NCBI GenBank assembly: GCA_951394045.1
Contig: OX595996.1
Location: 1,736,001-1,800,000, forward strand
Direction: 5' to 3'
DNA: 64,000 nucleotides
Source: Nitzschia sp. DOCU1
Lineage: Eukaryota; Bacillariophyta; Bacillariophyceae; Bacillariales; Bacillariaceae
Below are positions 1-64,000 of the stretch, piece after piece (position 1 is the stretch's first letter; every line of letters begins with the position of its first letter). The position numbers and the translations under genes were made by a program. Under the pieces are notes generated by a model. That model did no database searches and had not been told where the DNA came from. It saw nothing but the letters and a program-made list of their open reading frames with translations.

Positions 1-351
1 AAAAGCGGCAGTTCCAGTATCGTCTTCGTGACTATTGCTGGTCGTTTCGTCAAGCTGATCCAGCAACTCGTCGTCGGCGTTGCTTTCGGCTGAAGTATCG
101 TCATCCTTCGCAGCATCGTCAGGCGACGACGGCGGCGGCGCTTGGACTTCCTCCCTCGTTCGCTTTCTTTCTTCCTCTTCTTGCTGCTGCTGCTGCTGCT
201 GCTGCTGCAGTTGCAGCTGAAGGCGTTTGGACTCGAGCAAGGCCTGTTTGGCGCTTTCGATGTCGCCCTCGCGCTTCTTGGCCACTGCGAGCTTCTTCAA
301 TTCCAAGATCTGATGGTCCAAATCTTCACTGGTCGTTATTACTGTTGCCAT
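1..351 (-). CDS. Partial coiled-coil protein with poly-Gln run
   Basis: Open reading frame on the minus strand that starts at the ATG at 351-349 and runs off the left edge without a stop, so only about the first 117 residues are seen. The N-terminus (MATVITTSEDLDHQILELKK) leads into a Lys/Arg/Glu-rich helical stretch with the pattern AKKREGDIESAKQALLESKR. This resembles the short helical repeats of DM14/CC2D1-type and some FYVE-domain proteins, but that is only a pattern match. A run of about 11 Gln from CAG/CTG repeats follows, then a charged EEERKR segment and an acidic low-complexity tail. Function is not recognised. Confidence is moderate because the frame stays open and the composition is protein-like. 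Confidence 0.55.
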   Translation of the reverse strand, partial: MATVITTSEDLDHQILELKKLAVAKKREGDIESAKQALLESKRLQLQLQQQQQQQQQEEEERKRTREEVQAPPPSSPDDAAKDDDTSAESNADDELLDQLDETTSNSHEDDTGTAAF

Positions 352-655
352 ACTGTGTGTGATTTGCAGTGCGATGTTTGGCTGACGCACCACTGTTCAC
401 GTGCCTTGTTACCATCGCATCAACATCAGTCACCACATTTCTCTCCCATTGTCGTCCCGATGAGAGATGCACGACCCAATATCGACAATAACAGCATGCA
501 TGAACACAAAAATCGACTCATTCGACCGTCTACCTTTGCGATGAACCTTTCCGACGTACCTTTACCTCGAATACATCGCCCAGACTTTTTTGGCATATGC
601 AGCCCTGACTACTACTAGCATACTCGTACAATTAAATACAATTATCAATCTACTT

Positions 656-680
656 GTAGCTAGCTAGCTAGCTAGCTAGA
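656..680. repeat. (TAGC)n microsatellite
   Basis: About six tandem TAGC units. The repeat overlaps the stop codon of the minus-strand gene that ends at 672, so the last residues and the TAG stop of that gene are read from repeat DNA. The rest of 352-671 holds no convincing gene and would be the upstream region of the gene starting at 351. Confidence 0.9.
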
Positions 681-2519
681 TTCATCCGTTGATACCTGGC
701 TACCTGGCTGTTTCGCTGCCGCTTTGTATCGCAAGGTTTTCAAGATACGCTTTTCAGAGCACCGAAAAAAATAACGTCTCCAGAAGTCATCTGATGAAAC
801 CTTGCTACTCCGGCTAGTGGCAACCAGCTCTTCATAGTATCGCCCTACCGAGTCGGCATACATGACAAGCGCCAATGCTTCATCATCCTCGTCGTGGTCT
901 TCTAATTGTAACTTTTGTTGTGTCGCTTCATCATCACCCTCCGTCGAGGAACAATCATGAACATAATAGCAAGCCCTTGCTGGGTGTTCTTGCTTTGAGA
1001 ATTTGCTGTCCTTTGGCATGAGCAGCTCTAGTGGCTCGGTATAGGTTCGACTGTCCAGTCTACGCTGTTGCGCGATTTCCAAACTTTGCTGGGCCAATTT
1101 CTTTAGTAATTCGTCCCCATCGGCCTCTTGTTCTGCTGAAGATAGACTGACTGTGTCATCGGTCTTGGCCGTCACGTCGCCCGTACTGCCGTTTGGCGAA
1201 ATATAATTCTGCCTTGTGTGGATTTGAATCGGTTTGAGATGTGGCGCCGATTGGCTCTTTCGTCGTGTTTTGGGCACCAACGGAGAAGCCACACGACGGG
1301 GCGGAGACGGAATAAGAGGGGACAATGCTGCCGCCGACGATTGGGCCACGGTCGTTTGCTTGGAAATTGGTGGCGACATTGGATGTTCCAACTGAGGATT
1401 CCATCGTTCCATAGTAGCGAGTCTGGTAGTTGGAAGGTTTCGAAGACCGGTAGAATCGCTGTTCCGAAATCGTAGCCCCGGCCGCGGACATTGATCTTTG
1501 GTGGCATGGTCTATCACATGAGAGTCGCTGTTGCCACTTTTGCCTCCGTTGTAATAGTAATGTTGCATCATGGCATCTTTACCCATGGCAGACTGCACAA
1601 TGGTAGTTTGTAAACTGTACTGAAGATCATGTTCGTCGTTGTCCTCCAGAAGGGAACAAGATTTGGAAGGAGAGGGCATGGTGAGTAGCCCTCCTGATGC
1701 AATGGATGCTTCTTCGTCTTCGTCGTTGGGAGGGTGATCATCATCGATACTACTCGCTTCTGACCAGGAATCCATTCGTTTGGCTGGAGCCATGGGTCCA
1801 ATCGAAACGGTAGAATCTGAGGTATCTGATCTGTTTCTTCTTCTGCTGTGAGCGCTTTCTTCGCCTGCCTTGGATGTTTTTCTGGAAGGCATTTGAAGCG
1901 GCAATAAAACATTTTGGGTTTGTGGATGGCTAGGATCATCCCAGCGTTTTCGCGTATGTGCACTGTCGGTTTCTTTTTTCAGTAATGTCGGCAGAGAAGC
2001 GCTTCGGGAAACTGAGAGCCTCGACGCAAGTGGCCCATTGTAATTAGTGGTGTCAGTGGCGGGTGGATGCTTCGCTGTGTGCAAAATTATTTCTCCCTTA
2101 TTTCGCAAAACTCCTTTCGTAGCTCGTCTTGGTTGTCGAATGTTCGGTCGAAAGTCTCGTGCCGCGGCTGCCTGTGCTTCCCGAAACCCCCGTTTCGAAA
2201 TCTCCAACGCCATGAGTAACTCGCTTTCTCCTGCGTCTGTTACTTGTCTCTGGCACGGTGTGGGGGGCATGACGACGTCGCTCGGTTCTGGTTCTGGGGC
2301 AGCATCCCAGGCAGCTCTCCGTTTGGGTCTGGTGGAATCATCGTCGGCCCAAATTCCTCGAAATCTCACGCCATGCGAAGGGCCGCCACTGGCACTCGCA
2401 GCCTTTCGAAGTTGGCGAGTCGGGCTGGTTCCAGCACGTCTACTGGTAGCCGTAGAGCTAGCAGGAGGGCCACTGTTCATCGCACTGCGGCTCCTGGATC
2501 CAAAGCTGGACGATCTCAT
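672..2519 (-). CDS. Large disordered protein with C-terminal BSD-like domain
   Basis: 615-residue frame without introns, starting at the ATG at 2519. Most of it is Ser/Arg/Pro-rich and predicted disordered, with basic patches, acidic runs and a short helical piece near residue 105 (LLMALEISKRGFREAQAAAA). Residues of about 545-600 carry YADSVGRYYEEL followed by SSDDFWRRYFFRCSEK. The FW pair and the following aromatic residues are the hallmark of the BSD fold, found in TFIIH p62, synapse-associated and DOS2-like proteins. In diatoms many proteins carry this domain with otherwise unrelated sequence. The biological role cannot be deduced. The Ser-rich body suggests phosphorylation, which is inference. 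Confidence 0.6.
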   Translation of the reverse strand: MRSSSFGSRSRSAMNSGPPASSTATSRRAGTSPTRQLRKAASASGGPSHGVRFRGIWADDDSTRPKRRAAWDAAPEPEPSDVVMPPTPCQRQVTDAGESELLMALEISKRGFREAQAAAARDFRPNIRQPRRATKGVLRNKGEIILHTAKHPPATDTTNYNGPLASRLSVSRSASLPTLLKKETDSAHTRKRWDDPSHPQTQNVLLPLQMPSRKTSKAGEESAHSRRRNRSDTSDSTVSIGPMAPAKRMDSWSEASSIDDDHPPNDEDEEASIASGGLLTMPSPSKSCSLLEDNDEHDLQYSLQTTIVQSAMGKDAMMQHYYYNGGKSGNSDSHVIDHATKDQCPRPGLRFRNSDSTGLRNLPTTRLATMERWNPQLEHPMSPPISKQTTVAQSSAAALSPLIPSPPRRVASPLVPKTRRKSQSAPHLKPIQIHTRQNYISPNGSTGDVTAKTDDTVSLSSAEQEADGDELLKKLAQQSLEIAQQRRLDSRTYTEPLELLMPKDSKFSKQEHPARACYYVHDCSSTEGDDEATQQKLQLEDHDEDDEALALVMYADSVGRYYEELVATSRSSKVSSDDFWRRYFFRCSEKRILKTLRYKAAAKQPGSQVSTDESS

Positions 2520-2924
2520 CGCTGATCCAATCTGTCAATACCAATACATGCAAATTGGCGTGTAACAGCGATTCGTCGTGCTGCTCTAGCTATGAAAGAA
2601 AAGATGAGGATACCATCCAAAGCACAATCAACAGTGGAAAGTATCAATGAGTTAACTGTCTGTTTTCTTTTATTGTGTGACAGCGTTGGCGGGGTTCTAC
2701 ATTACACGTTGTTCTGCGCTTTCTTGATTCAGTGGACTACAGCCTGTCATGTCACCTGGAATGACTTCAACTAAGGTCAATGAAGTCGAATCCCGAGCCA
2801 GTCGTACTTTGTGGTGACAAATTGTTGTCTACGAGTACGTAGTTGGCATAGTAACGTCGTGGCGCAACAATCCTCCTATCTAACACATTATGATGAAGTT
2901 GTTTTTAATTTCTTGCCTTGTGTT
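2520..2924. other. Intergenic, nothing recognised
   Basis: Space between two minus-strand genes. Short open frames here have no recognisable composition. It should hold the promoter of the gene starting at 2519 and the 3' end of the next one. Confidence 0.5.
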
Positions 2925-4547
2925 CTATTCATCTAAAAGCATCTTGAGTTTCGAATATGGTACTCGAGGAATAGAAAAAGTATCATTGGCAAACCACTCC
3001 AAAATATCCGCGGCGGCGGAAGTCTCATTGCGAACCTTCATGTACAACGTCTCGATAGAAAACAGAGCCTCCTCTTTGGGGATATTCATAAATTGAATGT
3101 TGGCACTATCCACTTTCGCGAGGGGTTGCCGCATGTGTGCAAGCCATTCATTTTTTATTGTATTTTGTTTATATGGCGATCGCGTTGGTTTTATGTGGAA
3201 TCCCGTACCAAAGGTTGCCAAGACGGGATATACTGAGAATGACGAGTCCGGATAGGCAAAGGCTTGTTTCTTGGCCATAATTAGCCGTGCAAAAGCCAAT
3301 GCCACCGATTCGGATTTTCCGTTGTGGATACGAATCCGGGCGTCTGGAAATTTTTGTTGTAGATACCCGACAAAGCGGTGGACAACCGCCCGACAAACGT
3401 TCACTCGATAAATATCATCTTGATCTCTGGCTCGGGCCTGCTCATCCATTATACTGTCTGCTTCAGCGGATGGTCCAAAGGATTGTGTCACAATGCCGAT
3501 GGACTTGACAGAGGGATCAATGCGACTTGCGTATTCTTTAAATTTGAGAAAGCGAAAATACGTTTCCTTCGCAACCATCGTGTCTCCACATCGGAAGTGA
3601 ATAACTACATCATCCAGTTCCACATTAGGGATGAGTGGGAAATTGTCGGTGTCCCGCCCCAACTGCGCAGGTCGGCGGTAGTACGAACGGTCGGGATGAC
3701 TGGGCGCCCAAGTGTGTTGATTTTGGCGGTACCACTCATGTGCCGGATGCGATGTGTCGTTGGGAAGACCCATCAGTGATATTGCCATGCGCCTCAAATC
3801 TTGTTGAATAAAAGGTAGCATCCATCCCACTGGCGTATCCCCCCATCCCCACGTATGACAATCAAGGTTCATTTCTTCGTTTGGAACATGTTTCCAAAAG
3901 TGACGTTTCAGGAGCCGTATTGTCTGATTCGAGGAGAAATGACCCATCAGCCATGGCATAACCAGACTGACTTTATGCGAAGACTCGCTTGTTTCATCTA
4001 CACATGTGAGCTGAACATCCATTTGAACGGGTATTTCCTCTTCGGGTATCACTGTAGCCAGAACTGCGTGGCGCAGCAGCAGCAGCATTTGGACCCAGTT
4101 GCCAGTCCCAAAAGGTGACTCTTTCATTGTACGATAGCAATCGAATTGCACTTGTAGCAGAATAGTGGCATTGTGCGATGGAACATTGCCAGCAAGTGTA
4201 AGCTGTGGCTGCCACTGGCCCATGGGGGTGTACCCTTGTTGTTGACTGATTTTCCGATTTCTCCAATGGCACAACTGTCGATAGGGAATTTGATGAAAGT
4301 CTTGATTATCCGGGCGGATGAACCACCGATAAATTTGGTCATAATGGGGAGTCACTGAATCGAATAGCGGGTGGTGGTGGTGGTGTTTGTCTCTATCCTG
4401 ACCATGGAGCGCCGTTCGCACCGTCTCCAATTTCTCATCGTTGCCTGTCAGCGCAACACGCCAGAAGACAGATAAACTAAGGCGCACGTGTACCATGGTC
4501 AAACCGGCCATCAGCCACATAAGGATCCGTGCGGGACAGGTTCTCAT
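2925..4547 (-). CDS. Type II membrane protein, GT11-like glycosyltransferase
   Basis: The frame is open from 4604, but the first ATG is at 4547, giving 540 residues. Just after it lies a hydrophobic segment (ILMWLMAGLTMVHVRLSLSV), which fits a signal anchor of a Golgi type II enzyme. A His run follows near residue 60. In the C-terminal half the motif VVIHFRCGDTM matches the H-x-R-x-G-D signature of alpha-1,2-fucosyltransferases (GT11). The later stretch AYPDSSFSVYPVLATFGTGF resembles the SSFS-W conserved block of that family. The acceptor sugar cannot be told. A POFUT- or FUT8-like enzyme is an alternative, since they share the GT-B fold and a similar Arg motif. The start lies about 230 bp from the left inverted repeat of the mobile block, so its promoter abuts that boundary. 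Confidence 0.55.
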   Translation of the reverse strand: MRTCPARILMWLMAGLTMVHVRLSLSVFWRVALTGNDEKLETVRTALHGQDRDKHHHHHPLFDSVTPHYDQIYRWFIRPDNQDFHQIPYRQLCHWRNRKISQQQGYTPMGQWQPQLTLAGNVPSHNATILLQVQFDCYRTMKESPFGTGNWVQMLLLLRHAVLATVIPEEEIPVQMDVQLTCVDETSESSHKVSLVMPWLMGHFSSNQTIRLLKRHFWKHVPNEEMNLDCHTWGWGDTPVGWMLPFIQQDLRRMAISLMGLPNDTSHPAHEWYRQNQHTWAPSHPDRSYYRRPAQLGRDTDNFPLIPNVELDDVVIHFRCGDTMVAKETYFRFLKFKEYASRIDPSVKSIGIVTQSFGPSAEADSIMDEQARARDQDDIYRVNVCRAVVHRFVGYLQQKFPDARIRIHNGKSESVALAFARLIMAKKQAFAYPDSSFSVYPVLATFGTGFHIKPTRSPYKQNTIKNEWLAHMRQPLAKVDSANIQFMNIPKEEALFSIETLYMKVRNETSAAADILEWFANDTFSIPRVPYSKLKMLLDE

Positions 4548-4779
4548 GGTTAATCCGTGCGTTGTTGTAGGTTCGATAAAGGCTCGATTGGGCTTGCAAA
4601 ACAATCACATCGCGAGCGCGCTGCGGTGGAGGACTATCATAGCATGGCAGGGACTACTCATCAATAGCACCGTTGAGATGCCAATATTTGGAGTGCCTAA
4701 CTGTCCAAAATAAGGTTACTTAGACGTTTTTAACGTCATTCAACTGCGCTCTTGGAGGACATAGCGTGTATCACATATT

Positions 4780-4813
4780 GGAGGAAATTGCGTGACTTCT
4801 AAAATGCTAAAAT
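4780..4813 (+). repeat. Left inverted repeat of the 21.3 kb block
   Basis: 34 bp starting GGAGGAAATTGCGTGACTTC. The exact reverse complement is at 26039-26072. Outside each copy sits ATATT (4775-4779 and 26073-26077), a possible 5-bp target duplication. The TAAAATGC unit of the arm is repeated again just inside. The match is direct in the sequence. That it marks the ends of one transposed unit is inference. Confidence 0.6.
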
Positions 4814-4914
4814 GCTAAATTTTAGCCAATCAGCGCGCAGGATTCTTGTTCCACAGCCGAGTCACGTGTCACAGCTGCGAAAAATTTTAGAAGTGAAATG
4901 GCCTAAAATTTAGA

Positions 4915-4947
4915 AGTTTGGAAGGGTCCTCGGGACCCTTCCAAACT
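4915..4947. repeat. Perfect palindrome, 15-bp arms, 3-nt loop
   Basis: Arms AGTTTGGAAGGGTCC and its exact reverse complement are separated by TCG. A related TAGAAGTTTGGAAG word occurs on the other side of the Ngaro-like insertion, around 11346-11359. The hairpin may therefore belong to the DNA into which that element inserted. Confidence 0.8.
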
Positions 4948-5164
4948 GCTAAATTATTCGAACCATCCGATTACCACCCCGAACCATCCGATTGCCGCCA
5001 AAATCACAAACCACCCGCCGAAAGCCCACGAAAACGCACTGCATCGAGCGATATTACTAAAGATACTTCTCGTACGACACAACTTCAACCACGAGCACTG
5101 CTCTTTTTGGTCCCACGACCAGCACAGTGTTTCCTTCCAGTACCGGTGCTGCCTGCATTGCTAA

Positions 5165-5403
5165 CTACTAGTAACCGCGGAGAGAACGAACGGCGAACGG
5201 ACCGGGGAACCCGGATCGAATTTCGAACTACCTTTCTACCGACCTACTAAAAGGAAGAAAGGTAGGAGAAGAAAAGGACGATACTACGTGTTGAACGACA
5301 ACAGCCATAAACTTTTTCTTCTTGCTATCGATAGCAAGAACTGAGAAGAGAGGCTTGCTTTCAAGCTGACCCTAGCAGAGAGATAGTTTACGATTGATTA
5401 ACC
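5165..5403 (+). repeat. Split direct repeat A1 (left end of element)
   Basis: 239 bp beginning CTACTAGTAACCGCGG and ending ATTGATTAACC. It recurs at 10845-11083. The gag ATG lies five bases after its end, so A1 doubles as the promoter/leader region. It contains a short inverted repeat, CTTGCTATCGATAGCAAG. Confidence 0.92.
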
Positions 5404-5408
5404 TAGCA

Positions 5409-7568
5409 ATGGTCCGTTTTGCTGAAGCCGCTGCCTCGCTAGCCGGGGCACCCACCACTTACCATTCCCTCTACGAGAACGTCGACTGGCGTCATGCTCG
5501 TTTTGGGGAGCAAGCCGAAGTGTACAAGTTGTTCGCTACTGCGGACGAGACCACTTGGAAAACCGGCGCCGCCTTGTACGATGAAGTCAAGCGAACTTGG
5601 GACGAGATGCCCCACGTGTACGTTTCCGTCTCGAAGGACACCGCACCTGTCGTGTTCTATCACCACGCCATGGTCTTTCCCCAAGCACTCGGGAATCCCA
5701 ACGCACGCGAATGGCATGACAAGGTCGTCATGTTCAAGATGGATGTCGTTGGCGCACAAGTCCCCCAAGCCGTGTACTTGCCAGCTAAGATCTTCGATGT
5801 TCTCCCCGGCGACGTCAAGGTCCACCCGTGGGCGAACTACGTGTTGCATTACACTAGCAACGATGGTGCGGATGACCCGTTGGAAAGTGTCCCCAACGAC
5901 GCACCTGCCGGTGTCTTCGACACGGTGAGGGTCCGTCACGGAATGTACCTGCCTCCACAAGTCGCGGCGCACCTCTGCTGCTCCGACGTCAAGGTGGGAC
6001 AGCTGATCGTCAAGCTCGAGGCTTATCTCCAAACCTTGAGTGAAGCACAGCGCGAAGACTTCGAGCCCATCAAGAACTGGCTACGGGTTGTTGGAACCGC
6101 CGGCGGCCGAGTCAGGGTAGAACGCTCCACGCTACCTGCGCCGGTCAACATGGACGCTGAACTCATGAATCGGTTGGTTGTTGTCGTGAAGTCGGACCTG
6201 CCCGCATGGAATCAACCCCCGGTCGCGCCTGCGCCCAGTACTGGAGAGCGTGGCCCCGCCGCTGGAAATGACACCAGCCTCGAGATGATGCGTATCTGGG
6301 CCGAGATCATGGCCGCACAGCAACCTCAAGGACGCACCGAAGAAAGCGACAGTTCCAAAAAACCCAGCTCCAAGTGGAAGCTCACCCACGAGACACTCTT
6401 GCGTTTGACTCGCTGTGACACGGAGGAGCAACTACCGAGCCTCTACGGGGCGATGGCGAACGCCGGCAAGAGCGAGAAGCTAGCCGTCCTCCAAGCGCTC
6501 TTCGACACCACTGCCAACGAACTTCACTACGAGACTCCGCTGGCAACTACCGAGATTTGGGGCACTCTGGAGCGCCTCGAGTTTCGCGCCCCCACGGACT
6601 ATGTGCCCGAGCGGGGTATCAATCCCTTCCTCGTCCTCGCCGGTGACGAACGCGGAACCCAAGCTCGCCGTTTGTTGGAAGAGCAACAGATGTTGCTCGA
6701 AGGCGGCGCCAACGCTGCCCAGCTCAGCGACGTAAGAGAGCTACAGAGGGCCAAGACTATCCTCTTCCCCACTAGCGAGAGAGCCACACGCAAGACACTC
6801 GAAGCCTTCGCCGTTCTGCTAGCTGTGGTGGCGGGGAGAAATTCCGCCATCTTCCAAACCTTCAATCGCGAGATTGTGGAGGGATGGAGAGGCGTGGAAA
6901 ATCGTCTAGGAGACCTGGATGGGGATCATGGCGGTAAGGGCTTGATTTATGTCAAGTACCTCTGCGCCATCCGCAGCGAACTCCAAGATTACTGGGAGCG
7001 CTGTGTTGCAACCCCTAGAGGCCACGTCGATGTCCCAAGGTTCTTCGACCTCCAGAGCAACATACGACGCCTGGCATGGACGCCTCCTACGTTGCCGCCT
7101 GCCTACCGTCCAGCCGGTTCTGGCCTGGCCCAAGGCCCAGGAACCCCGGCCCCGGGCCGCGCGGGGGGAACGCATTCCAATCCCGTATCGGTGGCCACCT
7201 CGCCGGCCAACAGTGTTATCTCGGTCCCCCCTTCGCCTAATACCCAGACTGAGGCGAAGAACAACGCCGTCGACCCCGAAGTAAAGGCACTCGGCGATAC
7301 TTTCGGCACCATTAAGAAGTCTCTCCGAGCCATCGCCCCGGCGGGCGCAGCCGAGGCGGAGCCACCTCGATTGTCCAACGGCAAGGTCGCTTGTCTCTCG
7401 TGGCACGTAAGGGGACAGTGTTTCACTGGCTGCGGACGTGCGGCAAGCCACACACCCCTCACAGTGGGAGACAAGGCCACTCTCAAGGGCTGGATCGAAG
7501 CCGGCCTGGCTACCCGCGCCGCGAGGGAAGAAAGTAGAGGAACGGCTACTACTGGAGCTAGTGCGTGA
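5409..7568 (+). CDS. Ngaro-like element: Gag-like protein
   Basis: 719 residues from the ATG at 5409. The open frame begins slightly earlier, inside repeat A1, but that region has no ATG. The N-terminal 600 residues are mostly helical and not recognised. Near residue 660 there is a Cys/His cluster, CLSWHVRGQCFTGCGRAASH, spaced C-x8-C-x3-C-x5-H. This is a CCCH-type finger of the kind seen in Gag proteins of DIRS-like elements and likely binds RNA. A Pro/Gly/Ser-rich linker precedes it. The frame stops at TGA 7566-7568. The same frame then stays open straight into the RT gene, so readthrough is a likely way to make Gag-Pol. Confidence 0.8.
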   Translation: MVRFAEAAASLAGAPTTYHSLYENVDWRHARFGEQAEVYKLFATADETTWKTGAALYDEVKRTWDEMPHVYVSVSKDTAPVVFYHHAMVFPQALGNPNAREWHDKVVMFKMDVVGAQVPQAVYLPAKIFDVLPGDVKVHPWANYVLHYTSNDGADDPLESVPNDAPAGVFDTVRVRHGMYLPPQVAAHLCCSDVKVGQLIVKLEAYLQTLSEAQREDFEPIKNWLRVVGTAGGRVRVERSTLPAPVNMDAELMNRLVVVVKSDLPAWNQPPVAPAPSTGERGPAAGNDTSLEMMRIWAEIMAAQQPQGRTEESDSSKKPSSKWKLTHETLLRLTRCDTEEQLPSLYGAMANAGKSEKLAVLQALFDTTANELHYETPLATTEIWGTLERLEFRAPTDYVPERGINPFLVLAGDERGTQARRLLEEQQMLLEGGANAAQLSDVRELQRAKTILFPTSERATRKTLEAFAVLLAVVAGRNSAIFQTFNREIVEGWRGVENRLGDLDGDHGGKGLIYVKYLCAIRSELQDYWERCVATPRGHVDVPRFFDLQSNIRRLAWTPPTLPPAYRPAGSGLAQGPGTPAPGRAGGTHSNPVSVATSPANSVISVPPSPNTQTEAKNNAVDPEVKALGDTFGTIKKSLRAIAPAGAAEAEPPRLSNGKVACLSWHVRGQCFTGCGRAASHTPLTVGDKATLKGWIEAGLATRAAREESRGTATTGASA

Positions 7569-9740
7569 GAAGGCGGTCGAACGGTAGCACCTACGCTGGT
7601 AGGTACCGCCGCTTGCAGACCGCCCACTCAACATACACGCACTAACTCCACGAACACAGCTATCATTAGTAGCTATGTAAATGAACTAGGTGAGTATGTT
7701 GATCGGGCTACACTATTGTATACCGAACATGGCTGGCATCGGGCATGCAACGAAATGCGCGGCCGGTCGGACATTCAAAGTACGGTCAAGACGCTCCCCC
7801 ACCCGGCGGCTCCGCTGCTCGAAAGAATCCGACGAAACGGCGTACCCGTCACAGTACAGACGGCGCCGTGGAGTCTCGACACACTGGACTCCCGCTTACT
7901 ACGGGGGCCACATCGGTCCGCACTAGATCATACCGATTTCTTACGGGAAGAATTCACAGACTTCTGCAAAAAAGGTTTCTGGATGATTCTACCGTACAGG
8001 TTGGTCAAGAACGAACCGGGTCTACGGTTATCACCGCTTGGAGTCGTACCGCAACGAGAGCGGAGACCCCGCATCATAGTAGACTACAGTTACTACGGTC
8101 TCAACGACGAGACCCTTAAGCAGTCGCCACAAGAGGCAATGCAATTTGGAAAGGCACAAGAGCGACTGACCGATCACGTCGCGTTCGCTGACCCTGCCTT
8201 CGGCCCCGTGTTTGGCTACAAGATTGACATATCGGACGGTTTCTACCGTATACCGGTGGCTAACATGGGCTCTATCAAGTTGGGAGTGTTATTGCCCCCC
8301 GGCGTAATTGGAGATGAGCCTATGGTCGCGTTTCCCTTAACACTACCGATGGGATGGACCGAATCACCGCCTTGGTTCAGCTCTTTCACAGAAACAGCAT
8401 GCGATCTGGCAAATTCCGAATTACGAAACGGGAAACGCTACCCACCTCACCCATTGGAGTACCAAGCTGGAAAGGAGGACTTCCAAGCGAACGACGAGCT
8501 CGGTGAAGACGATTACCCCCAACGAAAGGTCTCCAGGTCGCACCGACCTCTGCTTCGACGGAGGCCGCTAGCTACAGTGGACGTTTTCGTGGACGATTTT
8601 TGCGGCGTAGGCCAGGACCACCCGAGCAACCCGATCCAAAATCAACGTCGTACGGTACTACATTGTATCGATAAATTGTTTAGGCCGAATGACGATCGGG
8701 ACCCTCCCTTTCGAAAGGAGCCGATCTCCCAGAGCAAGCTAGACAAGGGAGATGCGGCGACGCAAACAAAGAAGCGATTTTTGGGGTGGGATTTTGGGAC
8801 CAAATCCAAGACACTACAAAAGGCCGAGCACCGACGACAAAAGGCACTAGCCGCCATCGACGAAGCCATCCATTCCAAGCGAGTTAGTCACAAAAAATGG
8901 GACAGTCTCACTGGCCAACTCCAGAGCCTGGTCCCAGGTATGCCCGGAGCGCTTGGTCAATTTTCGCTCCTAAGAGCAGCACGACACAACGGCGACGACG
9001 CCCGAGTCCGAGTGACGGAACCGGTGAAGGAACAACTCCTAACCTTTCGAGACCTTCTCGTCGATCCTGAGCCCACGTTACTCGAAGAACTAGTCCCTGG
9101 AGTGCCAAAAGACATCGGCGCCAGCGACGCCGCCAAGACAGGTATGGGAGGCGTATGGTTCACCGCCGACGGGAAGGCCCTCTTGTGCAGACAACCCTTT
9201 CCAATCGCGGTTCAAAAACGTTTGGTATCTAGCAAAAAACCCCGAGGTACAATATCGATATCTGACCTGGAAACTGCCGCCACGATTGCGCACCAAGCCG
9301 TTCGTGCGCAAGAAAGCGATATCTATGGCGAGACGCTGCACAGCCTGGCAGACAATACTAATGCGGTTGTCTGGAGAGTCAAAGGCTCAACCACGACTAC
9401 AAAACCAGCTGCCTATTTGTTACGGCAAGCTGCTCTCCTAACTAGACAGCACCGAGCCGTCTTCACGTGGAACCACATCGCTGGAGACGATAATCGCATG
9501 GCCGACGATGCCAGCCGCCTATGGGGGTACGGTGACGATGCACTCCTAACCTATTTTAATTCTACCTACCCACAGGCGACCTCCTGGAAACTTTGCCCGG
9601 TCCCGAAAGAATGGAGCTCGAGGCTGATATCCGCCTTGTTGCAGAAGAGGTACAACGAGGCGTCACTACTTGACGTTCCCAGGCGCAGCGGACCCACTGG
9701 GAACAATGGACAGAATTTTGCGACCGGCACGGCCTCGACC
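7569..9740 (+). CDS. Ngaro-like element: reverse transcriptase/RNase H
   Basis: Open in the gag frame from directly after the gag TGA. Without readthrough the start is unclear; the first ATG is near 7755. RT motifs in order: motif A YKIDISDGFYRIPV (about 8218), motif B LPMGWTESPPWF (about 8345) and motif C VDVFVDDFCGVG (about 8578). A DIRS-type RNase H follows with SDAA, SDLE, LADNTNAV and the last acidic residues in MADDASR (about 9500). The frame stays open to 10244, but after about 9674 the reading passes to the recombinase in the -1 frame, so the overlapping tail is probably not functional. No classical slippery heptamer was seen. Confidence 0.82.
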
Positions 9741-10678
9741 ACATGCTGGCCAACAGAAATGACCCGGTCCCAATTCTCCAAATCTTCATGCGCCGTTTCC
9801 GAGACGGTAGAACGGCACCCTCTGGGCAGCCGGTCCGCGCTCGAACAGCGGAAGATGCCCTACGCCAGGTGGCACAGACGATGGCCACACTGGGGTCCCC
9901 GGACCCAAGGAAGAACACCGCGGGCCGCATCGACCACCGAATCACCCAACAACTCGCCTCCTGGAAGAAATTGGACCCACCATCGCGAAGAAAAAAGCCA
10001 GTTCCAAGAGCCGTCCTTGACGACCTCACAGACGCCGCATGGGCCTCACAACGCCTGCACCACCAAGTGGGCTCCGACCTGCTATGGATCGGCATCCACT
10101 GGCTGCTTCGGCCCAGCGAGTACCTCCGGACGACCCACAAGGACCAACGACCCTTTCGCCTCCGCGACGTCACATTCAAAATTCCAGGCGGGAGAACGAA
10201 GCCTGCAACCACCATTCCGCTGGACGAACTCCCACAGGCCGTAAAGGCCAACCTTCACTTCGAACTCCAAAAGAATGGAGTAATGGGAGAGGACATCTGG
10301 GCGTCCACAACAACTGACCCCAAACGTTGCCCAGTCCAAGCCCTGATCCGAAGAGTGCAACATTTGAGATCCAAAAATGCGGATGCCGACACCCCGTTGC
10401 ATCGTTTCTTTGATCCATCGGGCCGGGCCCGCTCGATCACCGACGCACAAATGACCGCCCTGCTCCGCATTTACGCGCAGGCCCGCAACCTCGACGTGGA
10501 CGTCTCCATTGGCGCCATCCGCGCTACTGCTGCCACCGCCCTACTAAACGCTCAAGTCGACGTCACCTTGATCAAACTAGTAGGTCGCTGGCGCTCTGAC
10601 GAAGTCATGCGCTACTTCCACACTCAAGCGGACACTACGGATCCACTTGCCCCTGCAATTCTCGCACACCTCCACTAA
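9674..10678 (+). CDS. Ngaro-like element: tyrosine recombinase
   Basis: Integrase of the lambda/Cre type, read one frame back from the RT. The frame opens after a TGA at 9671-9673; the first ATG is at 9743. The N-terminal SAM-like part starts HWEQWTEFCDRHG. The catalytic part shows the first Arg in WLLRPSEYLRT, the second Arg in GAIRATAATALL, GRW, and the nucleophile Tyr in RSDEVMRYFH. The usual H-x-x-R box reads G-x-x-R here, so one member of the R-H-R-Y set looks replaced. It would integrate the circular cDNA. Starting by -1 frameshift from the RT frame or at ATG 9743 are both possible. Confidence 0.82.
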   Translation, partial: RSQAQRTHWEQWTEFCDRHGLDHMLANRNDPVPILQIFMRRFRDGRTAPSGQPVRARTAEDALRQVAQTMATLGSPDPRKNTAGRIDHRITQQLASWKKLDPPSRRKKPVPRAVLDDLTDAAWASQRLHHQVGSDLLWIGIHWLLRPSEYLRTTHKDQRPFRLRDVTFKIPGGRTKPATTIPLDELPQAVKANLHFELQKNGVMGEDIWASTTTDPKRCPVQALIRRVQHLRSKNADADTPLHRFFDPSGRARSITDAQMTALLRIYAQARNLDVDVSIGAIRATAATALLNAQVDVTLIKLVGRWRSDEVMRYFHTQADTTDPLAPAILAHLH

Positions 10679-10710
10679 CCCCAACCACCGCCCTGCCTAT
10701 GGCCTTGATG

Positions 10711-10845
10711 GAGAAATATTTACTCGAAGGGGTCGAACCGCGCGCGGAAACCCACTTCTAGTAAACACGTCAATTGCCAACAGACAGACAATAGACTCGT
10801 AGCGGTTCCTAGAGCGAGCTGCCGGAAGAAATGGAGGCGGCTCGC
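10711..10845 (+). repeat. Split direct repeat B1
   Basis: 135 bp beginning GAGAAATATTTACTCGAAGG. The second copy is 11101-11235. B1 ends on the same base at which A2 begins, making the B1-A2 junction expected for templated circularisation. Confidence 0.92.
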
Positions 10846-11083
10846 TACTAGTAACCGCGGAGAGAACGAACGGCGAACGGACCGGGGAACCCGGATCGAA
10901 TTTCGAACTACCTTTCTACCGACCTACTAAAAGGAAGAAAGGTAGGAGAAGAAAAGGACGATACTACGTGTTGAACGACAACAGCCATAAACTTTTTCTT
11001 CTTGCTATCGATAGCAAGAACTGAGAAGAGAGGCTTGCTTTCAAGCTGACCCTAGCAGAGAGATAGTTTACGATTGATTAACC
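10845..11083 (+). repeat. Split direct repeat A2
   Basis: 239-bp copy of A1 (5165-5403). A 17-bp C-rich spacer separates it from B2. Confidence 0.92.
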
Positions 11084-11100
11084 CACCGCGCCCACCCTTT

Positions 11101-11235
11101 GAGAAATATTTACTCGAAGGGGTCGAACCGCGCGCGGAAACCCACTTCTAGTAAACACGTCAATTGCCAACAGACAGACAATAGACTCGTAGCGGTTCCT
11201 AGAGCGAGCTGCCGGAAGAAATGGAGGCGGCTCGC
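11101..11235 (+). repeat. Split direct repeat B2 (right end of element)
   Basis: 135-bp copy of B1. Its last base is taken as the right end of the element. Confidence 0.9.
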
Positions 11236-11793
11236 GTCGTTGTCTCGGCGTCGCTTTCCAGTTTGATAACGAGCGGTAGAGAGAGATACCATAGAATGAC
11301 ATCCCACCGAGGTGACGGCGACTGATCGCGCGCGCGCGCGACAGTTTAGAAGTTTGGAAGTGATAGAATTTTTTGCGTAACTTCTAAAAATTTGTAGGGA
11401 GCTCGGCCTTCCGTGTATGGTTCGGCACGGCATAGGGTAGAGTAAGAGTGAGGGAAATGTTTCTACCACGTGTAGGGTAACCACCATACAGAGGTCAATG
11501 TCGCTGCCACGTGGAGGCGTATTGGTGGTAGAAGGTGTGGCCGGCGAAGATGTTTAGGGTCGGTGGAAGCAGATTTCGTGTGGAGCTTCAACAGAACGAA
11601 GTGATTGGAGGAGAAAAATTCGAAGGTAATACAGGACGAATAATATATAAGTCGAAGGGCGTAAAAAAAGTGGTCGTTGCGCCAGAAGGAGGTGTTTGCA
11701 GCAAAATCCAAGATTTGCGAGTATTAACGCGCAAAGGTTGCGATAGGAAGAAGAAGTCAAAGATTTGTTGCAGCTTTGAAATTGAAAGAAACC
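11236..11793. other. Upstream region of the six-exon gene
   Basis: Contains a (CG)n run near 11327, the TAGAAGTTTGGAAG word also seen left of the Ngaro insertion, and GCGTAACTTCTAAAA, which resembles the terminal inverted repeat. Presumed promoter of the downstream gene. A 90-codon open frame here is not supported. Confidence 0.5.
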
Positions 11794-14346
11794 ATGCAGG
11801 ACCCTGATGAATTGTTGAAGCAGTTTTTCGAAGGGAATGATGCGATCCCGGAGGAGAAGTCAATGGAGGATGCAATGAGCGACAAGGCGGAAAATTTGCT
11901 AAAGGAAGCGTATGACAGGGCGCGCAAGTATGATTTCCTGGCCGACGTGGCTGTGAAAAAGGGAGTACCATGTCTGCACGAGGAGGAAATGGCAAAAGCG
12001 ACGAAGTATGAGGCGCTTATTAAAGCGGTAAAGAAAGTGCGTGAGGAATCTTCGGTTTCGGGCAGTTATCCCGTTGATTTTCCGGAGTATCAGGAGGATA
12101 AGCGGCGAATGCTGGAAGCTGTGCAGATGTTGAACACTTGGATGGTTGATATCCTGTACATGGTTGATGCTAGTTTGGGGCAAATCCAGAACTTCTGGTC
12201 GGCTATTGCGGTCTTTACAGGTAAGTAAATGAGGATTGATGCGGGAATAGTATGACAAATACTAATTCAGTGTTGAAGATTACCTCTTGAACGAGAATAA
12301 GAAGGCCAAAGTTAATTTTGCGCAGGACTTGATTGTGATGAAATTGTTGGTTAATTCGGTTAGAAATGATAACAAGAATGTGAGACTCGATCCAGATATG
12401 TCGTGCAAAGGAGTTTTTGGAGAGCTCTTCGAGTTTAATTCTGGATTGTTTCAAACACATGACGTGTGGAATGAGTTTGAGATCGCTTTGCCGAAGAATA
12501 CAAAGAAAGATACGTCCGGGGTGGAGGTTATGTTGTTTCTTTGGTACTTGGCGTATTCGAATGTGGTTGATACAAAGGCAGCGCTGGATAATCAGATGTA
12601 AGTAACCGATGGAGATGTATTTTGAGTCATGGAAAGGTTGCTAAACTTCTTGCAGTAAACCTGCATTTAAAATTCTTTCGAGCGAGGATGAATATTATCC
12701 CATGTTGAAACAGCTAGGGTTGGTGCTGGCATCGGCTTGCCCGGACCAAAGTCTGGTAGGAATCGTTGAGTTGCACAAAATTTGCAGTAATCAGGAGCAT
12801 TTTTTGAATTATAATCTGCAAGCGAAACGAGGAAAACATCGCAATGAAGGAAGTCCTCCAAAGCCGGAGCAACAGCGTGGCATTCAAACAGTATCGATCT
12901 TGTTGGTCCACTGTGCTTTGCTCCCGTTGATGAACCGGATCGAAAAGAAGAAATCTGATAAAGCTTTTTACGAGAATCCCAAGATCTTTTTCGTGCGTTT
13001 GCAGCTTTTGTCGAAGGGCAATGCCATCATGTCAAAGGTTGGGTATGACATTGCAGTTCGCAATTGGATGAAAGAATGTGACAAGGAGAAGACTCTTCGA
13101 GTTGATTCAAAAGCCCCTGCTGTCGTTGGAAAGGGAAAACACGGGATGTTGTCGGATGGACAAATGGTTTCGGAAATGAAGAACGGCATTTTGGAGTTGA
13201 AAGAGGTGGTGCAAGGTTCGATGGAGAAGGTTGAGAAAATCCCTACCGCATTGGGGACAATTTATGACGAATGGAAGGAAGTTCTCATTCGTATGTCGAA
13301 TAAAGTTGATTCTTTGACGGCATCTGTGGAGAAGTTGGATACGAAAGTTTCGTTGTTGGAGAAGGTCTTGGAAGCCAACGTCCCTAAGGAAAAGATGGAA
13401 AAGATTATGTTCATGTTGGAGTTTATTTTCCAAAAGTGAGTTTGATGTTGGAAGTGTCGAAGTACTGGAACTATCTAACATTTTGAATTTGTTCATAGCG
13501 AGGTGGTTGCTGCCTTTGAGGGCGATACAGTGAGATCCGAAAAAATTATGGCAAAGGTAATGGCAGGCGGTTTCCAAATTGGAGCGTTGAAGGAGGATGA
13601 AGAGTGCCAAAGTTTGGAAAAGGACAAAGGGATATTGAAGAAAGATAAGGAAACAGGGCGCTTCGAATTTTTGGAGGAAATGCCCACCCAAACTTCTGCA
13701 GTGATGAAAAACACAGAGGAGACCGTGGCAAAAGCACAGAAGGGTTCAACCTTTGTCAGTAAGTTGAGGGTGAACTGGGATATTGTGCGTAATTGTCAAC
13801 TAACCGTTTTACGAAATCGTCAGTCGGCAGTCCAACCAAGGAGACTTTTGCCGCGGTTGAGAATGTTGAGGAGAAACCCGTGGCAAAAGCGCAGAAGATG
13901 GATTCGAATGTTGCTTATTTGAAGCAGGGTGGAAGCTTTGTCAGTAAGTAGAACGGGAACTGTGATATTGTGTTTAATTGTCAACTAACCCTTTTACGAA
14001 ATCGTCAGTCGGCAGTGCAACGAAGAAGACTCTTGGGGCGGTTGACAATGTTGAGATGGAAGAAGGGAAAGCAAGCCCCAAGACCGCTGCTGCGAAGAAA
14101 CTGATGTATAAGGGCGGTGATAGTAGTCCAAGCGTTGAGTCCCTTGAAGACGATAGCGGTGATGATGAGGAAAAGGGTAGTGCCAAGGGATTCACTTTGA
14201 ATTTCAAGGCGAAGGACGGTGGAGTAGGTGATGAGGAAAAAAAAGCAGCTGTTGACAAGCCGAAAGTTGATGTTGGGGAAAAGAAAAGCCGCCCCATTCG
14301 CCCAGCTGCTGGAAAGCAGACCAAAAAGAGGCGTCGAATTGCCTAA
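11794..14346 (+). CDS. Six-exon coiled-coil protein of unknown function
   Basis: Proposed exons: 11794-12220, 12279-12597, 12656-13435, 13499-13758, 13824-13943 and 14009-14346. All five introns are GT-AG and 58-65 bp long. The spliced length is 2,244 nt, exactly 748 codons, which supports the model (747 residues). The N-terminal half is helical (for example VQMLNTWMVDILYMVDASL). The middle part has a long coiled coil (NKVDSLTASVEKLDTKVSLL). The C-terminus is Lys/Ser-rich and ends KKRRRIA, like a nuclear localisation signal. No known domain was recognised. Exons 5 and 6 with their upstream introns look like a tandem duplication. It lies in the same block as the Rep/Pif1 genes, so it may be element cargo. 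Confidence 0.75.
13759..14060 (+). repeat. Tandem intron-plus-exon duplication
   Basis: Intron 13759-13823 and intron 13944-14008 are both 65 bp and share most of their sequence, including TAATTGTCAACTAACC and TTTTACGAAATCGTCAG. The exons after them both start TCGGCAGT and continue with similar codons. The exon ends before them are also alike (TTTGTCA). A unit of about 185 bp was duplicated and then diverged. Confidence 0.8.
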
Positions 14347-14480
14347 AAATTCTATAATTATAATACTTTAGTGACTATTTGATGTTAAGAGTGTTTGCTA
14401 TTGTAGTAATAGAAAAGATGACACAATTTCCATAGAGGTTAAGGTTCCTAAGGGTAGTATCTAATGAGGAAATGTCGTTT

Positions 14481-15149
14481 CTACCAGCCCAAGCGTCGCG
14501 CAAAGTCAGTGACGTGTTCGTGCTTCCACATGGTCTCAGCAAGACCGGGATAACGTTCCTTGAACGCGTCGTTCCACTCCGCTTCATCGAAACAATGCTG
14601 AACGATGAAGTCGATGTCCGCATTCATGAGGAAATCGTCCATAGAGATGGGAGGATCAGCAGCGTAATCCGTTTTATCGACGACGTTGACGTCTTGAGGG
14701 GGATACTTAGAGAAACGGGAATCCATCACGAAACTGCGGAAAGCGTTGAGTCCAGCTTGCCTAGTCTCCGGGGTGGTTTCGTCGCTTCTGGGCTGACGAA
14801 GAAAAACTTTGCGAGCGTACTTTTCCCCTGGGTTAGTGAGTTCTCCATCGTTAGTGTTAGGGCGACGGCGGTTCAGAGTTCGAATGAAGTTGCATTCGTC
14901 GATAAGGGAATGACTTTCCTCGAACTCTTGTCGCAAATACTTCGCAAGTCCCGCAGTGTAGCCGTCTTCGTTGTCGGACTTTTCGTACAAATAGATCTCG
15001 AACGGAATATCTTCCGCAAAGCTGTAGCAAACAACACGCAAGTTAGATTTCTTCTGAGGGGTCAACAGAGGTTTCTTGGACTTCATAGGGCTTGCCCGTT
15101 TCACGGGCTCTTTGTCCTTGGCTTTACGCGGGGTCGCAGGCTTCGACAT
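14481..15149 (-). CDS. Orphan protein, basic N-terminus
   Basis: 222 residues without introns, ATG at 15149. The first 35 residues are Lys/Pro/Ser-rich (MSKPATPRKAKDKEPVKRAS), then a compact part follows with regular hydrophobic spacing: FAEDIPFEIYLYEK, YTAGLAKYLRQEFEESHSLI and a C-terminal helical end WKHEHVTDFARRLGW. No family was recognised. It resembles in general style the DNA-associated accessory proteins of large mobile elements, but that is only a guess from location. It is convergent with the six-exon gene (135 bp apart). Confidence 0.6.
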   Translation of the reverse strand: MSKPATPRKAKDKEPVKRASPMKSKKPLLTPQKKSNLRVVCYSFAEDIPFEIYLYEKSDNEDGYTAGLAKYLRQEFEESHSLIDECNFIRTLNRRRPNTNDGELTNPGEKYARKVFLRQPRSDETTPETRQAGLNAFRSFVMDSRFSKYPPQDVNVVDKTDYAADPPISMDDFLMNADIDFIVQHCFDEAEWNDAFKERYPGLAETMWKHEHVTDFARRLGW

Positions 15150-15608
15150 GATGAGTAGTTTTCAATTCAGGATAGAGCAAGAAATGTGTGATCTTGTGAA
15201 AATGGAAATGAAACCAGGGTAAGCACGTAAAGCGACAAGTCATGATTATCGCCAATGAAGCATTGCATACAAAGGTTGGTTGTGGTCGCTAAATTTACAA
15301 TAGGTAAGGTCAATAAACATTCCTGTGACGTATAGAGAATAATTGAATGTTGGCACTAACGTAGGATGTGATTGGATCAAAATTTGTACGTGAACCGTTG
15401 GGCGCGCAAAGTGTTTACGCGTAAAATAGTTAGTTACGCACGCGACGTCGCTAATACGAATAAAATTATTTTAGAAAGCGTAAAATGATATTATCGCTAA
15501 TTGGCGATTGTTGATATCGATATACTAGGCAGAGTATCAACGGGAACGGATTGTCGAAAAGTTCATTGTCACAAGTGAGAGTTGCACTTTTTGCGAAAAT
15601 TTACGAAG
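15150..15608. promoter_or_regulatory. Divergent intergenic region with shared motifs
   Basis: Lies between two divergently transcribed genes (15149 minus and 15609 plus). It holds TTACGCGTAA (15415-15424), GCGTAAAAT at 15419 and 15478, TCGCCAAT at 15249, and the near-palindrome TCGCTAATTGGCGA at 15494-15507. The same words recur in the other intergenic regions of the block. Confidence 0.5.
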
Positions 15609-16280
15609 ATGGACGTCAACCGAAATAACCACCCTGAATACTTTGACCGCAATAATGACCCCGACAACGTTGATTGGGAGGAGAGAATGGAAGAAGACGC
15701 TGAATTGATTTTGCACCGCTTTACACACCCGGTTTCTATGATTCGGTACCAATTGGTGGAACACCAATTACTTCGTCATGATATTTGGCTAAAAATGGTG
15801 AAAGCGACAGAGCATGAGAATATTCGAACTTTGCGCCAAGAAATTATTGAGCAGGGTTTGAACGAATGGTGGGAGTATCGTGCATTCGTCGATAACGAAC
15901 CTTTATTCGATTGGGACCGCCATCATTACGTCCTTAACAGATTCGAGAAAATGTTGATGAATGATTCAGAAAGACCCGTGACGCGTTCCACCATAAAATG
16001 GTTCCGCAAGCGCTCCATGGAGTTCGTGTTTCTCCACGTGGACCCGGATGGTACATGCCGATTCAACGATGGTGCTTATTGGGATTTCATTTGGGATCGT
16101 GAGGCGCAAGGTTGGGATGCGTTGGCGGCGTCATCAGAAGACCCTGCAATTAAAGAATGGTATCATGCTGATAGGTCGCGACGTTACAAAATTGCAATGC
16201 AAACTGAGATGGAAGGTGGTGATGCAGTGGAATATGACATGTCGTCAAGTAAAGACAGTCCCATTTCGCATTTGCTTTAG
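15609..16280 (+). CDS. Orphan acidic protein
   Basis: 223 residues from the ATG at 15609 (MDVNRNNHPEYFDRNN). It is rich in Glu, Asp, Trp and Arg, with blocks such as VDWEERMEEDAELILHRF, YRAFVDNEPLFDWDRHHYVL and TIKWFRKRSMEFVFLHVD. The regular alternation suggests a folded alpha/beta protein. The last 30 residues are low in order (SSSKDSPISHLL). No family was recognised. Intergenic motifs on both sides are shared with the Rep/Pif1 genes, so it is probably part of the same unit. Confidence 0.55.
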   Translation: MDVNRNNHPEYFDRNNDPDNVDWEERMEEDAELILHRFTHPVSMIRYQLVEHQLLRHDIWLKMVKATEHENIRTLRQEIIEQGLNEWWEYRAFVDNEPLFDWDRHHYVLNRFEKMLMNDSERPVTRSTIKWFRKRSMEFVFLHVDPDGTCRFNDGAYWDFIWDREAQGWDALAASSEDPAIKEWYHADRSRRYKIAMQTEMEGGDAVEYDMSSSKDSPISHLL

Positions 16281-16675
16281 AATCATTGATTCATGCAAGT
16301 TTGAAAGTTAAAGAATTGTATTAGTTGATAGAGTTGATGTGGTTGCATGCAGCAAAGAGATGGTCCAGCTCCTAATTGTATTTTACGCGGTTGGTAGCTG
16401 AGGGATAACTTTTGAGCTCCCACATCTGTGCGTAACGCGTAAAATTGCATGTTACGCCATTGGGTGCGTGCGTAACTCCGACGCTCGCTTACGCCATTGG
16501 GTGTGTGCGGGAAGGGAGGGGCTGCCGCACGGTACCCCACTGACGCGTTTGGTTACTGCGCGTCGTAAGTGTTTATCGCCGATTGGCGAAGGAAGCAGAA
16601 ATTAAGGTGATACAAATCGCCTTTGGTTCTAAGACATTAGCATAGACTTTCAGTGTCGATTGCATACAAACGAAA
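16281..16675. repeat. Intergenic segment duplicated downstream of the helicase
   Basis: Contains TTTTACGC, GCGTAAAA (16437) and two TTACGCCATTGGG copies, then a GGCTGCCGCACGG stretch. The same order of words occurs at about 25490-25760 (GCGTAAAA, TTTTACGCCATTTT, GGCAGCCGCACGA). TATCGCCGATTGGCGAA lies at 16574-16590. This suggests an old segmental copy of the DNA that follows the Pif1 gene. Confidence 0.55.
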
Positions 16676-17173
16676 ATGAATAGGAACAACAACGAAATGG
16701 ATGCAGCTGAGACAGACAACAAGTACCAACGAGCAATTGAAGTACTGGCTGCAACGACTGTCAAAGTATATTGGAATGCTGCAAATACATTTCATGACTG
16801 CAGCGCCTTGCAAGGTCTCGAAAAAGTTTTCGCTGATTGTTCTACTAGCAATACACGTTGCACAATGCTAATGAAGTCCTGTGCCGGTGGAGGAAAAGGT
16901 AAGTGTTGCGTTAGATTGGGTTGTAATAAGAAGTTTGCATTTCCTAACAAACTTGCGACAGCACGGCTTCTAGAATCCTTGGTGGTGTGTGCACAACGTT
17001 TAGTAGAGAGTATTGAATGTACCTGTTCATTGCACGAAGTTAAAGTCATAGCGGCGACAAGTGCAGCTGCAAGTGAGATTTCCGGAAAAGCAAAGCATAG
17101 GCTGCTCGAGTTTGTGGCAAATGCAAACGTTTCGAACGACGATGTTGACACTGGTTACTACACAATTGACTAA
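16676..17173 (+). pseudogene. Truncated, diverged Pif1-helicase paralog
   Basis: An intron (16899-16961, GT-AG, 63 bp) sits at the same place as in the complete helicase, inside the Walker A motif. Spliced, the product has about 144 residues. It aligns with the start of the Pif1-like gene: QRAIEVLAATTVKVYWNAAN against QRAFEVLAATYVKTFYDDAT, then ARLLESLVVCAQRL and TSAAASEISG. Walker A is altered: CAGGGKGK-type unspliced, GGGKA after splicing, so the Ser/Thr is lost. The frame stops (GYYTID then TAA) exactly where the intact gene has Walker B. It could not be an active helicase. A short expressed ATP-binding remnant is possible, because the frame is otherwise clean. Confidence 0.7.
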
Positions 17174-17248
17174 ATGTTATAGAATGTCTAAATGGTACAT
17201 AGGAAAGAATGGCAAAGTAACATAATGGTTAGTTTAGAGTCTGTGATG

Positions 17249-17638
17249 TTACGCACGTTTTTCCCTGATGCGGCGCACAAGCTGCATGTCCTTAGTCATC
17301 AACGTTACGCGTTTGGCATGGTTGGCACACTTGTTGGCTTCACGAAGCAGCTCCGTTAGATGATCCTCCGAAGCATATTGAAGAGCTAACATTGCTCTTG
17401 CTTGGAAACGCATTTCCTTTCCATGTTGATTGCGAGTTATATCTCGCACAACCCTCTGGAAGGCCAATTTAGGTATGAGCAGGTTCGTTGATCGTTGGTA
17501 ATGACGGATTTCCCGAAGTGCAATTGTTCCTGGTCTTACTCGACGACGTCGCAGAAGATTTTGATTCGTCCGTGAAAGGGTTCGGGGCAAAGGGTGCTGA
17601 GTGTCTCTGCGAGATGGAATTGGTTTGATCCTTGCCAT
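17249..17638 (-). CDS. Divergent histone H3-like protein
   Basis: 129 residues, no intron, ATG at 17638. The fold domain is clear: [20 protein letters not shown] (alpha-N), [11 protein letters not shown] (alpha-1), [18 protein letters not shown] (alpha-2) and [20 protein letters not shown] (loop 2 and alpha-3). Loop 1 ([11 protein letters not shown]) is one residue longer than in canonical H3; a longer loop 1 is a trait of CenH3/CENP-A. The tail begins ARIK, keeping the position of H3 K4, but then has no Lys at all and is Arg/Pro/Leu-rich, so the K9, K14, K18, K23, K27 and K36 equivalents are missing. It lies among mobile-element genes, head to head with the Rep gene. It may be a CenH3-like variant, a captured histone, or a virus/element histone. 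Confidence 0.82.
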
Positions 17639-17872
17639 AGTGAATATGTGCGTAATGGTAATACGTTGACGACGTTACCTGTGATTTGGCGATAGTGGTA
17701 GCGTGATTGACGGCGTAAAACTATCGCCAGTACTGTATTTGCGCAGGATTTTAGCGACGGAGCATTCGCCTACGTTCGCCAAAAAATTCGTAAGCGCAAA
17801 CACAAAGATGTAGTGCCAAACATTGGAGAAGGATTAAAAAGGCATAGTTGAACTAAACCGGTGTGTTAAACA
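17639..17872. promoter_or_regulatory. Shared promoter of H3-like and Rep genes
   Basis: 234 bp between two divergent starts. It contains TTTGGCGA (17684-17691), which resembles an E2F-type site, CTATCGCCAG, GCGTAAAA (17713-17720) and two further CGCC words near 17766-17780. These fit the motif set repeated across the block. S-phase control is a hypothesis only. Confidence 0.45.
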
Positions 17873-20800
17873 ATGGCGCAATACCCGTCGTATGAACAAG
17901 AAAAAGCATTAGTGCGAGACTTTGAAAATGCTATCCATTCTTGCGTATTCGTCGATATAATGGGTAATCGGCATCCTTTATGTTGTTCTGTTTGCGATAC
18001 AATGGCAACAGTGGAAAATAGATGCGAATTCATCCCAATAGAGCAGTTAGCGGCATACGCAAAACAATGTCGAATGCAACGGGAGAGGATAGCATCCGTT
18101 TATCCATCTCCATTAGTAAAGCATTATAAAGTGCAGAATTGTCCGACACTAGCACCGTATGTATTATCACCAAGAACAGTGATAAACGTTGAAGCGGCTA
18201 GTGTGGCTGTCTGTAAAAGTTGCCAAAAGCACTTTGAGAGTAACAGCGATAAACCACCGTCACATTGCTATCCCCCACCAGGAGCAATCATAGTGGCCTA
18301 CATGATTGGTGAACCTCCACCAGTTTTAACATGTTTGAACACAATCGAATTGGCACTTGTGAGTACAGCACGAACGTTCTGTCAGCGTTGGTTCTTTTTT
18401 GGGGGTTGCCATCAACATATTCAGGGATGGCATACAATATACGAAAATGATTCAGCGTCTATAGTTGGACACATTGCCAACCTAACTAATGCCGGATTGC
18501 AAGGACAACTGCTGGTGGTTCTCTGTGGTCCGTTTACAACGACTCAAAAGGCAGAGCTCATGCGGCAAACGTCCATCAATGCAAAAAAAGTTATACGTGC
18601 TTTCAAATGGCTTAAGAAACACAATCGTCTATACCATGGTATACAAATTCCCTCCATGGAAGAACTGCCTGTACCTCAGGTCATTGCGCACGACTGGTAA
18701 GTTGACATTGATGATGGCTGACACGGTTGTATTGGAGTTGGTTCTCACTTGAACAAAAGGGAGGAAGCAGTTGCTGGAGCGAACGAAACATTGGAGAACC
18801 GTTTGCAAATGACAATTGTTTTACCAAACACTCATGCACTTAAGGAAACCAATGGTGGATTTTCAACTCAAGATGATTTCCGCAAATTTGTAATGGAACG
18901 ATTTCGAAATGGAAAGTACAACGCTGTCATACATTCCCGTCCAAGTGCAAACATCCTAGTAGATCATAACGGACAAGGAATTGTACGAGCATTCCCGTTG
19001 TTATTCCCTTATGGGCACTCCAGATTACCCTGCGATCCGGCAGTAGACAAAGTTATCACTGCGTTTTCCCGAACTAAACGAATTCGTCGACCATTTACGA
19101 GGACGCTACAAACCGTTCTGCGTAAATGGTTGCAATTACGCATCCCCACATTTCAAACACCCTTGTTCAACTTGGTCGTGTTCAATGTTCTCATGAAACA
19201 GACTATTTACAAAAACGTGTGTCTGCGGGCGAACTTTACGCACTCATCTGGGAACACATTAGCACACGCAGTTGGAGGAATGACAATACAAGAGTTGCAA
19301 CGCGGAATTGCAGCTGTGCGTGCAGGTGATTCTTCCCAATACTCAACAAGGACGAATGCCCAGTTTTTGAACTCAATTCATGCTACTTGCAGTAAATTGC
19401 CGCATACAAACGAAGCTGCACGAGAGGCGCGAAGTCAATATTTTGCGTATCTCATCCATTTCGGACTTCCGGCAATTTTCCTTACCGTTACTCCTGACGA
19501 CGAACGCAACTATCGCATCACGCTTTACGCATTACCGCCGGATTCGCGCTTTCAATACGAGCCACCATCAGCAGCGGAAACAATGTCGGACGATCTTATT
19601 CTCAAAAGATTTCGAATGCGCCAACAGATACGAACCGAATATCCTGGGTTTTGTGCTGAAGAATATGACCGTATCATTACTGCTGTCATCGAACATCTTT
19701 TGCAGTGGAACTGCGAGAAAAAAGAGTCAAAAGGCATCGGGATATGTGGGAAATTGGAAGCTTGGTGTTTGGCAACAGAAGAGCAAGGGCGTAAAACATT
19801 GCATGGTCATTTTTTGTTATTTGTGCAGGGGTGGCCCGAACTTATGAAAAATGCCCAGGACATGCGTGTTGACAAAAAGACATGCAGTAAAGCACGAAAA
19901 ACCATCTTGGAGTTTTGCGACAGGATATGCAGTGCTCAGTTATTCCGGGAAGAGGATCTAGAGGATGGAATTTTCCAAACTTATCCCGTTTTTGCTCATG
20001 ATGAATGTTCTTCCCAACGAATGTACAAGCGGCGTCGCCGAGATGAAGCTGGAAACATGGTAGTACGTCACCGTCGTCAGAACGAGTACAAAATTGATCC
20101 TGTTGACAAGAAGACATTGCGTGCCATGCGTCACAAGCGCAAATGCCAAGAAATCGAAGGTCAACTTGCAACTTGTAAGAAATGTGGAGCAAAACTTAAG
20201 TTGGATGATGTGGTGACAAAAGCAGTGCAATATCTTATGCAATCGGATCATTACAGTTATCAAGATGACAACAAGAGATTGGATCATTACGTCTTCAACA
20301 ATCAAATGGACGTTGGATGGTGGGAGCGAAGTGACAATGACATTGCAAAACGAGGATTCATGAATAATGTCATCTCCAACATTCACCGATACCTTCATGC
20401 CAGAAGATGTTTTCTGAAAGGATGCGAATGTTGCTTCAACTTGCCTGAGCAACCCAACGATTCTAGCCGTCTTGTGACAAAAGGAACAAACGATGATTGG
20501 TGTGATTTGTATGGATGTCGCAATCCGCGGTGTTTGTTTATCTACGAACCTGCTCGACGTTTACAGGATGTATTCATGAATGTTCATTCTCCATTGTTGA
20601 CAACCTCCCTAGGTTACAATACAAATGTCAGGGCAGGGATCAATGGACCGGCAGTCTTCTACACTACTAGCTACAACGTCAAACCGACGCAAAAAGAAGA
20701 TAACGCCGATTTCAAACTCGTTTCTGACACAATGGCAAGGATGATTGAACAACGTTTGCAAGAAACGGAGAGTGACATTTCGCCACATGAAGAGGGATTC

Positions 20801-21484
20801 AGAAGAATGTTGGGAAGCATTTATTCCCATTGTCGCGCACATATATGTGCAGCCCCCATGGCACATTATTTGTCGATACGGGGGTCAAGGTTTCGTTTTT
20901 CCCATGAAACGGTGAACATTCCTGTTCATTCAGCAGAGTCTTGGATGTTGAAGAAAAAGACTGGTGGAGTTTTCCGACTTGTAGATGGCAAACTTGCATT
21001 CTATCTACGACCAATGCATTACATCTATCGTGGGGAAAGGTTTCACTACATGTCATTCTTCCAGTTTTTTCAACAAACGGAAGTTTTGTGTCTAAGTGTC
21101 GCAACAAGTGTTTCACACGAAGTATACGAATTTGATGAGGGCCATCCATTAAGCAGTACCCATGCAATCATTGAGCACCGTAAACCAAAGGTGGGAGTCA
21201 TTCCCTGGTCCTTTCTGACAAGTACCAATGAACTTGGTGGGTCGCTGTTGGATTCGACACCAGTGAACCCTGATTCGCAATACTACGAAAAGAGAGAAAC
21301 ATACTGCCGTCGGTTTCTTCTGTTGTTCAAACCATTTTGGAAATTTGAAGAACTTTTGGGAGAACATGCATCCTACCAAGAAGCATTTCGAGCTAACTTA
21401 TCCATCATCACGGATGAGGTCAAAAGAATTGCAAACCATATTCAAGACATTCACAATTCCCTACGAGTTCGATTACCTAGATGA
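17873..21484 (+). CDS. Helitron-type Rep protein (DUF6570 plus Helitron-like domain)
   Basis: Two exons, 17873-18696 and 18760-21484, joined across a 63-bp GT-AG intron so that TGG is restored at the splice. Exon 1 has Cys pairs (CCSVCDT, CKSCQKHF) and a region ending AFKWLKKHNRLYHGIQI that matches the DUF6570 domain found ahead of Helitron Rep domains. Exon 2 has FPLLFPYGHS, FLTVTPDD and the HUH-type pair in TLHGHFLLFV, followed by zinc-ribbon cysteines (CKKCGAKLKLDD, CECC). It would nick and join single-stranded DNA during rolling-circle transposition. The catalytic Tyr could not be assigned with confidence. The frame ends at 21484, overlapping the helicase frame by about 25 bases. Confidence 0.8.
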
Positions 21485-23506
21485 AACCACCTTGGAAGAA
21501 GAAGAAGAACCCACCATTATTACACGTGACGATGATTTTGATGCCGCGGCGAACGAAGCCCATCTGCGTAATGCAATCGCAGCGGAGAGTGATCTATTCG
21601 GAACATCGTATGGATTGAACAATGGAGCTTATCGCGAAGTTGCACCCAGTTTTGTCAGCAATGACGAAGTATCAAGTGCAATTATGATTTTCCCAGATGC
21701 GACGCAATATACGCCTTTACGCACAGTGATTGCTTATGCCCCGCCCCCCCAATCCGTCATCAGAAATACTACGGATGCTGATGATCCAAAACGACGATTT
21801 GTTTGTTCTGTGGCAACCCTAAACACGTTGGTATCGTCCACGGATGGAACTTCGTACGAAACAGTAAATCAACCAAAATACGCCACGGGATCGAAAGACT
21901 CCATTATTGCATGGGGCAGACGCGACAAACTAGATGAGAAGCAACAACGAGCATTTGAAGTGTTGGCTGCAACCTATGTCAAGACGTTTTACGATGATGC
22001 GACTGGTTTTGGTGATTTGCTTGCTTTGGAAGGGCTGAAGGAACTCATTGCTAGACGCGATAGAAGCAACGCACCTTTGGTCATGTTCATCACTGGTCCA
22101 GCTGGTGCCGGAAAATGTAAGTATTGTTTCACCGGATTGATTGGTTTGCGAAAAGAATGGATTCGTATACTAACGACTTTGCTATAGCCCGCATTCTTGA
22201 ATCCTTGTTGGCGTATGCAAAAGCTTTCAGTGCCAATATTGATCACCAATTCACGTCAGATACCATTCGTGTTAGCGCAATGACGGGTGCAGCAGCAAGT
22301 GAGATTCTGGGCGACACCACACATCGATTGTTTGGACTATGGAAAGATCGCGACATTACAAATGAGGATATTCAAAGAGCAGCGGATACCCGTCTTTACA
22401 TCATTGATGAGATTTCTTTTGCTCATATGGGAAATTTGGCTCGGATTTCAGAACGGTGCAAAGGAGAATCTCAATGCCAAGAATATCCTTATGGAAGGAT
22501 ACCAATTCTTTTTCTTGGGGACTTTTGTCAACTCGAAGGTTTCGGAGGAACACCAATTTACAAAGGACCGCCAAGTCCCATCTGGGAACTTGCATTGAAT
22601 GTGATGGTCGAACTGGATGGTACGCATCGCTACAAGGATGATCCAGAGCTTGGGGAAGCAATGGCACAAGCACGGGATGGTGACCCGACAAAACTAAGAG
22701 AAATCCTTGCGACCCGTGATATTGAGAACAACGACTTGGAGATTCCTCAAGATCTTACTGCTCGATATGCGGTTTACACCAATCGAAAAAGGTCGACGAT
22801 TAACGCAAACGTGTTTCGATGCTACTTGGAGAGGTTTCATTATGAAGACGAAGCCATGCCAATACCAAATGGCGCAATCATCGTTCGGAGTTCCGGAAAT
22901 TGGGGTGATTCCAAAATACAGCTTGATGCAAAAGCGCAACACTACCTTTGGGAAAATTGCTCCGATGCGCACGTCAAACAACAATCCTACAAAGTTGATT
23001 CGTTCCTTGGGTTGTTCCAAGGTTGCGAGTTGATGGTGAGCGACAACATTGATGTATCAAAAGGCATTGCCAATGGCACATGCTGCACGTTTGATCACAT
23101 CGTTTTGAAACCAGATGCACAATTGACACCAATGAAAGTACATGGACGTTGGGTCAATATGGTTGACATCAATGATGTGAATCTTATCAAACTGAAATAC
23201 AACGAAAAGCGTGATCTTCGATTGGATGACACTTTTGATCTTCTACCTGCCAACAAGAAATTGACAGTACAAATGCCCTTCGAAGGGCGCATCCTGAAAG
23301 CGCAAATGGATTTAAAACATGTTCCGGCGGTGCTAAACTACGCAACAACTGTGCATAAACTCCAGGGTAAATCGATGGACAGCTTGGTGATAATGGATTG
23401 GAGCCGTACCCGCAATTGGGCCTATGTGGTTCTTTCACGTGTACGAACGCGACACGGTTTGTTTCTGATGAAACCTATGCCAGAAGATATTTCATTTAGA
23501 GAGTGA
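21459..23506 (+). CDS. Pif1-like helicase, copy 1 (C-terminus lost)
   Basis: Begins without a good ATG: Rep stops at 21484 and the helicase continues in the +1 frame from about 21459 (YEFDYLDETTLEEEE), so a frameshift is needed to make the usual Rep-helicase fusion. Intron 22117-22187 (71 bp) lies inside Walker A; splicing gives GPAGAGKS. Other motifs: Walker B LYIIDEIS, LFLGDFCQLEGFGG (motif III), NYATTVHKLQGKS and YVVLSRVRTRHG (motifs V/VI). It ends ISFRE-stop, because the tandem duplication junction at 23498/23499 cuts off the last residues. It would unwind DNA 5' to 3' for the element. Confidence 0.75.
21585..23498 (+). repeat. Tandem duplication, unit 1 (1,914 bp)
   Basis: Repeated directly at 23499-25412. 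I found only three base differences by eye (one near 21815/23729 and two in the later helicase exon near 23002/24916 and 23062/24976), so identity is about 99.8%. Confidence 0.93.
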
Positions 23507-25412
23507 TCTATTCGGAACATCGTATGGATTGAACAATGGAGCTTATCGCGAAGTTGCACCCAGTTTTGTCAGCAATGACGAAGTATCAAGTGCAATTATG
23601 ATTTTCCCAGATGCGACGCAATATACGCCTTTACGCACAGTGATTGCTTATGCCCCGCCCCCCCAATCCGTCATCAGAAATACTACGGATGCTGATGATC
23701 CAAAACGACGATTTGTTTGTTCTGTGGCGACCCTAAACACGTTGGTATCGTCCACGGATGGAACTTCGTACGAAACAGTAAATCAACCAAAATACGCCAC
23801 GGGATCGAAAGACTCCATTATTGCATGGGGCAGACGCGACAAACTAGATGAGAAGCAACAACGAGCATTTGAAGTGTTGGCTGCAACCTATGTCAAGACG
23901 TTTTACGATGATGCGACTGGTTTTGGTGATTTGCTTGCTTTGGAAGGGCTGAAGGAACTCATTGCTAGACGCGATAGAAGCAACGCACCTTTGGTCATGT
24001 TCATCACTGGTCCAGCTGGTGCCGGAAAATGTAAGTATTGTTTCACCGGATTGATTGGTTTGCGAAAAGAATGGATTCGTATACTAACGACTTTGCTATA
24101 GCCCGCATTCTTGAATCCTTGTTGGCGTATGCAAAAGCTTTCAGTGCCAATATTGATCACCAATTCACGTCAGATACCATTCGTGTTAGCGCAATGACGG
24201 GTGCAGCAGCAAGTGAGATTCTGGGCGACACCACACATCGATTGTTTGGACTATGGAAAGATCGCGACATTACAAATGAGGATATTCAAAGAGCAGCGGA
24301 TACCCGTCTTTACATCATTGATGAGATTTCTTTTGCTCATATGGGAAATTTGGCTCGGATTTCAGAACGGTGCAAAGGAGAATCTCAATGCCAAGAATAT
24401 CCTTATGGAAGGATACCAATTCTTTTTCTTGGGGACTTTTGTCAACTCGAAGGTTTCGGAGGAACACCAATTTACAAAGGACCGCCAAGTCCCATCTGGG
24501 AACTTGCATTGAATGTGATGGTCGAACTGGATGGTACGCATCGCTACAAGGATGATCCAGAGCTTGGGGAAGCAATGGCACAAGCACGGGATGGTGACCC
24601 GACAAAACTAAGAGAAATCCTTGCGACCCGTGATATTGAGAACAACGACTTGGAGATTCCTCAAGATCTTACTGCTCGATATGCGGTTTACACCAATCGA
24701 AAAAGGTCGACGATTAACGCAAACGTGTTTCGATGCTACTTGGAGAGGTTTCATTATGAAGACGAAGCCATGCCAATACCAAATGGCGCAATCATCGTTC
24801 GGAGTTCCGGAAATTGGGGTGATTCCAAAATACAGCTTGATGCAAAAGCGCAACACTACCTTTGGGAAAATTGCTCCGATGCGCACGTCAAACAACAATC
24901 CTACAAAGTTGATCCGTTCCTTGGGTTGTTCCAAGGTTGCGAGTTGATGGTGAGCGACAACATTGATGTATCAAAATGCATTGCCAATGGCACATGCTGC
25001 ACGTTTGATCACATCGTTTTGAAACCAGATGCACAATTGACACCAATGAAAGTACATGGACGTTGGGTCAATATGGTTGACATCAATGATGTGAATCTTA
25101 TCAAACTGAAATACAACGAAAAGCGTGATCTTCGATTGGATGACACTTTTGATCTTCTACCTGCCAACAAGAAATTGACAGTACAAATGCCCTTCGAAGG
25201 GCGCATCCTGAAAGCGCAAATGGATTTAAAACATGTTCCGGCGGTGCTAAACTACGCAACAACTGTGCATAAACTCCAGGGTAAATCGATGGACAGCTTG
25301 GTGATAATGGATTGGAGCCGTACCCGCAATTGGGCCTATGTGGTTCTTTCACGTGTACGAACGCGACACGGTTTGTTTCTGATGAAACCTATGCCAGAAG
25401 ATATTTCATTTA
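23499..25412 (+). repeat. Tandem duplication, unit 2 (1,914 bp)
   Basis: Copy of unit 1. After 25412 the sequence continues into the true 3' end of the helicase gene (TCCCAGATCCTGATTAC), which unit 1 lacks. Confidence 0.93.
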
Positions 25413-25471
25413 TCCCAGATCCTGATTACTTGGCTATGATGGAGCGTTTGAGAAATAGATTGAATCATTGA
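23598..25471 (+). CDS. Pif1-like helicase, copy 2 (N-terminus lost)
   Basis: Exons 23598-24030 and 24102-25471, with the same 71-bp intron interrupting Walker A (GPAGAGKS after splicing). The frame is open upstream to the duplication junction, but the first ATG is at 23598. The acidic N-terminal part of copy 1 is missing. The C-terminus is complete (ISFIPDPDYLAMMERLRNRL). All helicase motifs are present. Two amino-acid changes against copy 1 are seen: KVDP for KVDS and SKCIANG for SKGIANG. Neither copy alone is the ancestral gene. Copy 2 has no obvious promoter, unless the end of copy 1 supplies one. Confidence 0.75.
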
Positions 25472-26038
25472 GTAATGACAAATTTAAGCATTATAGCATA
25501 TTCGTGATAGTTGATCTGGTTGATGTTTCATGGTAGGTGTCGCATGGTCTCGTATAAGCTACCACTCCGTGGGTCAGGGTAATGCCACAAAGCGATGTAT
25601 GAGCTAAGATCCGCCCGGTAGCTCGGGAGCAAGGCGCAATGTGTGTAATGCGTAAAACTGTATTTTACGCCATTTTATGTGGGGTGAAGTGTGGGGCAGC
25701 CGCACGATAGCGTCGATGCGTAAAGGCATATGGTAGTTTACACAGATGTTTTACGCATATGCGTTAAATTGTGTCGTTTTGAATGGATGTCCAATGTGAC
25801 ACTCAAGACAAGATTTTCTCTATTCATCACAATTAACCGTCAAAATAGGCACTAATATTGACGAAAATACCGTTTGGCGGTGTTCGGCGACTTTCTATGA
25901 TTGAATTCCAATTCGCGCTGGCCGGTCAAAAATCGCTCTAAATAGGGCATATTTGAATTTTGAAAAGGACCCGGAAAACTTGGAAAAGAGCGGGAAAGAG
26001 CGAGAGGCCTCGGATATGGGCCTGTCGCAGTGCGATTT
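25472..26038. promoter_or_regulatory. 3' region of the helicase with hairpin and GCGTAAAA motifs
   Basis: No gene. It contains the inverted pair GCGTAAAA-CTGTA-TTTTACGC at 25650-25670, a further TTTTACGC at 25749 followed by CATATGCG, and a G/A-rich stretch near 25980-26010. It is partly paralogous to 16310-16560. It could hold the replication terminus of the element, but no CTRR end was confirmed. Confidence 0.45.
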
Positions 26039-26072
26039 ATTTTAGCATTTTAGAAGTCACGCAATTTCCTCC
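26039..26072 (-). repeat. Right inverted repeat of the 21.3 kb block
   Basis: Exact reverse complement of 4780-4813. It is followed by ATATT (26073-26077), which matches the bases before the left copy, and then directly by Penelope-like RT sequence. Confidence 0.6.
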
Positions 26073-26075
26073 ATA

Positions 26076-28420
26076 TTGACAAATTACATCCTAGCAAGCA
26101 TTAGTTTTGGAATGGTAAAGAAGGCAGTTGATCACAACACCGCTGTTATCCCTACAGAAAAGCGTGCCACCGTCTCATCATGTTTGGAAATGATCAAGTT
26201 TGGAATGGGTCAGACCCTCCTCACTTATCAGGACAAGTATTATGAGTACAATGGTGACGTCCCAATCGAATCCAAAGGTCTTACTATTGGAGGTTTCGAA
26301 TCAGCATGGTTGGCTGACCTCATAGCAAGTTATTTGCTTGAAGAATAGCACTCACTCTTTTCTGGGTGCCTATTTGATGGTATATATTGTGATGACAGTT
26401 TTATCGTCTTCAGGGGAGGCGCAGACGAGATAATCTGCAGGGGGGGCAGGAGGAAGAGATGTTATCAATTCCAATAGTGGATGACGATGGGAATCCAGTA
26501 GTCGTTGAGGTGACGGGGGGACAATTGGTTGAAACAGATGAGGATGAATTGGAAAGGGCAGGCGTAATGGCTGTTTAGAGTAACTGTTAGAAATGTTGAG
26601 GAAATTCATTAATGGACTGGGAATTTCTAATTGGGGTAGGGCGTAGTGAGTGACAGAGAGAGTATAAAGAGGGAATGGCATTTCGTTGATGTGAACCCAT
26701 TTGGAACTGGTAAGGGGATGGGGTAATGGTAGTGGGGGGCGGTAGTATGGGAGTAGAGTGCCATTGAAAATGAAAAGTGCTGTGAGAAATGGTAAGGTAC
26801 CGGTAGTTCATAAGTTGTATTATGGATTAGGGAGGGGTAAGGGTTGCCCAATGGAAGGACGGTATGAATGGTTATTGCCATTTTTGAATGATGTGCAAAA
26901 TAATGAATGGTGTGGCAGTTAGATAGGGGGGTGGGCCATAGCTGCTGGTTAAGGGGTTAAGTAAGATTTGGGGGGATAATAATGGGTTCGGAGACCTCCC
27001 CACGGTGATGGCTATTTTGGGGGGTCCCGGGCATAGATATGGGTACCCCCATATTTTCCCTTTCCTGATGGGGGCCTGAAGACCACCACAGCTATGTTGG
27101 ATCGATGGCTGCGAAGATTTCAAACACGAGTGAATCATTTAACAGGCAGCAATAACCTGAAGTTTTCCGGAGTGATCTGGAGCCCCGGTACTCCTTTAGA
27201 CTCCCCATCGCCCCTGTTATCAATTGATTCAAGCAAGGGAGTTTCACTACCTTGACATTTTGATGTTTTGGCGTGAACCAAACCGGCTAGGATTCAAAGT
27301 TGGGCTTAAACCCAATCAGGTCCTTTCGTATTTGAACTCATCATCGACTCATCCCCCAAATGTGTTCTGCGCAGTAAGTTAGGGCATCACCTCTCAACTG
27401 GCAACCCTCACTAGCATTCCTGGGTTGTCTTGCTACACTCATGTAGATTGCCTTTATCCGGACCATGCTGAGGCTTTACGTCATTCTGGAACTGCAAGGC
27501 TGCCAAGAAGGAGGCTACTCAGTGTGAAGCTCGACAATCCAGCTGGAGACAGAAGGTGTTTTTCTGCATTGGGTTTTCCTTCCTTTGGTCATACCCAATC
27601 CACAGGATTATTAAACAGATGCGTGCGAGATTTGGATTGCAGTGGCTGCGTTTTTCAATGTCGTACAAGAGATTTTCGAACATCAGGGAGCTCATCCAGC
27701 AGGATCTTTGATCCAAGCTCCTTCAAGGCGTGGATAGTGGGGATTTCAAAGACTGTGATTGCAATTGTACTGGTGGAGCTTTTGGCCTTGGTGGTAACTG
27801 CCGTAAGTCCATGGTGGTCTATAAGTTGAGTTGCGGTCTTTGTGACCAATTCTATATTGGCAATACCCAGCAGAAAATTAAGACTTGCTTCCAACAGCAC
27901 TGAACTAGCATCCGGGCTCTCCTGCAAAGGAATGCCCCAAGCAACACTTATGCCAGACACATGGCAGTGCACATCCGAGAAGATCATATCCAGTACAGCC
28001 CTCAAACACTTCAAGAGTCTATGCAAGTTGAGATTTTATGGCAAGGCAAGGCAATGAGTTGTATGAAAATGTTTGGTACTTTGAGTTGCCAACTATGCTT
28101 AGAAGAAAAATGTGCTCTACTTTGATCATCTTGGCAGCAGCCAAACTCCCTCGTGAACTCACTCAATGAAATTGATGAGGGATGCAAACACAAAGCTTGG
28201 TTTCATGGTCTCTGTAGGTGTGCAGACTAGCGCTCATGATCCCTAATGGGTGAAAAAGTCGGATGAGTCTTGAGACTCAGCTGCCTTTCCAGGTAGCCAT
28301 TATTGCGTTGGCGATTTGGCAAGATCATTCCTTTCCCATGGTCCAGGTAGCTGCAAAATGGATAGCGGCCCGTGCACTTCTTTTCGCTGCTGCTTTAATA
28401 GTAGTATGCATGATACTAGT
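26076..28420 (+). mobile_element. Decayed Penelope-like retroelement with GIY-YIG end
   Basis: Fragments in order. 26079-26345: RT core with YQDKYYEYNG and GLTIGGFESAWLADL, a Penelope-type motif B region. About 27235-27500: RT thumb pieces resembling MFWREPNRLGF, KPNQVLSYLNSSSTHPP and DHAEALRHSG. About 27790-28050: GIY-YIG-like part, VVYKLSCGLCDQFYIGNTQQ, with stops. About 28143-28400: 3' tail also found at 42549-42790. The piece from about 26380 to 27130 is low in coding signal and may be an insertion. Several frameshifts and stops show it is dead. Orientation is plus. The family call is by motif, not alignment. Confidence 0.65.
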
Positions 28421-28604
28421 ACTACTACTAATAGGCGAACCACGCGGCACGACATAGAGATCGACCATGCGATGGGATGATGCCGCAAGATAAAGCTGTT
28501 CTACTGTATGACGAAACCTGCTGCTGACCAACCATCCCTTTGAGCAAGTCTATGCATGTGCTTGCATTTTCAGGGTCGCGAAAAGAACCTTCTTCGCATA
28601 CTAG

Positions 28605-28690
28605 TACTAGATCGTTCCTTTCCGATCGTCTAGGTAGCTGCTAGCTAAATGGATAGCGTGCACTTTTCGCTGCTTTAATAGTAGTACTAC
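28605..28690 (+). repeat. Second copy of Penelope-like tail segment
   Basis: Repeats the words of 28320-28400 (GATCGTTCCTTTCC, AGGTAGCTGCTA, AAATGGATAGC, TTTCGCTGCTTTAATAG), followed in both cases by an ACT/AGT trinucleotide run. A tandem or partial terminal repeat of the element is possible. Between 28421 and 29053 no gene is seen. Confidence 0.5.
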
Positions 28691-29053
28691 TACTAGTATT
28701 ACTATTAATACTACCGGTAGTATTCTTCTTGTTCTAAAAAGCGAGAGAGTAGACATGAACGAGAAAATGGTCTCCATGTCGTCCTTACGCATCGGGTCAT
28801 CGTGACATTACACCTCGAATAGCTATTGTTGTCTGTACACAAGCTGATAGACGCGCGTACCAACACTAGAGTACTTTTGGTTCGTGCCGTTCCCTCTCTT
28901 TCCTTTTCTCTTCGGAAGAAGAAGAGTTTTTTCCGGGATTGCCATTTGAGTCGTGGATTCAGAAGATGCACGCTTCTCAAACGAAAGAAGGCATGCAGTC
29001 ATCCAGAAAAGGTAAATCTGAACTGAATCCGTGCCTCCTCCCCACATTTCGCA

Positions 29054-30300
29054 ATGAGCGTGACCAAAACTCTCAATCAAACAAACATGCCGGTCGAAAA
29101 GATTTCCTGGAAGGACACAAACCTTGCCCTGAGTAAGTCGATGGCGCCCTGGTTTTCGTGGAAGTGTTGAGTGTAACGATGACGCGGCCACCGCCATCTA
29201 ACAATAGCTCGTTGTTGCCAAAACCAGTTGGCTCTGAGTTGGACCACAAAATTAAGCAGGCGGCTGCTGCCGGGGAGCTAGCATGGGACGGAATTGGTCA
29301 GAAGCCTGAGCTACGTGTGTGGCGCATTGAAAAGTTCCAAGTCAAGCCTTGGCCAGAAGAACGATATGGAGAGTTCCACAAAGGCGATTCCTATATCGTC
29401 ATGAAGTCCTATCGCGCAGGAACGTCGGAAGCTCTGAGTCACGACATTCATATCTGGATTGGGGCAGAGAGCTCACAAGATGAATATGGAACTGCTGCCT
29501 ACAAAATGGTTGAAGCTGATGACTACCTAGGGGGGCTGCCTGTTCAACATCGCCAAATCCAGGGGCACGAAGACGACAGTTTCAGGTCATACTTTGAAAC
29601 TTTGGAATACTTGGATGGAGGTATCGAGAGTGGATTCAATCATGTCGAGCCCGACCCAGAGCACCCGGTCTTGTTTCAAGTTAAGGGGAATAAGAAACTC
29701 ATGACTCTCTCACAGGTTCCCCTTTCCAAATGTTCTCTCAATGCGGGCGACTCTTTCATTTTGTTTGGGGGAAAGGCAAACGTGTGGTGCTGGCACGGAA
29801 AGTCCGCAAAACCACTGGAAAAGGCTTCGAGCAACCAGTGGGCAGAGCATCTGTGCACCATGGGTACCGCGACTGTTTTGGACCAGGGCCAGGGAGACGA
29901 AGAATACAAGGAGTTTTGGGATTATTTGGGTGAGGGTACGATCGCCGAAGATATGCACGATGATGAAGGAGTTGTTGAATTCGAACCTCTTCTTTTTCGG
30001 GTAGATGGCGATCTATCGAAGGATTTGCAGTTGGTTGCCACTGGCCAATCGATCCGAAAGACGAGCAAGGAGTGCAAATGCTTTAAGCGCTCCGATCTTG
30101 ACAACGACGACGTCTTCTTGATCGATAGCGGCTGGGAAATTTATGTGTGGATTGGCAAGTCGGCTGATCAACACGAGCGCATTGCAGCGATGACAGCGGC
30201 GGACCGATATTCAAAAAAAGACCCCCGAACATTGGAAGTCCCCGTACACATCGTCAAGTCGGGCCAAGAAAATGAGTCCTTCAATGCTCTCTTCGAATAA
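29054..30300 (+). CDS. Severin/fragmin-like gelsolin-family actin-binding protein
   Basis: Exons 29054-29132 and 29228-30300, intron of 95 bp (GT-AG). Splicing gives ISWKDTNLALIGSELDHKIK, the N-terminal block typical of this family, which supports the exon call. The start could be the ATG at 29054 or the in-frame one at 29087. About 383 residues follow with three gelsolin repeats: around LRVWRIEKFQ to HIWIGAESSQDE, then SFILFGGKANVWCWHGKS, then VFLIDSGWEIYVWIGKSADQ. The length fits a three-repeat severin/fragmin rather than six-repeat gelsolin or villin, and there is no villin headpiece. It is expected to cap and sever actin filaments in a calcium-dependent way in the cytoplasm. Confidence 0.9.
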
Positions 30301-30402
30301 TTTCAAAGTAGTAACTGCACACTAGATGATCAATCAGATCCTCCAGAAGTTGAGGGCATTCTACCTATATCACTCAAACCGTCGCTCTAAATAGCTGATC
30401 GT

Positions 30403-33400
30403 CTAGTTAGTGTTGGCTGGCATGTCAATACTCTCAAATTCGGTCGACCACTTCTCCTTTTCGTCCACTTTCAACCATTGAATGCCATTCTTGTTGGATG
30501 CGACTACGCGCATTGTGTGCGCATCATCGTCGTCTTCTTTACTGTCTGTTGACTTGACCGACGCGTCGTCTTCCAATTTCTCGTTGGCTGCATAGGACAT
30601 CTTGTAATCCAATTCCTCACCCGCCACGCCAAATAGGCAAAGAACCCTACCTCGAGCCAACCGCTTCAAAACCATAGGATGGAGTTCACGTGGATCACAA
30701 TCACAGAAACAAAATAACTGCGGTTTCGCCATCCGAGACTGTTCCATTTGCTCGCGTAGCCACTTCATCTGCAGAGTGTCATCAACGCTATCACCGTTTG
30801 GGCATTCAAAACCCGCCTTCTGAATAACAATGAATTGAAAACCACTTAACCAAAATGTGTAGTAGACGGACCCATCATTCCAGACAACAGGAATAGAGTC
30901 ACGGATTCGCGAGAGAAATTTCCAGTATTTGGTCGGAATATGAGGTGCACACGCAACCACAGCCCTCGGCCGAAGCTTGTTGACGTGAGCAATTGCGTTC
31001 TTCCATCCTTTTAGCCAGGTCTTTTCTGTTTCAGGTGTTAAATCCGCCGTCGTTGTCAGCCATGGATTTCGCAGCAATGCCAACCTCACAGGTTCTGGTT
31101 CATCTTTCTTGGCGTAAGGATCTTGGCTGCCACGCTGACTTTGCGGCTTGTACTCGTCATCGTTCATCTGGGTCAAACCGACAAAATCACGTGAAGTCGG
31201 CCGAACTTTGGCACGAAGGAAGTCAATGTCATTGTCGAAGAAACGTTGGAATACTCGAGTTTCGTCCCCATCTTTGAACACCTTGCATTTGTCCAAAACA
31301 TGCCAGATGAGTTTCCTTTCCCTATCGGAGAGGCGCAAAAAATCATGGCCACTTTTATCACCTGGTGGGTGCTGATCACAAATGTCCAAGTTAATGGCAT
31401 CTTTTTGTGCTAATTCTGAGCAGGCTCGCAGTGCAAGGTCTTGCAGAGACGGAATGACATGTGACTGGCCTTCTTTCGTAGAGTGCACACCCTGAAAATA
31501 TGGATGATTTCGTAGAATATCGTACCCTTTCCTAATTATCACCTTCCCATCCTTGACTTGATAACAATCAGCCCCCAACCTCTGTCCAGGGTCGACTTTC
31601 ATCAAATTGCTACAAAACTCCCAACTTTCGTCATCCGGCATCGCCCAGGAATTTCTAGGGAGTAGGCCTCTCTTGATTCTTAGAAACGTCAGATACGGGG
31701 AAGGGCTCCAGAATGGGCACGATCCGGTATGAAGTATGTACGCGATTGCTCCGAGTGCCCACAAGTCCGCGCAATGATTCGCCCCTTTGGGTGATTCCTC
31801 TCCCTTCTGGTCGCCAGGCATCCCGGAAAATCCAGTTACCGCTTCTTTGGTTCCAAACCGAAGGAGATGCAAGAAGTGTGAGACGAAGCGCAAGGAAACG
31901 GGCAGAATTTAAGCAATCATTCCTACCTGGTGACATAAAGTCCGGGGTCCTGTAGTTGGGAACCGAAGCCGCTGCGTTAGGCGAACAAGGCACACTAGTA
32001 GTGGAGCGAATCGAAGCACCAAACAGGCCCAACTCACCCGACGAATTCTGGACCATTTAGGTCCGTTTGGATCAAGTCTTTTGCTGCGATGAAAGAATGG
32101 CAACGGACGTGAGAACCCACCATGGTATGCGACCGACAATCATAGATTTATTTTTCCTACCAGTACCAAAGTCGATTACTACCACCCTGTTAAGTGAGTC
32201 TAGCAGAATATTCTCGGGTTTGAGATCACGATGTACGATTCCATGGGAGTGGATCTTTGAAACAGTGAGAAATAAATATCTTCAGTGTACGCTAGTATCA
32301 TCCAAACATATGAACAAACTCACCCACTCGAGTGCGTCAATCAATTGTAGCAGCCATCGCTTCGTCATGGTAACATGTGTCCCAACCATGTTACCTTTTT
32401 AAAAAATGAGTGAGATTGTTGTTAGTTACGCCTCGTCGCTGCCGCCATTTGATTTACCTTTGTATCTTATGCACGACCACAGATCTTGGTTGATATTGTG
32501 AAGGTCCATCAAATAGTACAAATTGTAGTAATCCTGGAAAGCATGATACATGGTAATGATACGAGGATGTATCGGCAACCTCTCGAGCAGAACTCGACAT
32601 TCCATAGCAATCTCATTGTGAACGTTGGGGTGTTGCCTCTTCGCCAAATCAGCTGCTTGCTTTTTTTCTAGTATCTTGAGCGCAAATTGTTCATTGGTGA
32701 CTTTGTGAGTGACGACAATAATTTCGCTGAAGTTTCCCACTCCAAGGCTTTTTCCCTTGACGAATTCTCGTATTGAAATGGGACGATTGACACCCTTAAT
32801 GGTACGTTCTAGCGGGGCTTCAGGCGCTTCTACTTTTGCTTGTGCCTGTTGAAGTAGCTCTTGCAAAGTGGCGTTCTCTTTGGGTAGCAAGCCCGGAATA
32901 GTAAGGGCAGTGTTCAGAACTTGAATTGCTTTTACAGGTTCATCCAAAGCGATATACGTTTTCCCAAGCCGATAGGCCGCTGCTCATAAATCGAACAAAG
33001 CGTTAGTGTTCATTTTCTTTGCACGGAGACCTACTCGCCCGCAGCTTTTCCACGTTACCTTTTACATTTGATTCTTCCGAGGCAACCCACGCTTGGTGCG
33101 CATCCTCCCTAGCCAACTCTAGCTCCTGAGGCGTTAAATCAAGATCGTTAAGTAATGGCAACATGGAGAGACGATCATCCGACTGAAAGGTCGTACCTCT
33201 TGTTGAAAGTAGCAAGCCGAGCGATTCAACAGGTTCTTATTCAGCTCGTTCTTAAAGGCCGTACTTGAGCCACCCCCACCGTTTTCAACTGCCTTTTCGA
33301 TCGCCGCTGTGTAAAAGGAGAGCGCATTGTCGATCTTGGAAAATGGAACAGAACGGCAGAATTAGAAGCGTGTGACCAGATAAATGGATCAACTTTCCGG

Positions 33401-33477
33401 CGACCCATTGTTTGGCTTACATTTCCTTGCTGAAATTCGTGGTTTCCCCGCTGTCGCAAGTCATCGATTGTGTCCAT
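30403..33477 (-). CDS. TPR / PDK1-like kinase / degenerate metallophosphatase fusion
   Basis: Proposed exons on the minus strand: 33421-33477, 33197-33334, 33035-33182, 32458-32979, 32324-32394, 32161-32254, 32038-32083, 31927-31949, 30403-31799 (831 codons plus stop, frame closes). The N-terminus has TPR-like helices ([24 protein letters not shown]). The kinase has GVGNFSEI (Gly loop), FALKIL (Lys), [36 protein letters not shown] and [17 protein letters not shown]; the last blocks are typical of PDK1. The C-terminal third resembles CPPED1-like calcineurin phosphatases ([23 protein letters not shown]), but the usual GD, GNH and GHxH metal ligands are not seen, so it is probably inactive. A 14-nt stretch at 33183-33196 must be skipped to keep frame. 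Confidence 0.75.
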
Positions 33478-33933
33478 TGGAACCTGGGCCTGATTCGGAC
33501 CTCCTGCTCCTTTAGATCTCTTAGAGTTATGAACGTGATCTTTATTCTATGACAAGGCTGCCGTAGTTGATTCTTTCACAACGCATGTGAATAGGACTGC
33601 AACATCTCTTTCGAAATCTTGCATCCTCGCAATTCCATTGCAGTCTTCAAATCGGATGATGGTCAGAAGCGGTAGTTAGTCGAAGTAGTCAAAATAATGA
33701 CAAAAGATGTGCGCACTATGCGACTGTTGTTGCGACGACCAAAAGAGTGCGCCTTCGAAATCAAAGCACGTCAAGACCATTTTGGTGCCCCAACGGACAT
33801 TATTGGTATTGCTCCCGCTTACGCCAGAGCGAGACAGCACCACATTAGAAAGGACCGTGACCGGCTGTCGTCACAATCTTTGGTACTGCTTTTTTGTATT
33901 GCCATCCCCTCACAACCGCTCTCGAAGATTACC
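33478..33933. other. Divergent intergenic region
   Basis: Between the kinase gene (minus) and the first small coiled-coil gene (plus). A plus-strand frame is open from 33697, but composition only becomes convincing at the ATG at 33934. Confidence 0.5.
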
Positions 33934-34215
33934 ATGTCGGATTTCATTTCCGCTGTCTCTGACCTCTTTCGCGATCCCTGTGGGGAAGAACAGATCAGAA
34001 TGCAGTTACAGGCAGAAGCCGCAGAAGCGGCAGAACGAGAAAGGCAGCTTCGAGCCGAGCAAGAACAGCTTCGCCAACAATTGCGGGTGGCTGAAGAAAG
34101 AATGAAAATAATTGAAGAAGAATTGTCGATGGGGGGCATGCAAGTGACAGATGAAAGCAACAATGACAGAAGTTCTTTTCTTGAAGGATGCCTTTGTGTA
34201 CCCGCTGTGTTCTAG
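33934..34215 (+). CDS. Small coiled-coil protein 1
   Basis: 93 residues from ATG 33934 (MSDFISAVSDLFRDPCGEEQ). A heptad-rich coiled coil of Ala/Glu/Arg/Gln follows (AERERQLRAEQEQLRQQLRV), and the end is hydrophobic (EGCLCVPAVF). The open frame starts upstream at 33697, so a longer protein is possible. Function is not recognised. It is the first of three small plus-strand genes for coiled-coil proteins. Confidence 0.5.
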   Translation: MSDFISAVSDLFRDPCGEEQIRMQLQAEAAEAAERERQLRAEQEQLRQQLRVAEERMKIIEEELSMGGMQVTDESNNDRSSFLEGCLCVPAVF

Positions 34216-34860
34216 ACCTTCGCTTATCGACCTACGAGAAAAATATTCGGGGAGGGAGATGACTTCTGATCTTGACTATGAAAGCTGGTGATAAACCGCA
34301 TGCGATATTCTAGAGTGTAATGACTCGAAGCTGGCCTTGGATGGACGACTCTTGTTGATTTAATGTGCATAAATGTAACGAGATTTCATGTTTGCTCTAT
34401 TCTTTCTCGTACAGCGGATTAGTTGAAGACAACATGATGCTGTTCGCTGTTGCAGTGCCACATTCAACAGGCTATGCGTATCGTGTATTTTTGATCGAGA
34501 ATTGCTTGTAACAGGCTTTTTGGGCGATGGCATGACTGCAATTTTTCTGTCAATAATGCCGCTTTCGTCTCACTAGCAGTGCAAGTCGCAGAACACTTCA
34601 TGGTCGGTGCAATTTCCAACAGGAGCAATGACAGGTGCGCCATTCCTACATTGTGCGCAAAGCGTTGCGCACCTCGCCTGGCGTTGGGGCATATGTTGAA
34701 GGCCAACCAAAGAATAGCCCGCCCCGTGCCACGAAATTTTAGCAAGCACCACGATAAAATAAAAACCAGAAGATTCTTGGTCATTTTCGTTTGAGAACAG
34801 ATCAAGGCTCCACCGGAGCGATAATACTCTGCAACATCAATAACAATAATAACAACGACC
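34216..34860. other. Intergenic, nothing recognised
   Basis: Separates two small coiled-coil genes. It ends in an AATAACAATAATAACAAC repeat just before the next ATG. No convincing open frame. Confidence 0.5.
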
Positions 34861-35166
34861 ATGTGGGACTGTATTACTTGCAGCTACGCCGATGCCTTCC
34901 CTACCGATGATCCATCCACGGAATCAGCAACATTTAAGAAGAAGAAATGCGACGACGACGTTTCCACACTGAAAACAGAAGCCACAACGACAGCATCGAT
35001 GGTTCAACAAGAACGTGATTCACTTCTACTGCAGCTGCAACAAGCAAAACGTGAAATAAAAATGCTTCGAACTGAGAGAAAGCAACTTCGACTTGAGATT
35101 GACAAAATGCGGACCGAACGACAACAAGTTCAGAACGCCTTGGAACATGGTGTCTTTGACTGGTGA
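34861..35166 (+). CDS. Small coiled-coil protein 2
   Basis: 101 residues from ATG 34861. A Cys-containing N-terminus (MWDCITCSYADAF) and acidic linker lead into a coiled coil from about residue 47 (QQERDSLLLQLQQAKREIKM, then ERKQLRLEIDKMRTER), ending GVFDW. Similar in build to its neighbour at 33934, though not clearly homologous. Function is unknown. Confidence 0.5.
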   Translation: MWDCITCSYADAFPTDDPSTESATFKKKKCDDDVSTLKTEATTTASMVQQERDSLLLQLQQAKREIKMLRTERKQLRLEIDKMRTERQQVQNALEHGVFDW

Positions 35167-35793
35167 GAGAATGTGGCACAGTACCTACTTTTGATGAATC
35201 CAACAAGATGAAATTGAATGGAGTTATAACTCGACATCGAAAATCTTTAAACTTGAATGTTAAAAAATGAATCTACGGTATTGCTGCTGTCGAATAAAAA
35301 TGCAGACGCTGCTGTGATTCGAAGCGATGTTTGGTTCGGACAAACGATGGTTTTGAGCTCAGAACAACAATTACTGCTTACAAATCTATGCGGACCCTCC
35401 GGATTGAACCAGCTGGCTGTTTCTATGTGTAGCTGCACATCAGGCTGTACTGTCCATTCTTCCCCAACATTAATAGTACCAACTACTCGTTTTATGCTTA
35501 AATTCGTGTATCGTACGTCTTCCATGAAAATTTTCAGTGCTCCGAGGCCCTCGTGTTTGCGGTTTTGACGAGCGAGGGATAAAAGCACGTGCTCGAATAG
35601 CTACCCGCACTGCCGTTGCGCGCCGGGTGAACTGCCAATTCTTTAGCTTCGTGCGCCACACGCCCGTTGGATGCGTTGAGAAATTCACACCCTATTAGCT
35701 CGAGTCCTGCTGTCCGGTGTATGGTAACACAAACAGTAGCTTGGAACAGAAACAATATTTCTACACCAGCTAAAATAGAGGGGACGCTTTGAG
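35167..35793. other. Intergenic, nothing recognised
   Basis: Open frames on both strands are short, overlapping and without recognisable composition. Confidence 0.45.
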
Positions 35794-36531
35794 ATGGATG
35801 CAGCAATAAGTTTCTTGAGGCAACATTTTAAGCATGGCCTTTGCTATCCTGTTTGGATCGATGGTCAGCACGAAGAATTTGTAATGCGAAAGGTCGCGAG
35901 GAGAGGGTCCCTGGGCGCGAGTGATCCTGCAGGCGTGGCATCATCAAAGGGGATGGATAACAGTCTTCTCAGTATTGATTCTGCTCATTTGTTTCCTGAA
36001 AAACGAAACTCCCATATCAACCCAAAGCGAAATTCGATCACAGAAAGTCGTGACGCTTGCGCCGAGATATCATTGCTAGGATCACTTAGAGATACGTCCC
36101 TCGATGATGATGTGGGTGATTTGGATGAAGTTATTGCAAAGATTATTCGGAAGCGTGACAGTCTTATCCAAGAAAACCTGCAAGCAACTGAGGAGATCCA
36201 AAGGTTGAAACTTGAAAATGAGAATTTGAAGAATTTGAATGCCATTAGCAAGCGCATCACTGCAGCTCAACGAGAAGAGATTACCAAATTGAAGCTGAGT
36301 GCCATTAAAGACAAAAAACAGATGATTGAGATGGAGGAAATATTGCACGATTTAAGATTACGCACCACTGGTGCCAAACATGCACTCGATGGAAGTTCGT
36401 TCCTCAGCGGAATCAGCAGTTGTCAGCAAAGGCCAACGGATATCTCGGGTATCGCTGCTGGAAAGGTCAACCAGTCCAACACTGGACTCCTTGATTCCGT
36501 CTTTGTTTGGACCATAGGCGACGAGGAATAG
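35794..36531 (+). CDS. Coiled-coil protein 3
   Basis: 245 residues from ATG 35794. The N-terminus (MDAAISFLRQHFKHGLCYPV) is compact, followed by a Ser-rich linker, a coiled coil over about residues 105-190 (DSLIQENLQATEEIQRLKLE, then REEITKLKLSAIKDKKQM), and a short hydrophobic end (DSVFVWTIGDEE). No family was recognised. It is the third of three consecutive plus-strand genes with short coiled coils, which suggests a local cluster. Confidence 0.6.
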   Translation: MDAAISFLRQHFKHGLCYPVWIDGQHEEFVMRKVARRGSLGASDPAGVASSKGMDNSLLSIDSAHLFPEKRNSHINPKRNSITESRDACAEISLLGSLRDTSLDDDVGDLDEVIAKIIRKRDSLIQENLQATEEIQRLKLENENLKNLNAISKRITAAQREEITKLKLSAIKDKKQMIEMEEILHDLRLRTTGAKHALDGSSFLSGISSCQQRPTDISGIAAGKVNQSNTGLLDSVFVWTIGDEE

Positions 36532-36654
36532 ATGTGATCCATGCCCGAGATGGGACGCCCGCACGCCACCAACGCGGTCAACAAGTGAGGGAAGGTGCCA
36601 AGTTGCGCCGCCAAACTGCATGTGAATAGTAACATACATGATGCATTGGTGAAG

Positions 36655-36735
36655 AGTACCTGGAAATTTACTACTACGACCCTAATCCTACCTGGAAATT
36701 TACTACTATCTGGAAATTTACCTAGTACGATAGGT
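36655..36735. repeat. Tandem repeat of about 19-32 bp
   Basis: Three copies of CTGGAAATTTAC, most followed by TACTA, in the 420-bp space between the coiled-coil gene and the next minus-strand gene. No gene is seen in 36532-36950. Confidence 0.7.
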
Positions 36736-36950
36736 GATGAAGTCGACTTGGGGTAATTGAGTTCGATAGCGAGAAGTTAAATAAGGGCATGTCCCGGGCT
36801 ATTGTAGATAGATACAACAACTCGATACGCACTCAGACAAGCTTTGCTGTTTTTGAAAAATGCATTAATATTCGTTGTCTACAAGTCCAAAGTATACAGG
36901 TAAAAAACACGGTATCTTGGCGTTCCGGTTGTCTTCCCCTATTCAGCTGT

Positions 36951-38656
36951 CTATGCAGCGACAGCCCTTTGATTGAAAAGTGGTTCCGCCATTCCTTCCG
37001 TCGAATCATGTTGGGAGAATAGCCTCTTTCCGGTTACCAAGACGGCGAATGCCAGCGCAATGGCGCCAGTTATCATGTAACGGAAAGCGTCACTCCTCTT
37101 CTGCTCAGAAAGTTTGACGGCTTCTTTTGCTGCGGCCTTTTCAGCCTTTGCCTGCGCCACTTCCTGCCGTCGGACATTGTCAATATATTTCTGCTGTTCT
37201 CTTGAGATACGCTCCGAACCAAAAATGGTTCCAGAGACATTAATTTGCAGAATACCTCCTTGGTTGGTGGCGGCAACCAGGTCTTCCCAAGTCGCCACCT
37301 CGAGCTCAGCATGCGTTCGGAACTTCATGCACTGGTTAACGTTCGTGTAGTCAGCGTCGTCGTCGCACTCGAAGTATCCCTCGTTGGGATCGTAATAGTC
37401 GTCATCGTCCGCCAGCTTTCGTCCGTTCCCATACCTATTGTATCCATCATTCCCACCCCCGTTGTTTTGGTGCTGACTGGCATAGTACGCGTAACTGTTG
37501 TACTTATTGTATCCAGAGCTTGACCCGTAGTTGGAACTGGCAGACGAAGAGTAGTACTGGTATTTCCCGTTTGAATACTTGGAGTACCTGTTCATGTAGC
37601 TGCTGGAACTATAGCTGGATTTGCTTGACGAGTACGAGTATTGGAGATTGTAGGCGCGACAGGGTTGGCAGACTTTGTAAATTTCCAAAGCGTCGTTCCA
37701 CTGATCCAAATAGTCGCCGTAGAGGAGGCCCATGCTTTTGGCAACGCTATCAACAGCAACGTTGAGTCCATCGTATTCTGACTTGCAAATGTAGTCAGTA
37801 TAGAGCGCATAGGTCATGTTGCCGTTGTAGGTTGGCTTGAGGTCGATGTACAAGTAATCTGATCCGTCGTCGTTCATGGTTTTTGTGCGAATGCAGCCTT
37901 CCGACCAAGAGCCCTGACGCGCCTCGGACATGAAGTCGTACAGATCCTCGTCGTTCCACACGCAGACTCCTTCGTGCTTAAAAAGCTGTTCGAAGAAGGC
38001 GTCATTACCAAAGTAAACAGCCTCCTTGAAGACACCAAGTAGTTCCCAAGTCGTTGTGTCCATGTCGTGGCAATCCATGGGAACGCAGCGTCCGTTTCCG
38101 TGCGAGTTGCACGCTGTCTCGTCCCAGGACTGCGACGAGTAGTCGTAGAAAGAGTACTCTCCGATGCCGCCCCCCGAATAGTTTGGATCGACGTACTAGG
38201 GGAAGAGATGATGTGATGTGAGAATGGCGAGAGATGAGACTAGCAGCACAACTGAACTGGAAAACTTACGGCAGCCCACATCAAGTATCGTTGGCAGTAC
38301 ATGTTTCCCTGATATCGCTTGTTATTATTATCATGCGAGTCGTGGCTGTGGCCATCGTTGTAGCGGTCGGAAGGAGATCCGCAGTCCACGTACCACCCTA
38401 AATAGCGCCACGCCTGCTGGTATCCATCGTAATAAGTGTTTGCCGACTCGGCGAAAAAGTTGACACCATAGGCGTTGCTGGAGCTGCTTGCATACGACGA
38501 GGACGACGACGACGACGACGACGAAGAGGAGGAAGACGAGTAGGAGGAGGAGGACGACGACGACCCGCTCGAGGTACCGTATTTTTTGTTGTATCCCAGG
38601 ACTGTGCCGGCACTCGCCAGCGTCAAGAGCAATGCTGAAAGACGCTTTGCCGTCAT
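36951..38656 (-). CDS. Secretory Ser/Tyr-rich single-pass membrane protein
   Basis: Exons 38270-38656 and 36951-38195, intron 74 bp (GT-AG), phase 0. The start MTAKRLSALLLTLASAGTVL is a signal peptide. A poly-Ser region from a GAC-type microsatellite (about residues 28-60) follows, then a Cys/Asp/Tyr-rich lumenal domain with an internal Tyr/Ser/Asn-rich stretch (YSSSSYMNRYSKYSNGKYQY) and CQPC. Near the C-terminus comes a helix (AEKAAAKEAVKLSEQKR) and one transmembrane segment (MITGAIALAFAVLVTG) with a short cytoplasmic tail. This build is like proteins of the diatom secretory or silica-vesicle system, but no such role is proven. It is paired head to head with a similar gene at 39345. Confidence 0.7.
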
Positions 38657-39344
38657 GTTGATTTAGACTTGCAGAAAATGAAATGCCACAGCGAGAGAGC
38701 ACAGATCAGCTGTCTTGAGCAATGACCGATGTCGACCTGGTGCAATGTAGATTGGAAGAAGATGCGACGTTGCGAGATCTTCGGTGTGGTGGAAGTGTCG
38801 AGGTGTCCGCAAGCTATGCAAAGCTACCGGTAGCAAGCAAACAAACAAACAATTTGTGGCCTCCACTCAAATTCAATTTCCAATCTTGGGGGGCATGACG
38901 GTGAATCCACATTCATTTAGCGATACAGGCTCGGAAATCCCTAATTACCGTGAGCTCTGGGTCCTCGGCTAGCACCTTCCCGAGGAGACCTTCGCGTGCA
39001 TCGAAGAATTTTGTTAGAGAATTGGCTATTTCGAATCCGAGCCTGCGATAGTGATAAATCCGATGATGCGGTATGATATATATACAGTCTCGTATAATAT
39101 ATGAATCGCCCGGTCCCATAATAGAGCGTTGAGGCGCATGTCCGTGAACGTGAGAATTGAGTTTTGCAGAATTCTAAACCATTACTTAGACGAAATGGTG
39201 GGATTCGGGCTCTATTTGAATGGTTCAATTATCGGATGCATGCCGATCGTGTGGTCGGTCGGCTGGGAAGCTAGCACACTCCACAATTTCGAAGCGTAGT
39301 AGTCGCCGACTGTTCTGTCGGTCCCAGCACAACACAAGTAGACC
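38657..39344. promoter_or_regulatory. Shared upstream region of two membrane-protein genes
   Basis: 688 bp between divergent starts. AAACAAACAAACAAA (about 38837-38851) and a TATATATAC run (39077-39085) are visible. No gene is supported. Confidence 0.5.
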
Positions 39345-40523
39345 ATGATGCAAAGGATTGCATCCGTCGCTCTTGCGTCCTCGGTGCTTCTTACCGCGGC
39401 ACAAGGCGCCAAGGATGATTCATACTACAAGCCAGGCTCTGGCAACCCGAACGTCTACCAGAAAATGTACTGGAAAGACGCGGACAACGTCCTGGAAGAT
39501 TTGAGTCAGTTTCAGACGCTGTACGTCGAATTCCAGCACTGCGCCTGGACCTGGATGAACTACGGGGATGAAGAGGAGGAAGGGTCTGTCGACGAGAACG
39601 ACTATTGGTACATGGGGAAGGTTCCTCCTTTCGGCGCAAATGTCGCCTACTCTCTCTATGGGTCGCTGAAAGGGGAGTCGTTCAGCGGCTGCAACGCCAA
39701 CACCTTCATCAACTCCTTCTACACCCGGACGGGATTCTCCGAATTCGTCTACGCCATGGCCTACGCTGGGGTATCGGCTTTCAACCAGTACGACTTCTCG
39801 GGGTATTCCTCCGAGTGTCAGGGGTATTACGGCGTTGGGTGCGACTACAGCAACGGTTTCGCGGTGCACCAGTACTCAACACAAGAGTGCAACCCCAAGT
39901 ACGTCACTGGGGTATCGGACAACATGCAGTACTTGAACCAAGCAATGCAGAGCGCACAGTGCGTGAAAATCTTCGACGCCAGTTCAAAATCCAACTGGAA
40001 CGGATACAACTACACCGTCTCTGGAACACCACTAGAACTTCTGGCCTACTCCCAGGCCTGCTTTTACCAGAACTACTGGTCGCCGGACGGGGAATGCCCG
40101 GATCCTTACAGCAAGCTCCAGTTCTACCAAGAGAATTTCAACCGAGGCGTTACAAAGTCAAAGAGATCTGATCCTTTCGAGCAATACACCTTGCAGGTTG
40201 CGGAATCAAAGCGTCTGGCTGCCTGGGGAACCATCATGTTGGTCGCTGCTGCCGTCATCCTTGCTGCTGGCTGCCTGTTTCCTACTATTAAGAAAAAGCT
40301 TCCAAAACTTTCACATTTACGTCTCCGAAGATTGAAGCGAGCAACCCCGGAAATTGGTCTCTCTACCGATGATGTTAAGCCCAGCATTTCTGTCGCCGAC
40401 AACAATGATCAGCGAGTCATGGCAGACACGGAAATCCTTCGAGACCCAAGTTACGAAGAAACGCCGCCTGCGCCCCCGACTCACAAGAAGATGATTATGC
40501 AAGCCATGTTTGGGAAGAAGTAA
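39345..40523 (+). CDS. Secretory single-pass membrane protein
   Basis: 392 residues, no intron, ATG 39345 (a second ATG is at 39348). A signal peptide (MMQRIASVALASSVLLTAAQ) leads to a Tyr/Asn/Cys-rich lumenal domain (CAWTWMNYGDEEEEG, YSSECQGYYGVGC, CFYQNYWSPDGECPD). A transmembrane helix at about residue 300 (GTIMLVAAAVILAAGCLF) and a basic cytoplasmic tail end it (KKKLPKLSHLRLRRLKR ... MFGKK). Same plan as the divergent neighbour at 36951-38656, so the pair may be distant paralogs with a shared promoter. The precise role is unknown. Confidence 0.72.
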   Translation: MMQRIASVALASSVLLTAAQGAKDDSYYKPGSGNPNVYQKMYWKDADNVLEDLSQFQTLYVEFQHCAWTWMNYGDEEEEGSVDENDYWYMGKVPPFGANVAYSLYGSLKGESFSGCNANTFINSFYTRTGFSEFVYAMAYAGVSAFNQYDFSGYSSECQGYYGVGCDYSNGFAVHQYSTQECNPKYVTGVSDNMQYLNQAMQSAQCVKIFDASSKSNWNGYNYTVSGTPLELLAYSQACFYQNYWSPDGECPDPYSKLQFYQENFNRGVTKSKRSDPFEQYTLQVAESKRLAAWGTIMLVAAAVILAAGCLFPTIKKKLPKLSHLRLRRLKRATPEIGLSTDDVKPSISVADNNDQRVMADTEILRDPSYEETPPAPPTHKKMIMQAMFGKK

Positions 40524-40735
40524 TTTCTCTTGCGGTCTATGATAGAGTCATGCTTTCCGGTCCATCCTATGCGGTGCATGGCCCCTACAGGACAAGTAAT
40601 GGTCCTGGTCCTCATTGGAACTGGCTACTTTACCAGTCATTACTTTATTCTCAATTAAGTCTTTAGAGCACATTTTTTGCATGGACTTTCTAAAGCGAAT
40701 GGCAGCTGTCATGTCAGATGCCACATTGGTAACGG

Positions 40736-41812
40736 TTAAAAAAGGCTTGAAATACTCATGTCGAACCTAGAAACACTGGCATGAAGGTTTTCAAACTCTT
40801 CGCTGTCATCTTTGTTGGCCTTGGGGTCCATGTAATTATCATACAAGCTGTCCAGGAGATTCGTAAGCAAAGAAGCGGGCTTCTTTGGCTGCTCCGGAGA
40901 GAGCGAAAGCTCTCGCTCTGGGGAAGCTGGGCGACGAAGAGGACTACGGGCACGTGGTGGCGATTTGCTTCGAGTGTTTCGTAAGTCGACGAGGTCCTCG
41001 CTTTTACTCCTTTCCGGCGGCTGCTTCTTACCCAACAGCTGCTTGAACGTTTTTGGCTTGTCCTTCTTCGAGGAACTATCTTCGTCTTTATCAGCTTGTC
41101 GTCTTCTCCTGGAACTGCTGCCCTTTGACCGACTCTTGGCCTTGGCTGATCCTTCCCGATCTTCTGGTTCGGCCAGGTCTGCACTGTCGACCGCCATAAA
41201 TTCCAAATCGGCACTCTTTGACTTGGTAATGGGAGCCTTGCGGAGGGGGGTTGCCAAGAGTTGTTTGATCGGACCCGTCTTTTTACGATTTACTGAATCC
41301 AAGTCAGGGGCTGAATGCAAACTCGCTTGAAGCTCACCACCCTTTCCGCTTCGTGGCTTGTTCCGTGCGGGGCTGAGAAGAAAATTTTTGAGCGACGAGG
41401 GTTTCTTCCCACTTTCCATGTAGTCATCTGGTTCGGTATGTTTCACTGCTTGAGGCTTTCTTGGTAAGCTAGACGCTCGCGTTCGAGCTCCGGCCTGCAT
41501 TTGTTCAAGGTTGGAGCTCTGAGTCTTTCCAACACCACGATGTTCCGGCGGGCTTCGACCTACTCGGGCAGCTTGCTGATTTCCGCCGCGATGAGGTGCA
41601 GGCATAGGCTTCGGAAGCACTCGTCCAGACTTTGTCTTTGGTCCCATTCCGCGCTGCGGTTTCGTTAATGAAGGGTTCGCTGTGAAGAAGTTCTCATCGT
41701 TGCTTTTCGCTCGTCCCGGGGCTCGACGGTCTCGTGGAGGCGCTCTACTTGAACTTTCAGCGGCACTTGTTTCTCCAAATTGGAAAGGTGATGGATATGC
41801 AAAACTAGGCAT
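40736..41812 (-). CDS. Disordered basic Ser/Pro/Lys-rich protein
   Basis: 358 residues, ATG at 41812, no intron. Most of the chain is low complexity with many SP, RS and KS pairs (RSKSPPRARSPLRRPASPE, KSRSKGSSSRRRRQADK). Repeated short motifs are visible: SSLKNFLLSPARNK, GPIKQLLATPLRK and KTFKQLLGKK, all of type (L/I)KxLL followed by basic residues, and SKS(A/E)DL twice. These look like linear interaction motifs in a scaffold or RNA-associated protein. No domain was recognised. The gene converges on the membrane-protein gene ending at 40523. Confidence 0.55.
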   Translation of the reverse strand: MPSFAYPSPFQFGETSAAESSSRAPPRDRRAPGRAKSNDENFFTANPSLTKPQRGMGPKTKSGRVLPKPMPAPHRGGNQQAARVGRSPPEHRGVGKTQSSNLEQMQAGARTRASSLPRKPQAVKHTEPDDYMESGKKPSSLKNFLLSPARNKPRSGKGGELQASLHSAPDLDSVNRKKTGPIKQLLATPLRKAPITKSKSADLEFMAVDSADLAEPEDREGSAKAKSRSKGSSSRRRRQADKDEDSSSKKDKPKTFKQLLGKKQPPERSKSEDLVDLRNTRSKSPPRARSPLRRPASPERELSLSPEQPKKPASLLTNLLDSLYDNYMDPKANKDDSEEFENLHASVSRFDMSISSLF

Positions 41813-42548
41813 CTCGCTCGAACTTCTGTGGCGTCAGACTGCTATTAATGGGAATCTTCCACGTCGAACTGTATCAACGTTGTCTTTTGAAGGTAAGCGG
41901 AAGGAATCGATGTTCTCTGGGAACAAACATTTGTGGAATCAAACCGCTGCAAAAACGCATGTGTGTGAGAAAAGTGCCTCTCCCGCTGCGTCCGATGTTG
42001 TGGTGTGACCCGCGCGGCCGCCGGCGATGACTCTTCTTATCTGGTATGCATACTCCGACTAGGTAATTGATGCCCTGACGTCCTCCCAGTCGCAAGTCAC
42101 GTGAGTCGAGCCGCCAGTCGGATTGATGCCTTAGGTTCTGTCCACCACTACTATCGTAACAACTGGTGGCACCTTTGGCCATCATCCCTCTATTTTCCCT
42201 TGCAATGATCTCCTATGTATAAGTGTAGCTAAGGAGCAACAATAAAAATGCTGAAGGGTGGGGTTGGTTCTTAGTGCTCCATTCTAGTACTATTGCTGTG
42301 CTGCTGGCGGTGGTGGGCGGGACTCCTCCTCTTCGTGCTGAGTCATCGTGGCTCCTGGTGGTGCTGCTGGTGGCTGTCTCTTTGGCACCATGTGCTTCTT
42401 CGCTGGTAAGGAACCACCAGCAGCAGGAGGAGCCCCTAGGGCTGACATTGTTGCTGCTGGTGGGTCTTCTTGTTCTTGTCATGCTGTTTGTTTGGGGTGG
42501 TGGCTGGGTGTTGTTCTTCTTGATACTAGTACCCAACTCTTCCCTCCT
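41813..42548. other. Intergenic with low-complexity DNA
   Basis: The section 42270-42540 is rich in CTGCTGGTG-type repeats on plus and gives long but unconvincing frames on both strands. No gene is supported. Confidence 0.45.
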
Positions 42549-42803
42549 AAACTCAGTCAATGAAATTGATCAGGGATGCAAGCACAAAGCTTGGTTTCAT
42601 CATCTCTGTAGGTGTGCAGACCAGTGCTGATGATCCCTCCTAGGTGAAAAGTTGGATGAGTCCTGCGTCTCAGCTGGCTGGTGTCCAGGTAGCCATTTAT
42701 CGCTCCTGCAATTTGGGGAGATCATTCCTTTCCAATCATCCAGGTAGCTGCTAAATGGATAGCACTGACTTTTCACTGCTTGTATGTGGTGAATAGTACT
42801 CTC
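42549..42803 (+). mobile_element. Penelope-like 3' tail fragment
   Basis: Homologous to 28150-28400: AATGAAATTGAT, GGGATGCAA, CACAAAGCTTGGTTTCAT, CTCTGTAGGTGTGCAGAC, then AGATCATTCCTTTCC and AGGTAGCTGC. It ends just at the LINE target site. Confidence 0.7.
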
Positions 42804-42820
42804 TAGTTGTTGGTAATTAC
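42804..42820 (+). repeat. LINE target-site duplication, left
   Basis: TAGTTGTTGGTAATTAC. The right copy at 59200-59216 differs at one base (GC for AC at the end). Confidence 0.8.
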
Positions 42821-42929
42821 TTTTTCGGAACTCGGGAAGTCGAAAACGCGTATGTAGCGCGTAGTACACAAGGTAACACAAGAAAACACAAGCTACGTAA
42901 AAACCTAGTAGGAAACCTACGTAAGAAAA

Positions 42930-45452
42930 ATGACAATGACCGACACAAAAATGATAACTTCGCACAACAACCGTAAGGCTGAGGTGCAACATAAGGATAG
43001 AACCATGACGGATATGGAGAAGGAGGACGCTCTGGGAGCAATCATGAAAGGAACGAAGACGAACTGCAAATTTGCTAAGGAAATAGGGAAGATCAAGGGA
43101 GGACCGGAAGATATGACGCCAATGATGGCCTCGGTGGGACAGGTTAAGACCTTGTGTGCCGCAGGAAACTGGTGCAAAGAGGCGAAGGAGGATGTGGAAA
43201 CCCAATGGGCCCATAGATGCATGGTGTGCGGGTTTTGTGCACACCCAGGATGCGATGTGGGAGTAGACGCTACCAATCGGAAGAAACCACACAAGAAGGC
43301 CGATCGTGCATGCTTCGGCTGCCTCCATGCCATCGGATTGATGCACAAGGTTCAGAAGACACCCAAAGGCGAAGAGGTGATCAGTCTCAGGCACGCCAAA
43401 CTACATGGGATAGCAACGAAGAAGAGGAAGAAGATGAGGAAGCCGAAGAGGAAGAAATCGAGATGGAAGTAGAAACCAAAAAAGCAGATGGTGTCGAGGA
43501 GATCATCAAGCAGGGTGAACAAAGCCAGCAAGTCATCGAATCGAAGATCAAAGAGATGCAGATTGAAGGAGACGAGGAAGAAATTGAAGAGGAATGGAAG
43601 CAGGTCACCAAGAAAATGAACAGGAACCCCTATAAAAAGCAATTTGGACTTCCAGAGGACAGTGACGACGAAACGGCGGCAAGCGGCAAGGTCGAACAGG
43701 AAAGAATGCTGACCCAGGAGACGGAACAAGGCTCGAACAAGGGCGACAAAGGCCCAGACAATACCCAAGGCAAGCGTGACAACAACGGGATGCTGTCGGA
43801 CGATGAGGACAGCGTAGCCACTGAGAAAGGAAAAAATGAGAAAACCAACCAAGCCGTCACGAACACCAAGGACAAGCCGATTAGTAAGAAGTTTTTGGAT
43901 CTCCAATTGCTAGGACTCAAACCAACCGACACCACCCCGGGCGCTGCGGTTCAGGCTTCGATTCTCATGTGCAAAAAGTGGATGGAGGGAATGCACAGCG
44001 TCATACCCTCCTTCAAGCTCCACAAGGTAGAAGATGGACACCAGACCATACTGCATGACCTTCAGCACTTCCCAAAGGATATGGAAGAATTGAAGTCCTT
44101 CTTTAAGGGAATGCGGCCCTCGTTTGAACCGCAGCGTCTATACCTTAAAGTCCATGCGGAATGGGAAGGCACGGAAACCTACCTTTTGAGTAATGTCACA
44201 TGGTACCACAAACAGCGAAACGAGTCAATCAAAGTCGCATGCATTCAGGCAGCAAGCGTGGAGACAGTTGGTTGGATGCTCTATTCTACAAGATACATGG
44301 ATGTTAATTTTTGGGGAGAAGTCTGGACCAAGTTGTGCGATAGCACAGTGGCTGCGAGATGGGAACGAATCAACGATGGCACCAAATTTGACACCAAGAG
44401 AGACATGAGCAAGGACCCAAGAGCACTCCATATCGAATGCGCACAACAAGATAAAGAGAAAGTTGCGGCCGTGTTTGGCAAGTACTACTCATCCAAGGCT
44501 ACAAGATTCCCGCATGGGACCAAGCTGAGGATAGTCCCACTCTTTCAGAGACTCACAGACTCCGTGGCCAAGAGAAAATTTGCCAAACTACTCAATAGGC
44601 AGAATGGGTGGTGCAAACAAGTTCTCACCACCACCAATGAAGGTATCGCAATTGACATGGATTGTCCAGACGCAATCGCATTCGGAGGCGGGCACTCCCT
44701 CCGGCATATCATGATGAAATGGAAAAACGAAGATCAGAAAGGCAAGAGGACGCCGATCTTTACCTCGATCGATCTGGCATGGCACAAGAGAGGATATATC
44801 TTTCAGTACCACCCGAGTAAGGAAGATCTGGCTCAAGCGATGATCAAAGGGATGATCGCCCGATTGATGTGGCAGTTCCCAGAGGTTAGCAAAGAGACCA
44901 TGTATGCTCACTTCAAGCCGGACGCTATCATGGAAAATGCACAAATGATCTGGGACCCTACGACCATGACCATGACCTCCAAGGCAGATGAAGCGATCGA
45001 TCATATACTCAATAACGATTCAGACATGGAATTCGGAGAAGAGGTGGAAGACGAACCAGAAATGACAAAGATCATTTACCAGCGGGAGAGAACGCAGGAT
45101 GACGACTCAGTCTCGACCTTTCGCAGCAAGAAAGGCAAGCGCAAAGCCGCAGAAGAAGGCACACCGACCAAAAAACAAAAAGTTCGTGAAGCGTCCACCC
45201 ACCCCGCAATCTGATCTTTCGAGCATCACAGCAGGAACCAAGGATACGTTCCTTGTGCAGATGCAAAGCCTTGAAGATGTCGTCAAAAATTTAGCAGGCT
45301 GTATCGAGACGGCCTCGCAATTGCCAACATCGGCAACAGATACCCCTAACGGGGAACGCAACCACGGCAGTGCGGAGGTGAGCCAACCTTCGCGCAACTC
45401 AAGCCATAGTAGCCGCCCTCAGGGTCACCTGAAGGCGGCTCCGGGCTTGTAA
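42930..45452 (+). pseudogene. LINE ORF1, frameshifted
   Basis: ATG 42930 opens a frame to 43472 with a Cys-rich part (CMVCGFCAHPGCDVG, ACFGCLHAIG). From about 43390 the likely coding passes to another frame (43217-45214), starting with an acidic run (SNEEEEEDEEAEEEE) and continuing with a folded part (WMEGMHSVIPSFKLHKVE, FWGEVWTKLCDSTVAARWE). A third frame (45099-45452) carries the end (DTFLVQMQSLEDVVKNLAG). Two frameshifts are therefore likely. The first may be a real overlap of two proteins. It should be the RNA-binding component of the element. Confidence 0.6.
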
Positions 45453-45469
45453 TCAAGCAGGGACAGCCA

Positions 45470-46348
45470 AGTCCCAGGCTGGTGGGACAAGGCCGTCAAG
45501 AAACAAAAACAAACGCCGAAATCCAGTCGGTAACCATTCGGGCGGTTACTACGGCGAAATATTACTAAACAGAGAAACAAGCGGAAAGCAGAACGGCATT
45601 CTGCGATTAGGATTCCAGAACTTTGGGAGACTCTCAGCAATGTGCAAGGACATCACTGATGATAGCCTGAGAGACTTCATTGACGAATATCAGTTCGATA
45701 TATTTGGCTTCCCGGAAGTTGGTATCAATTGGAAAAATACCCCCCAGCACCTCCACCTCCACGAAAGAACAAGGGGATATTGGGAAACGGGAAGAAGCCG
45801 GATAGTGTGCGGCAACAACACGCACCAACAGGGAACACACCGCAAACAATGGGGAGGAACCGCACAGATCAGCTGGGAGGCTGCAGCATTGCGAGAAATC
45901 GGAAGAGGCAAGGACCCATCAGGGTTAGGTCGCTGGGTGTGGCAGCTCTATCGGGGAAAACAGAATCGACAACTGCGCGTTGTAACAGCTTATCGTCCAT
46001 GTGACAAAAAAGGAGGACCGGGACTATACACGGCATACAGGCAACATCGCGACCTGTTCAATAAGAAGGGTGAGGGGCACAAGGAACCAAGGTGACAGAT
46101 ACTGATCAATCTGGCCAAGGAAGTTGCGCAATGGCACGACAATGGAGAACAGGTCATAGTGTACATGGACTGCAACGAGGATATACGGGTCCAGAACATC
46201 AAACAATGGGCTGAGTTATGCGGCCTCCGAGAAGTCATCACAGAAGCGCATGGGGAATCAGAGGCACCAAGCACATGCAATAAGCACAAGCCAAAGAAAG
46301 GCAAAACAAAACCGATCGATGGAATATTCGCCTCCTGGGCGATAGAAC
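45470..46348 (+). pseudogene. LINE ORF2, 5' part: endonuclease, interrupted
   Basis: The frame begins upstream of ATG 45640; NGILRLGFQNFGRLS before that ATG matches the usual start of an EEP endonuclease. FDIFGFPEVGINW and YMDCNED are further EEP motifs. An in-frame TGA at 46093-46095 breaks it. The copia element interrupts it at 46348; the domain resumes at 54458 with the catalytic TDHRCLWLDL. The start given is approximate. Confidence 0.7.
46344..46348 (+). repeat. Copia target-site duplication, left
   Basis: AGAAC, repeated at 54453-54457 directly outside the other LTR. Confidence 0.9.
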
Positions 46349-46748
46349 TGACAAGAATCCGTAGGGGACTCTATGAAACGCGACGGCAAACGCGACGACA
46401 ATCAACAGATGTGGCGTCGCTTGCTCAACAATGCTGGCGATTCTCCTCGTTCGACGCAGGAGAACCAACAACAACTACAACTATGCCTCTCTACGCTAGA
46501 GGCGCTCGATATACTTAGCTTTTGGGGTGTTTGGGTGACAATACGTTCACGTAAGTGATTCTAAATATTGTGAGTTATCTACGTCTGCCGCCGACGGCGG
46601 TCACTCATCTTCGAGCATCATTCCTCGTTGCCATGCGCGCGTGCGCGCGTCGTCCGACCACTCGGAGCGAAAGACTAACTTGACTAACACACTACTGACG
46701 TCATGCGCGGACCGTCCGTCCGTCGCTCGTCTACCTTATTTTCTATCA
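46349..46748 (-). repeat. Copia 3' LTR (400 bp)
   Basis: TGACAAGAATCC to TTTTCTATCA on the plus strand. The polyprotein stop codon lies inside it. Confidence 0.95.
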
Positions 46749-49700
46749 CTCCCCTCTTTCGCGCTCGGGGTGGTGCCCTCCTTTCCATCTTCCTCCAAAT
46801 CCTCTTCCTCTTCTTCTTCTCCCTCAAATTCTACTTCTCCCATATTGGCGACGTCACCAGCGAAGAACATAAGTGGCTTGAGCTGTGCCCAAATCTGCTG
46901 GTATCCCCAATGCTTAGAGAGGATGTCAGCGGGGTTCTCAGGCCCAGGCATGTGATAAAATCCAACTATGCCCGCTGCAATAGCCTCGCGAACGCGGTGG
47001 AAGCTAAGTGCAGTGTGCCGTTTATGTAGCTTAGCATGGGGCTTAGCAGAGCTGTTAACCACCGACTCGTTATCGCCGAACATGTAGCTCTTACCAAGGA
47101 TTGGGACACCTAAATAACGCAACGTGTTACGTAGGTCCATTACTTGTTCTACACATGTTCTCGCGGCGACGAACTCCGATCCGTAGGTCGCTGTCTCGAC
47201 GGTCGCCTGGCGCTTGGAGAACCAGTCGATCGGAGTGGCGTTAAGGAAGTGGAGTATCCCAGTGACCGAACGACCAGTTAGCATGTCGTGGTACAAGTTC
47301 GCGTCTACATAGTGGGACAATAGTACGTAGTTCCCTAGGGGTTCGGGGGCGTCGTAGGGGATCATCTCTTCGATGTCTCCGTAGACGGACGTCGTCCAAT
47401 CGTACTCTACCTCTGGTATTCCTGAGTAGTCGGGCATATGTGTGCGGATACGGATGCACGCGCCGGACATGTTCGCGAGGTACGCGACGACACGCTTCGC
47501 CCTATCCAAATGCCCGATCCGAGGAAGCGCACGGAAGCGCGACAGGGTCATAACGGCCGTCGTAACGTCTATACGTCCGAGAGACACGGCCCACTGTAGA
47601 GAACCTACGACAGACTGGTAGTCTTTAGTTTCCTTATCATTACATAGGCGCGTAGTGTCGAGCTCCGGATGGTCATTCTTCTCAAGCGGGGAACGTACGC
47701 GACGCTTCGGCATGTGCCCGAAGAGGTCCTTGTACGTGTCGACCATGCGCGAGATGTACTTCTTGGGCTTGAGGCACAGTACGCCATCGGAATCGCGGAC
47801 AAAGTCGCATCCGAGATGAAAGCTTATGGGTCCAGTTCCCTTCAACTTGAACTTGTAGGTCTCCATTAGTCGTTCAGTGAAGGACTTAGGGTCCAGCATC
47901 GCCATCGCGAGGTCGTCCACATATACTCCTATGTACTCGTAGACGTCACCATTCTTCCGCATCCATATGTCCGGTTCCGCCTTGCATGGAAAGAACCCTT
48001 CGTTTCGGAGACACTCGGCGAATCTTTCGTGCCATCGTAATCCGCTGGTCCTGAGTCCATATAAGGCCTTCTTGATGACCAATATGTGCCCTTCAACTTC
48101 GGGCCCGAATTCGGGTCCCGCTAGAATGCAGACACGTTCTTTGGTCTTGGCCTCTAAGTAAGCATTACCTATGTCAGTAGCCCAAAGTTGAAGTCCGTTG
48201 AGTTCGGAGAGAAACGTGATCATACGAATCCCTCTCAACGAAACCACTCCAGAGTACACACTATCCACAGGTATGTCCGTCAGGTGTCCGTCGGCGACTA
48301 GGCGGGCCTTGTGCCGTCCGTCGTGCTTCACGTCGAAGACGAGGTGTACACGAATCTTCTTATAACCAGTCGGTACAGTCCTGCCTACGTCCTGGAAGGT
48401 CTGGTATTCGTCCAACTGTGCGAGCTCTAGTTTAGTAGCGTCTGCCCACTTCGAGTTCCGGTTCATCTTGTCGAGCCAGACGGCTTCCTTGTAGTTCCGT
48501 GGGATCTGGAACCCGTACTTATACTTAGGGGCGTTGTTGAACGAGCGGAGTTTCGCCTGATTCGCCATGCGGTAGAGCTTCTTCTGCCGCTTAGCGAGGT
48601 TGCGAAAACGCTTCCAACCAGGTAACTCTAGTAGGTTATTCTTAATGCCGTACTCTACTAGGGGGATCGGATCGTCCGCAGCCATCGTCGTAAGGGGTTC
48701 GCTAGTGATCTCCCCGTTCTCCCATTCGACCATGACGTTGTACATAGAGCCCTTGTACCTTGGGTCGCTCGCGGTGAGAGGTCCCTCGTGCGATACAATA
48801 CCCTTGTACCTCCAGAGAACATTCCCTTCGAGCTCTCGCTCAATGTGCGAAATGACCTGGTCATACGTCATCAGCTCCTCCTTTTCTGATTGGCCGATAC
48901 GAAGCTTGAACATGACAGGCTTCTGTTCGTGCTCGAGGTCATAGTGGTGGCGGTCGATGGAGTCGACGACTTCGGTAACGGTCGCCCGATGGACCTCCCC
49001 GTTCTCGTCCTTGTCGAGCAGGAACGACCGTCCGATAAAGTCCGCGTAGTCGATAAGCGACAGCGACGGCTTTACAGCGTCAGCCTCGACGGTGTGACCG
49101 TCGTCGGGGCCACCGTCGGACTCATCGGACCTAGATCTAACTACTTGCTCTGGTCCCCTAGCCGCGTCGTCGGCGCGTATATTGAGGGCTAGAGGGTCTT
49201 CAGCAGATCTAACTAAGGATCTATCAATTACCTTTAGAGTATCGTCTGTTAGTATACGATACGTCATGGCGTGTCCTACATTGTCCGCGATTCCCACGAA
49301 TCGTCCACGGGCCTCCCGGCTCTCGGACGGGAAGGCAGGCTCGTTCACGGCATAGTAGACGGGCTCGTAGAAGCGGAAGCGCAGGAGCGGGCTTATGTCA
49401 GGGGTGACTCCCGTGAGCAGGCGCATCGGGATGTTCCAGCCGTGCCCCTTACACGCCGTGTGGTTGAGGACGAAGCAGACATACGTGAGCGCCAGTAGCC
49501 AACAGTACGCCGGCGCGCCGGTCCTGTCCAATACCGTGTTGGTCAGCCGCTTGACGGTTTGGTACCTACGCTCGGCCGCGTTCTGCTGCTGCTGGTGCGG
49601 TTCGCTCTGCCAGTCCTGCGTGCATACGGCTCTAAGTATGTCTTTAACGCCCTGACTAGTCTCTAAGTTAGCTGAGTCACTAATCAGTTTGGTCGGCGCG

Positions 49701-52700
49701 CCGCGAATACGGATGATGTCCGCGAGAACCTTCTTGAACTGCCGTTCGTTGCGGAGCGGGAACACATCACATACGCCCGTGTGAACGCCGACGAAGAACT
49801 GTGCCTGCGTGGCGCCGTTATCAACAGCTGGCGTGTCGGAGTAGACAGTGTCCGTTGCCACTGGTTCTTCGCGTCTACGTACATTCAAAGCGGGGAACGG
49901 GGATTTAAAAGTACGCTTTAAGTGTGTACCTACCGGCATTCGGGCATACTGAGTTGAATTCTGGAAGGTATGTTTAACGACCTCGGAAGGCAACCATGCG
50001 AAGAGGGGCCTTTTGCTCTCATAGTCGGGTTCTTCGGGCTTCACTGCGCGACCACCGGACTTATTGACTTCAACGTCTGGGTCGCCAGTATCCGGGTGCG
50101 GGGATTTCGCGGCTTCGGGTTCGGGATCTCCCGGGTTCTCGGAGTCGTCGAAAGGTTCATGTGTATCGACGTACATGAGATGGTCAGGGAGAGGTGCCTT
50201 GTCAATGATCGAGTAGTCCCGGTAGAGGTTGGCTGCCGATACTACATAACGATTGGAGAACTCCCGCAGCAGGGCGTCCTCGTGGAGTATAGCGGTTGAG
50301 ATAACGTAATAGTCTTCATCTACGTAGTTACCATACTCGTCGAAACCGTCGTGGATGGCATGCTCGGCCGTTGACTTCACACATGGACGCGTGTCGTCCG
50401 GGTCCTCCCCGTCATCGTCTAGGACGGTGGGGTCCCAGTCGACGTCACTAGTCATGATAACATGTGGAAGCGTGGCCAGCTCGGTATCACTGGGCGGGCG
50501 CAGGTGGACGTACGGCAGACCGTTGCGTAGACTAATCGGAATGGCGTAGCCATCTACAGTAGTAATACGTTGCTTGATGCCAGAAACCTTAGAGGACTTA
50601 TCGTCTACCTGTTGCTTATAGGCCTCCATCTGTACGGCGGACAGAATACTAGGTCCTCTGTTGATGTGCGCGTACTGATGGAAGATACCTATGACCTCCC
50701 CGTCGGTAGTACTAAGGACGCCGGCGGCGGTAACTACAGGTATGTCGACTAGTTGGTGCTTACCCACGCCTTCTACCTTGACAGATCGGTACGGCTGTAT
50801 GTGGATGACGCGCATGTCGTTCCCTGCTATGCCGCCGTTCGCACCACGGTCGACCAGTGCTTGTCCGTTGGTCTTCCGTTGAACCTTAGAAACAGTATAG
50901 GTAATCTTGCAAGTATTAACCTTACGACTACTATTACTAGGGCGTGCCTTGCTTGGGGACATCATGTTAGAGAGGTTGGCAGGCGATTTCGGCTTCTTCT
51001 GTTGGATAGACATAGCCGTTACCGTGTCGTCGGTCTGCCCGTCTTCCGCTGCCGCAATATCATCAGTATCATCATCGCTCCCCGTATTGCCAGGCGGATA
51101 CGACGAGGCATACATGGCGGTGCGCGGGGTGGGCGGGCGGGAAGCGCGCCGGTCGCGATCGGGTGGACGGCCGGACGGGCGTCCTGGGGTACGACTGGAC
51201 CCGGACCCACGACTGGCGGCTGATTGGTTGGCGATAATCACCTCCTTATCAGCGTCTGTCAGTGTGTCCCATGCGCGCTGTCCGTCGGGCGAAAGTGCAT
51301 GCCACGTGGAAGCCTGGAGGCGCGCCTGGTAGGCCTGGTAGCGCTGGAGCTCAGTGATCGGGGTGTTAATCGAGACCTTAAAGGCCTCGAAGGCAGGCGC
51401 GTCGTCGGCGACGTCGTAGACCTCCCCGTAAATAGGCTCGGGGTCGTCGTAGGTGACATCCGTGGCGTAGACGCGTGCGGTGCGACGCTTGCTGGCGGCG
51501 CGGTGTCCGTGCATGGCGCGTTCCTGGTCATACTGCTCACAGGCGGCGAGCAGGAGCTGCCGGTACGTCTCGTACGGGAGGGAACGCGTGGGCGCAGTAA
51601 CGTCATTCGGGTCGACGAGCTGGCCGATGTGGAGCGAGGCGTGTACATGGTACGTCTCGCTCGTCACGCGAACCTGGTTGAGGCGTGGTACGCCTTCTAC
51701 GGCGCACTGGAGCAGGTTGACGGCGAGGTGTTCGGGCATGCGCATGTCGGGCGGTGAGAGACGCTGGTAGTCCTCGTAGCGAGCGTGCCAGTACAGGACG
51801 AACGTGTGCGTGGTATCCGGCCAATCGGCAGTCAGTCTGGTGGCTGATAACCATTTCATCAGCGCATTGGCCTGTTGGCGCGCCGCGACAGATGTGGTCG
51901 CCTCCTTCTTCAAGTCGAGGTACAGAAGGCGGGCGGAGGAACGTTCGCCATACGTAGTAATTAGGGTTCTACCATAATTAGTAAGCACACAGTTATTCAG
52001 TACAGCCATAACGTAGACCTCCTGCTCCTTGAAGAGAGCACGGTCTTCGTCAGTGACAGGGCGGATATGGTCGCGCTCATCCGCAATGACGTTGTAAACG
52101 CCTTGGGCTCGGGCATGAATCTGCATCTGCCGATCCCAGTCTTGGAAGTTCTCTACAAGCTTCAACTTAGGGTACACATTCATGTCACGCTTCATACCGC
52201 GCTGAAAGTTAACTACGGAGGCGTAATATGCACGGGCACGTGCGTTCGGGTCATTCGGGGGGTGCATAGCCCTCTGTGCCATCTCGTGTGCATTGTTACC
52301 CCAATATACGTAAGCGGGGGAAGCAAGCCAGTCCTCGTACTCGAGCGGGGTCGTCGCCAGCCAGGCGGCGTTAGTCATGTGTGCACCATCGGCCATCTTG
52401 TGGACGGCGAAACCCTTCGCCCGCATTAAGCGGTTAATATCAACGAGCTTGGGTACGTGTACAGTTGCATTATCGTCGACGAAGGACAGGTTCGCGAAGT
52501 CATTCCTGCATAGGGCGAACAGGTCGGCGAGAGAACAGATACCCTGTTCCACGAGTGCACGGTACACCCAATGATTGGGCTTAACACCTATGATACCCAT
52601 GACGTGGTCATACGCCGCTCGGCTACGCGACGTGACATTGGGGTGATGCGGTGACGTGGTGCTAGGCGCAGGGGTGCTATTCACACTGTTCGCAGGGGGG

Positions 52701-52864
52701 CTGGGCATATGCACAACGGTGCTGCCGGCGCTACGTGGCGTTCCGGCTGAGCTTGCGTCGATGCCAATGCCAACCTGCATACCAGCGAGCGAGGTGTCAA
52801 TCCCAGATGGGTCATCCAATTGGATGGGCAACGATGCCATGCCGGCGGTGGAATCGTCGGCCAT
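46736..52864 (-). CDS. Copia Gag-Pol polyprotein
   Basis: 2,042 residues without interruption, ATG at 52864. Gag fills roughly the first 600 residues; no CCHC knuckle was seen. The protease is at about residue 673 with DRGANGG in place of the usual DSGA, a known trait of diatom CoDi elements. The integrase (about 990-1150) has TDTVYSD, LISDSAN and the Glu in NAAERRYQTVKR. RT: LWATDIGNAYLEAK (motif A, about 1570) and YVDD (about 1648). The RNase H (about 1850-1990) has VDANLY, TYGSEF and GDNESVV. The end KEGSDRK is read partly from the 3' LTR. It replicates the element through cDNA in cytoplasmic particles. Confidence 0.95.
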   Translation of the reverse strand: MADDSTAGMASLPIQLDDPSGIDTSLAGMQVGIGIDASSAGTPRSAGSTVVHMPSPPANSVNSTPAPSTTSPHHPNVTSRSRAAYDHVMGIIGVKPNHWVYRALVEQGICSLADLFALCRNDFANLSFVDDNATVHVPKLVDINRLMRAKGFAVHKMADGAHMTNAAWLATTPLEYEDWLASPAYVYWGNNAHEMAQRAMHPPNDPNARARAYYASVVNFQRGMKRDMNVYPKLKLVENFQDWDRQMQIHARAQGVYNVIADERDHIRPVTDEDRALFKEQEVYVMAVLNNCVLTNYGRTLITTYGERSSARLLYLDLKKEATTSVAARQQANALMKWLSATRLTADWPDTTHTFVLYWHARYEDYQRLSPPDMRMPEHLAVNLLQCAVEGVPRLNQVRVTSETYHVHASLHIGQLVDPNDVTAPTRSLPYETYRQLLLAACEQYDQERAMHGHRAASKRRTARVYATDVTYDDPEPIYGEVYDVADDAPAFEAFKVSINTPITELQRYQAYQARLQASTWHALSPDGQRAWDTLTDADKEVIIANQSAASRGSGSSRTPGRPSGRPPDRDRRASRPPTPRTAMYASSYPPGNTGSDDDTDDIAAAEDGQTDDTVTAMSIQQKKPKSPANLSNMMSPSKARPSNSSRKVNTCKITYTVSKVQRKTNGQALVDRGANGGIAGNDMRVIHIQPYRSVKVEGVGKHQLVDIPVVTAAGVLSTTDGEVIGIFHQYAHINRGPSILSAVQMEAYKQQVDDKSSKVSGIKQRITTVDGYAIPISLRNGLPYVHLRPPSDTELATLPHVIMTSDVDWDPTVLDDDGEDPDDTRPCVKSTAEHAIHDGFDEYGNYVDEDYYVISTAILHEDALLREFSNRYVVSAANLYRDYSIIDKAPLPDHLMYVDTHEPFDDSENPGDPEPEAAKSPHPDTGDPDVEVNKSGGRAVKPEEPDYESKRPLFAWLPSEVVKHTFQNSTQYARMPVGTHLKRTFKSPFPALNVRRREEPVATDTVYSDTPAVDNGATQAQFFVGVHTGVCDVFPLRNERQFKKVLADIIRIRGAPTKLISDSANLETSQGVKDILRAVCTQDWQSEPHQQQQNAAERRYQTVKRLTNTVLDRTGAPAYCWLLALTYVCFVLNHTACKGHGWNIPMRLLTGVTPDISPLLRFRFYEPVYYAVNEPAFPSESREARGRFVGIADNVGHAMTYRILTDDTLKVIDRSLVRSAEDPLALNIRADDAARGPEQVVRSRSDESDGGPDDGHTVEADAVKPSLSLIDYADFIGRSFLLDKDENGEVHRATVTEVVDSIDRHHYDLEHEQKPVMFKLRIGQSEKEELMTYDQVISHIERELEGNVLWRYKGIVSHEGPLTASDPRYKGSMYNVMVEWENGEITSEPLTTMAADDPIPLVEYGIKNNLLELPGWKRFRNLAKRQKKLYRMANQAKLRSFNNAPKYKYGFQIPRNYKEAVWLDKMNRNSKWADATKLELAQLDEYQTFQDVGRTVPTGYKKIRVHLVFDVKHDGRHKARLVADGHLTDIPVDSVYSGVVSLRGIRMITFLSELNGLQLWATDIGNAYLEAKTKERVCILAGPEFGPEVEGHILVIKKALYGLRTSGLRWHERFAECLRNEGFFPCKAEPDIWMRKNGDVYEYIGVYVDDLAMAMLDPKSFTERLMETYKFKLKGTGPISFHLGCDFVRDSDGVLCLKPKKYISRMVDTYKDLFGHMPKRRVRSPLEKNDHPELDTTRLCNDKETKDYQSVVGSLQWAVSLGRIDVTTAVMTLSRFRALPRIGHLDRAKRVVAYLANMSGACIRIRTHMPDYSGIPEVEYDWTTSVYGDIEEMIPYDAPEPLGNYVLLSHYVDANLYHDMLTGRSVTGILHFLNATPIDWFSKRQATVETATYGSEFVAARTCVEQVMDLRNTLRYLGVPILGKSYMFGDNESVVNSSAKPHAKLHKRHTALSFHRVREAIAAGIVGFYHMPGPENPADILSKHWGYQQIWAQLKPLMFFAGDVANMGEVEFEGEEEEEEDLEEDGKEGTTPSAKEGSDRK
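46749..46759 (-). promoter_or_regulatory. Polypurine tract of copia element
   Basis: On the minus strand AAAGAGGGGAG lies directly before the TG of the 3' LTR. It primes plus-strand DNA synthesis. It is also coding: it is part of the Gag-Pol frame. Confidence 0.85.
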
Positions 52865-54052
52865 AATGACTCTTAGATTTAAAGCTTTCTAGAGAACAGG
52901 TCAAAGAGAGAGAACGCTAGGAACTCTCAGATAAAAGTATTATAGCGCAGTAACCCGGACTTTGGAAGGGTTCGGATTACGCACTTAAGGGGAAAGAGCT
53001 GATTAAATCAGGCCTTATCACTCTCACAACCTCAGTAAGACGCACTGAAACTGTATACCAATGACAACACGTCACCTGAAGCGAACGAAGGCCTTGCCGA
53101 ACGATACAGCAAGCTCGCAACAGGTACTTCGGACAGAAGGGTGTCCTACTCCGTGCACTGTCCGGCAATTGGTCTGAGATAGGGCTTTATAAGCACACTC
53201 TTATCGGTACACGTAGTACAAGAGCTGGCAGTACGTCGCCCACTGGCCTATCAACCAACGCAGTTTAGCGCGAATATTTGGAACCGCCTCTAAAACAGCG
53301 AGCAGCTATCTGTCCTGCGCTGGGTGGCTGCCGATGTTACGTCGGGCTTTAGTCACGAGGCACGCTGCTTTGCCAGGCAGATCGCTCTCCACGGTGACCC
53401 TCTTACCACAGCCAGGATACACTCTCCAATGTATACACTGAGCGCGTGGACGCTGTCGTCCCTGTCTAGTGTACACTCACACAAGAGAATGTACAGTCGA
53501 CTAGGGGGTTTTATAAAGGAGGTTCCTTCTCCCGGTATTGGACCGCACTGTGTAACGTACTGTCGTAAGGCAAGCAATCCAAATGCCACTCGGGGCTTGG
53601 GCCTGCACGTTCAGTACGATACCAGTATGCAGGCTACCGATACCTGATGCCACTTTTGTTTAACGAGCTCTTCTCGAATCGGTGTGGTGCGCCTTCGAGC
53701 TCGGCCGTCCGTCGGCAGGTGGGAGAGAGTTGTTTCGCGGGTGCGCGGTTCGCGCGGCTACTCTAGACTACAGTCGACAGACAAGCCGACAACACAGCAA
53801 CCAACCGAAGTTTCGGCGAATCGGACAAAAGGGGCCTAACAACGCGTAAAAAACGCGGGAAACCAAATCTCGGTAGGGGATCTACGGCGCCCTACGCAAT
53901 CGACAAACCAGGAAAACACGCCGTCGACGACGACGACGATGACGATCGGGGGCTCCGGCGACGGGGCTCAGGTGGACTGATACAGGGCGTATCAGTCACA
54001 AGTAACAAACGATAAACGCAGTCTCAGCGGGGCGAAACTGCGACTGTTAATC
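52865..54052 (-). other. Long untranslated leader of copia element
   Basis: About 1.19 kb between the 5' LTR and the Gag ATG. No long open frame. Should contain the primer-binding and packaging sites. Near the LTR a stem can form (CGCAGT with the complementary ACTGCG about 20 bases away). Confidence 0.7.
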
Positions 54053-54452
54053 TGACAAGAATCCGTAGGGGACTCTATGAAACGCGACGGCAAACGCGAC
54101 GACAATCAACAGATGTGGCGGCGCTTGCTCAACAATGCTGGCGATTCTCCTCGTTCGACGCAGGAGAACCAACAACAACTACAACTATGCCTCTCTACGC
54201 TAGAGGCGCTCGATATACTTAGCTTTTGGGGTGTTTGGGTGACAATACGTTCACGTAAGTGATTCTAAATATTGTGAGTTATCTACGTCTGCCGCCGACG
54301 GCGGTCACTCATCTTCGAGCATCATTCCTCGTTGCCATGCGCGCGTGCGCGCGTCGTCCGACCACTCGGAGCGAAAGACTAACTTGACTAACACACTACT
54401 GACGTCATGCGCGGACCGTCCGTCCGTCGCTCGTCTACCTTATTTTCTATCA
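54053..54452 (-). repeat. Copia 5' LTR (400 bp)
   Basis: Same length as the other LTR and nearly identical. It should carry the element promoter. AGAAC follows on the right. Confidence 0.95.
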
Positions 54453-54457
54453 AGAAC

Positions 54458-57400
54458 CAGTTGCGTCTGGCTACACGGAGTTCTCCGGAGGAGTCCAAGG
54501 GTGCACCTATGAAAAAGCCACGGGAAAGACAAGGAACCGCACGGATCACCGATGCTTGTGGCTTGACCTGCGCCTCACTGATGTATTCGGACACTCGATG
54601 CCTCCGCTGCCTACAGTAGCCGGTCGACGAATGAAATGCAACGACCCAAGAGTGGTTGAGAGATTCAATCGGCTCTACGACGAATTCTTGTGTAAACATG
54701 ATTTGTACAGACGCACCTTTCAATTGGAAAAAGGGCAACATATCCACTACCAGAAGATCTCCAACAAGAAGCTGAAAGAATCGACAAGCTCAAGATGGAG
54801 GGTATTCGGTACGCAGATTGGAGATGCAGAAGAACGTGTATGGGAGGCGTGCCATTTTCCCCCGAGTACAAATTTTGGGTCAATCGCCTAAAGCTCTGGC
54901 AGGCCCTTGCTGCAGAGAAGCGAGGCACCCGCATTGGATCCAAGGTACTACAACGCTTGATAAAAGCTGCCCAATGTCCCACGAAGTTGAGGGACCTCCG
55001 AAAGCTTCCACTGGAGGAAATAATGGCATGCCAAAGACGGGCAATGCAAGACTACAAGGTTTTCAAACAAGAAGAAAGTGGGACAAAAAGGCGCACCTTT
55101 CTGGAGGATTTGGCTGAGGCGAGAGCAGACAGGAAGCTGGGAATTGACAGTTGGGACAGACAAGCACACCACGACGACCAAGAAGCCCCTGAAGAAAACC
55201 CGGATGACTACTCGGTCACAAGCGACAAAGGGGAACACCCAATGCAAACGATGCGGAGGAAAGCTACCAGCGCCGAACTGAAGAATCTCATACTCCAGGA
55301 AAAATCAAGAACAATGCATCGTCAGGTAAAAAGAGTACTGGGCAAGAATCAGTTGGCCGCTCTTACCATGGTTGAAGCCCCTACACCAGGACCGAATGGC
55401 GAATGGGAAGAAGTAACCGATCAGGGAGGCATCGAACAAGCGTGCATAGATGAAAATCGGCGACGATTTACGCAATGCACCGACACTCCCTTTTTCACGA
55501 CCTCCCTGTATCAAGATGTTGGACCTTTAGGTATTGGGCCAGCGGTGGAGGATATATTGGCGGGCACATACCAGCTGCAAAAAGACATCGATGAGCACAC
55601 CAGAACGTTCATAGCCGGACTGAAAGCAAGAATACCAAGGAACACATGGCAACCACGCATTAGCACCCCGGACTATCAAAGAGGGTGGCAGAAAATCAAG
55701 GAAAACACGGCGGCTGGCCATTCAGGGCTCACCTTCAGTCACTGTAAAGGTGGCGCGAAACATGACCAAATTGCGGACTTCAAGGCGGCCTTTGCCTTGA
55801 TACCGCTCAAGTCAGGCTACGCATACAAACGATGGAAGACTGGAATCGACGTAGAAATTCCCAAAAAGGCCAACAGCTTTCGAACGGACAAGTTGCGTAC
55901 AATCGTCCTCCTGGAAGCAGATTTTAACTTCAGAAATAAAGTCATTAGTCGCCGGATTGCTCAGGCGGCTGAGATGTATGGCAGCCTTGCTCCAGAACAA
56001 TACGGAAGCAGAAAAGGGCACAGAGCCACAGAATGCGCACTCAACAAATGGCTAACGCTTGATATGCTACGAGTACTGCGATGGCCGGGTGCACTATGCA
56101 GCAACGATCTTAAAAGCTGCTACGACCGCATTGCCCATGCAGTGGCCTCGCTCTGCCTACAGGGACAGGGAGTTTCGAAATCCGAAGTGGTATGCATGCT
56201 CGGCACTATCGCAGACATGGAACACCACATTAAGACAGCGTACGGAATATCTGAGAAAACATTTAAGAGCGACATATGGGCGGTACCGTTATAGGGAGTC
56301 TATCAAGGTACTAATGGCGCCGGACCCATTATCTGGGCGGTAGTCAGCACTCCGCTACTCAGCACACTGGAAGCAGGGTATGGCACTTTCTTCAAATGTG
56401 CAATCGATGGGGAGAACATTCGACTTGTCGGATATGCATATGTGGACGATACTGACCTGGTCGAAACGGCCAGAAACAATGAAGACACGGCACAAGATAT
56501 TCTGACACACATGCAAAATAGCGTCGAACTATGGGAGGGTATGATTAAAGCAACTGGCGGCGCCCTGGTAATCGAAAAAAGTTGCTGCTGGCTGATAGAC
56601 TTCGAGTGGCAGGAAGATGGAAGTTGGAAGTACAAACAGAGTCCAGGCGAACTGAAAGCCAAAGATGCAAGCAGTTGCATTAAACAATTCAAACGCCTAA
56701 CAGCACAACAGGCAGAAACATTGGGGATTCATTTGGCTCCCAACGGAAGCGATGAGGCAGCCAAGAACGAATTGAAGAAGAAGGCACGCAAGTGGGCAGA
56801 CAAAATTCGAACCTGCTTCCTTCGCACCGATGAAGCTGCTACAGCGCTGTTCACTACGATTTACAAAACGCTGGAATACCCCCTGGCAGTCCTATGTCTC
56901 ACAGAAACAGAGTGTGACGATATCATGCGACCGGTATTGGAAGTGGCCCTCCCCAAGATGGGCCTTAACAGGCACTTTAGCCAGGCGGTCCTGTACGGCC
57001 CAACGGCTCTGGCAGGGCTAGAATTCCGCAACCTCTATGATACCTCCATCGCCGAGAGACTCAAGATGTATCTAAGACATGTCGAAGGCTCAACGCTCAC
57101 GGGAAAGCTCATGCGAGCACTTATACAGCAACACAAACTGGAGATAGGCCTGGAAGGGCCCCTATTCTCGCATGATTATGGAACAGTATCCCACCTACTG
57201 ACACCATCTTGGATCCAATCATTATGGATGGCATGCTCCGAGGAAAACATCACAATCCCGGACAACACCGACTCCATCAAGTGACAAACTCAAGGTGGGA
57301 GGTGAATAGGATACACCATGCCTCCCCTCACACTCTCGCCGACATCGCCGATGGGATTCGACAGGGCACTGCAGTAGCTATTACCGATGGCTCGTACAAA

Positions 57401-58894
57401 GATCAACATGGCATGGCCTCCTTTGAAATCCGCCCAAGATTGCACCAAAAGGGATTACAAGGCAGCAATATCACTCCCGGAGAAGATGATCTCCAATGCG
57501 CCTTCCGGAGTGAAGTGGGCGGGATTGCGGGCATTCTATATGCTCTAGAGGTTATCTGCATGGAACACCAGATCAAGCAAGGCCACATCACCATCGCCTG
57601 CGACTGCCAATCTGCAGGACAACAGACTCTGTGGAATGGCCAAGAGACGGACCCGAATCATCGGCACTACGAGCTACTGCGATACACATCCTCCCTCAAG
57701 ACAAGGCTACCTATCACCACGACCTACAAGTATGTGGAGGCTCATCAGCGAGATCGCTACCCGAAGCGAGTCTTAGACCAATGGGCAATCTTGAATGATC
57801 GTGCCGACCTACGGGCCAAGGAAGAATGGCATGCCACCAGCCGCCAAGACAGATGGCTCCAACCATTATCCAACCAATCTCTTTGCATCAAGTTAGCGGG
57901 CACACACGTACCGGGATCCATCAACAACGCCATTCGCAATTATATTCGCCACCGTCGCCTGCAACAATATTGGGATAACAAACAAACGAACCCCAATAAC
58001 ACTATCGCATACGATGACAAGGCCATCCAACGAGCCGGCCTCTCTACATCCAAAGTACAACGACAATGGGTATCCAAGTTCACGGCAGGACAGATAGGGA
58101 CGGGGCGACAAATGAAACGGTGCCAATTCTGGTATCATGACCGATGTCCATGCTGCCAGGGCCCCAATGAGAATATTACTCACGTACTTCAGTGCCCGAG
58201 CGAGGCGGCCAAAGCGGGTCGGTCCAAGGCAAGAGAGAAGCTTGATGCCAAATTACAACAATGGCACACCGCTCCAGAAATCCACAGTGCCATTGTTAAG
58301 GGCATTGAGGATTGGACCCAAGGACGATCGCCCTCCAGGGTTCATACAAACCCTACCATTGAGATGGCACTCCGCACCCAACACCAGATAGGATGGGAAG
58401 CCATGCTCAAAGGCAGGATAGCCCCGGAATGGTCATTAGCACAGAGAGACTTCCTCAAGGCCTCCCGATATAACCGACGACATCAAGGTGACTGGAGCAA
58501 AAAACTAGTCAAGGCCATGTGGGGATACTCTTCCTCGCTATGGCAACATCGCAACAAAATATTACAGGAAGAGTCCGATCAAGGCGGAAGTCGGACGACC
58601 GACGAAGAATTTCTAAATCAGTGCATCCGCAACAAGTGGTATGTCGGCCCTCGGCGGCTACACGTGATTGATCAAGCCCTATTTCAAGGTACGAGTTTGG
58701 AAAAGTTACTTGATCAATCACTCCCCCACCGACGGCAGTGGCTACGCTCCACTGCACTAGCTCGCATCGCGAGCCTGGAATCCGAAACAATGAATGTTGA
58801 CAGCACTAGTAGAGTGGCAGACCCGAGCCCCCCCACTAGTACGACGGACCCATCCCGGGCCCGTCCTCTGCTACTACACACTGCACTGCTCTAG
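54458..58894 (+). pseudogene. LINE ORF2, 3' part: endonuclease end, RT, RNase H
   Basis: Continues the EEP frame (TDHRCLWLDLRLTDVFG). A frameshift near 54750 leads to the RT frame (54795-56294). RT motifs: SNDLKSCYDRIAH (A, about 56100), GVYQGTNGAGP (B, just after the in-frame TAG at 56292-56294) and GYAYVDDTDLVE (C, about 56430). The frame ends at 57284. Another frameshift leads to RNase H (57290-58894) with ITDGSYKD, FRSEVGGI and IACDCQSAG, and a finger CPCCQGPNENITHVLQC. The C-terminus is Ser/Pro-rich. Not functional as it stands, but each block is still well preserved, so decay is not very old. Confidence 0.8.
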
Positions 58895-59199
58895 GGATTG
58901 TCATGAATGCATGACAATCTCGAGACCAAGTGCAACGCTTCTATATTGTCCTTTCGTCGGGACCATAAGCGGGTATCAGGTTCTAAGGCTGATCCTTCCT
59001 GCGTGGAAAAAAGCCTCCCGCTATGATCACCAACTGTGTTTAAAATTCACATGTGTGGCAATCTACGAGATGCCACTTCGTACTTCCCTGTTGCAGTGCG
59101 CCCCACAGGTTAAAAGAAGACGAAGAGAAAGCCTTGGAGGCACGTATGGGACTATCTAGAACAGTCCTGTAACCATACGTAATCACTGAGTTAGTTAGT

Positions 59200-59216
59200 T
59201 AGTTGTTGGTAATTGC
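59200..59216 (+). repeat. LINE target-site duplication, right
   Basis: TAGTTGTTGGTAATTGC after the (TTAG)n tail; it matches 42804-42820 with one difference. Confidence 0.8.
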
Positions 59217-59690
59217 TACTAGTACTAGCGATTGATGATGCCATCGACACATTACAGAAAATGTGAAGAATATGCACTATCCAGTTAAAAGCTACCTTCT
59301 TATTGATGATAGAGAGGAGTCATCTTGCCATTTTGCCCAGGATACTAGTAAACTAGTAATGGCTACTACCTACTAGTAGCACAGTCAGCCAGAATCAAGT
59401 CCTCTGGCAAAGGTACTTCCATGAAACCCACCAAATGGTACCCCACATTCAGCATGGTATATACAACTTAACTCCAATGGAATCAGAACCTGGAATCCCG
59501 CCAATTCTGGTACAGTTTGGGGACAAAACTCCACCAAAATTTTCCAAGGCACCAAAGGGTGTTTTAAGCCAAATAAGAATGAGATCCCTCTGATCATCAA
59601 GAGAGAGAACAAGTGTTTGTTCTGTTGCAATTCAAAAATCACATCTGGAATGTTGGTGCCCATCAAAATTGCAAACTCATTTTTTATAAT
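59217..59690. other. Repeat-rich flank, no gene
   Basis: Short ACTAGT/TAGTAG words and AT-rich DNA. Possibly more Penelope-like sequence, but no motif was recognised. Confidence 0.4.
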
Positions 59691-60479
59691 TCAATGCTCC
59701 TTAAAAATATCTTGCCCAAGTCTTGTTATTGTGCAAGGCGCCAATTAAAGGCTTTTCGATGGTGAGTCCCTGTGGATGAGGATGATAAGTCGAAGAAGGC
59801 ACTTCAAGGTCCTCAAACCAAAGTAGGCCTGGACGCCTCAGTTGCGGAAGATATCATGAGGTAAGATGCTGGAGTTCCACTGTCATTTTGCAAGCATCTT
59901 GTGGTGAAGGCTTGCAAATTGAAGAATGTCACCTTCATGAATTGGTCCCTTTCTCATCAGTATTGCGTAGTCAGGCATTGGTTGGACAGCATGAAGCTGA
60001 GTGTGAGCACCCCAAATGAGGAACGTTTTGTGCTCAACATGGACCAGACAACCCCGTCTACCTGCCCATGGTGCCATTCAGGGGCCATTTGCACTGGGCT
60101 TGCGCTTCCGGTAAGAGAGGAGGTTGCCAAGATTTGGTGGTCGTTTGCAGGCCATGATCATTCGGTCTAGACCAAGTAGAGCATTGGTGTGGTTACGATA
60201 GGCCAGTAGGGGTTTCGAATATGGCGGTCGAGCCAAGAATTGTTTCCAGCATCGTTGCAAAGTGGAAGATGGAGGATCTTGAGGGTGGTACTGCATATGG
60301 AAGAAAATACGGGGATCATCATCCTTTGGTTGGTCGAGGGCTGGCCTATCATGGCTTCGGGTTTTCTTGATTGCTTTGGCAAAAAGTGGGCGCAGGGACT
60401 GGGGCTTCCAGCCACAGGCCAAGAGTCGCAGGTAAAATAGCTTGGTGCGACAGTGGTCATCGTTTGGGTTGGAACTCAA
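59691..60479 (-). mobile_element. Penelope-like RT fragment (reverse orientation)
   Basis: The minus frame 60078-60479 reads FYLRLLACGWKPQSLRPLF, YHPQDPPSSTLQRCWKQFL and RMIMACKRPPNLGNLLSYRK. These are the conserved N-terminal RT blocks of Penelope-like elements as found in protists. Sequence further to 59691 on the same strand is less clear. No long intact frame, so a fragment. Confidence 0.6.
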
Positions 60480-63180
60480 AATGAGCTCGGATTGGCACCG
60501 GACTCTTTCTTAAAACCGTTCTAATTTCGCTAAACAATAGAGGAAATTCATTTCCCGCCAAAAGCGAGCACACTCACACTCACACGAAAATGCAGGTTGG
60601 ATAAATAGTACGCTAATTTAGGCACACATACACACACTCTAAAACCCACACTTTGCTTCTCATCAGACAGTGAAAGTTCACACCGCCATTCAAAAATGCA
60701 TGAAAAGCTTGTACATTCTCATTTTCAAGGAATCATCATCTGGTAAGCTTTTAGCTACTAGGTTGATGAGGAAAGGGAGGATCATGATTTCCAGCGCACA
60801 GGTTATCATCTTTGTGTAATTTAAGATACAGTAGAATCAGCATTGGTGTAAAATGAAATTGTGTAAGATGGCGGTTATGTGGTCGTGCTCCAATTGATTG
60901 TCGGGTTAGCATTTTCTTGCCCACTCTTATTGTCTGACAAGAAGATAGATGGGCATCCTCGTCTGGTTGAAAACAAAGCTACCAAGATGTGGCAAGAAAT
61001 TTTTTGGTATAAAAGGAGCCCAAGAATCGAATGTTTGACAATATTCAGGCCTACGTAACTTGCACTACAGCCAACTCGCTGCTCGTCGACTGATCATGTC
61101 GCTGGGCACAAGGCGATCTAAAGGTAGTTTAATAACCACACGCTGCGACAAACATTATATGTTTACAAGGCTTTCAATCAGTCCTTTTTGTTAGCGAGGT
61201 TTCGTTCAAGAGGTATTCGCGGCGAGCTTGAATTGATTCCTGTAATAAGCGAAGATTAAAGAACAAGGTTTTGCGTATCGTCGTGTTTATGAAATGTGTT
61301 TCTTGATGACCACTGTGACTCAAGACCGGAGTTTCAGTTGTTTTAGTATCTGACGTCGTCAACGTCGCATTCCCCGCACTTAAAAAGGTTTGAGCTCCCT
61401 ACTCAACACATGATACAAAAGCGTCTCGCTGTGTTCGTCAGCCTTTGCATCGTTTTGTTATCCACCATTTTCCAAGTATTGAAGTTGCTGGAGCATTGGC
61501 ACTCGTTTCTTAACGAATGGCTTTTCTGGTTGCAGTCACTACGACTCTTAATCTCTAACAGCAAATTCGGGAGTTGATCCATCTTTCGAAATTCTGTCTT
61601 CACATGCAACGTGCAGCACATTCATATGGCAATAATCATTCAAGAAGTTGACATCTAGAGGTACCAAAAAGTCTGAATTATTAGCTCTGGATTCGAACTC
61701 CAAAGCAAGTCCATTAGACAGTCTGAAGCGCGGGTTATTGGTGAATGCTTTTTCCATTGCCTGGTTGGTGTTCTATGCACCGAATGGCTCGCCAAATATG
61801 AGGTTCCAATCGCGATGTTGTGATTTTGAAATCGACAATCGTATCAGCGGCCAACCATTTTTTAGGCCTTTGGGATGGAGAATAAATTACTGAAAATACC
61901 ACTCACAGTTATTTATGGTTAATCATTATACGAAAAGCGGCATCGAGTTCGCAAACAATCTATTCAATCGATTAACTGACATGGAATCGAGAAAAATTAC
62001 TTAACGCTACTATTCATTTAGTGCTTTGTTATTCATATCCAATCATCATAAAATACAATCTTTTACATGACGTGAAAGAATTTAACATGTAAGACGAATG
62101 TGTCAGAGAAGAGACTTACCTGCGTAAATGCTGAGCAGGCTGCAAAATTAGGTTGTTATTGTGTATTCCTATTGCCTGGCCAGTTACAGCAGCTGCAAGT
62201 AACCTCTCAATAAGTCTTAAATGGGACAACGTGGCAAGGAGCCACTGTGCCAGCTGATGAAACTCCTAGAATTTAGAAAAATTACAAAATGAGTTGAAAG
62301 AAAATACAACCGTGCACTTGAGTATGCCAAATGCAAACGACACACCGCAAACATGCAAAGAATCCCCGCCATCTGATAGTGATACATCTTGCTGTTGCCG
62401 TCTCATGACTACAGCAAATCTTTGCAAGATTGCCACATGATGGCAAACTGCACATCCCTCTCAACAATCAGCAGGGAATGATGGAAATGCCGAGAGGCAC
62501 AAGAATGAGCAAGATCCCTCCGAACTTGTTGAAGCCACCACTGCAGCACAAAATCCAAGAAGGATTCATCTGCAAGGTGAGAAGGACAGCGTTGTCAGTA
62601 ATGATGGCAGTTGCCGTTCGTTCTATCGTTTTGGATTTTCAAGATGTGGAGTTGCAAGCCAGCAGGGATCCAACCTGCTGCTGCTACTGTTGCCAGCGCT
62701 GCTTTCAAATCGGCCACCAACAGCAGCAGCCAACAGCAGCAGCAGCAGCAGCAGCCACTATTTTGACCCTGGATTGAATGAAAGTCCAGCATTGTTGTTA
62801 TTCTTCTTGTTCAAGTGCCAGCATCCAAGATTTCCTATTACACGAGCGAAATTGCACATTTAAGCCTGCTACACTACTTGCACAGCTGATCGAATGCATG
62901 GAATGTTATGCATTCCAACTATTTGTATAATACTAGTTTGTAAATATAGAGTTGAAGTAGCTTTATATGACAGTAGTCCGCTTCACATAAGCACAAATGA
63001 TGGAACCGAGTTTTTTCACTGGTACTAGTATCTACTGCAATCTTGTCAATCTTTCAGCCAATTCAGAATTTACTGGACAGCATGTATGCAGTTGTATACA
63101 CTGTAACAGTGGGCAAAGCCCGAGAGTAGCTACAGTAGCTAGCACGAGAGCAGTATAAATCTGTGAGATATCCAACATGA
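60480..63180. other. Gene-poor AT-rich DNA
   Basis: No supported gene. A (CAG)n stretch lies at about 62718-62756, and short open frames around it only reflect that repeat. Confidence 0.5.
62680..62757. repeat. CAG/CTG trinucleotide repeat
   Basis: Interrupted CAG units (CAACAGCAGCAGCCAACAGC and following). Could code Gln or Ala runs in some frames, but no gene surrounds it. Confidence 0.8.
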
Positions 63181-63289
63181 TTTTGTGGCTTCATGTCGAC
63201 GTTGTCTTTTCAGAGGGGTCTTCCATCATACCCCCATGGGAAACAACAAGAAGGTCTTGTACCAGCTTGTGCTTTGTACTGAGTCTAGG

Positions 63290-63960
63290 GTATTGCATAC
63301 ACATTGCATTTTTTCACGGTATCATACGAACATTGTTCCACATTGGGTTTTCCACAGGATTCTGAAAAGGATGTACAAGGCGTTTGGATTGCAATGGCTG
63401 TGATTTTCTCTGTAGTACAAGAGACTTTCTAACATCATAGAGCTCATACAGCAGGATCTTAAATCCAAGCTCCCTCAAGGAATGGACCAATGATGATAAT
63501 GATAGCTCATGGATTTATAGAACTTAAGAAACAATCGGAGTCTATGGCTCAAGAAGGCAACATACAGAGGTTCGGGGATGGTACCCACCATGCCGTGACC
63601 CCCGAAGTGTAATGCAGTTGGAGGACTGAGGCCCAACATCAATTCAAAAGAGGTGATCAGCAAAGACCTGTTCTGGTGAATTGTGCAATGGTGGTGGTGG
63701 ATCAAAAGACCAAACAATGAACAACCACTCATGTTTAATGAAAGGGAGAAGCACATTGGTGGTAACTGTCGTAAACCCATGGTGGTCTACCTTTGCAACA
63801 AATTATATGATATTGGCAACAATATCCAGCAGAAAATCAAGCCTCATTTCCACCAGACAACCCTAGTATTTGGTGCTCTCCTGCAAAAGAATGCCCAAGT
63901 CAAGGTCAGATCCAGCAATACAGCCCTTAAACACTTTGAGAGTCTATGAGAGAGAGTGGA
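63290..63960 (+). mobile_element. Penelope-like fragment with GIY-YIG remnant
   Basis: 63330-63485 matches 27570-27730 (TTGGGTTTTCC, CACAGGATT, TTTGGATTGCA, GAGCTCAT, CAGCAGGATCTT). 63757-63950 matches 27790-28025 (GGTGGTAACTG, CCATGGTGGTCTA, ATTGGCAACA, CAGCAGAAAATCAAG, TACAGCCCT). About 200 bp in between has no counterpart. It ends near the right edge of the window. Pseudogene-like, with stops. Confidence 0.65.
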
Positions 63961-64000
63961 GAGATTATGGCAAAACGTGAACAATACAAGCAATCTCAAC

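Follow-up and report, generated by a model that had tools for sequence, protein, structure and literature searches.

How does a histone H3 gene with an almost lysine-free tail come to lie beside the replication gene of a rolling-circle transposon, and to which of the two, transposon or host, does it belong? The question arises from a 64,000-nucleotide stretch of DNA (the window; G000:C12:1736001-1800000), for which a preliminary description had offered two possibilities: a transposon equipped with a nucleosome component of its own, or a host CenH3 trapped in a transposon. So far, transposons have been known to read chromatin through chromodomains and Tudor domains, and examples are known with a gene for a SET protein or with dead pieces of histone genes. 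If the first possibility is true, a genomic parasite would provide one of the nucleosome's own components, stripped of its silencing sites, and counts of histone variants in protists could include transposon genes. We searched the genome from which the window comes (52.08 Mb in 63 contigs). The window's own copy of the element is referred to below by its contig, C12, and the other copies by theirs.

A histone H3 with a remodelled tail

The gene is a single unbroken frame of 129 codons and is intronless, as had been described. That its fold domain is H3 is borne out by the Pfam match (Table 1), by a fold-wide match to solved H3 chains (E=6.8e-31) and by alignment, in which the C-terminal half keeps the residues that we take to make the H3-H4 and H3-H3 contacts. 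Single-sequence structure predictions were too poor for use, with a mean pLDDT of 46.6 for the H3 and 39.5 for the 222 aa ORF of the same element.

The tail's single lysine is K4 of the mature protein, and this holds in 6/6 copies of the element family. The canonical ARKS motifs at K9 and K27, of which the canonical H3 at locus L010 has two, number zero in all six copies; by alignment, arginine stands in place of K36, K37 and K56. It follows from the sequence that the element H3 would escape K9 and K27 marks. Relative to canonical H3 from this genome, loop 1 has one extra residue, again as described.

The element and its ends

DNA searches with the two sides of the element returned copies that start near 11390 and stop near 26015 (Table 1), and the H3 gene sits inside these bounds. 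What had been called a mobile-element block is thus a Helitron-like element of about 14.6 kb with sharp ends. The A before the left terminus may itself be part of the element. No target-site duplication was seen when the flanks of copies were compared by eye. Between its flanks, the window copy seemed by eye to have an inverted repeat; this was dropped, as the flanks differ from copy to copy.

Table 1. Features of the element copy in the window (window positions).
Feature	Position	Strand	Observations
Whole Helitron-like element, 14,624 bp in the window copy	11391..26014		9 left and 10 right ends aligned, flanks unrelated
Left terminus, TTTGTAGGGAGCTCGGCCTTC...	11391..11412		A precedes in 9/9 copies
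ORF, 245 aa	12702..13439	+	33-92% identity, partial matches in copies
Accessory ORF, 222 aa, basic N-terminus	14481..15149	-	In all six copies; one stop in C1
Accessory ORF, 223 aa	15609..16280	+	In all six copies; 17 genome matches
Degenerate helicase-like piece adjoining H3	16676..17173	+	37-42% identity to helicase
Histone H3 gene, 129 aa, K4 sole tail lysine, loop 1 +1 residue	17249..17638	-	Pfam Histone E=1.2e-36
Space between H3 and DUF6570 start codons, 234 bp	17639..17872		Aligned in six copies
DUF6570 ORF	17873..18700	+	E=4.2e-12; one stop in C10 copy
HUH Rep ORF (Helitron_like_N)	18809..21484	+	E=1.6e-14
Pif1-like helicase, two overlapping frames	21366..23506	+	Six copies, same position
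Second, near-identical copy of most of the helicase	23598..25471	+	In window copy only, among six
Right terminus, ...GGCCTCGGA	25990..26014		Next base T (6) or C (4), 10 copies

From left to right, the element holds small ORFs, the 222 aa ORF (-), the 223 aa ORF (+), the degenerate helicase piece (+) and H3 (-); to the right of H3 follow DUF6570 and the HUH Rep (+), and then the Pif1-like helicase (+). The H3 had been described as head to head with Rep at 234 bp. The spacing is right, but the facing ORF encodes DUF6570 and the HUH Rep ORF begins only at 18809. Since some relatives have DUF6570 and Helitron_like_N fused in a single protein (e.g. P0138 and P0139), the two ORFs are probably one Rep gene, of which the DUF6570 ORF would be the N-terminal part. 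From its position, the space between the H3 and DUF6570 start codons is likely to be a two-way promoter shared by H3 and Rep. As a separate observation on this space, TGGCGATA and a near-mirror, TTCGCCAA, are conserved in 6/6 copies; we presume a resemblance to E2F sites, which would imply expression in S phase.

An intron just past the Walker A motif probably separates the two frames of the Pif1-like helicase. For the second copy of the helicase, the Pfam matches (AAA_30, E=5.8e-5; PIF1, E=0.049) are both below Pfam's cut-off. The degenerate helicase piece is 53-79% identical among copies, with stops in 4/5 of the other copies' alignments, some of them possibly intronic, and is less conserved than the H3 next to it. 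The 223 aa ORF has no Pfam match, and the case for the 245 aa ORF as a gene is weak.

Both histidines of the HUH Rep are present in 40/40 aligned rows (39 of 95 relatives were included in the alignment), as is Y618, while Y622 is present in 39/40; we take Y618 and Y622 to be the Y2 pair. The HUH Rep, the Y2 pair, a Pif1-type helicase downstream of Rep and the absence of a target-site duplication identify the element as Helitron-like. Canonical Helitrons (Helitron1) start with TC, end with CTRR and insert between A and T. The element is not one of these: copies start with TTTG or TTGG, end with CTCGGA and are flanked by A on one side and T or C on the other. Helitron2 and Helentron elements have asymmetric or subterminal inverted repeats; in the window element, the best inverted match between left and right ends (150 bp ends, from one copy) is 9 bp with one mismatch. 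The open Rep frame of the window copy spans 920 codons, whereas those of the other five copies span 1025-1159 (that of C7 with one internal stop), and because of this shortening the window copy may be non-autonomous or Rep-defective.

Six copies, each linked to Rep

Genome-wide, we found 26 H3 loci: six of the element family (84-100% identity), five canonical or canonical-like, one CenH3-like (L024) and 14 other divergent genes. The six family H3s lie at the same place in the same element on contigs C12, C7, C10, C5, C6 and C1. There are likewise six full-length Reps of the family (92-100%), and each is accompanied by H3 (6/6). C13 has one partial family Rep with no H3 match, and element copies on C3, C8 and C9, which have no family Rep match, have no H3 match inside. 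The preliminary description had envisaged that the gene might turn out, in relatives, to be single-copy and without a linked Rep; within this genome the opposite is found. That it is an ordinary host H3 or CenH3 beside a transposon is hardly credible. Nothing except the H3 fold speaks for this explanation, which we rejected since the gene occupies the same place in the element on six dispersed contigs and a CenH3-like host gene exists elsewhere.

Two related Rep families, with five full-length members at 52% and four at 49% identity, have H3 within 70 kb in 0/9 cases. The 5 kb upstream of the C4 copy, a member of the 52% family, contains DUF6570 but lacks H3 and both accessory ORFs (222 and 223 aa). 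Reps of the 49% family are adjoined by relatives of the 222 aa ORF (40-43%). Because the related Rep families are without H3, H3 looks like an addition in the family of the window element; the nine full-length Reps also argue that it is dispensable for transposition as such. In databases, one protein (P0001) among the 120 relatives of the H3 listed of 405 belongs to the element family. It differs by one residue from the C5 copy; its source is a different public assembly, which may represent the same species.

Selection on the H3 gene

None of the six H3 frames has a stop (0/6). Stops do occur in other genes of the element: in Rep in C7, in DUF6570 in C10 and in the 222 aa ORF in C1. The copies form two subfamilies (C12, C7 and C10 versus C5, C6 and C1), between which the dN/dS of H3 is 0.15-0.22. 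The corresponding ranges are 0.11-0.13 (Rep), 0.11-0.15 (DUF6570), 0.13-0.16 (222 aa ORF) and 0.21-0.45 (223 aa ORF). Nine between-subfamily Fisher tests on H3 gave P values of 4e-10 to 6e-6, in comparisons that share one branch and are non-independent. The divergence of H3 between the subfamilies is under purifying selection. Within the first subfamily, constraint is seen for C12-C10 (P=0.007) and C7-C10 (P=0.003), and no constraint for C12-C7, with nine non-synonymous and two synonymous changes (P=0.79). Among C5, C6 and C1, the pairs gave P values of 0.05 to 1, with differences too few to show constraint.

These data bear on a passive origin, in which a host H3 was captured once and has been copied along unused, as Helitrons do with many gene fragments. 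Capture is known for Helitrons and Helentrons, and the histone fragments in a Culex element are dead, according to the accessible part of one study (PMC4067079). The C12-C7 pair would fit such a history, as would the five of the 14 other divergent H3s that are broken or truncated. Against it stand the six open frames and a dN/dS between subfamilies close to that of Rep, and we consider mere cargo unlikely. The first possibility of the preliminary description, a transposon with its own nucleosome component, is in our view supported at the level of sequence: inside defined ends, the H3 is very probably a selected gene of the Helitron-like element.

Synonymous divergence differs along the element. 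Between subfamilies, dS is 0.70-0.82 for the 222 aa ORF, versus 0.31-0.34 for Rep, and for the 223 aa ORF it is 0.66-0.68 in comparisons of C6 with C5 and C1. The left part of the element (14481-16280) seems to be a mosaic.

Relation to CenH3

The longer loop 1 had been read as a sign of CenH3. This sign does not discriminate here: the three canonical-type rows of our alignment lack the extra residue and almost every divergent H3 of this genome has it, the exception among those aligned being L008, with two extra residues. CenH3 usually has W in place of F84 of H3, as does Arabidopsis CENH3. All six element H3s keep F at this position, and L024 (G000:C6:3437072-3437338) has W. Because of this W and of its neighbouring genes, which encode a semialdehyde dehydrogenase and a pirin, L024 is the better candidate and is likely to be the host CenH3.

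We built an H3 tree of 27 rows, comprising 19 of the 26 H3 loci (identical and broken ones omitted), seven database proteins (from the 120 listed) and a single CENH3 sequence. In the best tree, the element-linked H3s all lie to the same side of one branch, supported at 61/93, which is not strong; the branch joining the window family and L007 has support of 35/0. At these supports, the element-linked H3s may go back to one origin or to several. The window H3 stands apart from CenH3 in the best tree, and a tree constrained to join them is not rejected (p-AU 0.29). Being multicopy, having F where L024 has W, and lying apart in the best tree (with that p-AU for the constrained grouping), the window H3 is probably not a host CenH3, and the second possibility of the preliminary description is not upheld.

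A CenH3-like role within the element is a different matter. The H3 could conceivably mark element DNA or circles for tethering or segregation, comparable to a plasmid centromere, and the lengthened loop 1 and the p-AU value are compatible with this. The same loop length in nearly all divergent H3s, together with the F where L024 has W, argues against it, and we regard such a role as very unlikely.

A second set of H3 genes beside another Helitron-like gene

At other divergent H3 loci we came upon a gene for a long, RepHel-like protein, which matches GIY-YIG and PIF1. Two of its four rows (L038 and L065) have an HIH motif with YLAKY after it, while L064 and L067 each miss one of these motifs. 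Judged by eye, this second type appears to be Helitron-type; Pfam gave no Helitron match on it. It was noticed beside divergent H3s at L037:529-9000, L039, L040, L041 and L038, on contigs C1, C12 and C17.

Eleven of the 14 divergent H3 loci lie at most 12 kb from a second-type gene or piece (0.2-10.5 kb). The remaining three are two truncated H3s at 16 and 22 kb and a pseudogene, L022, that is far from any. Among other histone matches, 0/17 are near a second-type gene (five canonical H3, one CenH3-like and 11 other), and none of the six window-family H3s is near one either, the nearest being at 23.6 kb. The count covers the histone matches above Pfam's cut-off, leaving out four of 41. The 12 kb limit was set after the distances had been seen and family copies are non-independent, so that the binomial figure of 7.5e-19 is no valid P value. 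Counted by lineage, the 11 near loci together with the two at 16-22 kb represent seven groups.

L039 and L037 have a common order of helicase, LRR protein, H3, ORF and ORF, with identities of 71, 28, 45, 66 and 74%, respectively. Given a shared gene order at such identities, the linkage of H3 at these two loci is old. Nine of the 14 divergent H3s are open. Close pairs in this set gave no significant constraint (L019-L023, P=0.11; L012-L015, P=0.22); in more distant pairs constraint is significant. Seven second-type Rep copies at 74-76% have no H3 near. As for kinship of the two Rep types, tblastn with the window element's ORFs found no match at the other H3 loci, and a profile comparison with hhalign gave a probability of 0.2, a weak test with only four second-type rows.

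The tails of the two sets are alike in what they keep and in what they lack. In 14/14 tabulated element-linked H3s (six of the window family and eight of the second set), K4 is kept and ARKS or ARKT is absent. The table leaves out L022, which is without an N-terminus, and L016, L020, L023, L025 and L026. In several second-set tails, lysines near position 9 remain and the motif is gone. We suggest only tentatively, leaning somewhat against it ourselves, that two unrelated Helitron-like lineages carry H3s that have K4 and lack the motifs at K9 and K27, which may stem from a single ancient capture shared between them, and that most divergent H3s of this genome are element genes and not host variants.

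An ORF of 259 aa (L037:529-1308, +; relative at L040:1020-1799) shares a repeated block with an H3 gene of the second set and looked SET-like by eye. This reading was dropped, as it was by eye only and neither Pfam (up to E=10) nor PDB gave a match.

Possible function

What could a transposon gain from its own H3? We propose that the H3 would be expressed from the promoter probably shared with Rep, and that the resulting protein would pair with H4 and keep K4 while not being methylatable at K9 or K27. Nucleosomes with the element H3 would form on newly copied element DNA or around insertions and would resist the K9 and K27 silencing that diatoms place on transposable elements, and the element would remain expressed and mobile. 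We infer expression, entry into nucleosomes and the anti-silencing effect from the features of the gene and its tail. To the proposal as a whole, a selected element gene together with the anti-silencing mechanism, we assign a probability of roughly 0.55. In Phaeodactylum tricornutum, according to the parts of two studies available to us, H3K9me2, H3K9me3 and H3K27me3 are repressive and found mainly on transposable elements, and H3K4me2 is activating and found mainly on genes (PMC4504042; PMC10421102). By analogy, an H3 able to bear active and not silencing marks would fit this setting.

The element H3 might instead act host-wide, either as a poison or sponge of H3 chaperones or through an S-phase relaxation of host chromatin that lets the element insert or replicate. 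The H3-H4 and H3-H3 contact residues retained in the C-terminal half would suit such an action, as would the arginines at K36, K37 and K56. By itself, however, it leaves the retention of K4 in every tabulated row unexplained, and we think it unlikely. With the anti-silencing proposal, the element opens a test of an H3 with K4 and without K9 and K27 as a shield against heterochromatin.

Comparison with known systems

Virus-encoded histones are a case of a replicating parasite with its own histone gene, from which the window element differs in being an integrated rolling-circle transposon. In three scans of viral contigs with short exact peptide patterns, no relative of the window H3 or of either Rep was confirmed.

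Closer comparisons come from other rolling-circle elements. Helentron-Cq-32A of Culex quinquefasciatus likewise combines such an element with histone sequence, in eight copies (PMC4067079, in the part available). However, its histone sequences are pieces of H4 and H15 disrupted by premature stops, frame shifts and indels (PMC4067079, same part), whereas the window element has a whole open H3, purifying selection between subfamilies and a remodelled tail. The proto-Helentron of Phytophthora infestans resembles the window element in being about 14 kb long, in belonging to a stramenopile, in its TT start, in inserting after A and in having no target-site duplication (PMC4067079, same part). Accessory genes are present in both, in the proto-Helentron including one with a histone-methyltransferase-like SET domain (PMC4067079, as excerpted). 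The proto-Helentron ends in CTAG, unlike the right terminus of the window element (...GGCCTCGGA), and the excerpt of that source reports no histone gene in it (PMC4067079). Fusarium Helitron2/Helentron elements, too, have Rep and helicase, non-canonical ends without CTRR and, for Helitron2, T or C after insertions, the same as in the window element (PMC5148889, in the sections accessible). No histone is reported for them in those sections (PMC5148889), and in the window element no asymmetric terminal inverted repeat was found between the ends of the one copy compared. In Ectocarpus, chromodomain and Tudor Gypsy elements are also mobile elements that use chromatin proteins, with the reader domains fused to Pol (PMC12477816, as far as its available text goes), whereas the histone of the window element is a separate gene.

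In the open-access literature, we did not find an intact histone under selection in a Helitron-like element, and histone sequence in such an element was found only in PMC4067079, of which a part was accessible. To that extent, an intact, selected H3 in a Helitron-like element appears to be new, while dead histone fragments and a SET gene were known already (PMC4067079, same part).

Setting of the element in the window

The window is rich in mobile elements. A polyprotein of 2042 aa at 46736-52864 is of Copia type (RVT_2, E=2.4e-28), and a frame at 54795-56294 matches RVT_1 below cut-off (E=8e-5). The stretch at 5409-10678 is a possible DIRS-like retroelement: frames that look gag-like and reverse transcriptase-like by eye precede an integrase frame, whose Phage_integrase match is weak (E=4e-4, below cut-off), and short split repeats lie around them. 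The window also contains a gelsolin gene, the nearest named relatives of which are from Cylindrotheca and Nitzschia, at 62%, so that the host is likely to be a pennate diatom of the Bacillariaceae; other matches are closer, at up to 79%.
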